NCBI GenBank assembly: GCA_001972305.1
Contig: BDDD01001830.1
Coordinates: 502,109 to 566,108 of the forward strand
Direction: 5' to 3'
Origin: Cephalotus follicularis
Taxonomy: Eukaryota; Streptophyta; Magnoliopsida; Oxalidales; Cephalotaceae
DNA length: 64,000 bases
Positions 1 through 64,000 of this stretch are shown here, one piece after another. The position numbers and the translations under genes were made by a program. Within the stretch, counting starts at the first letter, position 1. The number at the start of each line of letters is the position of its first letter. The notes below the pieces were generated by a model. The model was not told where the DNA came from and searched no databases. It saw only the letters and a program-made list of their open reading frames with translations.

Positions 1-1277
1 AAAGATGTCGATGCTTTCCAAAGACAACGATGTCTTTATGATAACAGGAGGTATCAGTGCGCGAGTCTGGATTCTGGAGGGTAGAATCCAGTCCCTAAAT
101 CCTCATATAATCAAAACTTACCCTCTCAAGGCGTAAGAAAAGCTACTGGTTATCATAGTATGTAACCAGAACGTCAATTCGTAAACAAACGTGTAATCCC
201 AAGTGGCTACTTTGCCATCTGCAATAAACATCGCAGTTCTATGACTACCCAGAAAAGGCGTCGATGCTTTTACTCAAACATCGATGTCTTTTCCATACGA
301 ACGTGAAGACATCGACGTCTTCATGTAGACGTCGACGTTTATCCAGCCCAGAACGTTTTCTCCATAGTTTTTAACACAGCAGCCATTATCAAAATCATCC
401 ATACATAACCCAGTTCAATATCCATGTAATTTACACATGCATGCTAACTCCATATATCACAGTAAACACCACAGCAAGTCCAAAATCACAATTCAACCAT
501 TAACATGCAATTCATCATGTTATTCACTAACTTAAAACCCAAAATGCATGTATAAGCTTATCACTTTCCCCTACCTTGTTGTTCCACGTTAGGAACTGGA
601 AAGTCCACCCCTTTACGTTCCCAGGTTCTGGCCACAGTAGCTCCAAGATCCTCTTATACAGATGGCTCCCCCAACCTCTTTCTCCTTGCATTCAATGGGC
701 ACTCTCGTGCTCTCTCCCTCTTTCCCAGAACTCTCCCCTTTCCATTTTGTTTTCTTCTCCTATTTTATTTGCAGGTTGCATGCATGGTAACACTTATTGC
801 CTTCTTCATCCTCCTTCAGTCATGCAAGTCAGGAGACCATCGTGCATGATCAACACGTCTCCTTCCCGTGCCTCAAGGTGCCTGCTTGGATCCTAAATCC
901 TTCCCTCTGCATGTTACTCTGTCAGTTCATATCGTAAATGATATTCTTTTAAAAGGCGTCGACGTCTTTCTTTAGACATCGATGTCTTTTCCATTTTTGT
1001 AAGATGGTGTCGATGCCTTCTCTCAATGTCGACGTGCATGCCCATGCATTCACGTGTAGCTTGGTTCCCATAGGCATCGACGTCTGTCCAAAGACATCGA
1101 CGCTTTTCTTCCAAAACTGTGCCGTTTTCAAGTTTAACTTACACATTTCTTTCCCTAATCAATATTTAGGGTTTGGAGACATCTTTCGAGTTTGAAATTT
1201 CAACATTCTCATTAATTCAAGTTTAAGATTACACCTCAAAACGAAATATTACAATTAGGAAAATACCGGGTGTTACA
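1..1277 (-). repeat. Family A LTR, partial (enters from left edge)
   Basis: The right part (as read on +) of an LTR of the same family as the LTRs of element A at 5452-7360 and 10897-12480. Shared blocks lie at 1-115 and 895-1277, and it ends in the same CCGGGTGTTACA. The element strand is minus, so this + strand end is the U3 start. Two clusters of GTCGAC-type palindromes lie near 244-345 and 955-1103. Between them are the block CCCCTACCTT (568-577) and a pyrimidine tract ending TTTGCAGGT (768-775), both of which recur in the other minus-strand LTR families. The bases 120-890 have no counterpart in element A's LTRs. It may be a solo LTR or one end of an element outside the window; its other target repeat is not visible. 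Confidence 0.85.
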
Positions 1278-1790
1278 AATATGAAAAATGATTTATGGCT
1301 AAAGAATTGATATTACATGATTTGACGGATGTGGATCCATGAGATCCTTTACAAATGGTTTCTATCATTTAAAAGCATACATGATTTTGGATCACGAGAA
1401 TTGGATGGATTCTTGATTGTACTGTATGAGACTATAGAGATAACCCAATCCTGACTTTCATTTACGTCGTGAATGTCATGGATGATAGACCCATATACAT
1501 GGCGTGGACCCCACACATTGGGAGGACCCATATAAATTATGATATAAATGACGTGGTCAGTGTTATCTCATTCCTCACACCTCCATAACACCAAAAGTGC
1601 GTCGAGGGTGGGATGGACCCTATAGACTGATTGTTCCTATGACTGATATGGATTGTTATATGGATTGTCTGCAGGCCTATGGCCTTTGATATGACATTAG
1701 GACTAGCTGAGTATACCACTTCTTAGGGCGAGTTGGTATACGAAAGCTGTCCGCACTTGACATTCATGCACATAGCATGCCATACACACA

Positions 1791-2042
1791 CATACTGTGA
1801 TACGGTTATATTACATGACATACCATGATACGGTTGCATTACATGGCATACCTCTATACGATTACATTACATGACATACTATGATATGGTTGCATTACAT
1901 GACATACTATGATACAGTTGCATTACATGGCATACTGCTATACGGTAACATTACATGACATACTATCATACGGTTGCATTACATGGCATATTGCTATTCG
2001 GTTACATTACATGACATGCTGCTATATTGTTGCTATGCATGG
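1791..2042 (+). repeat. 28-bp minisatellite, nine units
   Basis: Nine units of exactly 28 bp in register, each starting CATA or CATG, with a middle like ATACGGTTGC and an end ATTACATGR. Units ending ATGG and ATGA often alternate, which hints at an older 56-bp dimer. It lies in the family-N LTR just after a block shared with the solo LTR at 19293-22930. That LTR has unrelated tandem repeats at the matching place. Confidence 0.9.
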
Positions 2043-2560
2043 CATATAATATAGCTTTCTGCCATACGGATTGTACGGTTGCGGTTATAGATCGAATGGT
2101 TATGAATCGTACGGTTATGGAACGGTTACGAAACGGATATGGAATGGTTATGGAACGGATACGATTTGGTTATGGATCATATCGTTATGGATCGTAATGG
2201 TCCGGATGGTAATGGTATATGGACATTGATGGTGGCTGTAGTTAGAGAGATCGGTGTTAGAGAATGTTCATCTTGTCTCCCCTGTTCTACTTATGGATGC
2301 TACTCTAATCTGCCAGTGGAATAAGGACTTCTTCCTAGGAGGCCAAGAGCGCCTAGTCTGTTACCTCAACAGAGAAGGCCGAGAAGAACTTATATACGCT
2401 TGAAAGGATTTTAGAATGATATGGACACTGAATGATAGTGGCAAGTTTCTAAATGCTAGTTTTCATAGCACGGTTTATATCGATTGTCATGGATACATCT
2501 CTCATATAGCATACTTATCTGCTGCACTCCTATATGTACCTTGCATATGTGTATCCTACA

Positions 2561-2608
2561 CAACCTTCGGGTTGCTGACCCATTGCATTGTATTGTAATG
2601 TAATGGGT
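2561..2608 (+). other. Two adjacent hairpins in family N LTR
   Basis: First hairpin: CAACC (2561-2565), loop TTCG, GGTTG (2570-2574), a C(UUCG)G tetraloop if transcribed. Second: ACCCATT plus CATT pairs with AATG plus AATGGGT (2578-2589 with 2597-2608), with a single mismatched position in the stem. The matching place in the other family-N LTR (22104-22149) has two hairpins with different stem sequence, so the fold is kept while the bases change. Confidence 0.75.
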
Positions 2609-3727
2609 TAGGTTTAGGTCCAGGTGACGCGTAGCAGTGACCAGCCAGGTTAAATTGCAGGGTAAGGATTTACATTTTTCCGACCTACTTTGTATAAATG
2701 TGGTGTTTGTAAATGGAAAAATATTGAGTATGGATGTGTATATGGTTATTGTAAAGAGACATGATTTATTTTTGTATTTGACCTGTCGGCTTGTGGCAGT
2801 GCTTGTTTAATATGTGTTGATGTAAAGGAAATGGATGGGTCCATATATTGTGATATACTGCTGATTCCTCCTTCGGGAGTGTGGATATGAATTGAGTTAT
2901 TCTTTACAGGGGGATATATTCCGATAAACAAATACTTCATGCCCGATTTTTGGGAGATTTGAAGAGTTAGTTTTTATATGGATTGATTATTCCGCTGTTG
3001 TATTATGACTTTGATTTAAAGTTTTAAATTTGTTGCACTTTTCAGAGTATGATATATGATATGGTTTGATAGAATGGATGGTATCTCACGCGTCGAGTCG
3101 TGGGGGTTTACCCTCGCGGTTCGGGGCGTGACATATGTCACACCCCGTTCCTGATAAATGACATTTAAATGGTAGCAATTAACATAATATCCGACTTATA
3201 CAATTTTACGGTAAAATTTAAAACCTTTGCAAATCCATTAACAACCATTTCGATTCATTGCGGAAGCATCACATTTATATAAGCCAAAACAAAACGTAAC
3301 ATGCATCTCATACTACATGTTACTACTTAATTAATTATCCATCCAGCATTAAATGCCCCTAAAACGGACCGTGAATAAAACTTATCGATACATACATCTC
3401 TCCATAGAGACATTCAATTAACAAATATCCAATACCCATCCATTGTTTCAAAACCTATTAATACAGTTATCAACTTGAAACAAAGTACAACTTAACATCC
3501 TCTTCAAACATGAGCAGGATTTATTACAACAAAATACAAATTAAACAACCTTCAAAATAGAAGCTTCCAAAACAGCTTCTGCAGCACTTGTCCAATTGCC
3601 TCTATCAATATGAAATTGTAGGGGGCTAGCCTTTGTCCTCACTTGGCTAAGTATAAATACATTTTGGGATCAAAATAATGAATGACATGTAATGAATGCA
3701 TTCATGATGCAACACACATATGTAACA

Positions 3728-3744
3728 GTATATATGTATATATA

Positions 3745-3775
<31 letters not shown>

Positions 3776-3782
3776 CGTATAC
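3728..3782. repeat. TA-rich microsatellite
   Basis: Nearly pure alternating TA with a few interruptions. A second, weaker run with the unit TATATG follows at about 3825-3882. Both lie in LTR Z. Similar short TA runs sit at the matching place in the LTRs of elements A, D and E. Confidence 0.9.
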
Positions 3783-3977
3783 AACGAGATTTACTGGGCT
3801 AATATAAAATAATAGTACATCTACGTATATATATGTATATATATGTATATATACATACATCTATGTATATATATATATCCACAATACACAACAGTTTGCA
3901 ACAATGTCAAGTGGCTATAGCCAGACAATCTATTTTGCTCAGGTCTCTAAGGACCCATCAAACTCAATCCAAGAGGA

Positions 3978-4199
3978 TGCGTACACACTGTGATTAGCAC
4001 CCGGTTACATTACACACATGTGATCCGTAACCCAATTACATTACACACTGTGATTAGTAATCATCGCATAAAGGGAGTCTCAACTATTTACACACTATGA
4101 TTTATAGCCATAATGAGAAACCCTAACTACCATACACACCGTGATTAGTAGCAAACATATGTGAAATTCACAGTTACTGTACACACCGTGATTAGTAAC
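3978..4199. other. Array of about six hairpins with shared loop, variable stems
   Basis: Six units share a loop core like TACACACCGTGATTA but have different flanking arms, and each arm pairs with its partner: TGC/GCA (3978-3998), GGTTAC/GTAACC (4003-4032), ATTAC/GTAAT (4035-4061), CTAT/ATAG (4084-4107, with outer TCTCA/TGAGA), CTAC/GTAG (4127-4151) and GTTAC/GTAAC (4173-4199). The loop core has a further small CAC/GTG fold. Spacing is about 25-45 bases. Change in the arms with pairing kept is what a selected fold would give. No function is known to me. Confidence 0.7.
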
Positions 4200-4582
4200 C
4201 TATGGAATTCCCATCACAATCAATTTCTATCAATCCATTTCCAAGTAAATTATAGTTTATAAAATACTTGACAATATTACATTTATTTGAAATGTATAAC
4301 CAGTCATTTTGAACAGTATTCAGTCCTTCGAAAATACTCATTTTCGTATAAATAATTTCAATAGTTTGAAACTATTTTGCAATCCTTTTTGGAAAATATA
4401 CATTTCCATACAACAATCATATACACATTTCTCAAAATGAAGAACATTTTAGAAATCATGCGATAACTCAATCAATGATTCAATTCACAACAGTATGCAA
4501 TGCAAACATATGCTCAGATGCAGCTAGGCTCAATCCGGGCTCAACGGGTATCATCTAAGTGAAATTGCCCAAAACGGTGCTT

Positions 4583-4927
4583 TAAAGCATCGATGTTTAT
4601 CTCTTTGGCGTCGACGCTTATGTCCTCTAAGCGTCGATGCTCAAGTCCTTAGTGTCAGCGCCTTCCAGTGGTTTTAAGGTGTCGATGTTCAACTCATTAC
4701 GCATTGATGCTCAAGGTGTGGAACCCTAAGTGTCAGCGCTCCCCCTCCGGCGTCGACGCTTTAAGGTAGGAACCTTTAGCGTCTACGTGCAACACGTTTG
4801 TATTCATGCTAAATGAACCATGTTGTTGACACTTCCCTCTAACGTCGACGTCTATTGTGTAATCAGTAACAATATCTCGAATCACAGTCCAAAGCGTCGA
4901 CGCTTACTTCGTGAGCGTCGACGGTTA
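4583..4927. repeat. Cluster of GTCGAC palindromic motifs in LTR Z
   Basis: About a dozen copies of a motif near AAGCGTCGACGCTT, perfect or with one or two changes, spaced irregularly by 15-45 bases. Exact GTCGAC cores occur near 4612, 4750, 4843, 4897 and 4917. A second small cluster of the same LTR lies at about 29115-29215. Confidence 0.85.
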
Positions 4928-5241
4928 TAACCCATAACATTGTATCTTTCGTTTCAACACACAAAATAGCAGTGTTCAATCCAAATATACATGCGATCCA
5001 ACATGGTATCTGTCCAGAAATCAACATGCATAAATAGTCCACACAACCCGGTATTCATAGCATAAATCCAACAGTCCATAATAACAATAGAAGTCATGCA
5101 TCTCATCAATGGCATTACAATATAATTGGACTCAACTTTGCATGTATAGCTTCCCCTACCTTTGGTTTCAAGTTAGAAACTGAAAGTCCACCCTTTAAGT
5201 CCGAACAGTAGCTCTCTAAGCTTCCCAGGTCTGGGCAGTAG

Positions 5242-5451
5242 TAATGACCAAAAATTTTGTTAAAGTTATATGGAAATATGGTTGCCATTATTAAGGTTGG
5301 CAAATATTTCAGAGGACCAGTACTATGACCCTAACGCTCAGAGGTTCGGGGGTTCCGCTCCCCGGTGAGTGGACGGGGGGTCCTGCTACACAGACAGCGG
5401 GCAGGGGCTCGGTGGCAGCGCCCCTAAAAGGAAGTCAAAATTGGCTATTTG
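5242..5451 (+). repeat. LTR Y, first part
   Basis: Left end of a + strand gypsy LTR that resumes after element A at 12481 and ends GGGGGCGTTACA at 14641. The insert in LTR Z is framed by AGTAG at 5237-5241 and 14642-14646. The first bases read TAATGACC, so the usual TG end is not intact. A GC-rich patch at about 5335-5435 stands out from the AT-rich surroundings. About 2.37 kb in all without element A; no coding part, so a solo LTR. Confidence 0.75.
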
Positions 5452-6172
5452 TGTCATACCCCGTTTTTCCCCAATTAAGACAACATTTAAAGCGGTAAGG
5501 CAATCAACATAATATAATCCAGCTCATGCAATTTTACCAAAAAATAAATTTCTCGATAGCGGAAGCATTCATGTAAAAGCTGAATTAAACATATATCACG
5601 CATCCCATACTACGTGATGCCCAACAAGTTTATAAAAACCCAACCTCATTGTCGATCGCCCAAAAACGGAGCGTGAAAATAAACAGTACGAGATAACAAA
5701 ATAACCTTTGTTACAAAAATCCAATAACATGACCAATGTTCATTAACTCAATATAATAAAATAAGAGAGATAACTAAGTCTTCTCTTTAAGTCTCCATGC
5801 ATGCTCCATGTCATATCCACTCCGTCAATCTGTTACAGTAGGGGTTAGCCTTTGTCCTCACTCGGCTAAGTGAATAACTTATAAATACAATTCAAGTCAT
5901 ATGATAATGAGTATCATGAATGAATGCATTATGATGCAATATGACATGTAGTTTTCACAATAATTATATCTCCGTATATACGTATAAAAATATATGCATG
6001 ATCACCGTACAAGTATAACCTCATAAGTTATATCAACACAAGCAATAAGTATGTCTTAAAAGGAACCAAACAAACAAGTCGTCATAACCGTCACCACCTT
6101 CTGGCCCCAACGTCATGCACTCTTACCCCATCCCCGTTTGCGAACGGTTTTGGAGCAAGTCCTCCGTATGTT

Positions 6173-6255
6173 GTTTAGCGCGGCGGCTAAACCAACAGCA
6201 AGTTACTAGCACAGCGGCTGAGTAATCAATAAGTTATTAGCACTGCGACTAATAA
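6173..6255. other. Three tandem hairpins with GCG-type loops in LTR A
   Basis: Units of about 30 bp: GTTTAGC/GCTAAAC (6173-6192, loop GCGGCG), TTACTAGC/GCT-AGTAA with one bulged base (6203-6225, loop ACAGCG) and TTATTAG/CTAATAA (6234-6255). The right LTR copy (about 11618-11700) keeps the folds; there the third stem is longer, with loop ACTGCG. The arms differ between units but always pair. The LTR of element D keeps only the first (near 33018-33035). Confidence 0.7.
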
Positions 6256-6790
6256 TCAACAAGCACAAACATAACACCGTACAAGTCAAGCAATAAAATA
6301 TGATTACTTGATCACATATATTTGTTTAAAATATATTACTCCCTTCATAAGTTGTGATAAGTTATAAAACTTAAAACAATACATTTGATTGTATAATCAA
6401 TCTTTTAAAACAGTTCTCCGTCTTTGGGGATACTTCCCCAGCCATTTCAAAAATATATAAAATCATGTGTTGACAAATATACATTTTCGCACATTTCATT
6501 TGATTGCATAATCAATCCTTTAAATCATTTCTCCGTCATTGGAAAATACTTTCCCCAGTCATTTCGAAAATATATATATTCATATGTTGACAAATATACA
6601 TTTTCGCACAATAATGATTATAAAAATCATGCAAGCTTTTCAAAATGGTTAACACCTTTGAGAAATCAACCATAATGCAATCCACAACAATAATGCAAAC
6701 ATATGCTCAGAATGCATGTAAGATCGTTTCTAGAGTCGTTTCGGGTCTAGCGGGTCCCATTCGAGTGAAATTCCATTAAACAGGGACATA

Positions 6791-6850
6791 GGCGTCGACG
6801 TCTTTACCCTAAGGCGTCGACGTCTTTACCCTAAGGCGTCGAGCCTATGT
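6791..6850. repeat. 22-bp tandem repeat of GTCGAC motif
   Basis: Starts at 6791, 6813 and 6835; each unit reads GGCGTCGACGTCTTT followed by ACCCTAA, the last being incomplete. It belongs to the palindromic-motif cluster of LTR A. Confidence 0.85.
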
Positions 6851-7360
6851 ACAGTAATTCCCAGACGTTTTTGGATCAAAGACGTCGATGTCTTTCGAAA
6901 GACATCGATGTCTTTATGATACCAGAAGGTATCAGTTCGCGAGTCTGGATTCTGGAGGGGAAAATCCAGCCCCTAAATAAGATCCCCCATTGCATGTTAC
7001 TCTGTCAGTGTATAACGTGACAGATGTTCTTTACAAAGGCGTCGACGTCTTTCCTTAGACGTCGATGTCTTTTCCTTTTTCACCAGAAGGTGTCGATGCC
7101 TTCTCTCTATATCGACGTGCATGCCCATGCATTCACGTGTACCTCGGTTCCCATAGGCGTCGACGTCTTTCCAGAGACATCGGCGTGTTTCTTCCAAAAC
7201 TGCGTCGTTTTCAAGTTTAACTCACACATTTCTTTCCCTAATCAATATTTAGGGTTTGGAGACAGCTTTTGAGTTTGAAATTTCAACATTCTCATTAATT
7301 CAAGTTTAAGATTACATCTCAAAATGAAATATTACAATTGGGAAAATACCGGGTGTTACA

Positions 7361-7375
7361 TTCACCCCTCCTTCA
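7361..7375 (-). other. Element A polypurine tract
   Basis: On the minus strand TGAAGGAGGGGTGAA lies directly before the 3' LTR start TGTAACACCCGG. This is the expected primer site for plus-strand DNA synthesis. Confidence 0.8.
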
Positions 7376-7609
7376 AGAAATTTCGTCCTCGAAATTAACA
7401 CAATACTATAACAAATGCGAGTAACGTTCTCGGATGTCATCCTCACGTTCCCAAGTCGCTTCATCCGGCCGATGAAATTACCACTGAACCTTTACCATTG
7501 GAATGGTTCGGTTCCTCAATACTTGCGTCTTCCAATCCAAGATTCTCACGGTTGACTCCTCGCAGGAAAGATCATCCCTCACCGTAATCGAGTCATAATC
7601 CGGGACATG

Positions 7610-9925
7610 TCATGGATCTCGGATATATCCTCGTAGCATCGATACATGGAAGACGTCATGTACACTCGACAATGTAGGAGGCAAGGCTAGCTGATATGCT
7701 GCCTCCCCAACCCCCTCCAGAATCTCAAAAGGACCAATGTAGCGTGGTGCTAACTTGCCCTTTTTCCCGAATATTTGCACTCCTTTCCACGGAGATACCT
7801 TCAGAAACACGAAATCTACAACATCGAAGGTTAAAGGCCTTCTCTTCACACTATCGGCATAGCTCTTCTGCCGACTCTGAGCTGCAAGCAACTTTTCCCT
7901 GATGAACATGACTTTCTCCGAAGTCTCCTCCACCAAGTCCGGCCCAAGCAATGGTCGTTCACCAACCTCGTCCCAACAGATGGATGACCTACACTTTCTC
8001 CCATACAGTGCTTCGTATGGAGCCATACCAATACTCGAGTGATAGCTATTATTATAAGAAAACTCTATCAGATGGATATGGTCTTCCCAGGTTCCACCAA
8101 AATCGATCACGCAAGCCAGAAGCATATCCTCCAAGGTTTGGATGGTACGCTCTAAATGTTCGTATGTCTGAGGGTGGAAAGCAGTACTGAGATTCAATCT
8201 TGTTCTGAAGGCTGTCTGGAATCTCTTCCAGAAGTTGGAAGTGAAGATCGAATCCCTATCACAAATAATGCTCACCAGAACACCGTGCAACCTCACAATC
8301 TCCTTCACATACAATCGAGCCAACTTGCTCGCAGAATCAGTGACATGTGTGGGCAAGAAGTGTGCTGATTTGGTGAGTCTATCAACAATAACCCACACGA
8401 CATTATGACGATGCCTAGTCAGTGGAAATCTAGAAACAAAGTCCATCGTAATGTGTTCCCATTTCCACTTCGCCACTGGTAATGACTGTAACAGTCCCGC
8501 AGGTCTTTGGTGCTCGGCCTTGACCCTCTGGCAATTCAAACACTTCGCGACATATTCAAAAATTTCGCGCTTCATGCCGGGCCACCAGTAAGTTTCATTC
8601 ATATCTTGGTACATCTTGGTGCTACCAGGATGTATACTGTATAAAGATTTATGAGCCCCGCGGAGTAACTCATCCTTCAGTCTTGGTTCATTCAGAAGGC
8701 ACACACGTCCCCGATATCTCATAATACCATCATCATGTACTCGAAAATCGGTTTCCGAATCAAGGTTCTCCCCAATTCGTTGCAACTCCGGATCGTGTGG
8801 TTGTGCACCCCTGATGTGATAAAGTAACACAGGCTGTACCCGCATGTTGGCTAGAAAGATCCCCGGTGACTGGTTGAATGGAGACCATTCTTGGAAGTCC
8901 TCTAACATCTTCCATTGTGACACATTCGTACTGGCAACCATAGCCTTGCGGCTCAAGGCCTCAGCGACCACGTTCGCTTTCCCCGGGTGGTACTGGATAC
9001 TGCAGTCGTAATCATTAAAGAACTCTACCCACCTGCGCTGTCTCATGTTCGGTGTATCTTGATAGAACAGGTACCTCAGACTCTTATGATCGGTAAAGAT
9101 CTCAAACTGAGTTCCATACAAGTAGTGTCTCCATTTCTGAAGAGCAAAGATAATCGCTGCCAGTTCAAGATCGTGAGTCGGGTAATTCTCTTCATATGGC
9201 TTCAGCTTCCGCGAAACATAAGCGATCACACTACCTAGTTGCATCAACACGCAACCCAAGCCTTTACCCGATGCATCACTATAGACTGCAAAGCCCTCAT
9301 TACCCTCGGGTAATGCCAAGATAGGAGCGGAGACCAATCGATCCTTCAGTTCACTAAAACTAGCTTCACAATCTTCATCCCAAACAAACAAGGTGGTCTC
9401 CTGGGTCAGTCTAGTCAAGGGCTCGGCTATCCTTGAAAAGTTCTGAATACACCTTCTGTAATATCCAGCCAAGCCGAGAAAACTGCGTACCTCCGTTACG
9501 TTCTTCGGCTGTGGCCAATCTCGTACCACCTCCGTCTTCGACGAATCCACCGCCAAACCCTCTCCAGATACAATGTGACCTAGAAAGATCACACGGTCAA
9601 GCCAAAATTCACACTAACTGAATTTGGCATACAGCTGGTGCTCTCGGAGAATCTGCAGAGCCAACCTCAGGTGGTAAGCATGCTCTTCCTCACTCCTTGA
9701 GTACACTAGTATGTCGTCAATAAACACAACGACGAACTGGTCTAGGTACGGTCGAAACACATTGTTCATCAATCACATGAACGCAGCTGGTACATTGGTG
9801 ACACCAAAAGGTATCACAAGGAACTCATAGTGACCGTATCTTGTCCGAAAAGCAGTCTTCTCAATATCTCATTCCCTCACCCTCAACAGGTGATAACCTG
9901 ATCTCAAATCAAGCTTGGAAAACAC
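7610..9925 (-). pseudogene. Element A pol remnant (RT part, RNase H, integrase)
   Basis: Reading along the minus strand there is a reverse-transcriptase portion with the thumb-side block FLGHIVS, then an RT/RNase H linker (FLGLAGYYR), RNase H with [13 protein letters not shown] and HDLELAA, an integrase zinc-binding region ([17 protein letters not shown]), an integrase core with [14 protein letters not shown] and a [20 protein letters not shown] block, and a tail [14 protein letters not shown] leading to [14 protein letters not shown]. The tail block is typical of Tekay/Del chromoviruses. A long uninterrupted run covers 7610-9592. The chromodomain that should follow lies toward 7400 and is only weakly seen. 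A broken fossil. Confidence 0.9.
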
Positions 9926-10195
9926 CCTCGAATCATTACTGTGAATCACTATCCGAGCGATATATTTCATATTCTTTTGGTTATGTTATCCGGGTTCTAG
10001 AAGTTCACTAAGTACGTGTGTGGTCCCATACTAGCCTACGCATGTGTATAACCATCCCTTAATATGGTACAGAGAATCATCATTCTCTTACTCATTAGTT
10101 GGCCCCTAACATCCAACTTAACATCCACTTAACTACGACTATAATATGGTCAACCAATTAAAGGCATTATGATCCAGTATGATGCAAGTAAGAGT
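9926..10195. other. Segment of unknown origin inside element A
   Basis: About 270 AT-rich bases between the pol and gag remnants that resemble neither gag nor pol of the three related elements in this window. No terminal repeats, target repeat or coding pattern seen. Confidence 0.45.
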
Positions 10196-10783
10196 GAAAA
10201 TCGTACCTCTCATGATGCCCTTGCCCTTGCCTCCCCGCTGTGAAGGTCCAATTGCAGCATCGCTATTGCTCATAGGCCCCGCAGGAGCCGTAGCAGGACT
10301 CTTTGGACAGTCCTTCACTGAATGACCAGGTGCCCCGCACCTGAAACACAGTCCATGCATCCTCCAGCAATATTTCTGTAAGTGGCCCTTACGACCACAG
10401 TGATAGCAAGCTCTAGACCTTATATCACCTTCTTGACTCGAAGTTCCCTTAGCGGCTGTTTGCTGAGAACTATTCTTTGATGACTTGGTTCAAGAGTCAC
10501 CATCATGCCAATCTGACGGAGCTGGTCTAGTCCGCTTAACTTGCTGGGTTTCAATACACAGCTGCCGCATCTCTTCCAGGCGCGCTGTATTAGCAACCAC
10601 ATGTTGATGGAAATGGTCATTTACACGATCTATGTACCATCGCCATGGGTCTTCTATGTTGGCCACATCCACAGCCATCTGCTGTTGAAAGTAGTTAGCC
10701 ATTCGATCCAGCGGATCTCTCCCATCATTTGTTCCCTGAGGAGCACTTCCCTCACCAGCCTTAACTCTTCCTCTTCTGTCCAT
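10196..10783 (-). pseudogene. Element A gag remnant with zinc knuckle
   Basis: The gag start (MDRRGRVKAGEGSAPQ) lies at 10783 on the minus strand, about 110 bases from the 5' LTR. Toward its end is a retroviral-type zinc knuckle, CFRCGAPGHSVKDC (C-x2-C-x4-H-x4-C), of the nucleocapsid part that binds RNA. The region is much shorter than gag of element E, and it is a broken fossil. Confidence 0.85.
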
Positions 10784-10880
10784 ATTGTTTCCTATAAGAA
10801 GGATGACGGTTAGTCACGTCTTTACGAAAACGATTTATTGATTGCCAAGGAACTTATCCAAGCTAAGCATATATGGAATA

Positions 10881-10893
10881 TGCTCTGATACCA
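10881..10893 (-). other. Element A primer-binding site
   Basis: On the minus strand TGGTATCAGAGCA, complementary to the 3' end of initiator-Met tRNA, three bases inside the 5' LTR. Confidence 0.9.
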
Positions 10894-10896
10894 CGT

Positions 10897-12480
10897 TTTC
10901 ACACCCCGTTTTTTCCAAATTAAGACAACATATAAAGTGGTAAGCCAATCAACATAATATAATCCAGCTCTTGCAATTTTACCAAAAAATAAATTTCTCG
11001 ATAGTGGAAGCATTCATGTAAAAGCTGAATTAAACATACATCATGCATCCCCTACTACGTGATGCCCAACAAGTTTATAAAAACCCAACCTCATTGTCAA
11101 TCGCCCAAAAACGGAGCGTGAAAATATACAGTACGAGATAACAAAATAACCTTTGTTACAAAAATCCAATAACATGACCAATGTTCATTAACTCAATACA
11201 AGAAAATAAGAGAGATAACTAAGTCTTCTCTTTAAGTCTCAATGCATGCTCCATGTCATATCCACTACGTCAATCTGTTACAGTAGGGGTTAGCCTTTGT
11301 CCTCACTCGGCTAAGTGAATAACTTATAAATACAGTTCGAGTCATATGATAATGAGTATCATGAATGAATGCATTATGATGGAATATGACATGTAGTTTT
11401 CACAATAATTATATCTCCATATATACATATAAAAATATATGCATGATCACCGTACAAGTATAACCTCATAAGTTATATCAACACAAGCAATAAGTATGCC
11501 CCAAACGGAACCAGACAAACAAGCCGTCATAACCGTCGCCACCTCCTAGCCCCAACATCATGCACTCTTACCCCATCCCCGTTTGCGAACGGTTTTGGAG
11601 CAAGTCCTCCGCATGTTGTTTAGCGCGGTGGCTAAACCAACAGCAAGTTACTAGCACAGCGGCTGAGTAATCAACAAGATATTAGCACTGCGGCTAATAA
11701 TCAACAAGCACAAGCATAACACCGTACAAGTCAAGCAATAAAATATGATTACTTGATCACATATATTTGTTTAAAATATATTACTCCCTTCATAAGTTGT
11801 GATAAGTTGTAAAACTTAAAACAATACATTTGATTATATAATCAATCTTTTAAAACAGTTCTCCGTCTTTGGGGATACTTCCCCAGCCCTTTCGAAAATA
11901 TATAAAATCATGTGTTGACAAATATACATTTTCGCACAATACATTTGATTGCATAATCAATCCTTTAAATCATCTCTACGTCATTGGAAAATACTTTCCC
12001 TAGTCATTTCGAAAAAATATATATTCATATGTTGACAAATATACATTTTCGCACAATAATGATTATAAAAATCATGCAAGCTTTTCAAAATGGTTAACAC
12101 CTTTTAGAAATCAACCATAATGCAATTCACAACAGATCCCCCATTGCATGTTACTCTGTCAGTGTATAACGTGACAGATGTTCTTTACAAAGGCGTCGAC
12201 GTCTTTCCTTAGACGTCGATGTCTTTTCATTTTTCACCAAAAGGTGTCGATGCCTTCTCTCTATATCGACGTGCATGCCCATGCATTCACGTGTACCTCA
12301 GTTCCCATAGGCGTTGACGTCTTTCCAAAGACATCGACGCGTTTCTTCCAAAACTGCGCCATTTTCAAGTTTAACTCACACATTTCTTTCCCTAATCAAT
12401 ATTCAACATTCTCATTAATTAAAGTTTAAGATTACATCTCAAAACGAAATATTACAATTGGGAAAATACCGGGTGTTACA
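10897..12480 (-). repeat. Element A, 5' LTR
   Basis: Pairs with 5452-7360 over its whole length but is shorter. Same U5 footprint block, hairpin trio (about 11618-11700) and terminal motif cluster (about 12190-12340); ends CCGGGTGTTACA before target repeat ATTTG. Confidence 0.9.
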
Positions 12481-13037
12481 ATTTGTTTGGGGCTGGAAAT
12501 TTTGTTGAAGGCATTGTTTATGGATATACGGTTATTTTAGGAGTTATACTGTGAGCATGTTTGCGCGTGTTTTACGTCTTGGAACGTTGAAAGCGTCGTC
12601 TGCATATTTTAAAGCGTCTACAGTTTGCTTTGCTATATGGTGAAATTCCATAAAGCGTCGACGGTTTGGCTTCATTTTGTGGGCTTTGGAATTTTGAGTT
12701 AAAGCGCCGATGCTTTTAACACGGTATGTCGACGCTTAAAGCATGTTTTCTTTGTTATTTCGTTAACCGGCGACGCTTAGAGAGGAAAGTGGCAGGTCTT
12801 TGAGGCTAAAGCGGCGACACTTAGCACTTAACCTCCGACGCTTTAAGAAAAAGGACGCAACGGATGAAGGAAGAGGTCGCGTGTCGCTATCTGGTGAAGG
12901 CGGCTGAAGAACATGGGCGGTGGCGTACAACGTGGGGACATAAGAAGTGCCAGACTCTCCTATAATTACTGCTTTGCTCCAATGCTCAGTGCAGAGAGAA
13001 GGAGAGAATTCGGTAGAGAAAGAGAAAGGGAGAGAAG

Positions 13038-13068
<31 letters not shown>

Positions 13069-14641
13069 TGAGAGAAAGAGGAAGAGGGAAGAGAAGAGAA
13101 GGAGAATTTTGTGGAGATTTCGGTGTAGAAATTTCTTCAGTGTAGAGAAAGAAGGAAGGAGATTAAAGCAATGTAAGGATTCCTAATCACCTTTCTGAAG
13201 TATTTTCTGGTTGTGAGGAAAAATGCTATTTTTATATATACCAAAGTATTTTAACAAAAATTCTATATTTTTGCCAAAGTATTTTACGCCACTTATTTTA
13301 AAGTATTTTCTGGAAAACTTTACGAAATTTTGTTTTACAAAAATGTTTTAAATTCAGTTTTACAAAAATGTTTTCAAAATGTTTTACAAATTTTTTTTAA
13401 AAATCAGTTTTACAAATGTTTTACAAATCCTGTTTTATTAAAGCTTTGAGTTGATCACTCAAAGTATTAAGAAATGTTTTTACAAAATGAGAAAATGCAA
13501 CGAAATGAGATGAACAACTACTGGATTGCGATCCAGGGAGGATTAATCTCGACAAGGATTAATGTTATGAGTGGAGAGTGCTCACGGACATGCATGTGAT
13601 GTAAGGATAGTAATCGGGGAGTGCACAATGCCCCGATGAAGTAATGGTTCAACTGCGTCTGTTTTTATGTTTTTATGACCCCTCAGTTATTTATGAAATG
13701 TTCTGTTTCATGAGATATGAACAAAAAAGAATGTGATTTTGAAAAGGAAATGATTTTTGAAATGTTTTCAAAATGATTTTAACGATGTTTTCAAAAGGAT
13801 TTTCGAAATGCTTTCAAAAGGATTTTCGAAATGTTTTCAAAAGTATTTTAAGGATGTTTTCAAAAGTATAGCTATATTATAAACCAATGATTTTTAAAAA
13901 GGAATTTCAAAAAAAAAAAATTATAACTATAATCCTTACTAGGCTATTTGAGCTCGTTTCTTGCAAGGTTTTTTGTTTCCAAATAATTTTTTTCCTAGGA
14001 AATAATCGGAGGTGGAATTGCGAGCTTTAGAGAAAGTTCATAAAGGAAATTTTGGAAAGAAATTATGCTATAAGGTTTTGTATCAACTGCTTTTGACGTA
14101 ACGAGTTTATGTTTCCGTTGTATAACGTTGTTATGACAAGTCTATGTTTTTCGCTGTGTAAGGTATTATGATAGATGACGTGCAGACATAAATGTATAGA
14201 AATAAACGCTATAATTACGACGTTTTCATAAAATGTTGTTGTTTAGAAGTTGGTGCTGAAAGTTATAGAATATATTTGAGGTTTATAATTCTGTTGTAAA
14301 TTTTTAAGAAATAAAGATATTTGAAGATATCAAGTTATCGAGTATGATGTGATGTTTCTGCTGTTAGAAATGATTGTCATAGTGTTTAATGGTTTCAAGT
14401 GAGAAGTATGATAATTCTAAAAATCGGTGTTAAAGGCTGTAAAGGTATCCTGTGAAGTTATTAATTATGATAAATCATACAGATGATTAATGATAATTCT
14501 AAGCATATTTTGAAGTTATGAGTTTATCAAACACGATATAAGTAATATCGTTTAAAAGGTTAAAGGTTTCAGACCATGTAACGCACCGAATCCTTGAGGT
14601 TCGTTTTGAGTATAAAGTGAACTCGGATCGGGGGCGTTACA
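12481..14641 (+). repeat. LTR Y, second part
   Basis: Continues LTR Y after element A. In order: a cluster of AAAGCGTCGACGG-type motifs (12585-12845), a TATA-like CTATAATTA (near 12958), a purine-rich leader (13010-13160), a possible splice donor TGTAAGG (near 13170), an AT-rich region with many GTTTTACAAA and TTTTCAAAA stretches (13250-13900), hairpins TGGAT/ATCCA (near 13533-13546) and CGGGG/CCCCG (13615-13635), and an end ACTCGGATCGGGGGCGTTACA-type terminus at 14641. It is related to the LTR of element P (29374-30765), which shares ATGTAAGGATAGTAATCGGG and the terminal block. No reading frame with coding character. Confidence 0.8.
13010..13160 (+). repeat. Purine-rich (GA) leader tract of LTR Y
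   Basis: Dense GAGAGAAA-type sequence shortly after a TATA-like box. A short open frame here is only low-complexity Arg/Glu/Lys. Purine-rich leaders lie at the matching place in the LTRs of B, D and E on their sense strand. Confidence 0.75.
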
Positions 14642-15304
14642 AGTAGCTCCAATCCGGGTCCACTCCAAGCTCCGAGCTTGGAACAACAATGGTGTTCAAC
14701 AATGGAGGAAATAATGGTTCTCTCCTCTCACTTCCTCTCTCTGGTTGATCACCGTTTCGTCTAACTCTCACTGTTTTCTTTACTGTTTTCTCTCAACTCA
14801 CTTCTATTCTCTACTTGATTTCTCAGCAGGAGGTTGAAGGAGATGAGGAACATTTAAGCAGGCCACACTTTCCTCCTCCTTCCTTCCAGCCCGTTTGCAT
14901 GCATGCCTCATGTCCAATTCTTCCCCTCGCTGTTTGTTCTTTTCCTCTTCTATTTTTGCAGGTCATATGTTCTTAGGACACTACACTATCTTGCATGCAA
15001 CAACTGAGGTCACGTTTTTCAGCACCTGTCCAAGCGACAAGGCCAGATAATCCATACTCTCTCTAACCCATCAGTTGCATACACACATGTATACCCTCCC
15101 CTTTCATTTGTTGCATGCACCCACATGTGTCACTCCTAATCTTCCAACTTAGTCACTGTGGGTTTAGGAGCTATGGTGCATGTCTAACACGTCTTCTTGA
15201 AGTGTGAAGGCGCCTGAATAATGGCGTCAACATGACCCCTTGCACCACGTTTCTGACAGTGTTTAAGCGTGTCTGACATTCGACACAGAGCGTCTGACGC
15301 TTAT
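14642..15304 (-). repeat. LTR Z, second part
   Basis: Continues the LTR broken at 5241 (shared AGTAG at 14642-14646). It holds AGTAGCTCCAATCC and AACAATGGAGG blocks also seen in the LTR of element D, a pyrimidine tract ending TTTTTGCAGGT (about 14941-14963) and AACACGTCT (15186-15194). It ends at CTTAT (15300-15304), the target repeat of element B. Confidence 0.8.
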
Positions 15305-18008
15305 TGTCACACCCCGTTATTCCATTACATAGACAACATATGTGGTAATATCGGGAATAAGTATATTAATCCAGCATTCCAAATAACAGTTCAAATATAT
15401 AAGCGGAAGCATTCATATCTTGATTATCAAATAAAAGTCAACTACACGCAGCCCATACTACGTGCATGTACTATCCAGCAATATCCTCATACATAAAGAA
15501 AGTACAACCGTAACATGGAGTGTGAACTGTTCAATACAGTTAAAGTACAACATAAGAATAACAACCTTAATAGAAATAGCAATTCTCCAAAAGCTCCAAC
15601 AGCACCTCCCGTACGTCTTTGCTTAATCTGAAATTGTAGGGGTTAGTCGTTGTCCTCACTTGGCTAAGTAGGAAGATAATGCATGTTAAGGAATATATAA
15701 ATGCAGCATTTATGACATTTTATATTTAAAATAACATAGTTAAGTATTCCAATATATAAGAAATCATGCCAAGTGGCCATAGACAATACAATGCAAGAAT
15801 ACCGCACAAGGGTACAATCAATCAGTACAGTGGTTTGGGTGTCACATGTCGCTAACTCCTAGCACCAACTGTGCACCACCTATCTATCACCCCTCATTCC
15901 GGAGATGATAGATCAGGTCAGTTACTACCGGCATTAGCGGCAGTTTAACAATCAAGTTTTGCATTGCAGACAGTTTGGGTGGATACTCTAGCCAACTCCT
16001 GGCACATAGGACCACCTCCGTAGCCAGTGATGTCTCCTATTACTCGACTAACGGCAATAGCATAGACAAACAATTCAATCAATTCGGTAATATTACATAA
16101 ATTGTTAGAATGTAATATAGGGTTCTTTTCTTTTGAAACATAAAACAATTCAGTAACCATACATCTCATAGGAGGAAAACGATATTAGTCCAGTAACAGT
16201 ACCTCTCAAATGAGGCAAAACAGTAATCATTGGACAATATACATTTCCATTTTGAAAACCGTAAGGAGTTCATATTTGTGCTTAAAGAGCTAGTTGATTC
16301 AATCATTTGAAAATAAGGGAAGTAGTGTTAATGAACACCCTAAACAGTATACATTACTTATAACAGTAGCATATGCAGCAAACAATAAGCACAACAATAA
16401 TCCAAGGTTCAATCAAGTTATTGTATACTCTAGTTACTCTTGTAAATTCTCACAGGGAGTATACACATTGTTTAATTTATGGAATGTAATTATATAAGGC
16501 CAGGGTTGACTATCACAGTCATCCAATATGGAGGCCAGGTCAAATTACATTCAATTGAAGGTCTAATTAGGGCCTGTATCATAATTCTAACCCAGAACAG
16601 TCGGCTGTTTCCAACAACAGTCGGCTGTTTGGTTAAGTAGTCGACTGTTTGTTCTTAACAGTCGACTGGTTCATTTGAGTAGTCGACTGTCATGAAGAAT
16701 AGTCGACTGCTTTGCCCAGAAAAAGCAGGCAGTTGCAGGTTATGCATTTTAATGTCCAAAACTAACCCGAATAGCATATGCAATCAAACAGAAAATTAAG
16801 CATACATGATATGCACAATATATCTTCCATAATATGTCATTACCCCTACCTTAAAAGCTATCCCGAGATCAATTGGGTTTGATCTCTCTCTTTGAGTTGC
16901 AAGTCCTTTCCCCAACTCAATCCTCCAATTCCAGCAGAATTAATCTATATCATGCATGCCTGAAGGTTCCGTCACTTAGTCAGTAAGTTAACTAATTATC
17001 TGATTACACTTACTACTCCAACAGTAGCTTATCACTAGATCATTATGTCTCTCTTTCACATTATTAAACAACTTCTCTCCACTATTCAATTCCACTTCAA
17101 GTAATTACCATGTTTGCATGTTACAGAAGGTAGGTATAGAGGTGATTAGAACACATATACTTATTTACAACCATAACAGCAACAATAATTCAATTTAGAG
17201 GCTTAAAATCTCAACTTTTCTTGAACCCTTTACCAATTCCATTTCAATTCTAGAAATTCCTAACCTTAATCATGTTAACAGAAGCTATCTAACATCCTCC
17301 TAGTTACATTATCAACATCAGCAGTGAGCTCAAATTTGGGAACTTACCAGGAAACCCAAAGCTTCTAAGTCTCTTGAACACCCCAAATCCTCCAAGTGCA
17401 AGTCCTACAATCTTCCAGCAAGTCTCCCTCTAGCCTCAGTGTTTTCTAACATTCACACTCAGTTCTAGCAGCTGATATACAGTTAGAAACTTAGGAATCG
17501 TCAGACTCCATTACTCAGCCTTCTCTCCTTTCCTTCTCTCTCTCACATGCACCACTCTTTCTCACCTTTCTCTCTTCCCATTTCTGTTTGCAAGTTGCAG
17601 GTCTGCAGAGCACATGCAAAGCATTACTTTTTTGCATGTTCTGGTAGCTGTTGTCTCATATGACACCTGCCCATCATGCACCCCCTTTGCTTCTGTCACA
17701 CAGGCATGCACAGACACTTGTTATGTACCATTCCAGTCGACTTTATTCACTTGGCAGTCGACTGTCCATTCCTAGCATCAAACAGTCGACTGTTCCCCTG
17801 TGACAGTTGGATGTTCCCTCATGAACTAGGCAGTCTACTGTTACCCTGTAATAGTCGGCTGTTTTGCCAGATTTTGGTTGCTCAAGTTTATCTCCTTAAT
17901 TGACTTCACAACCATAATTCATATACAAATAGACATTAAAATTCAAGTAAGTGCATATTTTATTCATCAATAGTACAATATACACGGATTGAATTTGCGG
18001 TTATTACA
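15305..18008 (-). repeat. Element B, 3' LTR
   Basis: From TGTCACACCCCG to GCGGTTATTACA, nearly the same as 26387-29072. Motifs: U5 block (GCGGAAGCATT, CATACTACGTG), candidate acceptor region (15625-15646), hairpin ATCTATCA/TGATAGAT (about 15876-15912), two clusters of AGTCGACT or GTCGGCTG palindromes (16598-16711 and 17732-17872), donor-like CCCTACCTT (16843-16852) and a pyrimidine-rich tract (about 17520-17600). Confidence 0.93.
16598..16711. repeat. Cluster of AGTCGACT palindromes in LTR B
   Basis: Six close copies of CAGTCGACTG or CAGTCGGCTG, spaced 15-25 bases. A second cluster of the same LTR lies at 17732-17872. Both recur in the other LTR (about 27680-27770 and 28795-28930). Confidence 0.9.
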
Positions 18009-18021
18009 TTCCCCCATCCTT
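18009..18021 (-). other. Element B polypurine tract
   Basis: Minus strand AAGGATGGGGGAA directly before the 3' LTR start TGTAATAACCGC. Confidence 0.8.
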
Positions 18022-18049
18022 AAAGAAAATTCATCCTCGAATTTAGCCC

Positions 18050-19287
18050 TTACATTCCGAACAAGTGGGGAAATGTCTTTATCATTTCATCCTCACGCAC
18101 CCACGTAGCTTCCTCTGCTCTGTGAAAATGCCACAACACTTTTACCATACGAATAGTCTTGTTCCTTAGCACCTTTTCCATTCGATCCACTATCCTCGTC
18201 GGTCTTTCTTCATAAGACAATCTAGGACTGATGAATCTGGGGTCGTAGCTCAATATGTGAGATGGGTCAGGCACCTATTTCCGTAGCATGGAAACATGAA
18301 TTACGTTATGCACATCTGACAAACTAGGCGGTAGTGCAATCTGATATGCTACATCCCCCACTCTTTCCAGTATTTCATACGACCCTATATATCTCGGTGC
18401 CAGCTTCCCTTTGAGGCCAAAACGGTGTATCCCTTTCGAAGGCGAGATCTTCAGGAAAACATGATCCCCCTTCTCGAATTCTAGCTTCATCCTCCTGCTA
18501 TCGGCGTAACTCTTCTGCCGACTTTGTGCAGCTAGAAGTCTCTTTTTTATTATTTCCACCTTATCGGTTGTCTCTTGTACCAAGTCTGGTCCCAACACTT
18601 GTCTCTCACCTTCCTCATCCCAACAAATAGGTGATCTGCACTTTCTGCCATACAAGGCTTTGTAGGGAGCCATCCCAATGTTGGTGTGAAAACTGTTGTT
18701 GTAGGAGAACTCAATCAGTGCCAGATGATCCTCCCAACTCCCAACAAAATCAATCATGCAAGCCCGTAGCATATCCTCCAGAGTCTGAATAGTACGCTCG
18801 GACTGCCCGTCAGTCTGTGGGTGGAATGCAGTGCTAAAGTTCAAGGTTGTTCCCATTGCTGCTTGGAACTTCTTCCAGATCCTTGAAGTAAATCTAGCAT
18901 CTCGGTCACAAACGATACTGACTGGCACCCCATGCAATCTCACTATCTCCCGAATGTATAATAGAGCAAGCTTCTCGATGGAATATGTCATGTTCATCGG
19001 AAGGAAGTGAGCAGACTTAGTGAGTCTGTCCACTACTACCCACACAGCTTCATGTTGATTTCGTGACCTCGGTAATCCTGACACGAAGTCCATGGTCACA
19101 TGCTCCCATTTCCATTCAACCACTGGTAGCGATTGTAGTAGTCCCGCAGGTTTTTGATGTTCAGCCTTCACTCTCTGGCAGGTCAAACATCTTGCTACAT
19201 ATTCAGCAATTTCTCTTTTCATACCACTCCACTAGTAGTTCTTTTTCAGGTCGTGCCACATCTTGGAACTTCCTGGGTGAACACTGT
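18050..19287 (-). pseudogene. Element B integrase and chromodomain remnant
   Basis: An integrase zinc-binding end ([12 protein letters not shown]), a catalytic core with MDFVSGLP, VCDRDARFTS and NNSFHTNIGMAPYKALYGR, and a tail [15 protein letters not shown], then VIHVSMLRK. Next is a chromodomain-like stretch with RIVDRMEKVLRNK, MVKVLWHFH and EEATWVREDEM. In chromoviruses this C-terminal module steers integration into heterochromatin. A broken fossil; the solo LTR at 19293 interrupts the integrase region. Confidence 0.9.
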
Positions 19288-20582
19288 ATTTTTGTAATGC
19301 CCCGGATATATATATACATATATATTATATTATATATATATATACATATATTTAAAAAAAAGAAAGACACCAGGCGTTTTAACGCCTGGTACGCCAAAAG
19401 AAAGAAAAGGGAGAGACTTCGGGAGATAAGCAGAGCGCGATCAGTAGAGAAGAGAAAGAGGAGACGCCGACATGGCGCGACGCCGGGAAAGGAGAGCCGT
19501 CGGACGGAGTCTTCATTTCCACCGGTAAGCCCTTTTCCCTCTTCCTTCTCCCTCCTCTTTTCTTCTATTCTGTGTCACCGAGGGTCACTGTTGACCTCGT
19601 TTCCGCCGCTGCTGTCACCGTGGTTGGAGCCGGTCCTTGTCAAGGAGACTAGCTCTACCCACGGTGATGTCAGTTTAAGCGTTTTTCCGGCGTAAATCGT
19701 TCGCTTTGTGCCGGCTGAGTCAGCTGAGTCACCTCGACTCGCTGCCGCCTAAGACACGACATTTGGCCCCGAGTCATGGCGAGTCTCGACCACCAATGGA
19801 ATGACCGCAAGATTTGGAGGTGAACGGTGGTGCGACCGGAGCTCGAGCGACCTGGCCAGAGCTCCGGCAAGGCGCGTCAGCGCTTATTCTCACCGAGTCT
19901 CTGCCACCAGCGGCTTGATTGAAGGATTTTGATGTCGGTTATGGAATTTTTGAGTGTTGACCGGAACTGTTGAAATCCGGCGAGTTGACTCAGTGAGTCG
20001 AACTCACTGCCGGCCGTTGACAGCTCGTTTCACGGCGAGTCACGGCGGTTCCTCGGTAGATATGAATTGATCAACCAATGTGGAGTCTATTTATGGGTGT
20101 CGCTGGAGCTAAGTGAGTTGGCCGAAGCTCCGATGGCGGCTGTGCTTGGTTTCCGTGCATAGAGTGTAACGGAAACGTGTTGTATATGCAGGGTGAATGA
20201 AGTGATCAAGGATAGGAGGTTCCCAAGCGATGGTGATTCGATAGTCGATTCAAGCTTGGAGGAGCTGACGGTTCGTCGGTTCTGCTACAGAATCCCTGGA
20301 ATAGCAATCGCAACTGTTGTTACTGCTTCAACTGGTAGGTTATACTATCTGGATTGCGTTCATGCATTTTGATGAATTGTATGAATTGTTACTGTGTTAC
20401 TGTTACTGCGTGTTGACTGATTGTTATACTGTTATTGAAACTGCTACTGTTTACTGGTTATCGCACCGACTGGGAACTGGGTATGGATCCATAAACTGTT
20501 TTCATTGAGATTGAAATGGATTTCATGGGTTTTGGACTTAGTTCCATTGATTTACGAACTGTTGTTTCTGATGAAACCGTCA

Positions 20583-20850
20583 ACACTTTACTGCTTTCAA
20601 AACTGACCCGTCGACGCTCTCATGCTTTCAAACTGAGTAGTCGATGCTTTATATTTATGTTTTCTAAAACCATAGACTCTTTTGTGTGTTAAAACTGAAT
20701 AGTCGACACTTTACTGCTTTCAAAACTGAACGTCGACGCTTTCATGCCTTCAAACTGAGTAGTCGATGATTTATATTTATGCTTTCTAAAACCATCGAAT
20801 CTTTTGTGTGTTAAAACTAAATAGTCGACACTTTACACTTTTAAACTAAA
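20583..20850 (+). repeat. 123-bp tandem repeat carrying GTCGAC motifs
   Basis: Units start near 20583 and 20706, with a third, partial one near 20828. Each carries GTCGACGCT, a GTCGATG variant and GTCGACACTTT, joined by ACTGCTTTCAAAACTGA. Confidence 0.85.
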
Positions 20851-21499
20851 CTAGTCGACGCTTAGTGTCCTGTTTTGCGAAATGGCACTGTTTCTCGCTG
20901 TCTTCAAATCCAAACTGTTTCTTCTTTAAATTGATTCCATAGGAAGCCTCCCTAAGGCCTTGTATCCTATGCGAATCATCTTTTAACACTGTTGAATCTC
21001 CAATCAAGTTTTCAAAGTGATTCTTGAAGCAATGCAACAAAAGAGTTTTCATGCAAATGGGTTTTAAGAATGGTTAGGATAGCCCTTTTTGGACATCTGG
21101 GCCCGGATATCCAATTGGACTTCCTCTCCATTGTTTCATAAACTTCGATAGGGACCAACAACTGTTACTGAAAACTGTTACTGAAACTGTTACTGAATAC
21201 TGTTTTACTACTGTATTGACGGATGTGGATCACATTGGTCCTTTAGGTCCCTATCATTTCTACTGTTTACTGTTACTGGGTGCGACTACTGTATGATTAC
21301 TGTTTATTGTTATTGTTTGAGACTGTATGGGATAACCCATTCATAATCTTCATTTCCGTCATGAAGTATTATGGGTGTTTGGCCACACATCACTGTTAAT
21401 CCTCCTTTTTTTTGTGACCTACAGGAGTCACCGCCTGAGGGATGGATACAGTTACTGTTACTGATACTGTTACTGAGAGCTCTACTGTTAGTGTTACTG

Positions 21500-21604
21500 G
21501 CTAGTACCCTTCGGGTCTAGCAATACTGTTACTGTTACTAGCTAGTACCCTTCGGGTCTAGCACTACTGTTACTGTTACTGGCTGGCACCTTCGGGTCCA
21601 ACGC
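21500..21604 (+). other. Three hairpins with TTCG-type loops
   Basis: Two copies of GCTAG-t-ACC...GGT-CTAGC (21500-21521 and about 21540-21562) and a third, TGG-c-ACC/GGT-CCA (21584-21600). They are separated by ACTGTT repeats. In the third copy one stem pair has changed from A-T to G-C. Confidence 0.65.
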
Positions 21605-21849
21605 TACTGTACTGTTTTCGTGGCCAGTGTTATCCTATGCTCCATACGACTCTAACACGGGAGGGTTGTGTTTAGTCGATGGGGGTACTATCTCGGGCCG
21701 GAGTGGCAGAGAAGTACTTGACCCTACAACTGTTTGTTCCCATGTACTGTTACTGACTGATTACTGAGTGTCTGCAGGCCTATGGCCTTGGATGTGATTA
21801 GGACCAGTTAGATATACCCCGCTTAGGGACGGTTGGTATATCGAAGCTG

Positions 21850-22010
21850 TCCGCAATTGTACACCGATATACTGTACTGCACTGTTACTCCCACTGCACT
21901 ATATACTGCAATGCACTGTTACTGTACACCGTTACTGTTCACTGCACACCGATATACTGCAATGCACTGTTACTGTACACCGTTACTGTTCACTGTGCAC
22001 TGTAGTGCTA
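21850..22010 (+). repeat. Tandem repeats of ACTG-rich units
   Basis: A unit of about 57 bp with ATACTGCAATGCACTGTTAC followed by TGTACACCGTTACTG is present in two near-identical copies near 21900-22000. They lie at the place where the related LTR at 1278-3133 has its 28-bp minisatellite. Confidence 0.7.
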
Positions 22011-22103
22011 CACGTCATACTGTTACACTGTCACACTACTGTATTGATGCATACCATGCATACTGTTATAACTGTTGCATACATAGCACATGGTATACCC
22101 TAC

Positions 22104-22149
22104 ACGACATTATGTCGCTGACCCATTTCCCCTGTGTGCGGAATGGGTC
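22104..22149 (+). other. Two adjacent hairpins, counterpart of 2561-2608
   Basis: CGAC/GTCG with loop ATTAT (22105-22117), then GACCCATT/AATGGGTC (22120-22127 with 22142-22149). The order and position match 2561-2608, but the first stem and both loops differ in sequence. Confidence 0.75.
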
Positions 22150-22935
22150 AGGCTCAGGCCCAGGTGATGGATCACAGTGAAATGGATCGAGATGGATGGA
22201 TACCTAAGCTGGATATTGGATAGTAATGGTGTTGGGATTGTGTTGTTGTATATGGTTTCGTTATGATCATATTATGGATTTACTTATATGAATTGTATTA
22301 AATGAGGCAGGCTGAGATTGATGGATTTCTCTGTAGCATATTTTGGTTTGTCATATTGTATATGATTTTACTTATGGTAATGGATATGGGTTTGCTTATA
22401 AAGAGTTGTATAAAAAGGGGCCTTCTGTTATAGTTGAATTGTATATATATAAGACTTGTTATGTAAAGAGGCAAATCTAAAGATGTATGAGAGATGTATT
22501 ATTTCAGCTATCGACCTGCCGACATGTGGCAGTGCTTATGATATATGTGTTGATGTATTAAACAGGAACAGACCCATCGTTTGAGGCATTAGAATGATGT
22601 GATGATGAGTTAAGTTGTGATTGCTGAGGGCTGAGCCCCATATGTATATAAACTGTTGATTCCTCCTTCGGGAGTGTGAAAATATATAAACTGAGTTTTT
22701 CTTTACAGGGGGTTAAGTCCGATAAACGAATACATCATGCCCGATTTTCGGGAGATTTTAAGAGTTAGTTTTTATCTGAATTGAGTATTCCGCTGATGTT
22801 GTTTGATTGTTTAAAGGCTTTTATATATAGCACTTATGGAGTATGACGAATATTATGTTGAATGACTGAACGGATGGTATCTCACGCGTCGGATCGTGGG
22901 GGGTTCGCCTTCGCGGTTCGGGGCGGGACAATTTT

Positions 22936-24420
22936 GACTTGTGAGCTTGTTGCAGTAGCTCATTCTTGATGCTCTCGTCATTCGGAACACATATCATTCC
23001 TCGGAACCTCAAGATGCCATCAGTATGAATGGAGAACTCAGAATCAACGTCTAGGTTCTCACGAATACTCCACAACTCAGAATCACTATACTGAGCAGTG
23101 AGAATACGCTCCGGAAGTTCCGGTTGTGCTCTCAGACTTGCCACTATAACTCCACGGGAAACCATGAATGAATTCCATCTATGAAATCCCTCCAATAGCT
23201 TCCACTGTGAGACCATTGCTCCAACAATCATTGCCTTACGACTCAGCGCATCAGCCACTACATTCGCCTTTCCTGGGTGGTATTGGATGTTGCAGTTGTA
23301 GTCATTAAAGAATTCCACCCATCGCCTCTATGTCATTTTGAGCTCCTTCTGGGAAAAAAAAATACTTTAAACTCTTATGGTCAGTAAAGATCTCAAACTG
23401 AGCACCATAGAGATAGTGCCTCCATTTCTACAAAGCAAACACTATGGCTGCCAACTCAAGATCGTGTACGGGATAATTTTCCTCGTACGACTTTAACTTC
23501 CTTGATGCGTATGCAATCATCCTACCATGTTGCATAAGTACGCATCCCAATCCTTTCCCAGAAGCATCAGTATAGACAGTGAAACCCTCATTACCCACCG
23601 GTAATGCCAACACTGGAGCCAAAATCATCCGACTCTTCAACACTTGGAAACTTGCCTCACAAGAATCATCCCACACAAAATTTGACTTCTTCTGAGTCAA
23701 CTGTGTCAATGGTGCAGCAAGCTTTGAAAATCCTTTGATGAAACTTCGGTAGTAACCCGCCAATCCCAAGAAACTACGAACCTCAGTAATGTTTCTCGGT
23801 TGGGGCTAATCAACACTACTTTCTATCTTCGAAGGATCCACCGACAATCCTTCACTCGACACTATGTGACCTAGGAAAGTCACATGATCCAGCCAAAATT
23901 CGCACTTGCTGAATTTGGCGTATAGCTGTTCCTTCCGTAGTGTCTGCAATACAATTCTCAAGTGCTGCATGTGTTCCTCAATGCTCTTCGAATAAATCAG
24001 GATGTCGTCTAGGAATATAATGACAAACTGGTCAAGATAAGGTTGGAACACTTTGTTCATCAGACAGATAAAGGTTGTAGGAGCATTTGTCAAACCAAAC
24101 GGCAGTATCAGGAATTCGTAATGCCCATATCTGGTTTGAAATGCGGTTTTCTCCACATCACCCTCTCTGATCCTCAACTGATGATAACCTGTTCTTAAGT
24201 CAAGTTTGGAGAATACAGTTGAGCCTTGCATTTGGTCGAACAACTCCTCAATATGTGGCAGAGGATACTTGTTCTTCACCGTTACTTGATTTAGCAGCCT
24301 ATGGTCGATGCATAGCCACATCGATCCATCCTTCTTTTTCACAAACAGAACCGGTGCTCCCCAAGGTGATACACTCGGTCTGATAAAGCCTTTATCAAGG
24401 CAATCCTGTAATTAAACCTT
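22936..24420 (-). pseudogene. Element B RT and RNase H remnant
   Basis: Reverse transcriptase with [17 protein letters not shown], a catalytic block [12 protein letters not shown] in place of the common FVDDILVYS (both keep the DD pair) and [11 protein letters not shown]. RNase H follows with [16 protein letters not shown] and [13 protein letters not shown], then a connection region ([26 protein letters not shown] broken over two blocks here) leading to the integrase at 18050-19287. A broken fossil. Confidence 0.88.
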
Positions 24421-24447
24421 CAACTCCTTCAGTTCAGCAGGAGCCAT

Positions 24448-25232
24448 TCAGTACGGGGCTTTAGATATAGGAGCAGTCCCAGGCAATAGTTCAATGCTGA
24501 ACTCTATATCTCTCTCCGGTGGCAACGAAGTGGGGTCTTCTGGAAATACATCAGGAAATTCACATACAACAGGCACTTGTTCAATACTGGGCGTACCTTT
24601 CGCATGATCAATCACATACGCCAAATAGCCTTCGTATCCTTGCTTGAGATATTTCTGTGCTCGAGTATATGAAATGATCGGAGTAGAAACATTCTTCTCC
24701 CCGATAAACTTGCACTCAGTCCCATCTTGAAGATAAAAGGTCATCATCTTGTTGTAGCAATCGATACAAGCATGATGAGCATATAGCCAGTCCATCCCAA
24801 GATTACATCGAAGTCCCGGATAGGTAACACTATCAAGTCAGCAAATAACTAAATCTTGGCTACCATGATCTCACAATCTTTCATAACAGTGTCAGATAAA
24901 AGACAAGTACCCGCAGGAGTACTCACCTCCAATACATAAGATAGTCTAGAAGTGATACCATGCAAATTGCGAGTAAATTCAGATGCAATGAATGAATGTG
25001 TTGCACCAGGGTCAATCAGTACATGAGCTAGTATGCTAGATATATAAATAGTACCTCCCACAACAGTAGTAGATTCTGGCACATCATCTTTAGATAAGGT
25101 GTAGACCCTACCTTTCACAATCCCTTTCCCAGTATCCTTCAACGGTTGAGCAGCCGCAACACTACCACTTGCACCAGCACTTCCTTGTTGGCCACGTGCT
25201 TGATCCCTCATCATAGGACAACTGTTCAGCAT
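24448..25232 (-). pseudogene. Element B protease region remnant
   Basis: The aspartic protease block reads VLIDPGATHSFIAS where related elements have a D-S-G or D-P-G triad. It is followed by the MDWLYAHHACIDC block and the conserved linker FPDVFPEDPTSLPPERDIEF that joins protease to RT in Tekay/Del elements. A broken fossil. Confidence 0.85.
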
Positions 25233-25238
25233 ATGTTC

Positions 25239-26282
25239 TTATGAACCACACCTCAAGCACTTTCCCATCTTCTTCCAGCATTTAGTCTCATCATGATTCT
25301 GACGAGCACAGAAAGTACATCCACCCGCATTTTCTTGACTGTTTCGGCTAGGTGTTCTTGATCGTGAATTTCTACATCGCGAACCTCCTTGACCTCTGTT
25401 GTCAGACTTTGTTGACTTAGCAGGATTATTACTTCCTTGCCCCTGTGACTGTGTGGCCCTCGATTGATTAGTACGAGACCGTTCCACTCTCCTTTCATTC
25501 GCATCTGCCTCCAGAATCATTGCCCTCTCGGCAACATCTACAAAAGAGATTAGGTATAACATCAACAATTTAGATCTGGTGTCAAGCCGAAGGCCTTTGA
25601 GGAACCTTCGGATCAACTGTGATTCACCCTCCACAAGATAAGGTGTATGTCTTGCCAGCTCCACAAATCTGGTATGGTACTGAGCTACCGTCATGTCTCC
25701 TTGACGTAACTCCATCAGTTCTGTCTCCCATCGGTCATGCTCTATCTGTGGCACATAAGCCTCAAGAAACTCAGACTGAAATCTGTCCCAAGTCCTGTCA
25801 AGTCCACGAGATTCCCATTTTGCTTCAGTCCTTTCCCACCAGTAAGTAGCCTAGCCCTATAAGCGGTATACAGCAAAGTTGAGTCTCTGCTCATCGGTAC
25901 ATTCCAGGGCAGCAAATATCTTCTCCAAGTCCCTAATCCATTGCTCGGCTACAGAAGCATTCAGCTCACCATTAAAAGTCAGAGGATTCTGTCTCATGAA
26001 CCGCTCCAGATCTCGGCCAAATCCACCGATATGACAAGCTTCAGGAGCCTGATGATAGGCCCGGTTAGCCTCGTACATTTGCCGAATCTGTTCCATGTTC
26101 GCCACATTCTCTTGCATCTTCTATTGAAAGAGATCAGCCATGCGGTCAAAATTACTCCTCTCGTCATGCACTGGAGGAACATTTACTCCTTCATTTGCTG
26201 GCGGATCATGTTCGTGTACTGGCAGTGCATTGACTCCTTCGCCGGCTCTACGCCTTCCTCTTCTTCCTCTTCGTAGGTCCAT
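25239..26282 (-). pseudogene. Element B gag remnant
   Basis: Starts at ATG 26282 (MDLRRGRRGRRRAGEGVN), about 105 bases from the 5' LTR. It holds the retrotransposon gag block (WIRDLEKIFAALECTDEQR, then ELMELRQGDMTVAQYHTRF and ELARHTPYLV) and an Arg- and Ser-rich region. A Cys-rich end (CTFCARQNHDETKC, then CLRCGS) corresponds to the zinc knuckle. A broken fossil. Confidence 0.88.
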
Positions 26283-26370
26283 TCGGTTTCCTATATGGAA
26301 TGACATAATCATTAGGAAACAATTTCACTTAATTCCCGAGAAACTTATCCCAGCTAGCATATATGGAATA

Positions 26371-26383
26371 TGCTCTGATACCA
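26371..26383 (-). other. Element B primer-binding site
   Basis: Minus strand TGGTATCAGAGCA, initiator-Met tRNA type, three bases from the 5' LTR. Confidence 0.9.
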
Positions 26384-26386
26384 TAC

Positions 26387-29072
26387 CGTCACACCCCGTT
26401 ATTCCATTACATAGACAACATATGTGGTGATATCAGGAATAAGTATATTAATCCAGCATTCCAAATAACAGTTCAAATATATAAGCGGAAGCATTCATAT
26501 CTTGATTATCAAATAAAAGTCAACTACACGCAGCCCATACTACCTGCATGTACTATCCAGCAATATCCTCATACATAAAGAAAGTACAACCGTAACACGG
26601 AGTGTGAACCGTTCAATACAATTACAGTACAACATAAGAATAACAACGTTAATAGAAATAGCAATTCTCCAAAAGCTCCAACAGCACCTCCCGTACGTCT
26701 TTGCTTAATCTAAAATTGTAGGGGTTAGCCGTTGTCCTCACTTGGCTAAGTAGGAAGATAATGCATGTTAAGGAATATATAAATGCAGCATGTATGACAT
26801 TTTATGTTGAAAATAACATAGTTAAGTATTCCAATATATAAGCAATCATGCCAAGTGGCCATAGACAATACAATGCAAGAATACCGCACAAGGGTACAGT
26901 CAATCAGTACAGTGGTTTGGGTGTCACATGTCGCTAACTCCTACCACCAACTGTGCACCACCTATCTATCACCCCTCACTCCAGAGATGATAGATCAGGT
27001 CAGTTACTACCGGCATTAGCGGCAGTTTAACAATCAAGTTCTTCATTGCAGACAGTTTGGGTGGATACTCTAGCCAACTCCTGGCACATAGGACCACCTC
27101 CGTAGCCAGTGATGTATCCTATCACTCGACTAACGGCAATAGCATAGACAAACAATTCAATCAATTCAGTAATATTACATAAATTGTTAGAATGTAATAT
27201 AGGGTTGTTTTCTTTTGAAACATAAAACAATTCAGTAATCGTACAACTCATAGGAGGAAAACGATATTCAGTCCAGTAATAGTACCTCTCAAAGGAGGGA
27301 AAACAGTAATCATTTGACAATATACATTTCCATTTTGTAAACCGTAAGGAGTTCATATTTGTGCTTAAAGCACTAGTTGGTTCAATCATTTGAAAATAAG
27401 GGACAGTAGTGTTAATGAACACCTTAAACAGTACACATTACTTATAACAGTAGCATATGCAGCAAACAATAAGCACAGCAATAATCCAAGGTTCAATCAA
27501 GTTATTGTATCCTCTAGTTACTCTTGTAAATTCTCACAAGGAGTATACACATTGTTTAATTTATGGAATGTAATTATATAAGGCCAGGGTTGACTATCAC
27601 AGTCATCCAATATGGAGGCCAGGTCAAATTACATTCAATTGAAGGTCTAATCAGGGCCTGTATCATAATTCTAACCCAAAACAGTCGGCTGTTTGGTTGA
27701 GTAGTCGACTGTTTGTTCTTAACAGTCGACTGGTTCATTTGAGTAGTCGACTGTCATGAAGAACAGTCGACTGCTTTGCCCAGAAAAAGCAGGCAGTTGC
27801 AGGTTATGCATTTTAATGTCCAAAACTAACCCGAATAGCACATGCAATCAAACAGAAAATTAAGCATACATGATATGCACAATATATGTTCCATAATATG
27901 TCATTACCCCTACCTTAAACGCTATCCCGAGATCAATTGGGATTGATCTCACTCTTTGAGTTTCAAGTCCTTTCCCCAACTCAATCCTCCAATTCCAGCA
28001 GAATTAATCTATATCACGTATGCATGAATGTTCAGTCACTTAGTCAGTAAGTTAACTAATTATCTGATTACACTTACTACTCCAACAGTAGCTTATCACT
28101 AGATCATTAAGTCTCTCTTTCACATTATTAAACAACTTCTCTCCACTATTCAATTCCACTTCCAGTAATTACCATGTTTGCATGTTACAGAAGGTAGGTA
28201 TAGAGGTGATTAGAACACATATACTTATTGACAACCATAACAGCAACTATAATTCAATTTAGAGGCTTAAAATCTCAACTTTTCTCGAACCCTTTACCAA
28301 TTCCATTTCAATTCTAGAAATTGCTAACCTTAATCTTGTTAACAGAAGATATCTAACATCCTTCTAGTTACATTATCAACATCAGCAGTGAGCTCGGGTT
28401 TGGGAACCCACTAGGAAACCCAAAGCTTCCAAGTCTCTTGAACACCCCAAATCCTCCAAGTGCAACTCTTACAATCTTCCAGCAAGTCTCCCTCTAGCCT
28501 CAGTGTTTTCTAACATTTACACTCAGTTCTAGCAGCTGATATAGAGTTAGAAACTTAGGAATCGTCAGACTCCATTACTCAGCCTTCTCTCCTTTCCTTC
28601 TCTCTCTCACATGCACCTCTCTTTCTCACCTTTCTCTCTTCCCATTTCTGTTTGCAGGTTACAGGTCTGCAGAGCACATGCAAAGCATTCCTTTTTTGCA
28701 TGTTCTGGTAGCTGTTGTATCGCATGACACCTGCCCATCATGCACTCCCCTTGCTTCTGTCACACAGGCATGCACATACACATGTTCTGTACCATTCCAG
28801 TTGACTGTATTCACTTGGCGGTCAACTGTCCATTCCTAGCATCAAACAGTCGATTGTTTCCCTGTGACAGTCGGCTGTTCCCCCATGAACTAGGCAGTCG
28901 ACTGTTACCTTGTAACAGTCGGCTGTTTTGCCTGATTTTGGTTGCTCAAGTTTATTTCCTCAATTGAGTTCACAACCACATTTCATATACAAATAGACAT
29001 TAAAATTCAAGTAAGTGCATATTTTGTTCATCAAAAGTACAATATACACGGATTGAATTTGCGGTTATTACA
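26387..29072 (-). repeat. Element B, 5' LTR
   Basis: Pairs with 15305-18008 along its whole length, with the same AGTCGACT clusters, donor-like and acceptor-like blocks, and a clear pyrimidine tract ending TTTGCAGGT (about 28640-28659). It ends GCGGTTATTACA before target repeat CTTAT. Confidence 0.93.
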
Positions 29073-29373
29073 CTTATCTTTAAGCGTTAGTACTTATAGC
29101 GTTTGTTCTATTGGCGTCGACGCTTATCTACTGCGTCGACGTTTTAAGCGTTCAACCTAAACGCGCGTTTCAGCTGCCATGGCGTCGACACTTTGATTCA
29201 AGGTGCCGACGCTTTAGCTCAATACTTCAATATTTCAATTCAAAACAACACTCTGACATTCCTTTCTCAATTGGGTAATATCACAGAAATGGAATTTCCA
29301 TTATTCTCTTTAATTATGATAATTCTTCAATGAAAATTGCAATAACACGTTCATAGAAATTCCGGGCGTTACA
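29073..29373 (-). repeat. LTR Z, third part
   Basis: Resumes after element B (CTTAT at 29073-29077) with a GTCGAC-motif cluster (about 29115-29215), then AT-rich sequence ending CCGGGCGTTACA at 29373, the U3 end of LTR Z. Confidence 0.8.
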
Positions 29374-29574
29374 GCTTACTGGACCAGAATCCACGTTTTG
29401 TCTTTTTGTCAACAAGTTATGATATTAGAGGATATGTGTCAAGATGTAGGAGTTGTGTCCTTTGACTTATTGCTAGGTGTCAGCAAGTCAAGAGAATAGA
29501 ATGCTAGGTGTCAAGCTACAAGAGTTGGTCTTGATGACTCATACAAAGTAGACTTACACCACCTGCTTCAATCA

Positions 29575-29587
29575 TATATATATATAT
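29575..29587 (+). promoter_or_regulatory. TATA box of element P LTR
   Basis: TATATATATATAT about 200 bases into the LTR, with the splice-donor consensus 33 bases further on. Transcription would begin between about 29605 and 29620 by normal plant spacing. Confidence 0.6.
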
Positions 29588-29619
29588 GACCATAGAGTAG
29601 AATAGTTCTGCTGAGTTTT

Positions 29620-29628
29620 CAGGTAAGG
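29620..29628 (+). other. Candidate splice donor in element P leader
   Basis: CAG|GTAAGG matches the plant donor consensus exactly. The partner acceptor candidate is the pyrimidine-rich stretch ending TTTCTTTAAAG at 30852, one base before the gag ATG. An intron of about 1.2 kb would remove most of the LTR leader and the primer site from the message. Inferred only. Confidence 0.5.
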
Positions 29629-30769
29629 ATCACCTTACTCTTTTATTCTAAAGTGTCACATTTTTAAACATATTCCCATGTTTACTTCTGCTGTTACGCA
29701 GTAGTTGTTTTTATCATATCTTTCTCATTTGTAGATGAAATAGAAACTTGAAGATGTTCTCTATCACTTTGATGTTTTACATATTCCATAATTTTGCTTA
29801 TTTCTAAACGTAAATTTGTGCTTAAAATTATTGCGCATTTTCTTCCTACATGCAGTACATGTAACTTTGATAAATCACTGCAGTTTTGTTTCTTATAAAA
29901 AAATTATGAATCTTATCATGCCGAAATCCCTGAGATGTATGCTATAACATTTTTGTTTTATGGTTTCCCAAAAAAATGAATATTTGTACATGAAATGTCA
30001 ACTTCAAATTTGTTGTGCGATCTTGTCCAGTATGATGTTCTATTGGTTTTAAGCCACTTACTCAAAGTATTGAGAAATTGTTGCCAATCATGAAACTTTG
30101 TTGAACTGAGATGAACAACTCTTGGATGGTGTGATCCCAAGAGGTTTATGTGATGAGCCTGAGCAAGCTCTCGGACATGCATGTGATGTAAGGATAGTAA
30201 TCGGGGAGTGCACAAGTCCCCGGTGAAGCGAAAGTGTTCAGTTGTGTTTTCTTAAAACCCCTCAGGTGTTTTGAAATGTTCTGATTTTAAAATATTCTCA
30301 GAAATTGAATTTTGATGATTTATTTATAGTGATAATCCTCGATGGGATATTTGAGCTCATCCCATTGTATTTTTAAAAGTTTCCATGGAATAATTGAATG
30401 TTGGCTGCCAAGCTTATGAAGAAAGTCTGTAAAAGAATTTTTTGAAACAAATATGTTATGTACAATCTTTTTATTTTTAGATGTAATAAGATAATACTTA
30501 TGCTGTGTAAATTTTACTATGGCACGTTATGTATGGTGTATAGCCACTAAGATGGATTACAATGGAATATGGTGGCTATAGTAAGTGTATGATATTTTGA
30601 AACTCGGTGTTTAGAATTGTGAGATTTATTGAGGTTACAATAAATTAAGGAAATGTGTTATAGACAAGTAGGATTATTAATTGATTAACGGTTTACCCAT
30701 AGTAATGCACCGAACCCTTGTAGCTCACTTTGAGTATTTATTGATCTCGGATCGGGGGCGTTACAAGCT

Positions 30770-30780
30770 TGGTATCAGAG
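30770..30780 (+). other. Element P primer-binding site
   Basis: TGGTATCAGAG, initiator-Met tRNA type, four bases after the LTR end. Confidence 0.9.
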
Positions 30781-30853
30781 AAGTTGAATATTTAGTGTAC
30801 TTTGAGGATATACAATTTATAGAAATATTTACTTATTTGATTTTCTTTAAAGG

Positions 30854-30891
30854 ATGTCATCAAGAAATGAGACAGATCCTTCTGAGGATAG
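30854..30891 (+). pseudogene. Element P gag start
   Basis: ATG at 30854 opens MSSRNETDPSED, where copia element C is inserted (target repeat GATAG, 30887-30891). Element P resumes at 62458. Confidence 0.7.
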
Positions 30892-32286
30892 TGTTGGGAA
30901 CGGCTCATGCACAACAGAAAGAAAAACAATGAATTCGGACTTTACGGGTTAGGGCCGATTAATTTTAATTTTCATCCAATTGATTAATCCCCAAGAAATG
31001 GGATGCCCTAATCTAAGTCCAAATTTTCCTAATAAATGTCCAAGGAATTGTAATTAACATTCAATCAAACCGAAAACCAAAACCAAGCATAAGGGAAGAT
31101 TGGGTTGAAACAATAGGGTTGCCATAGACCCTAGAAATGGACACTAACAATCGGCTCACAAGGAAACACACAAACCCTAGCCAATAGTCCAAGCAACCCG
31201 AACACAAGCATCCCTAACCCTAAGGGATGGCAAGGTTTCCACCAAATAGACATGGGGGTTAGGCTAGAGTTTACTAACCCTAGCTACAACCCGTTGCCAT
31301 GCACCACAAAGGAAGAGGAAATAGATGATTCCCAATGGGCGATGCCTCCTTCCTTCAAGTCTAGCTCCCTCTACACTTTAATCCCAAGAACACCAAAGAT
31401 CTCAAGGCTCTTCCTTAAACCATTGATAAGGAAGATGATTTGTTGGAGGCTAAATGTTTAACCGTTTGGTAAAGCACTCTAGGTAAAGTTAAGATGCAGT
31501 GCATAAGTTATCTCCACCTATGAAGAGCTTTGATGGGTGAAATGATGGTTGAAAATGGCGTTTTTTGAAACCAGTTGATATTGGGGTCGACGCCTAGCGT
31601 AGGATGAAATGCAATGAAGAGAAAGAACTCGTGAGAGAGAGAGAAAGTGTGTTGCGAAAAAAGTGTTTTGTCCCATGTGAACCCTTGTCCTTTTGTCATT
31701 AAAGAAAATATTCTTTAATACATTTTGTCCTCTCTCATTTAATGCACAAGTCAACTCTCTAGCTTCTTGAACACACCTCTCTTTTCCCACCAACTTCTCT
31801 TAAGTTGACAAGTGTCGTGTGTCAGCCCAGCATGGCGTCAACGCCATGTGTCTCTTCTTATCAAGGCGTCAACGCCAATGATAATAAGAGACAGGCTATC
31901 TCATCCTGTTAAGACGTTAATGCATGCTCTTCATGGCGTTAACGCTCAAGTCACTAGTTTATGTAGCTTCAACGCATGCTCTTCATGGCATTAACGCCCA
32001 GCGACTCAACTAGACATGGCATCAACGAATGCTCTTCATGGCGTCGATGCCCAGACATAGGATGAGACAATCTCTTCTAAAATTCAACCCTTCACATAGA
32101 ATATTTCATCGTGGTATTGCATGGACCTAAATCCAGCAAATGAAATACTCACCAGCAAAGTAACATCTCCCTGATGTTATACTTTCACTAAATGACATGT
32201 GTCGCATACACATGCCAACCCATTCAAAACCAGGCAGTCCAGCACGATGATAAATTCCAAGAACATCCCTATTTTTAGTACGACCA
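30892..32286 (-). repeat. Element C, 3' LTR, first part
   Basis: Matches 59998-61400 along its length. A cluster of GGCGTCAACGCC-type palindromes lies at 31820-32055. It is interrupted at GACCA (32282-32286) by element D and resumes at 40992. A short frame near 31252-31461 has no coding character. Confidence 0.88.
31820..32055. repeat. Cluster of GGCGTCAACGCC palindromes in copia LTR
   Basis: At least eight copies of a motif near ATGGCGTCAACGCCA or its variants (GTTAAC, GTCGAT cores), often preceded by GCATGCTCTTC. The matching cluster in the other LTR is at about 60925-61145. Confidence 0.85.
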
Positions 32287-34806
32287 TGTCACGCCCCCGT
32301 TTTTCCAAATTAAGACAACATATAAAGCGGTAAGGCAATCAACATAAATAATTCAGCTCATGCAAATTACCAATGAATAAATTTCTCCATAGCGGAAGCA
32401 TATAACATAAATGAGCCGAATTTAAAAACGCATCACGCATCCCATACTACGTGATGCCAACAAGTTATAATACAACCCAACATTAAAGTCAATCGCCCAT
32501 AAACGGAGCGTGAAATAATAATACAGTACGAGAAAAAAAAAATATCCCAAGTTGCAATAACCCAAATTAAAAATCATTGTCCCATAAATCAGTACATAAA
32601 AAGAGAGAAACTAAAAAGTCTTCTCTTTAAGTCTCCAAGCATGCTCCATATCACAAACCACTCCATCAATCTGTTACAGTAGAGGTTAGACTTTGTCCTA
32701 ACTCGGCTAAGTAGAAAAGTTTATGAATACAGTTTAAGGTCAAGGAAATGTGTATCATGAATGAATGCATAGTGATGCAACATGATATGTAATTTTCACA
32801 ATAAATATATCTCCGTATATACATATATATAAAAATATATGCATGTTCACCGTACAAGAATAACTCCGTAAGTTGTATCAACACAAGCAATAATATGTCC
32901 CAAAAGGAACCAGACAAGCAAGTCGCAATAGCCGTCGCCACCTCCTGGCCCCAACGTCATGCACTCTTACCCCCTCCCGTTTGCGAACGGTTAGAAGCAA
33001 GTCCTCCGTAAGTTGTTTAGCACGATGGCTAAAGCAACAGTGTTCGTATTACACAGCACAATTCAAGCAATAAAGTATAATCACTTGATCAAATATATTT
33101 ATTTAAAATATATTACTCCGTTCACAAGTTGAAATAAGTTATAAAACTTAAAACAATACATTTGGATTGCATAGTCAATCCTTTAAACAGTTCTCCGTAT
33201 TTGGGGATACTTCCCCAGCCATTTCGAAAATATATAAAATCATATATTTGACAAATATATATTTCGTACAATAATGATTAAAATAATCATGCAAGCTTTT
33301 CAAAGTGGTTAACACATTTAGAAATCAACCATAATGCAATTCACAGTAGTAATGCAAACATATGCTCATAATGCACCTAGGGTTATTGGTAATTAACCTA
33401 GGCTTATCTCCTTCTCTAAAAGTCCCATTTCTGCTGTAACAGTCGACTGTTTTTCCATAACTGTCGGCTAGATCCTTGAGTCAGTCGACTGCTCTTCCCA
33501 AGCAGTCCACTTGTTCATCACGAGTACCATGCAGTCGACTGCCTTCCTTCGACAGTTGACTGTTCTGGGTAGTATTGCATGCGTAGTCGACTGGTATTAC
33601 ATGCCAGTCGACTGAAAGTTTGAGTAGTCGACTGCTTCAATTGAGCAATCGGCTGATCTGGGTTGGACAGTTACAATAACCCACTGTTATTTCACTCAAT
33701 CAAGCAATTGAACTCATTCGCACGAATTCAAACCTCAGAATATCATCCATAAACATACATTGGTATAAAACACAACTTAATTCATGCATTATTCTCCGTT
33801 TTTATCATAATTCAAATGACACCCAAATATGGCATTGCATGAAAACCATTTCAATTCTCCATTCAAGATTCAGTAAGCATGCTAGATTATCTATCAACAA
33901 TAACCATAACATGAACAACACTGTAATCCATGGCCAAAACAACTGTACCATTCATTTATAACCTCATTTCACTTAAACTCAAAGTGCATTCATAGAACAT
34001 TCTACACCTACCCCTACCTTTGATTTCAAGTTAGAAATCGGAAGTCCACCTCTTTATGTCTCCTTTCCAGAATCCTTGAGCTTCCCAGTAGCTCCAAGAA
34101 CGGTCCAGTAGCTTCAATCCAAGCTCCACGCTTTAACAATGGAGGACCTCTCACTTCCTCACTATTTCTCTTTTAATTTCTCACTGTTTTCACTCTCAAC
34201 TCTCTGGTACTTTCTTAGCAGATTGTAGAGTGAAAGAGATGAAGGCAAGAAGCATTTTATGCATGTCCTCTCTCCTTCAATCTCTTGCATGGCATAAAAG
34301 CCCCTTTCTCTCACAATCACATGCACACAAACACACACTTGTCATTTCTTATCTTTCTCTCTGTTCTTGCAGGTCCTGGCGTGGTGGTGCATGCACAACA
34401 CGTCTCACTCATGATCAGATGGTGCCTACAAGCTATCTTATCAAGGGCTGCATGTGATCTTGTCACATGCAGATAAAACAGGGCATGATCCAGTCGGCTG
34501 CCATTCCCTGGCAGTCGGCTGCCTTGCCTGGCAGTCTGTGCCAAGTGTCACGATAGCTTTCCAGTCGACTGGTTCCTCACGCCAGTCGACTGCTTATCCC
34601 TTTAGTCCAACAGTCGGCTGGTATATCTCACCAATCGGCTGTCCAGGCCAAAAATCCCCACAATTATACTTAGAATCACACTTCCAAATGCTCTAAGTTT
34701 AACTTAAACTCAAGATATCCACCAAGAAGTTTGCCTTTTATTAATTCAAGCAAAAATTACATCGAGGATTACAATAATACATCAAATTGAATTTCCGGGT
34801 GTTACA
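32287..34806 (-). repeat. Element D, 3' LTR
   Basis: From TGTCACGCCCCCG to GGGTGTTACA. U5 block near 32395-32520, candidate acceptor near 32670-32689, one hairpin TTTAGC/GCTAAA (about 33018), the GGGGATACTTCCCC block (about 33203), AGTCGACT clusters (33439-33655 and 34490-34641), donor-like CCCCTACCTT (34011-34020), pyrimidine tract ending CTTGCAGGT (about 34341-34374) and AACACGTCT (34397-34405). Confidence 0.92.
33439..33655. repeat. Cluster of AGTCGACT palindromes in LTR D
   Basis: About ten copies of CAGTCGACTG or one-base variants. The homologous place in LTR A (6791-6850) holds GGCGTCGACGTC instead. Repeated in the other LTR at about 39625-39845. Confidence 0.9.
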
Positions 34807-34821
34807 ATCCTCCCTCCTTCA
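34807..34821 (-). other. Element D polypurine tract
   Basis: Minus strand TGAAGGAGGGAGGAT directly before the 3' LTR start. Confidence 0.8.
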
Positions 34822-34873
34822 AAGAAATTCGTCCTCGAATTTACATATAATAAAACAAATGCGGGTAACGCTC

Positions 34874-37330
34874 TCAGATTTCATCCTCACGTTCCCAAGT
34901 TGCTTCATCCGGACGATGAAACTGCCACTGAACCTTTACCATCGGAATGGTTCGGTTCTTTAATACTTGTGTCTTCCAATCCAAAATCCTCACGGGCGAC
35001 TCCTCGCAGGATAGATCATCCCTCATCGTAACCGAGTCATAATCCAAGACATGTGATGGATCTCGGATATACCCTCGTAGCATCGTCACGTGGAAGACAT
35101 CATGTACACTTGACAATGTAGGGGGCAAGGCTAGCTGATAAGCTACCTCCCCAACCCTCTCCAGAATCTGAAAAGGACCAATGTAGCGTGGTGCTAGCTT
35201 GCCCTTTTTCCTGAATCTTTGCACCCCTTTCCACGGAGATACCTTCAAGAATACGTGATCTCCGACATTGAAGGTTAAAGGCCTTCTCTTCACACTGTCG
35301 ACATAGCTCTTCTGCCGACTCTGTGCTGCTAGCAACTTCTCTTTGATGAACTTGACTTTCTCTGAAGTCTCCTCCACCAATTCCGACCCAAGCAATGGTC
35401 CTTCCCAAACCTCGTCCTAACATACAGGTGACCTACACTTTCTCCCGTAGAGTGCCTCATATGGAGCCATACCAATACTCGAGTGATAGCTGTTATTGTA
35501 CGAAAACTCTATCAGAGGGATATGGTCTTCCCAGGTTCCACCAAAATCAATCACACAAGCCCGAAGCATGTCCTCCAAGGTTTGGATGGTACGCTCCGAC
35601 TGTCCGTCTGTCTGAGGGTGGAATGCAGTACTGAGATTCAATCTGGTTCCGAAGGCTGTCTGGAATCTCTTCCAGAAGTTGGAAGTGAAGATCGAATCCC
35701 TATCACAAACAATGCTCACCGGGACACCGTGCAGCCTTACAATCTCCTTCACATACAATCGAGCCAGCTTACTCGCAGAATCAGTGACATGTGTGGGCAA
35801 GAAGTGTGCTGATTTGGTGAGTCTATCAACAATAACCCACACTGCATTATGACGATGCCTAGTCAGTGGAAATCCAGAAACAAATTCCATCGTGATTTGT
35901 TCCCATTTCCACTCTGCCACCGGTAATGACTGTAACAGTCCCGCAGGTCTTTATTGCTCGGCATTGACCCTCTGGCAAGTCAAACACTTTGCGACATATT
36001 CAGCAATCTCGCGCTTCATACCGGGCCACCAATAAGTTTTCTTCATTTCTTGGTGCATCTTGGTGCTACCAGGATGGATACTGTACAGGGATTTATGAGC
36101 CCCGCGGAGTAACTCATCCTTCAGTCTAGGCTCATTCGAAAGACATACACGTCCCCGATATCTCATAATACCATCATCATGTACTCTAAAATCAGACTCC
36201 GAATCCAGATTCTCTCGAATCCGCTGCAATTCCGGATCATGTGGTTGTGCATCTTTGATGTGATGCAGTAACACTGGCTGTACCCGTATGTCAGCCACAA
36301 AGATTCCCGGTGACTGATTGAATGGAGACCACTCCTGCAAGTCTTCCAACATCTTCTATTGCGACACCATCGTACTGGCGACCATAGCCTTGCGACTCAA
36401 GGCATCAGCGACTACATTCGCTTTCCCCGGGTGGTACTGGATACTACAGTCATAGTCATTGAAGAACTCTACCCACCTGCGCTGTCTCATGTTCAACGTG
36501 TCCTGACAGAACAGGTACCTTAAACTTTTATGATCGGTGAAGATCTCAAACAGCGCCCCGTAAAGATAGTGCCTCCACTTCTGAAGGGCGAAGATAATAG
36601 CTGCAAGTTCAAGGTCATGAGTTGGGTAGTTTCCTTCATACAGCCACCCTTGAAAAGTTCTGTATAAACCTCCAGTAATACCCCGCCAAGCCAAGAAAAC
36701 TGCGTACCTCCGTTACATTCGTCGGCTGTGGCTAATTTCTTACCACCTCTGTCTTTGACGGATCCACCGCCAACCCTTCCTCAGATACAATGTGACCAAG
36801 AAAGATCACACGGTCAAGCCAAAATTCACACTTACTGAATTTGGCATACAGCTGGTGCTCTCGGAGTATCTGCAAGGCCAACCTCAGATGGCAAACATGC
36901 TCCTCCTCACTCCTCGAGTATACAAGTACGTCGTCAATAAACACAATGACAAACTGGTCGAAGTACGATCGAAACACGTCGTTCATCAATGACATGAATG
37001 CAGCCGGTGCATTAGTAACACCAAAAGGCATCACAAGGAACTCATAGTGACCGTATCTTGTCCGGAAAGCAGTTTTCTCTATATCTCCCTCCCTCACCCT
37101 CAACTGGTGATAACCTGACCTCAAATCAAGCTTCGAGAACACACTCGCTCCTTGCAACTGGTCGAACAAATCCTCGATGTGAGGTAAAGGATACTTGTTC
37201 TTAATCGTTGCCTTGTTCAACATTCTATAGTCGATGCAGAGCCTCATCGACCCATCCTTCTTCTTGACAAACAGTACAGGTGCCCCCCACGGTGAAACAC
37301 TGGGTCGGATGAAACCCTTATCGATCAGGT
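34874..37330 (-). pseudogene. Element D RT, RNase H, integrase and chromodomain remnant
   Basis: RT with [36 protein letters not shown] and [13 protein letters not shown] (catalytic DD), then [11 protein letters not shown]. RNase H is represented by [20 protein letters not shown] and [10 protein letters not shown]. Integrase has a zinc-binding block (CLTCQRVNAEQ), core blocks [24 protein letters not shown] and [18 protein letters not shown], and a tail [18 protein letters not shown]. The C-terminal chromodomain-like stretch reads EESPVRILDWKTQVLKN, MVKVQWQFH and DEATWEREDEI. Typical Tekay/Del order. A broken fossil. Confidence 0.9.
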
Positions 37331-37337
37331 CCTGTAA

Positions 37338-37985
37338 CTACAATTTCAGCTCTCTCAATTCTGCAGGAGCCATTCTATACGGTGCTTTAGAAATAGGAGC
37401 TGTACGTGGTGTAAGATCGATGACAAACTCCATATTCCTTCTCGGTGGTAAAGATCCCAAGTCATCCGGAAATACATCTGGAAAGTCACATACCACTGGG
37501 ATCTCCTCTAGGCTCAAGCCCTTCTCCTTCCTCTGGTCAATCACATAAGCAAGATACCCTTCACATCCTTCCTCGAGATACTTCAATGCACGGATGAAGG
37601 ATACAATCGTCGTAGAAAACCCCTTGTCTCCCTTAAACTGGAAAGTAGTACCATCGGGCAGACGAAAATCAACCGTCTTGCTGTAGCAGTCCATGTAAGC
37701 ATGATGTGCTGACAGCCAATCCATCCCCAAAATAATATCAAAGTCGCGGATAGGCAATATTATCAGATCCGCATACAAGGAAATTCCTGCAAAAGACATC
37801 TCACAACCCCTATATACAATATCTGTGTACATGGAAACTCCGACAGGTGTGCTTACATCCAAGGTATATGGCATGATGTCTGGTGTTACATCTAAACATG
37901 ATGCAAAATATGATGATATGGAGGAGTGTGATGCTCCAGGGTCCATCAATATTCTAGCAGCAAAACCATAAATATACAGTGTACC
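37338..37985 (-). pseudogene. Element D protease remnant
   Basis: Active-site block MMDPGASHSSISSYF, then GMDWLSAHHAYMDCYSKT and the linker VCDFPDVFPDDLGSLPPRR that leads to RT. Aspartic protease of the retropepsin type. A broken fossil. Confidence 0.85.
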
Positions 37986-38526
37986 TCAAACAACCGAGGT
38001 AGACTCCGGAACCTCTGTCTGTGAAAGGACTCTACCTTTCGCAATGCCCTTGCCGGTGTCCCTTCGCTGTGAAGACCCCGCTGCGGCCCCGCTGCTGTTA
38101 CCCGGTCCGGTAGGTGCTGTAGCCTGACTCTTCGGACAATCTCTCACGGAATGGGTACCTTCCCCTCACCTCAAACACAGTCCATTCATCCTCCAGCAAT
38201 CCTTCTGTAAGTGGCCCTTACGGCCACAGTGATAGCAAGCTCCAGTCCCCGCATTACTCCCCTGACTAGGAGTACCCTATGTGGCAGTCTGTCCGGATTT
38301 GTTCTTCGATGAATTAGTCAGAGAACCACTGCCATGCCATTTCAAAGATGCTGGTCTCGTCGAGCTCTGTTTATTTTGCTGTGCCCGAGCCCTCTCTGCT
38401 CGGTCCTCACTGGATATGCTCTCCAGCAGCGTCGCCTTTTGAGCGACCTCTGAAAAAGTACCCAGCTCCATAGCCCTAATCCTCGACCGAAGATCCGGTC
38501 GCAAACCCTTCAGAAATCTCCGTATC
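37986..38526 (-). pseudogene. Element D gag part with zinc knuckle region
   Basis: Only the C-terminal part of gag is recognised: a block like MRPDLRSRIRAMELGTFSEVA and SISSEDRAERARAQQNKQS, matching gag of element E, and toward 38160-38240 Cys/His-rich knuckle remnants. A broken fossil. Confidence 0.8.
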
Positions 38527-38530
38527 TTGA

Positions 38531-40991
38531 CATAAATAATTCAGCTCATGCAAATTACCAATGAATAAATTTCTCCATAGCGGAAGCATATAACATAAAT
38601 GAGCCGAATTTAAAAACGCATCACGCATCCCATACTACGTGATGCCAACAAGTTATAATACAACCCAACATTAAAGTCAATCGCCCATAAACGGAGCGTG
38701 AAATAATAATACAGTACGAGAAAAAAAAAATATCCCAAGTTGCAATAACCCAAATTAAAAATCATTGTCCCATAAATCAGTACATAAAAAGAGAGAAACT
38801 AAAAAGTCTTCTCTTTAAGTCTCCAAGCATGCTCCATATCACAAACCACTCCATCAATCTGTTACAGTAGAGGTTAGACTTTGTCCTAACTCGGCTAAGT
38901 AGAAAAGTTTATGAATACAGTTTAAGGTCAAGGAAATGCGTATCATGAATGAATGCATAGTGATGCAACATGATATGTAATTTTCACAATAAATATATCT
39001 CCGTATATACATATATATAAAAATATATGCATGTTCACCGTACAAGAATAACTCCGTAAGTTGTAACAACACAAGCTATAATGTGTCCCAAAAGGAACCA
39101 GACAAGCAAGTCGCAATAACCGTCGCCACCTCCTGGCCCCAACGTCATGCACTCTTACCCCCTCCCGTTTGCGAACGGTTAGGAGCAAGTCCTCCGTAAG
39201 TTGTTTAGCATGATGGCTAACCCAACAGTCTCCGTATTACACAGCACAATTCAATCAATAAAGTATAATCACTTGATCAAATATATTTATTTAAAATATA
39301 TTACTCCATTCACAAGTTGAAATAAGTTATAAAACTTAAAACAATACATTTGGATTGCATAGTCAATCCTTTAAACAGTTCTCCGTATTTGGGGATACTT
39401 CCCCAGCCATTTTGAAAATATATAAATCATATATTTGACAAATATATATTTCGTACAATAATGATTAAAATAATCATGCAAGCTTTTGAAAATGGTTAAC
39501 ACATTTAGAAATCAACCATAATGCAATTCACAGTAGTAATGAAAACATATGCTCAGAATGCACCTAGGGTTGTTGGTAATTAACCTAGGCATATCTCCTT
39601 CTCTAAAAGTCCCATTTCTGCTGTAACAGTCGACTGTTTTTCCATAACAATCGCCTGGATCCTTGAGTCAGTCGACTGCTCTTCCCAAGTAGTCGACTTG
39701 TTCACCAGGAGTACCAGGCAGTCGACTACCTTCCTTCGACAGTCGACTGTTCTGGGTAGTATTGCATGCGTTGTCGACTGGTATTACATGCCAGTCGACT
39801 GAAAGTTTGAGTAGTCGACTGCTTCAATTGAGCAGTCGGCTGATCTGGGTTGGACAGTGACAATAACCCACTGTTAATTCACTCAATCAAGCAATTGAAC
39901 GCATTCGCACGTATTCAAACCTCAGAATATCATCCATAAACATACATTGGTATAAAACACAACTCAATTCATGCATTATACTCCGTTTTTATCATAATTC
40001 AAATGACACCCAAATATGGCATTGCATGAAAACCATTTCAATTCTCCATTCAAGATTCAGTAAGCATGCTAGATTATCTATCAACAATAATCATAACATC
40101 AACAACACTGTAATCCACGACCAAAACAACTGTACCATTCATTTATAACCTCATTTCACTTAAACTCAAAGTGCATGCATAAAACTTTCTACAACTACCC
40201 CTACCTTTGATTTCAAGTTAGAAATCGGAAGTCCACCTCTTTATGTCTCCTTTCCAGAATCCTTGAGCTTCCCAGTAGCTCCAAGAACCGTCCAGTAGCT
40301 TCAATCCAAGCTCTAAGCTTTAACAATGGAGGACCTCTCACTTCCTCACTATTTCTCTTTTAATTTCTCACTGTTTTCACTCTCAACTCTCTAGTACTTT
40401 CTTAGCAGATTGTAGAGTGAAAGAGACGAAGGCAGGAAGCATTTTATGCATGTCCTCTCTCCTTCAATCTCTTGCATGGCATAAAAGCCCCTTTCTCTAA
40501 CAATCACATGCACACACACACACTTGTCATTTCTTATCTTTCTCTCTGTTCTTGCAGGTCCTGGCATGGTGGTGCATGCACAACACGTCTCACTCATGAT
40601 CAGATGGCGCCTGAAAGCTATCTTATCAAGGGCTGCATGTGATGTCGTCACATGCAGATGAAACAGGGCATGATCCAGTCGGCTGCCTTTCCCTGGCAGT
40701 CGGCTGCCTCGCCTGATAGTCTGTGCCAAGTGTCACGATAGCTTTCCAGTCGACTGGTTCCTCACGCCAGTCGACTGCCTCTCCCTTTAGTCCAACAGTC
40801 GGCTGGTATATCTCACCAATCGGCTGTCCAAGCCAAAAATCCCCACAATTATACTTAGAATCACACTTCCAAATGCTCTAAGTTTAACTTAAACTCAAGA
40901 TATCAACCAAGAAATTTGCCTTTTATTAATTCAAGCAAAAATTACATCGAGGATTACAATAATACATCAAATTGAATATCCGGGCGTTACA
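38531..40991 (-). repeat. Element D, 5' LTR
   Basis: Pairs with 32287-34806; the first 400 aligned bases are the same. AGTCGACT clusters lie at about 39625-39845 and 40675-40830, and the pyrimidine tract ends TCTTGCAGGT at about 40550-40559. It ends GGGCGTTACA before target repeat GACCA. Confidence 0.9.
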
Positions 40992-41626
40992 GACCATTCT
41001 ATCAGTCACCGGCTATTAAAACAACCCCGGTGTGAGCACCAGTAACCCCCCCCGGATCCGTGTATTACCACGTCTGCCAATCATAGTCTGAATAGCCAGT
41101 ACTTTACTTAGCCATCGGCATATGTGTCATGTTTCGCTCATCATACTTAGCTTCAATCACAGCCTAGGGTTTGGATGAATGTCACCCCAAGATATTCTGT
41201 GATAACTATGAATCTATGAATGCACTGAGACTATCGGTAGACCTCCCATGGAAACCTCTCATACACAGTCCACCTATGCCTGATCAGGACTTTTAAGTCT
41301 ACAATGTACATAGATAAATAGAGCTGGTCACCCTTTGCCTGAGTTTGATGATCCCCTATTGCGCACTTGCCCATACATCTCAATGCAGCTCCCACAAGAC
41401 TCAAAGACAACCCTTTTGCCAGCACTTGGCTAGTGCTGGGGCTGGGGAAGGTGGAAATCAAAGTCAAGCAGTTACTACACAATGCATGCTAGTCACTCAG
41501 GTCAAAGGAGACAACGCAGGTTATATACCTACTAGTCACCATAGTCTATAAACTACCGAGACCATAGGAATCCTATTGACATTGGGTATTGACTATTCTC
41601 CTATTGGTGGGTCTGTTCAGTGTCAT
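40992..41626 (-). repeat. Element C, 3' LTR, second part
   Basis: Resumes the copia LTR after element D (GACCA at 40992-40996) and matches about 61393-62030. LTR W begins directly after GTCAT at 41622-41626. Confidence 0.85.
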
Positions 41627-42660
41627 TGTCACACCCCTCTTTAATTAACACATGGTTAAACATTGAATCCAGTATTTACAAATAATTGATAATTTAAACT
41701 TTTGCGGAAGGATAAGACAATACTGGATTGTTCAACATAGCATACACTTGTAGCCCATACTACATGCTTAAGCTTATTACAAAACAAAGTTATATATTAC
41801 ATATTGTAAATGTAAATATAACAAGGGGTATGACTTAATTAAAATTACAACCTTAAATTAAAACCTTTGGCATAAAGCTTCAGCAGCCCGTCTCCATTTC
41901 CTATGTTAATATGAATTGTAGGTATTAGCCTTTCGTCTACATGGTTAAGTAGGAAATATACATGAAGATGGATATAAAGATGTAATCATGCATGACAGTT
42001 TATCTTTTAAAACAATATATATATATAAGCAACCATGCCAAGTGGCTACAAATAGTAAGATATCAAGAATACCACAAAGGGTACAAACAGTACAGCTGTC
42101 CGAAGACCAGTAGTGGGTGTTAAACGTCGCTACCTCCTAGCCCCAACGATGCACCACCTAACTACCACCATACACTTCGATGATGATAGAAAAGGTAAAC
42201 AGAATTGCTAGCAATTAGCGGGTAATTAACAGTCACGATATGCATCGCAGATAGGTTTTGTGTATAAGCTCTAGCCAACTCCTAGCACCTTGGCCCACCT
42301 TTGTAGTCTGTGACACACTCCGATCACAAGACCATCAGAATATCAATCACAAACAATACAATACAGTTATTACATGTATAATGTAATATAACGGCAGTTA
42401 TCTTTTGAGAAAACAGTAAAACAGTTCAGCAAGTTCTCATTTCAAGAAAACATTACAGTAACAGTAATTCTCATTTTGAGAAAATAGTAAAGTAGAAAAA
42501 CTTTAATTGTGAATATAACACTCAGTCCTTCAAAACCTTAAAACAGTAGTATTTATATAAATACTTGATAGATTTAAAATATCTATAACAGTAAGCAATA
42601 TGCAATGCATAACAGTACATTCATTAGCAGTTCAAGGATCAAAGAGTGCATAAACAGTAC
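41627..42660 (-). repeat. LTR W, first part
   Basis: Starts TGTCACACCCC inside the copia LTR. Keeps the block TGCGGAAGGAT and CCCATACTACATG, an acceptor-like region (41911-41930) and CCTCCTAGCCCCAACGATGC shared with other families. It is interrupted at AGTAC (42656-42660) by element E and resumes at 54100. Its far end and own target repeat are not seen; it is an incomplete LTR of a family otherwise absent here. Confidence 0.75.
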
Positions 42661-44220
42661 TATCACACCTCGCTTCCGGTAAACACACATAGAAACGGTA
42701 AAGGCAATTAACATTAAGATTCAACTCATGCAAATACTATAAAATTTAAACTTTTAAACAAGATATCAGTTGTAGAAGCATTAAAATCATAAGCTGAAAA
42801 CACGTAACGTGCATCCCATACTACACGCTACACAATACAAGTCTGTCATAGTTAAAAGCCCATAAAATAGAGCGTGAACCATAATACATTACTCATCGTT
42901 AAACAAAACCATAAGTACGGTACATCAGTAGTCCTTAAAACAAAACCAGTTTATTACAATCCAGAAGAATATAAACCAACAAAAATAACATAAGGGCTTG
43001 TTCTTCATCCAATCTAGTCCAACTGGTCCACTGTATTAATCTGTAAAGTAGGGGGTTAGCCTTTGTCCTCACTCGGCTAAATCATAAGATGAGTTTGGGG
43101 TCAACATTAATGCATGTCATGTAATGTATGCATAGATGATGCAGTGAAGTAAAATACCGGTTAATATATATCTGAAAAAATATATATGTTTAACACTACA
43201 GTAATATATAGGTAGTGACACATATATGAAAATATATGTATGCAATGACAGTACAGTAGTAACCCGGCCAGGCCTACATCACAGGCACAGTAGTGTCCAA
43301 ATAGGACCAATAAACAGTATAGTAAGTCCACAAAGTGACCACAAATAGGCAGTCAGTATGTACAACACCGCAAACTCCTGGCCCCATGTTGCACTCCCAC
43401 TTCGGTCCCTTCTCCAGGCAACCAAGCAAGACAACAGTACAGTACAGTGAGTTACCCAACCAACTCCTTGCCCCTAGGTCAACCCTGCCACAAGTCATCG
43501 CTGGCAGTCCCCGCCACACAACTAGTACGACTGAAGCACAACCACAGTAAATTCACAGAGCAACACAATGAACCAATACAGTAAACAGTACAGTAGTGAT
43601 TGTTTAGATCAACATCAGGCAGTTCATTTCAAAATGTTTTCGAAGGTCATAAACATTTGAAATATACATTTTCAGTAGTAGAAAATACTATTAAATAGTT
43701 TCAGTAAGCGGAAATTGCTTCCCCAGTTGTTTGAAAATGTGGTTTTATCAATTATATACTTTCGTGCTCAAGACAGTTATTTTCAACTTCATATGCATTT
43801 CTAAATTATTGTGGTAATCTAGAAATCACAAACAGTTCATAATCAGTCAATAGACAGGCAGTAAACAGTGCATATGTAATGCATACAAATGCTCTAATGC
43901 ATTCTAAACGAAATCGGGATCATCGGGTGTCAAAATCATAAAAACTGTACAAACAGGACTCTAAAGCATCGACGTTTATTACTTAGGTGTCGATGCTTAT
44001 GTCCTTTAAGCGTCGACGTTTAGTCCCATAGCGTCGGCGCTTTCAGTGCTTGGGCGTCGATGTCTTCTTCCCTTAGGCGTTGACATTTAACGCATTTATT
44101 ATATAAAACGTAGTTCACAGTACAAAGCGTCGACGCTTACTAAAGGCGTCGACGGTTTTCGAGCAGTAGTCATCTTCTTCCTCGCGACATGACCAAACAG
44201 TGACATTTCCACAACAGTAG
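42661..44220 (-). repeat. Element E, outer left LTR (partial)
   Basis: Starts TATCACACCTCG. Carries the U5 block, acceptor-like region (about 43040-43060), hairpin CTGCCA/TGGCAG (about 43488-43507) and the GTCGAC cluster (43964-44156). The second LTR copy begins right after ACAACAGTAG. Confidence 0.85.
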
Positions 44221-46118
44221 TGTCACACGCCGCTTTCGATAAACACATATGGAAACGGTAAAGGCAACTAACATTAAGATTCAACTCATGCAAATACCAT
44301 AAAATTTAAACTTTTAAACAAGATATCAGCTGTGGAAGCATTAAACTCATAAGCTGAAAACACGTAACGTGCATCCCATACTACACGCTACACAATACAA
44401 GTCTATCACAGTTAAAAGCCCAGAAAACAGAGCATGAACAATAATACATTACTCATCGTTAAACAAAACCATATGTACGGTACATCAGTAGTGCTTAAAT
44501 CAAAACCAGTTTATTACACTCTAGAAGAATATAAACCAACGACAATAACATAAGGGCTTGTTCTTCATCCAAGATAGTCCAACCGATCCACTGCATCAAT
44601 CTGTAAAGTAGGGGGTTAGCCTTTGTCCTCACTCGGCTAAGTCATAAGAGCAGTTTGGGGTCAACATTAATGCATGTCATGTAATGTATGCATAGATGAT
44701 GCAGTGTAGTAAAATACCGGTTTATATATATATATATATATATGAAAATATATATATGTTTAACAGTACAGTAAAATATCGGTAGGGGCACTTATATGAA
44801 AATATATGTATGCAATGATAGTACAGTAGTAACCCAGCCAGGGCTACATAACAGGCACAGTAGTGTCCAAATAGGACCAGTAAACAGTACAGTAAGTCCA
44901 CAAAGTGACCACAAACAGGCAGTCAGTATGTACAATGCCGCCAACTCCTAGCCCCACGCTGCACTCCCACTCCGTGCCTTTCTCCAGGCAACAAAGCATG
45001 ACAACAGTACAGTACAGTGTGTTACCCAGCCAACTCCTGGCCCCTAGGTCAACCCTGCCGCTAGTCATCGCTGGCAGTCCTCGCCACGCAACTAGTATGG
45101 CTCAAGCACAACCACAGTAAATTCACAGAGCAACACAGTGAACCAATACAGTAAACAGTGTAGTAAACAGTACAGAAGTGATCGTTTAGATCGACATCAG
45201 GCAGTTCATTTCAAAATGTTTTCGAATGTCATAAACATTTAAAATATACATTTTCAGTAGTAGAAAATACTTTTAAACAATTTCAGTAAGCGGAAATTTC
45301 TTTCCCAGTTGTTTGAAAATGTGGTTTTATCAATTATATACTTTCGTACTCAAGACAGTTATTTTCAATTTCCTATGCATTTCTAAATTATCGTGGTAAT
45401 CTAGAAATCACAAACAATTCATAATCAGTCAATAGACAGGCAGTAAACAGTGCATATGTAATGCATATAAATGCTCTAATGCATTCTAAACGAAATCGGG
45501 ATCGTCAGGTGACAAAATCGTAAAAACTGTCCAAACAGGACTCTAAAGTGTCGACGTTTATTACTTAGGCGTCGACGCTTATGTCCTTTAAGCGTCGACG
45601 TTTATTCCCATAGCGTCAGCTCTTTCAGTGCCTGGGCATCGATGTCTTCCCCCCTTAGGCGTCGACATTTAACGCATTTAGTATATAAAACGTAGTTCAC
45701 CGAACAAAGCGTCGACGCTTACTAAAGGACGGTTTTCGAGCAGCAGTCGTCTTCTTCCTCACAACATGACCAAACAGTGACATTTCCACAACAGTAGCAT
45801 GTAATGCAACATTCATAAAGCCCAGAAAACTGACATGCAACATCATATTACACATCCAGTACAACATAGCATCATTTCAATGACTAAAACAGTTCAACAG
45901 GCCATGCAATCCATGCATAAACATCACTGAACAAACACAATATTGAACACAAAATACAAGTATGGCTTCCCCTACCTCTGGCCTCAAGTTAGAAGCCAAA
46001 AGTCCACCTATTTTAGTATCCAATCAGTCACTTTGAGTCCCCAGGTATGGCTTGGAACCTCCCTGGTTCGTCCCAATAGTTGATGTGCAAGCTTCAAGCT
46101 TCCTTTGCTCAAAAATGG

Positions 46119-46173
<55 letters not shown>

Positions 46174-46828
46174 ACTTTCTGTTTTCTTACTCTGGTGTTT
46201 GAGCCAAACCAAGGACAAAAAGAGGAGCATTTATGCTTTGGGCAAGTCTCTCTCTCCTTCCCCATTCCCGTTGCATGCATTTCCCAGGTCCCATTTGCCC
46301 ATTTCCCCTCTTTCCCAGTTTTTGTTCTTTTCCTCTAACTTTCTGTCATTGCAGGTCATGGAACCATATTCACTTCCATGCAACTCCTAAGGCCACTTGT
46401 CTGATGCATGCCTGGTGCCTTGCAAGCATGGCTAACACGTTTCATGTGCATGTGAAGGCGCCAGGAAGGTGATATACACTTGTCGCTTGCCCCACGTCTT
46501 CTGTCAACGCATAAACATACCTGATATTTGACGCTAAGCGTCGACGTTCACATGCAGGTGTCGGTGCTTATGTGTTTGAATTATGCGTACGTTTAATTGC
46601 TTAGGCATCGACGCTTCCCTCAAGGTGTCGGCGCTTTAGCCTCAAAATTGTATCGTTTTGACTTAATCTTACACTTTTAACATTTCTTTAGCATTCTTTC
46701 CCCAAAATCAACATTAATAGAGTTTGGAGAACATCATCAAATTCAGAAAATCCATCATTTTATTAATTCCACAATAAAAGTACATTTACATTGTAAAATT
46801 ACAACACATGAAAATCCCGGGCGTTACA
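44221..46828 (-). repeat. Element E, inner left LTR (second copy)
   Basis: Complete, from TGTCACACGCCG to CCCGGGCGTTACA. Contains GTCGAC clusters (45545-45730 and 46530-46640), donor-like CCCCTACCT (45968-45977), a CT microsatellite, a TATA-like palindrome GCATTTATGC (near 46226), the pyrimidine tract ending CATTGCAGGT (about 46335-46355) and AACACGTTT (about 46434). It has private differences from both 42661-44220 and 51550-54099. Confidence 0.88.
46124..46171. repeat. CT microsatellite
   Basis: About 24 CT units in a row. The matching place in the right LTR (near 53440) has only about five, so the run has expanded in this copy. Short frames across it are low-complexity Ser/Leu and not genes. 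Confidence 0.95.
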
Positions 46829-46842
46829 TGCACTCCTCCAAA
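46829..46842 (-). other. Element E polypurine tract
   Basis: Minus strand TTTGGAGGAGTGCA directly before the LTR start TGTAACGCCCGGG. Confidence 0.75.
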
Positions 46843-47042
46843 GAATTTTGTCCTTGAAATTTAAAACAGTACTAGAACAAGTACGGGTAACGCTCTCGGA
46901 TATGCTCCTCACATTCCCACGTGGCTTCATCCGGTCGGTGGAACTGCCATTGAACCTTGACCATGGAGATGGTTCAGTTCCTCAGAACCTGTGTCTTCCA
47001 ATATAGAATCCGTATAGGCAACTCCTCACAAGATAAGTCATC

Positions 47043-49560
47043 TCATACAGGAACAGTATCATAATACAGGACATGTGACGGGTCTGGGATATATCTCCTC
47101 AGCATAGATATATGAAAAACGTCGTGCACATTTGAAAGTGCAGGAGGTAAGGCAAGTTGGCAGGCTACCTCCCCAACTCTCTCCAAAATATTAAAAGGAC
47201 CAATGTAGCGTCGAGCTAATTTACCCTTTTTTCCAAACCATTGCACGCCCTTCCATGGTGAAACCTTTAAGAACACATGATCACCAACACTGAAGGTCAA
47301 AGGCCTCCTCTTAACACTGTCTACATAGCTCTTCTGTCGGCTTTGAGCAACAAGCAGCTTCTCTTTAATCATCCTGATCTTTTCTAAAGTTTCCTCAACT
47401 AAATCTGTCCCGAGTAAAGGTTGCTCCCCGACCTCATCCCAACAAACAGGAGATCTGCACTTCCTCCCATACAGTGCTTCAAATGTTGCCACGTCGATAC
47501 TGGAATGATAGCTGTTATTGTAAGAGAACTCTATCAAAGGAATGTGATCCTCCCATGTACCAGCAAAGTCAATAACGCAAGCCCGTAGCATATCCTCCAA
47601 GGTCTGGATGGTACGCTAAGACTGCCCATCGGTCTGAGGGTGAAAGGCAGTACTTAGGTTCAGCTTCGTCCCGAAAGCTGTCTGAAATCTCTTCCAGAAG
47701 TTGGAAGTGAAGATGGCATCTCTATCACATACGATGCTGACTGAAACATCGTGTAGCCTCACTATCTCCTTCACATATAAACGAGCTAGCTTGGTCGCAG
47801 AATCGGCAACGGTGTAGGCAGAAAGTGCGCTGATTTGGTGAGTCTATCTACGATAACCCAAACGGCATTGTGACGGTTCCGAGTCAGAGGAAAACCCGAA
47901 ACAAAATCCATCGTAACATGTTCCCACTCCCACTCTGGAATTGGTAAAGGCTGCAGTAGTCCTGCCGGTCAATGGTGCTCGGCCTTAACTGTCTGGCAAC
48001 TCAAACACCTTGCCACATACTAGGCAATTTCTCGTTTCATGCCAGGCCACCAGTAATCCCTCTTCATGTCTTGGTACATTTTTGTGCTACCCAGGTGAAT
48101 GCTGTACTGAGATATATGAGCCCTATAAAGTAACTCACTCTTCAACCCAGGTTCATTTGGAAGACACACACGTCCCCGAAATCTTAAGACACCATCGTCA
48201 TGTACCCGAAAACTAGACTCCGAGTCCATATTCTATCGAATCTTTTGCAATTCAGGATCGTGTGCTTGAGCGTTCCTTATTTCGTCAAGCAAAACTGGCT
48301 GTACTCTCATGCTAGCCATAAAGACTCCAGGTGACTGATTGAACGGAAACCATTCTTGGAAATCTTCTAACATTTTCCATTGTGACACCATCGCACTGGC
48401 AACCATAGCCCTGCGACTCAAGGCATCAGCGACCACATTCGCTTTCCCCGGGTGGTACTAAACATTGCAATCATAATCGTTAAAGAATTCTACCCATCTT
48501 CACTGCCTCATGTTAAGTGTGTCCTGACAGAACAGGTACCTCAAACGCGTATGATCTATAAAGATCTCAAACTGCGCTCCATAAAGATAGTGTCTCCACT
48601 TCTGAAGGGCGAAGATAATAGATGCTAGTTCAAGGTCATGTGTCGGGTAGTTTTCTTCATATGGCTTTAGCTTCCTGGAGGCATAAGCGACCACTCTTCC
48701 TCGCCGCATCAGCACGCAGCCCAATCCCTTACCCGATGCATCACTGTAGACTGCAAAGCCCTCATTACCATCAGGTAATGTCAAAATAGGAGCGGAAACT
48801 AACCGATCCTTCAACTCACGGAAACTAGCTTCACAATCTTCGTCCCAGAAAAATAAGGTCTTCTTATGGGTCAGTCTAGTCAAGGGCATGACTATTCTTG
48901 AAAAGTTCTGGATAAACCTCCTATAGTACCCCGCCAATCCAAGGAAACTGCGTACCTCCGTCACATTCTTCGGTTGTGGCCAGTCTCACACCACTTCAGT
49001 CTTTGACGGATCCACCGTCAAGCCTTCCCCAGATACGATGTGACCGAGAAAGATCAAATCATCCAACCAGAATTCACACTTGTCGAACTTAGCGTACAAC
49101 CGATGCTCTCTGAGAACTTGCAATACCAGCCTCGGATGATGAGTGTGTTCCTCCCCACTCCTTGACTATACCAGTATGTCATCAATAAACACCACGACAA
49201 ACTGATCCAGGTATGGCCGAAATACGTCGTTCATCAACGACATGAAAGCTGTCGGTGCATTGGTAACACCAAACGGCATCACCAAGAACTCGCTGTGACC
49301 ATACCGTGGTCGGAAGGTAGTCTTCTCAATGTCTCCTTCCCTTACTCTCAGTTGGTGATAACCCGATCTCAAATCGAGCTTGGAAAACACCCTTGATCCT
49401 TGCAACTTGTCAAACAAATCCTCAATGTGGGGTAAAGGAAACTTGTTCCTGATAGTTGCCTTGTTCAACATTTTGTAGTCAATGCAGAGCCTCATCGACC
49501 CATCCTTCTTCTTGACAAATAACACGGGCGCACCCCACGGCGAAACACTGGGTCTAACAA
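47043..49560 (-). pseudogene. Element E RT, RNase H and integrase remnant
   Basis: RT with [20 protein letters not shown] and [11 protein letters not shown] (catalytic DD). RNase H with [16 protein letters not shown] and [20 protein letters not shown]. The connection and integrase zinc region follow ([20 protein letters not shown]), and the end of the integrase has [36 protein letters not shown] and GKLARRYIGPFNILERVG, then VHDVFHISMLRRYIPDP. A broken fossil. Confidence 0.88.
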
Positions 49561-49579
49561 AACCCTTATCAATCAGGTC

Positions 49580-50320
49580 TTATAACTGTAACTTCAGCTC
49601 TCGCAACTCGGCAGGAGCCATCCGATAAGGTGATTTAGAGATGGCAGTCGTTCCAGGAACAAGATCAATAACGAACTCCATATTCCTTTTCTGTGGTAAA
49701 GATCCCAAGTCATCGGGAAACACATCCGGAAATTCACACACAAATGGAATCTCCCCCATGCTCAAACCCTTTTCTTTCCTTCGATCAATTACATAGGTCA
49801 GGTATCCCTCGCATCCCTTCTCTAGATACTTCGATGCTCGAATAAAGGATATGATCGATGTCGAGAACCCTTTGTCTCCCTTGAACTCGATTGTCGTTTC
49901 GTCGAGTAGACAAAAATCCACAGTTTTATTATAACAATCCATGCGAGCACGGTGTGCTGATAGCCAATCCATCCCCAGTATAACATCGAAGTCACGGATA
50001 GTACTATCAAATCTGCATATAAAAAAATGCCTGCCATAGACATCTCACAACTCCTATATATCGAATCAGTGTACATAGAAGTCCCAGTAGGTGTACTCAC
50101 ATCAAGCATATATGACATGCAGTCAGGGATGACATCTAAGCAAGATGCAAAACGTCCAGATATAAAAGAATGCGATGCTCCATAATCCATCAATACTCTA
50201 GTAGAAAAACCATATATATATACAGAGTACCTCCAACAACAGAAGTCGACTCTAGAACCTCTGTCTGAGCAAGTACAAAAACTCTTCCTTTTGCGACGCC
50301 CTTGCCGGTGTCCTTCCACT
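49580..50320 (-). pseudogene. Element E protease region remnant
   Basis: Active-site block LMDYGASHSFISGRF, then a MDWLSAHRARMDCYNK block and linker VCEFPDVFPDDLGSLPQKR into RT. The same layout as in elements B and D. A broken fossil. Confidence 0.85.
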
Positions 50321-51437
50321 GTGACGGTCCCGCCGCCACACCACTACTACTTCCTGGCCCAGTAGGCGCTGTAGCTGCACTCTTCTGACAGTCTTTCACC
50401 GAATGACCAGGTGCCCCGCACCTCAAGCACCAGCCATTGAACCTCCACCAATCTTTCTGTTGGTGTCCCGTGCGTCCACAATAGTAACAACCTCTGGATC
50501 TAGCATTACTCCCCTGACCGGGAGAACCCTGTGAAGCTATCTGTTGAGACTTGTTCTTGGATGACTTTGTTGGACAACCACCATCTTGCCATTTCGACGA
50601 TGCTGGTCTAGACTATGTAGGACTCTGTTTATTCTGCTGTGCGTGAGCTCTCTCAGCCCGGTCTTCACTGGATATGGTCTCCAGTAATCTTGATTTCTGT
50701 GCAACCTCCACAAAAGTCCCCAGTTCCATAGCCCTAATTCTTGATCGAAGGTCCAGCCGCAAACCTCTCAGGAATCTCTGTATCTTCTTCCCTTCATCAG
50801 CTACCAGATAGGGTGAATGTCTAGCTGGCTCCATGAACCTTGCTTGATACTCTGTCACTGTCATCTCTCCCTGTCGCAACTCCAAGAGCTCCATCTCCCG
50901 GCGCTCTTGTTCAATCCGTGGAACATATTTCTCCAAGAACTCTGTCTGGAACCTTCCCCAAGTACTGCCAAGCCTCTGAGATTCCCATTTTTGTTTGACC
51001 ATCTCCCACCAATGAGTGGCCTCACTCCACAGGCAATATACAACAAACTTCAGTTTTTGATTGTTAGTACAGTCCATTACTTCAAAGATTTTCTTCAAGT
51101 CCTGCAGCCATCTCTCAGCAACGGTAGCATCAAGTTCCCCCCAGAAACAGGGTGGATTTTGCCTCATGAACCTTTCAATGTCCCTCCCAAACTGGCTACC
51201 ATCCTCTCCCGGGCAGTGGTCGGGAGCTCTATGTTGCGGCCGAGCTTGCTCGTAGTACTGACGCATCTCATCCGTATTAGCCATATTAAAGGCCATCTGT
51301 TACTGAAAATAATCCGCAATTTGGGTCATCAGATCTCTATCATCCTGCGGGACATTCATCCCTTGCAGAACATTCACTTCCTCAAGGGCATTGGCTCCAA
51401 CAGCTCTAGCCCTAGCACGTGTTCTCCTTGGATCCAT
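50321..51437 (-). pseudogene. Element E gag remnant
   Basis: Starts at ATG 51437 (MDPRRTRARARAVGANALEE), about 110 bases from the 5' LTR. The gag core is well kept: ERFMRQNPPCFWGELDATVA, ERWLQDLKKIFEVMDC, THWWEMVKQKW, EFLEKYVPRIEQERREMELL and ELRQGEMTVTEYQARF. A Cys/His-rich knuckle (RCGAPGHSVKDC) follows toward 50390-50426. This is the most complete gag in the window, though still part of a broken element. Confidence 0.9.
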
Positions 51438-51533
51438 TGGTTCCTACAAGAAGGATGATGATTAGATACGACTTTAAGAAAACAATTCATTAATTGCCAA
51501 GGAAAATATCCTAGCTAAGCAAATATGGAATAT

Positions 51534-51545
51534 TCTCTGATACCA
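51534..51545 (-). other. Element E primer-binding site
   Basis: Minus strand TGGTATCAGAGA, initiator-Met tRNA type, four bases from the 5' LTR. Confidence 0.85.
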
Positions 51546-51549
51546 CTCT

Positions 51550-54099
51550 TGTCACACCCCGCTTTCGGTAAACACACATAGAAGCGGTAAAGGCAATTAA
51601 CATTAAGATTTAGCTCATGCAAATACCATAAAATTTAAGCTTTAAAACAAGATATCAGTTGCGGAAGCATTAAACTCATAAGCTGAAAATACGTAACGTG
51701 CATCCCATACTACATGCTACACAATACAAGTCTGTCATAGTTAAAAGCCCATAAAACAGAGCGTGAACCATAATACATTACTTATCGTTAAACAAAACCA
51801 TAAGTACGGTAGATCAGTAGTCCTTAAAACAAAACCAGTTTATTACAATCCAGAAGAATATAAACCAACAACAATAACATCAGGGCTTGTTCTTCATCCA
51901 AGCTAGTCCAACCGGTCCACTGCATTAATCTGTAAAGTAAGGGGTTAGCCTTTGTCCTCACTCGGCTAAGTCATAAGAGCAGTTTTGGGGTCAACATTAA
52001 TACATGTCATGTAATGTATGCATAGTTGATGCAGTGTAGTAAAATACCGGTTTATATATATATATATGTTTAACAGTACAGTAAAATATCGGTAGGGACA
52101 CATATATGAAATATATGTATGCAATGACAGTACAGTAGTAACCCGGCTAGGGCTACATCACAGGCACAGTAGTGTCCGAATAGGACTAGTAAACAGTACA
52201 GTAAGTCCACAAAGTGACCACAAACAGGCAGTCAGTATGTACAACGCCGCCAACTCCTGGCCCCACGTTGCACTCCCACTTTGGTCCCTTCTCTAGGCAA
52301 CCAAGCAAGACAACAGTACAGTACAGTGAGTTACCCAGCCAACTCCTGGTCCCTAGGTCAACCCTGCCACTAGTCATCACTGGTAGTCCCCGCCATGAAA
52401 CTAGTACGGCTCAAGCACAACCACAGTAAATTCACAGAGCAACACAATGAACCAATACAGTAAACAGTGCAGTAAATAGTACAGTAGTGATCGTTTAGAT
52501 TGACATCAGGCAGTTCATTTCAAAATGTTTTCGAAGGTCATAAACATTTGAAATATACATTTTCAGTAGTAGAAAATACTTTTAAATAGTTTCAGTAAGC
52601 GGAAATTGCTTTCCCATTTGTTTGAAAATGTGGTTTTATCAATTATATACTTTCGTACTCAAGACAGTTATTTTCAATTTCATATGCATATCTAAATTAT
52701 CGTGGTAATCTAGAAATCACAAACAGTTCATAATCAGTCAATAGACAGGCAGTAAACAATGCATATGTAATGCATACAAATGCTCTAATGCATTCTAAAT
52801 GAAATCCGGATCATAGGGTGTGAAAATCGTAAAAACTGTCCAAACAGGACTCTAAAGCGTCGACGTTTATTACTTAGGCGTCGACGCTTATGTCCTTTAA
52901 GCGTCGACGTTTATTCCCATAGCGTCAGCTCTTTCAGTGCTTGGGAATCGATGTCTTCTCCCCTTAGGCGTCGACATTTAACGCATTTAGTATATAAAAC
53001 GCAATTCACCGTCCAAAGCGTCGACGCTTACTAAAGGCGTCGACGGTTTTCGAGCAGTAGTCGTCTTCTTCCTCACAACATGACCAAACAGTGACATTTC
53101 CACAACAGTAGCATGCAATCGAACACGCATAAAGCCCATAAAACCTACATGCAACATCATATTACACATCCAGTACAACATAGCATCATTTCAGTGACTA
53201 AAACAGTTCAACATGCCATGCAATCCATGCATAAACATAACTGAACAAACACAAATATTGAACACAAAATACAAGTATAGCTTCCCTTACCTATGGACTC
53301 AAGTTAGAAGCCGAAAGTCCACCTCTTTTAGTATCCAATCAGTCACTTTGAGTCCCCCAGTACGGCTTGGAAGCTCCCTGGTTCGTCCCAATAGTTGTTG
53401 TGCAAGCTTCAAGCTTCCTTTGCCCAACAATGGTGGTTTCTCTCTCTCTCTTTCACTTTCTGTTTTCTTACTCTGGAGTTTTAGCAGAACCAAGGACAAA
53501 GAAAGGAGCATTTATGCTTTGGGCAAGTCTCTCTCTCCTTCCCCATTCTCGTTGCATGCATTTCCCAGGTCCCATTTCCCCTCTTTCCCAGTTTTTGTTC
53601 TTTTCCTCTAACTTTCTATCATTGCAGGTCATGGAACCATATTCCCTTCCATGCAACTCCTAAGGCCACTTTTCTGGTGCATGCGTGGTGCCTTGCAAGC
53701 ATGGATAACACGTTTCATGTGAATGTGAAGGCGCCCGGAAGGTGATATACACTTGTCCCTTGCCCCACGTCTTCTATCAGTGCATAAACATGCCTGATAT
53801 TCGACGCTAAGCGTCGACGTTCACATGCAGGCGTCGGCGCTTATGTGTTTGAATTAAGCGTGCGTTTAATTGCTTAGGCGTCAAGCTTCACTCAAGGCGT
53901 CGGTGCTTTAGCCTCAAAACTGTACTGTTTGACTTAATCTTACACTTTTAACATTTCTTTAGCATTCTTTCCCCAAAATCAACATTAATAGAGTTTGGAA
54001 AACATCTTCAAATTCGGAAAATCCATCATTTTATTAATTCCACAATAAAAGTACATTTACATTATGAAATTACAACACATGAAAATCCCGGGCGTTACA
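51550..54099 (-). repeat. Element E, 5' LTR (right)
   Basis: From TGTCACACCCCG to CCCGGGCGTTACA before target repeat AGTAC. GTCGAC clusters lie at about 52855-53050 and 53800-53910; U5 block, donor-like and acceptor-like blocks and pyrimidine tract (ending ATTGCAGGT near 53628) are as in the other copies. Confidence 0.92.
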
Positions 54100-55085
54100 A
54101 GTACACTAAATATAAATTTATAAGAATCAAAGCAGTAGTGATTAAGGTATTCAAGTCCTATAGTTTGACTACACATGACAAGGACTAATGGTTGGAATCA
54201 TCCCATATGGAAGCCAGTGTAACCAGAAGAATTGAACATTAAACAGGCACTTAAGCGTCCACAGTTTCTACTAAAGCACCAACAGTTTCTTCCCAAAGCG
54301 TCGACCGTTTATTTAATGCGTCGATGGTATCCTTCCTTAAGAATCGATGAACTTTCACTGAAAGCATGGACAATTACACCTTAAGCGTCAATTATTACTA
54401 TTAAAGCGTCGACGGTTTCTAGTAATCAGGCGATTCAAAGAAACAGAGTATGCCAATTTCACTCTTCAGTTCAATCCACAATCAACATACAAACATATAT
54501 AAACCATCTTGACATAATATACATACTATATCTTAAAAATCATGTCATAAACCCTACCTCAATTCGCTATCCCAGAATCAATTGATTGATTCTTCTCTTT
54601 GAAGTTCCAATACTCCACCAATTAAATTCAATTTCCAATTCAAGAATTCAATCTATGTTTGCATGTTAACAGTAGATATAGAACAAAATTCAGTACGTAT
54701 ATACCAATTGCATAACTATAACAATAACCGAATTCCAAAAACAAAAGCGTACCAATCAATCTCAACTTCTATTTCAATCTTTTTGAACTAAATCCTTCAA
54801 CATGCAATCCCAGTTTACTTCGGAATGATTTCTCTCCTTTCCAAACGATTCTAGCTGTTAGTTTAACTCTTAAACATAGCTGATATATAACTCTCATCTC
54901 AGTGACTCATCAATTATTCTAACTCAAATTCTCAGCCTTTCCTCCTATCTCTCTACTATTTTCTTTCAGTTTTGTTTTTCTTTTCTGTTTTGTAGGTCAC
55001 ACGTTGGAGACAACACACAAGACACTAATCCCCTCTTAGCAGTAGCTGGTGACACATTTTTACACTGCTTGACACGTTTCTAGGA
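54100..55085 (-). repeat. LTR W, second part
   Basis: Resumes after element E (AGTAC at 54100-54104). It has a degenerate cluster of GCGTCGACSGTTT motifs (54253-54423), donor-like ACCCTACCTC (54551-54560), a pyrimidine tract ending TTTTGTAGGTCAC (about 54985-55000) and GACACGTTT (about 55071). The right boundary with copia sequence is at about 55085. Confidence 0.75.
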
Positions 55086-57490
55086 CACCTGCCCTGTTAA
55101 GAAAACATTCACACCATTAGACCAAGAATGTATCCTGAGTCCTTCTCAGGTATTTAAGAACCCCCTTGACTGTTTCCCAGTGTTTCTCACCAGCATCGGA
55201 CTGAAAATGACTAGCCATTCCCAAGGCATAGGCGACATCAGGCCTAGTACAGAACATGGTGTACATGATGGAGCCAACAGCCGAAGCATATGGCTGCCTA
55301 CTCATGCGAACCCTCTCCTCATTGGTATGTGGAGACATCCTCCTTGAGAGGTGAATTCTCTAGCCAATTGGTAGAAGGCCACACTTGGACTTCTCAAGGC
55401 CATACCGTTTCAGCCCTTCCTGATGTACTGGTTTTGGGAGAGTCCCAACAACCTATTAGATCTGTCTCTATAGATCTTTATACCCAATATATAGGAAGCC
55501 TCTCCCAAATCCTTCATGGAGAAGTTCTTGGACAACCATTTTTAACGAACTGCAACATACTCCCATCATTCCCTATGATTAGTATGTCATCCACGTGTAG
55601 TACCAAGAAAGTGATGTTTGGGCCAACCTGTTTTCAGCAAACACAACGCTCATCCATTTTTTTGATGAAATCAAAAGTCTTAACGGTCTCGTCAAAATGG
55701 ATGTTCTAGCTACGGGAGGCTTGCTTAAGTCCGTACATAGACCTTTGGAGCTTACACACTCTCTGTGGATGCTCCTTGGATGTGAACCCCTCAGGTTGGG
55801 ACATATAAATGTCCTCTTCAAGAAAGCCATTCAAGATGGTTGTCTTGACATCCATTTGCCATATCTCATAATCATAATGAGCGGCTATAGCAAGCAATAT
55901 CCGAATGGACTTAAGCATAGCGACTGGTGAGAAAGTTTTGGTATAGTCGATGCCATGTCTTTGCCTATACCCTTCCGCGACCAATCTCGCTTTGTAAGTC
56001 TTTAACTTACCATCAGCGCCAATCTTCCTCTTGAAGATCCGTTTGCAACCAATAGGGCTAATACCCTCTGGTACATCGACCAAGTTCCATACTTGGTTGG
56101 CATCCATGGAGTCCATCTCGGATTTCATAGCCTCAAGCCATGCCCCAGATTCAGTGCTCTTCACTGCTTCCTCATAGCTGATAGGCTATTCATCATCGAT
56201 GTCATTGAGTTCGTCAGTGCCCTCAATGAGAAAACCATATCTCCCGAGAGCTGTCGAAGCTGTGCCTGATCTCCTAATTTGAGGAGCACCTAACTGAGAT
56301 CCACTCTCAGGTTGGGAACCTTCCCCAACTATGTCTGTAGAGGGTTGAACCTCTAATTCCTCCTTATCCCGTGGGCTTTCACCATGTGGTAACTCTCTCA
56401 ATTCCACATTGCTCCCACTTCTCCCTACAAGCAGGTATTCCTTCTCTAGGAATTTTGCAGTTCACGAAACAAAAATCTTTCGTTCGCTGGGATGGTAAAA
56501 GTAATATCATATGCTCTCCTTAGGATATCCCACAAACCGACAACGATCAGCTCGTGCCTCCAGCTTAGAAGGCTCCTACCTCCTAACATAAGCTAGAAAG
56601 CCCGAAACCCTAAATGGTTCAGGTTGGGTTTCCTCCCTATAAAAACCTCGTAGGGAGTGGAGGGGATGGATTTAGAAGGAATTCGGTTTAGGATGTACAC
56701 CGCTACGTGCAATGCATAACCCCAAAATGATATAGAAATATCCACGAAAGACATCATGGAACAAACCATATTCATCAAGGTCCGATTCCTCCTTTCGAAC
56801 ACACCATTATGCTGTGGTGTTCCAGGAGGTATCCATTTAGAGAGAATTCCATTATCCCTAAGATAACCCTGGAATTCAGCAGATAGGCATTCACCACCTT
56901 GACCCGACCTAAGGATCTTAATGGGTTTACCCATTTGCTTTTCTACTTATAGTTTGAATTCCTTGAACCTCTTAAAGGCTTAATACTTGTGTTTCATCAG
57001 AAACACATACCCATACCGTGAGAAGTCATCGGTGAAAGTAATGAAGTACGGAAACCTCCAATAGCATTCACCGACATAGGTTAGTAAACTTCGGTGTGGA
57101 CTAGTCCCAGTATGTCCACTGCCCTTTCTCATACCTTGGAGAAGGGAGATTTGGTCATCTTGCCAATTAAACATGGCTCACACGTAGGAAAGGACTCCAC
57201 GTCCTGGATTTCCAAAAGACCATCCTTAACCATACGTGTTAGTCTAGCATCATTAGGATCACCTAATATACAATGCCATATGTATGAAGGGTTTACATCG
57301 CATATATCTCTTTGCCTTTTAGTGCTAGTTCCAGTTTGATTTGTTAAAGTCATTTTTTCATTTGTATTTAAAACATAGATCCCATTGTCAATGTTTCCAT
57401 CACATATAAGAATATTGTTATGCATAAGTCTACAGCCATTTGCAAAAAAAAATGAGCTCCATGCCCATCTTATACAAATAGGAAACATAA
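55086..57490 (-). pseudogene. Element C (copia) integrase, RT and RNase H remnant
   Basis: On the minus strand the integrase zinc region comes first (IWHCILGDPNDARLTRM, FPTCEPCLIGKMTKSPF). The core follows with YFITFTDDFSRYGYVFLMKH, LRSGQGGECLSAEFQGYL, GTPQHNGVFERRNRTL and ALHVAVYILNRIPSKS. Next is an acidic spacer (56186-56407) and RT with WLEAMKSEMDSMDANQVWNL, YKARLVAEGYRQRHGIDYTK, YEIWQMDVKTTILNGFLEE and MYGLKQASRS. The RNase H start (RQPYASAVGSIMYTMFCTRP) lies near 55117-55338. The order integrase before RT marks Ty1/copia. A broken fossil. Confidence 0.88.
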
Positions 57491-58648
57491 ATAATGTTTC
57501 TTACAAGATTCTTGACAAAATTACAAGGATCAAGTTTAATTACATGGCCATTACACAAAAACAATTCAAAAACGCCTATTGTCGTGGTGTGAATCCTCGA
57601 TCCATCACCTAAGCGCTAGTTCAAAGCTTCAGCCTCTCTCAGTTGTCTAGCAACTCTTAGCCCCTATAAAGAGTTACAAATATTAGTTCCATAACCTGAA
57701 TCCAAAACCCAAGTTGAACTAACATTAGTACCTAGAAAAAGCTCAATCATAAAAGTACTTGTCCTTGAGGCACCTCTAGATTTGGACTTTTCGAACTCAC
57801 TGCACTGTGATCTCTAATGTCCGTGCTTTCCACAATAAAAGCAACAGTCATTATCCTGTAGCTGTCGGATTATATCTAGGATGTCCCCCCCAACAACTGG
57901 CCCTGCCGACACAGCTGATTTTCTACCTTTCTTCTTCTTCCTTTTAGGTTTCATGGGCGCCTTGCCCTTGGACGTGGATCCTCCTGATCCGCCCCTATTA
58001 GGAGCTGTCTAGGAAGATGTAGAAGGAAGAAACATCACATTCGACTTGGACCTCCTGTGGTCCATGTCGGCTTCGGCCGTACGAAGAATTTACACAAGTA
58101 CGGGTAGAATAGTATCCACCTTGTTCATGTGGAAATTTGTGATGAACTGGGAGAATGATCGAGGGAGAGATAAAAGTACCAGGTCAATGTAGAAATCATT
58201 GTCCATGGTAAGATGTAGTTGATCCAGCTACTCAATAAGATTAATCATCTTCAATCCATGAGCATGGACTGAAGATACCTCGGCCATCTTCGTACAGAAG
58301 AGATGAGGGACAAGTTAAACCACTCGGTCCTAGACCGGGATCCATACAACTCATGCAGACGGAGAAGTATGACTCATAAGGTATCAAGTTTCTCATGTTG
58401 TCTTTCCAATTCTGGGACCACACCCGAAATCGCTAAGCAATGAGCTTGCTTGTTCTCATCTAACCATTTGGCCCATTTGGCCCTTTGCTCTTCAGTCGGG
58501 TTGGCTCCCGGCTTAGGGAGGCTCCTAGTCATGACATGAGATAGTTTCATGTGAGTGATAAGCACAGATTGCATTTCCAATCCAAGAAATTTTTACCCGT
58601 AAGCTTATTTCTTTCCAGTACTCGTGATAGTGTTGTGCCAGCTGACAT
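57491..58648 (-). pseudogene. Element C (copia) gag and protease region remnant
   Basis: Gag begins near 58648 (MSAGTTLSRVLERN) and includes the block THMKLSHVMTRSLPKPGANP and QRAKWAKWLDENKQAHCLA typical of copia gag. A Cys/His zinc knuckle lies near 57795-57850 (CFYCGKHGH), after a Lys-rich stretch (near 57925). The protease is only poorly recognised between here and the integrase. A broken fossil. Confidence 0.75.
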
Positions 58649-59983
58649 TTTAGCAGAATATGGTGATATAGCAACCTATAAAAGAGGAAACAAAAGGGAG
58701 TATGATTGTCAAATCATTCCATTTATATTATTACCATAATACTTGGTCTTTTGTAAATATGGCTCCTCCCACTATTCTAATCGTATCCCACACCTTCATG
58801 TGGAATTCGGGAAGCCTATCGCTTCCTACTGGGGATCAGAATCTATCCAGCATACTATGGTCCTGACTTTTGCCGTGCAAACCATAATAGCTAAATAGGT
58901 AGGTATGTATACCAATTTACATTAGGACCTCTAGCCCTAGATGTAAGATCCGATACTAGATTCGGCCTCCCGGCCCATATGGTACCAACTTCCGTTGTGC
59001 AAGCCATATGATCCCGGTATAAGTCAAACCCATAATCCACAAAGAAATTAACTTGTTTTGAAACACCCACATGTATCGATGTCCTGATGCCAAAACAAAG
59101 TCATTTCCTTCTAGTGTACCTCACACTAAAATTGAATAGAAATGGTCATACGTGGGACCTTTGATTTTATAGTGCCATCCCCAATATGTCCACACAGGCA
59201 TACGCCCCACCGCTTATGGAATTATTATTTGCATGTTTGGAGGGATTTGGTCTCATCAATATTATTAAAAATTACCTAAGCCTTTTTAGATTAATTTTAA
59301 TCTTCCAATCCATTTGGATTGCTTAACATGCTTGGACGTGTTTGGATTGTTTGTAAAAATAAAAACCATCCATCTCATGCACCATAAAAGTGGCCTGACT
59401 TTGGACATAAGCTATAAGTGATCACGTGAGCCAAAGTGATCACTTGTTCTCCTAGGTGTACTAATTTAATTTAAATCTATTATAATTTCTACAATGCATA
59501 CATGGCCTTCAACTGGTGTTGTAATATTCTTGATCTTCTCTTCAATCTCCATTGATCTCCTTTCTTCAACTTACAACCATATGTACACAATTAAAGGAAA
59601 AAGAAATACAATTGAAAGAGAAGTGAATTCTACTCTAAGAAAATAAGAACAAGAAAAAAAAATGGCGCGCGCAAGCAGCCTTATTACAGACCGATTGAAT
59701 TACATAAATGTAATAAAGCAACTAAATCATCCACATAAAGAAAACACAAAGCTAGGCCGAGTCCCAAGTCTACCAGCATGCATAAGGAATTTAACAATAT
59801 AACCAATATATAATTGAATTAACACATACCAATTTGGCATTCAATGGTTCGTCGATTTCATTAGTGTGACCAACAAAGATGCAACTTCCACTAAACGTAG
59901 GGCTACAAAAATCGTCCAAGACACATATGCAATAAACAATCCACATAACATCAAATTGAGGTCTGATTGTAGTCAATTAGGTC
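58649..59983 (-). other. Element C leader, noncoding
   Basis: About 1.3 kb between the primer site and gag, AT-rich, no coding pattern, terminal repeats or known motif seen. Long untranslated leaders are common in large copia elements. Confidence 0.6.
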
Positions 59984-59995
59984 GCTTTGATACCA
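59984..59995 (-). other. Element C primer-binding site
   Basis: Minus strand TGGTATCAAAGC, two bases inside the 5' LTR; close to the initiator-Met tRNA type with one difference. Confidence 0.85.
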
Positions 59996-59997
59996 CT

Positions 59998-62452
59998 TGT
60001 TGGGAACGACTCATGCACAGCGGAAAGAAAAACAATCAATACGAACTTTAGGGGTTAGGGCCGAATAATTTTAAATTTCATCCAATTGATTAATCCCCAA
60101 GCAATGGGATGCCCTAATCTAAGTCCAAATTGTCCCAATAAATGCCCAAGGAACCCTAATTAACATTCAATCAAACCAAAAACCAAAACCAAGCATAAGG
60201 GAAGATCGGGTTGAAACAATAGGGTTGCCATAAACCCTAGAAATGGACACTAACAGTCGGCTCACAAGGAAACACACAAACCCTAGGCAATAGTAAGCAT
60301 CCCTAACCCTAAGGGATGGAAAGGTTTCCACCAAAGAGACATGGGAGTTCGGCTAAGGTTCACTAACCCTAGCTACAACCCACTGCCATGCACCACAAAG
60401 GAAGAGGAAAGAGATGATTAACAATGGGTGATGCCTCATTCCTTCAAGTCTAGCTCCCTCTACACTTTAATCCCAAGAACACCAAGGATCTCCAAGCTCT
60501 TTCTTAAACCACATATAAGGAAGATGATTTGTTGGAGGCTAAGTGTTTAACCCATGCTAAAGCACTCTAGGTAAAGATAAGATGCAGTGTATAAGTTATC
60601 TCCACCTATGAAGAGCTTTGAGGGGTGAAAGGATGACTGAAAATGGTGTTTTTCAAAACCAGGCGATATTGGCGTAGACGCCTAGCGTAGGATGAAACAC
60701 AATGAAGAGAAAGAACTCATTGGCTGGGAAGAGAGAAATAGAGAGAAAGTGTGTTGTGAAAAAGTGTTTTGTCCCATGTGACCCCTTATCCTTTTGTCAT
60801 TAAAGAAAGCATTCTTTAATACATTTTGTCCTCTCTCAATTAATGCTCAAGTCAACTCCCTAGCTTCTTGAACACACCTCTATTTTCTCACCAACTTCTC
60901 TTAAGTCGATAAGTGCCGTGTGTCAGCCCAGCATGGCGTCAACACCATATGTCTCTTCTTATCAGGGCGTCAATGCCATATGAGACAGGCTATCTCATCC
61001 CGTCAAGATGTCAACGCATGCTCTTCGTGGTGTTCACGTTCAAGTCACTGGTTTATGTAGCGTCAACGCATGCTCTTCATGGCATTAACACCAGTGACTC
61101 AACTAGACATGGCATCAACGCATGCTCTTCATGGCGTCGATGCCCAAGACATAGGATGAGACAATCTCTACTAAAATTCAACCCTTCGCATAGAATATTT
61201 CATCGTGTTATTCTATGAACCTAAATCTAGCAAATGAAATACTCACTAGAAAAGTAACATCTCCATGATGTTATCCTTTCACTAAATGACATGTGTCCCA
61301 TACACGTGTCAACCTGTTCAAAACCAGGCAGGACCCGAAAGCCTGTCGATCTCGGGCATGATGATAAATTCCCAGAACATCCTAATTTCTAGTATGACTA
61401 TTCTAACAGTCACCAACTATTAAAACAGCCCTGGTGTGAGCGCTAGTCACCCCCCGGATCTGTGTATTATCACATATACCAATCATAGTCTGAATAGCCA
61501 GTACTTTACTCTGTCATCGGCATATGTGTCATGTTTCCCTCATCATACTTAGCTCCGATCACAGCCTAGGGTTTGGATAATGTCACTCCTTGATATTATG
61601 TGATAACTATGAATCTATGAATGCATTGAGACTAACGGTAGACCCCCCATGGAAACCTCTCGTTCCCAGTCCACCTATTCCTGATCAAGACTTTTAAGTC
61701 TACAATGTACATAGATAAATAGAGCTGATCACCCTTAGCCCGGGTGTGACGATCCCCTATTACGCACTTGCCCATACATCTCAATGCAGATCCCACAAGA
61801 CCCAAAGACAACCCTTTTGCCAGCACGTGGCTAGTGCTAGGGAAGGCGAAAATCAAAGTCAATAAGTTACTACACAATGCATGCCAGTCGCTCAGGTCAA
61901 AGAAGACAACGTATGCTATAGACCTACTAGTCACCATAGACTATACACTATCGAGACCATAGGAATCATATTGACATTGGGTATTGACTATCCAAATAGG
62001 TTTCCTATTGGTGGGTCTGTTTAGTGTCATGCTCTCGGCACACACCTCACATTAGCTTTAGGGATAAACCCAAATGGCAATGAGATAACCATCCTCCACT
62101 GCTAACCCGGGAGCAAGCATAATGTTACAAGTCTTCACGGTTGATCAATGTCCCTAAGAAAGTGAACCTATGACTTGGAACATTTTTGTCACAGGGAGTA
62201 AGGATCTCATTCGCATAGCCTCCTTGGCACGAGATCCAACCCTTATGGTGTGACAATGCGCTATATGACATACAGTTAATTATAAATAATTATTATGTTC
62301 TTTTTGGTTGGTTGGGATGAGCCACATAGCCTTTCCAATATAATAAATATGCACATAAAATATGAATGGAATTCAGAACTGTATAAATCAAGAGTGTATA
62401 TATACAAACAATGAGCTATATTGTGGCATACAGGGACACCCCCAATGTAACA
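59998..62452 (-). repeat. Element C, 5' LTR (complete)
   Basis: 2.45 kb from TGTTGGGAAC to AATGTAACA, before target repeat GATAG. It matches 30892-32286 and 40992-41626; its last 420 or so bases have no counterpart in the left copy. It has the palindromic-motif cluster at 60925-61145 (GGCGTCAACACC and variants, more eroded than at 31820-32055). Confidence 0.9.
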
Positions 62453-62457
62453 GATAG

Positions 62458-63720
62458 CACAGGTTCTCTTGCTGCGACACATCCGTAGGACCACCAAGAT
62501 GGCATATACTAGATCTAATAGCCAAGAATCAAGAAATTTTTAGAGGGAACGAGAATTTAAGAGAAATTATAGCAAAGAATCAAGATGAGTACTATACCCA
62601 TATATACGAAATGGAGATTTATGTGCATGATTTGGCAAGAAAAGATGAACATCTTTGGGAATTTAAAGCGGGTTTAAAAGTTATATTGAGGTATATTTGG
62701 GGAATAGATGGAGTTATTTTTCAAAGGGTTAGGGATACTTTGAGAATCTTGCTTTCGAGATGAAATATCAGATGATACAACATCTAGTGATGAAGATTAG
62801 AATAGTAATGGGGAAACTTTTTGTAAGATATGTCCAAAGAGTGTAATATTGTATAATAAATAAAACTTTCAGTTTTCTTTTAAGGAATTGAATATTAGAA
62901 TTTTATTCTGTTTTAGTTATCAAATGAATAGAGTTGTCTAAGGCTAAGGACTAACTTGTGAATACTAAATAGATGGCTGATTTAAGAGGAAGTCGCGGGT
63001 GACACAGGAATGTACAAGTTAATGAAGGAAATAACCCACTAACCGCAATGTTAAATCAATTAGCTCAAGCTATTGTGAATAATAACGGTAACAACCATCA
63101 AATGCCATTACCAGTGGGGCCAACTCTCGAACAATTGCAAGGCAGAACCCAAAAACCTTTTCGGGAACAGCGGATCCCATGGAAGCAGAAGTATGGACAC
63201 AAGGGATTGAAAAGATATTTAGAGCTTTGAATTGTACAAATCGCCAGAAGGTGGAATTTTCAATTTACAGATTGGAGGGAGAAGTGGATCAACGGTGGAA
63301 CATGGTAGAAAGAACAAAGACACGTCATGAGTTAGATGTAATGACATGGGAGATGTTCAAAGAAATATTTTCCTCAAACGATAAAAGATAAAATAGAGGA
63401 AGATTTCGTCAGATTAGAGTAAGATGAATCCGAAACAGTAGTACAATACGAGGCAAACTTCGCAAGGCTGTCTCAATATGCTACTCATATGGTGGTAACG
63501 GAGGAGAGAAGGGAAAATAGATTCTGCCAGGGTTTAAAGACAAATATTCAAAGGTTATTGATAGCGCAAATTTTGCAGACCTACGAAGTTGTACTAAAAG
63601 GTGCCCTGAGAATTGAGATTGATAACCAGAAGTACCAACAGAAGCGGGCAGATCAGGGACAAGGAAAGAGGAAGGTAGGTGAATCCTCTATCAAACAAAA
63701 ACAAGAAAGGATGATCTGAT
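62458..63720 (+). pseudogene. Element P gag remnant
   Basis: Gag sequence on the + strand after the copia insertion. An acidic, coiled-coil-like part comes first (about 62520-62800). The gag core is near 63180-63530: VWTQGIEKIFRALNCTNRQK, EFSIYRLEGEVDQRWNMVE, then a YEANFARLSQYA-like block and RRENRFCQGLKTNIQRLL. The stretch 62800-62990 is AT-rich and not clearly coding. A broken fossil of a Ty3/gypsy gag. Confidence 0.75.
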
Positions 63721-64000
63721 CGAGAAGTAGAATTTGCAATTGACTTGATACCTGAAACGACTCCTATTTCAAAAAGTCCTTATCGAATGGCGCCAACCGA
63801 GTTAAAGGAATTGAATAATCAATTGCAAGAACTTATGGATAAAGGTTGTATTCGACCGAGTGTATCACCATGGGGTGCACCGGTGTTATTTGTAAAGAAG
63901 AAATACGGGACAATGAGACTCTGCATTGATTATTGAGAATTAAATCGAGTTACCATAAAAAATAAGTATCCACTACCAAGGATCGACGATTTGTTTGATC
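63721..64000 (+). pseudogene. Element P pol start (RT N-terminal part)
   Basis: [20 protein letters not shown], then [20 protein letters not shown] and MRLCIDY, followed by YPLPRIDDLFD at the window edge. The same RT start as elements B, D and E but on the + strand. No protease block was recognised before it. The element continues beyond the window. Confidence 0.85.

Follow-up and report, generated by a model that had tools for sequence, protein, structure and literature searches.

A six-unit array of constant-loop hairpins with variable, pairing stems in a Ty3/gypsy-like LTR of Cephalotus follicularis

Six neighbouring hairpins in an LTR of Cephalotus follicularis raise the question of what keeps the two arms of a stem complementary when the arms themselves differ from one unit to the next and the loop between them does not. 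The hairpins lie in LTR Z, near one end of the window, i.e., the whole stretch of 64,000 nucleotides of DNA that was analysed. A first-pass annotation made by eye had reported six units and quoted a pair of arms for each, and all of these are present in the sequence, as is the further outer pairing that it noted around the fourth unit (TCTCA, 4078-4082, with TGAGA, 4114-4118). The array was correctly located, with its limits now corrected from 3978-4199 to 3975-4200. The arms given for unit 1, TGC/GCA, were likewise found, and their length of 3 bp was an underestimate, with 6 bp being present on the sense strand, which is the minus strand. The units are as follows.

3975-4002, minus strand: unit 1, stem GGGUGC/GCAUCC, 6 bp including one G-U pair
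4003-4032, minus strand: unit 2, stem GGUUAC/GUAACC, core CACAUGUG with one extra base
4034-4062, minus strand: unit 3, stem GAUUAC/GUAAUU, 7 bp counting the next U-G pair
4082-4109, minus strand: unit 4, stem GGCUAU/AUAGUU, inner stem CAU/GUG with a U-G pair
4125-4153, minus strand: unit 5, stem GCUAC/GUAGU
4172-4200, minus strand: unit 6, stem GGUUAC/GUAACU

In the sense direction all six units share the core AUCAY-N(1-2)-GUGUGUA, and the arms on either side vary, yet pair in every unit. With G-U pairs allowed, the sense stems measure 7, 7, 7, 7, 7, and 6 bp, the shortest being that of unit 1. A search for the core pattern with up to three mismatches finds five of the six units, one being missed because unit 2 has an extra base. 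The core by itself is unremarkable, since it matches seven times in the window against 4.1 matches expected. A self-complementary core is confined to unit 2 (CACAUGUG), which weakens RNA dimer formation as a role for the array. A search of both strands of the window against Rfam at the gathering score gave no match.

The identity of the host element bears on how the array is to be read. The window is densely filled with LTR retrotransposons, of types that point to plant DNA, and seven of the eight translated minus-strand pieces that were scanned match Ty3/gypsy-type families. The families matched in these seven are Retrotrans_gag, Ty3_capsid, RVP_2, RVT_1, RT_RNaseH, Integrase_H2C2, and SH3_Tf2-1, with rve matched only below its curated cut-off; none of the eight pieces gave a chromodomain match. 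RVT_2, the Ty1/copia-type reverse transcriptase, is found in one of the eight (55706-56185). The gene order is that of Ty3/gypsy elements, the reverse transcriptase piece at 36732-37337 lying 5′ of the integrase piece at 35417-35950 in the sense direction. Directly after three of the 14 LTR regions (F1b, F2b, and F3c), the minus strand carries a TGGTATCAGAG-like sequence that we take to be a tRNA primer binding site; minus is thus the sense strand of these three elements. LTR Z ends in TGTCAC and has several segments in common, in the same orientation, with the other minus-sense LTRs. Its likeness is to the LTRs of Ty3/gypsy-type elements; it is truncated at its sense 5′ side and carries no attached coding part.

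3136-5240 (5240 approximate, set by eye), minus strand: LTR Z
3729-3878, strand not assigned: (TA)n tract, a possible TATA-box region, downstream of the array in the sense direction

Counted back from the sense 3′ end of LTR Z, the array is at a distance of 859-1057 bases, with the (TA)n tract downstream of it. No second copy of LTR Z occurs within the 64-kb window, and LTR patterns searched against viral and genome contig collections, which hold few if any plant sequences, gave no match. LTR borders were set partly by eye and vary slightly between analyses (e.g., 38530 versus 38476 for one of them). At 3128-3141 the ends of LTR B (plus strand) and LTR Z (minus strand) meet head to head as GTGACA-TA-TGTCAC. 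Elsewhere, at 42653-46828, two LTR copies of the same family follow each other directly and in one orientation; they are about 91% alike in an alignment of 1,590 bases and possibly reflect an unequal exchange or what is left of a nested insertion.

The pairing of each unit with its own arms is far stronger than in shuffled arms. Summed over the six units, the sense-strand stems amount to 28 pairs with Watson-Crick pairing only and 41 with G-U pairs, and each sum is reached by none of 20,000 mononucleotide shuffles and none of 3,000 dinucleotide shuffles of the arms, the latter being the comparison that the first-pass annotation had named and that its reading withstands. The shuffled mean with G-U pairs on this strand is 18.4. 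On the antisense strand the sums are 28 and 29, and none of 20,000 shuffles reaches either. When arms are exchanged between units, the sense-strand sum is reached by one of the 720 permutations, which is the true arrangement; four of 720 reach the antisense sum with G-U pairs. With the core of unit 2 shifted by one base and with other offsets, two of 720 permutations reach the observed sum. The offsets of the arms were chosen after the units had been inspected, and the permutations were given equal freedom.

Compensating changes are seen in the stems. In a register of six positions by six units, set by hand on trimmed strings, 35 of 36 cells pair and both sides have changed at four of the six positions. 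The covariation score is 0.689 against 0.344 in shuffles, and none of 500 shuffles reaches it. Two of the five covariation measures are not extreme: the count of pairs changed on both sides is reached by 6/500 shuffles and that of further pair types by 153/500. Sliding the register lowers the score to between 0.000 and 0.300, with a slide of −3 still leaving 80.6% of cells paired. Compensating changes that preserve pairs thus exceed the controls in these six units of one LTR. A covariance model, R1, built from units 2, 3, 5, and 6 recovers the two held-out units, unit 1 with an E value of 3.3e-4 and unit 4 with one of 0.002, and the next best of the 17 matches listed for the 64 kb has an E value of 0.25.

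Such figures have to be weighed against the manner in which the array was found, a reader having singled out six units in a single LTR from 64 kb. Chance, sharpened by the choice of the best-looking stretch, is aided by this selection by eye and by the general wealth of short inverted repeats in the window, which holds 426 stems of at least 6 bp against 195.7 in shuffles. It is nevertheless very improbable as an explanation in view of the shuffles (0/20,000), the permutations (1/720), and the recovery of two units by a model made from the other four. It also has to contend with the neighbouring LTR B, whose eight-unit, 28-bp tandem array fails the same arm test: in three settings of core and strand, own-arm pairing is absent and 867 to 3447 of 5,000 permutations reach the sums. 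Because the LTR B array fails, the effect is not produced by tandem repetition alone. Taken together, the evidence supports the conclusion that pairing retained while the arms change exceeds what duplication or chance accounts for.

The two strands differ in the pairs that they allow. On the sense strand the stem cells of the six units include six G-U pairs and no A-C mismatch, and on the antisense strand the same cells become A-C. Going outward from the sense stem, the first pair that is not Watson-Crick is G-U in five of the six units. The first-pass reading of the stems was made on the antisense strand; the pairing that it saw is real, and its choice of strand does not hold, with a sum of 41 on the sense strand against 29. 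A plus-strand reading of the hairpins was therefore rejected, although the plus-strand stems nonetheless exceed shuffles. These observations support sense-strand RNA as the molecule that folds, the numbers being small.

An asymmetry of this kind could also arise if the sense strand drifted generally from C to T and turned G-C into G-U pairs without selection. Other hairpins of these LTRs show no such bias. Among stems of at least 5 bp, all LTR hairpins together have 57 G-U and 70 A-C cells (a count that leaves out region F4, which is included in the list of 14 LTR regions and in the two counts that follow), hairpins other than TCGA palindromes have 54 and 48, and the array zone pooled over LTRs has 11 and 12. 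The TCGA palindromes, classed by a rough rule, lean the opposite way in LTR sense, with 14 G-U and 34 A-C cells. Since the other LTR hairpins show 54 G-U against 48 A-C cells, no general drift lies behind the G-U pairs of the array. For the RNA reading itself, the lack of a G-U excess in the pooled array zone and over all LTR hairpins is a point on the other side.

The strand asymmetry also bears on templated copying without selection, in which one arm is copied from the other by template switching during replication or reverse transcription, so that units diverge and stay complementary. Retrotransposon copying uses a template-switching enzyme, and short palindromes are plentiful elsewhere in these LTRs. 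Template switching has been described (PMC8794818) as able to create and maintain hairpins with paired changes. Copying of this kind predicts perfect Watson-Crick arms that are equal on both strands, whereas in the array G-U pairs are restricted to the sense strand (6 to 0). None of the six units shows an inverted loop, a possible trace of the process, and all hold the loop in the same orientation. Templated copying therefore appears unlikely, though it has to be taken seriously. Of the first-pass proposal that selection or a copying process keeps the fold, the pairing across changed arms stands, and six units separate the two causes only in part. Because the G-U pairs are asymmetric between the strands, the evidence favours, on small numbers, selection on an RNA fold of the sense strand over pure copying and over accounts at the level of DNA.

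Predicted folding energies are weaker evidence than the G-U asymmetry, with the units and the whole region just modestly better than shuffles. Folded singly in the sense direction, five of the six units form the outer stem and, separated from it by an internal loop, an inner stem of CAC/GUG, while unit 4 folded alone (39 nt) takes a different shape. Between 4 and 38 of 200 shuffles are at least as good as the respective sense unit (z −0.83 to −2.93), and the summed energies of the single units are −47.7 kcal/mol for the sense and −31.1 kcal/mol for the antisense strand. Folded whole, the 256-nt region has z values of −1.95 (sense) and −2.26 (antisense) and does not form six clean hairpins.

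A fixed loop with a free stem on the sense strand also occurs in these LTRs apart from the six-unit array. A hairpin whose loop resembles GUAGUAUGGGAUGC is present near the sense 3′ end of eleven of the 14 LTR regions, between −109 and −181; the value of −109 stems from an LTR border set 54 bases short. The hairpin was not found in LTR A, which is cut off, or in the plus-strand LTRs B and C.

3296-3323, minus strand: 3′-end hairpin of LTR Z, stem GUAACAU/AUGUUAC, loop conserved in 11 LTR regions
3290-3330, 5588-5627, 11030-11075, 15432-15478, 26514-26560, 32424-32464, 38612-38652, 41735-41780, 42798-42838, 44358-44398, and 51687-51727, minus strand: the 3′-end hairpin in 11 regions

Its stems differ between LTR families and include GCAUCAC/GUGAUGC, GUAACAU/AUGUUAC, and GUAGCGU/ACGUUAC. 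In the nine distinct rows among the 11, pairing is kept in 81 of 90 cells, and the sense direction shows 20 G-U and three A-C cells; the cells are not independent because LTR families share ancestry. Both sides have changed in five of ten pairs (reached by 13/500 shuffles), and the covariation score is 0.375 against 0.214 in shuffles, with 0/500 reaching it. The count of further pair types is ordinary (277/500).

Arrays with a similar theme occur in the two F1 LTRs, where three hairpins each share a loop and have stems that differ and pair (TTATTAG/CTAATAA, TTACTcAG/CTAGTAA, and GTTTAG/CTAAAC).

6173-6255 and 11618-11701, minus strand: arrays of the F1 LTRs, three hairpins each, with a common AGYCGCNGYGCT-like loop in the sense direction

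Own-arm pairing is the best arrangement in F1a and is reached by 842 of 5,000 random permutations (about one in six), three units being too few to reach significance; in F1b the pattern caught two of the three units. The three-unit array of LTR C pairs no better than chance (1601/5,000). Homology of the six-unit array with these look-alikes, i.e., those of F1, of LTR A (146-169), and of LTR B (1790-2047), is not claimed. Among the R1 matches listed up to an E value of 10 there are no F1 units, and the matching stretches in A and B reach no better than 5.2. The 28-bp tandem array of LTR B (1790-2047, plus strand) holds in its unit CATACTATGATA, which resembles the loop of the 146-169 hairpin in the adjoining LTR A. 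A 41-base tandem repeat at 21483-21616 (plus strand) contains two copies of the hairpin GCTAG..ACCCTTCGGGT..CTAGC and one of a variant, GCTGG..CCAAC. TCGA-centred palindromes form arrays of their own in these LTRs (e.g., 4585-4930, 6790-6915, 16616-16710, 33430-33660, and 45546-45617), with arms that vary by LTR family (AGCG/CGCT, ACAG/CTGT, and AAAGACA/TGTCTTT).

A further small hairpin has a GGAGU or GGAGG pentaloop on a GCCA/UGGC or GCUA/UAGC stem and is present in 16 copies, 11 of them distinct.

6093-6105, 11538-11550, 15851-16003, 26933-27085, 32937-32949, 39125-39137, 42129-42286, 43370-43471, 44940-45041, and 52249-52350, minus strand: GGAG hairpin, 16 copies

Forty of its 44 cells pair and both sides have changed in one of four pairs. 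As a covarying fold it was rejected, the covariation score being reached by 112/500 shuffles and thus not above control. GGAG loops are known from retroviral packaging signals, of which this hairpin is suggestive.

The array relates to known palindromic-repeat clusters of plant LTRs, with the nearest described feature being that of the Sireviruses, which are Ty1/copia elements. According to PMC2829016, Sirevirus LTRs carry clusters of palindromic motifs upstream of the TATA box, the motif differing from family to family, in at least eight and up to 32 copies per element. With one exception these motifs have a CGG-CCG core, and the identity of copies is mostly above 85% (range 66.5 to 100%). 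The first-pass statement that no described system resembles the array was accordingly too strong. The two features share a short self-complementary unit that is clustered in many copies within a plant LTR, and the upstream position of the Sirevirus cluster relative to its TATA box would recall that of the array if the (TA)n tract is the TATA region. LTR Z, which lacks a coding part and is assigned by LTR resemblance, is in contrast of Ty3/gypsy rather than Ty1/copia type. Its array has no CGG-CCG and has the core AUCAY-N(1-2)-GUGUGUA instead, i.e., a long, constant, non-palindromic loop across which variable arms pair. It counts six copies in an LTR that is cut at one side, compared with the at least eight per element given in PMC2829016. 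The TCGA-centred palindromes of these LTRs are closer to the Sirevirus feature than the six-unit array is. Searches of the open-licence literature found no constant-loop, free-stem array in a plant LTR among the matches listed, judged by titles and the beginnings of abstracts, and no paper containing the short LTR motifs as text.

Two further explanations were weighed. In the first, the array would be a set of transcription-factor sites of a U3 enhancer, with the near-palindromic core CACACTGTG as the site and the pairing of the arms incidental. Repeated motifs upstream of the promoter are common in LTRs, the Sirevirus motifs being an example (PMC2829016), and both the position upstream of the (TA)n tract and the near-symmetry of CACACTGTG are in keeping with such a DNA-level function. 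This explanation is quite unlikely, as it accounts neither for arms that differ between units while pairing nor for the strand asymmetry. In the second, palindrome-rich hairpins would be processed by host small-RNA pathways and make the array a silencing hotspot, as proposed for maize Sireviruses. The stems of usual Dicer-like substrates are far longer than the 6-7 bp of the array, which makes such processing very unlikely here. In its favour, small RNAs are in excess at the palindromic clusters of Sirevirus LTRs (Bousios et al. 2016, cited by PMC10760457).

Selection on a sense-strand RNA fold suggests a more specific reading, in which the six units are RNA stem-loops of a Ty3/gypsy-type LTR and form a multivalent docking array for one putative RNA-binding protein; we give it about an even chance. 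In each unit, a variable outer stem of 6-7 bp would lead through an internal loop, with UAAU as the usual 5′ side, to a short inner stem (CAY/GUG) capped by three or four bases. If only pairing is required of the outer stem, it may change through G-U pairs and compensating changes, with the loop as the part that the protein would recognise and the stem as a mere holder. We infer selection as the cause of this pattern, and, provided that the region is transcribed, six adjacent copies could offer multivalent docking and higher avidity. The first candidate for the protein is the Gag/nucleocapsid of the element itself, with packaging as the possible function, and the second is a host factor for RNA export or stability.

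The position of the array would help to choose between these candidates. Should the promoter be the (TA)n tract, the array would belong to U3 and come close to the 3′ terminus of the genomic RNA, a position that would fit a transport element better than a 5′ packaging signal. The constitutive transport element of retroviruses has two repeated loops. It offers an analogy in working (PMC3856414), the array being likewise a possible structured RNA near the RNA 3′ end, if it is in U3, and a candidate dock for a host export protein; it differs in consisting of six short hairpins in LTR Z. Retroviral packaging signals may work in a similar way, with short hairpins whose loops bind Gag. The Gag-binding packaging stem-loops known to us sit in the 5′ leader, whereas the array lies about 860-1057 nt before the LTR end and upstream of the (TA)n tract. 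A U3 placement, if the tract is the promoter, would speak against a packaging leader of the usual kind. Bacterial CsrB-type RNAs, which bind many copies of a protein through repeated GGA-loop hairpins, resemble the array only in principle, in the repetition of a constant loop on varied stems, with organism and protein being unrelated.

More broadly, the array may represent an undescribed class of cis-acting RNA in plant Ty3/gypsy LTRs, composed of tandem fixed-loop hairpins with stems under a pairing requirement alone. Each family would have its own loop type and dock its own RNA-binding protein, and co-evolution of loop and protein would set the specificity of packaging between families resident in the same genome. 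So general a class is a speculative proposal and rather improbable at present. To our knowledge, little has been established about how plant LTR retrotransposons pick out their own transcripts for export and packaging, and a constant-loop, free-stem array offers a compact candidate signal of this kind that is open to direct testing. Selection on an RNA fold and templated copying lead to different expectations for how G-U pairs are distributed over the two strands, and for this reason the array of LTR Z, having six parallel units in a single molecule, is also well suited to telling them apart.
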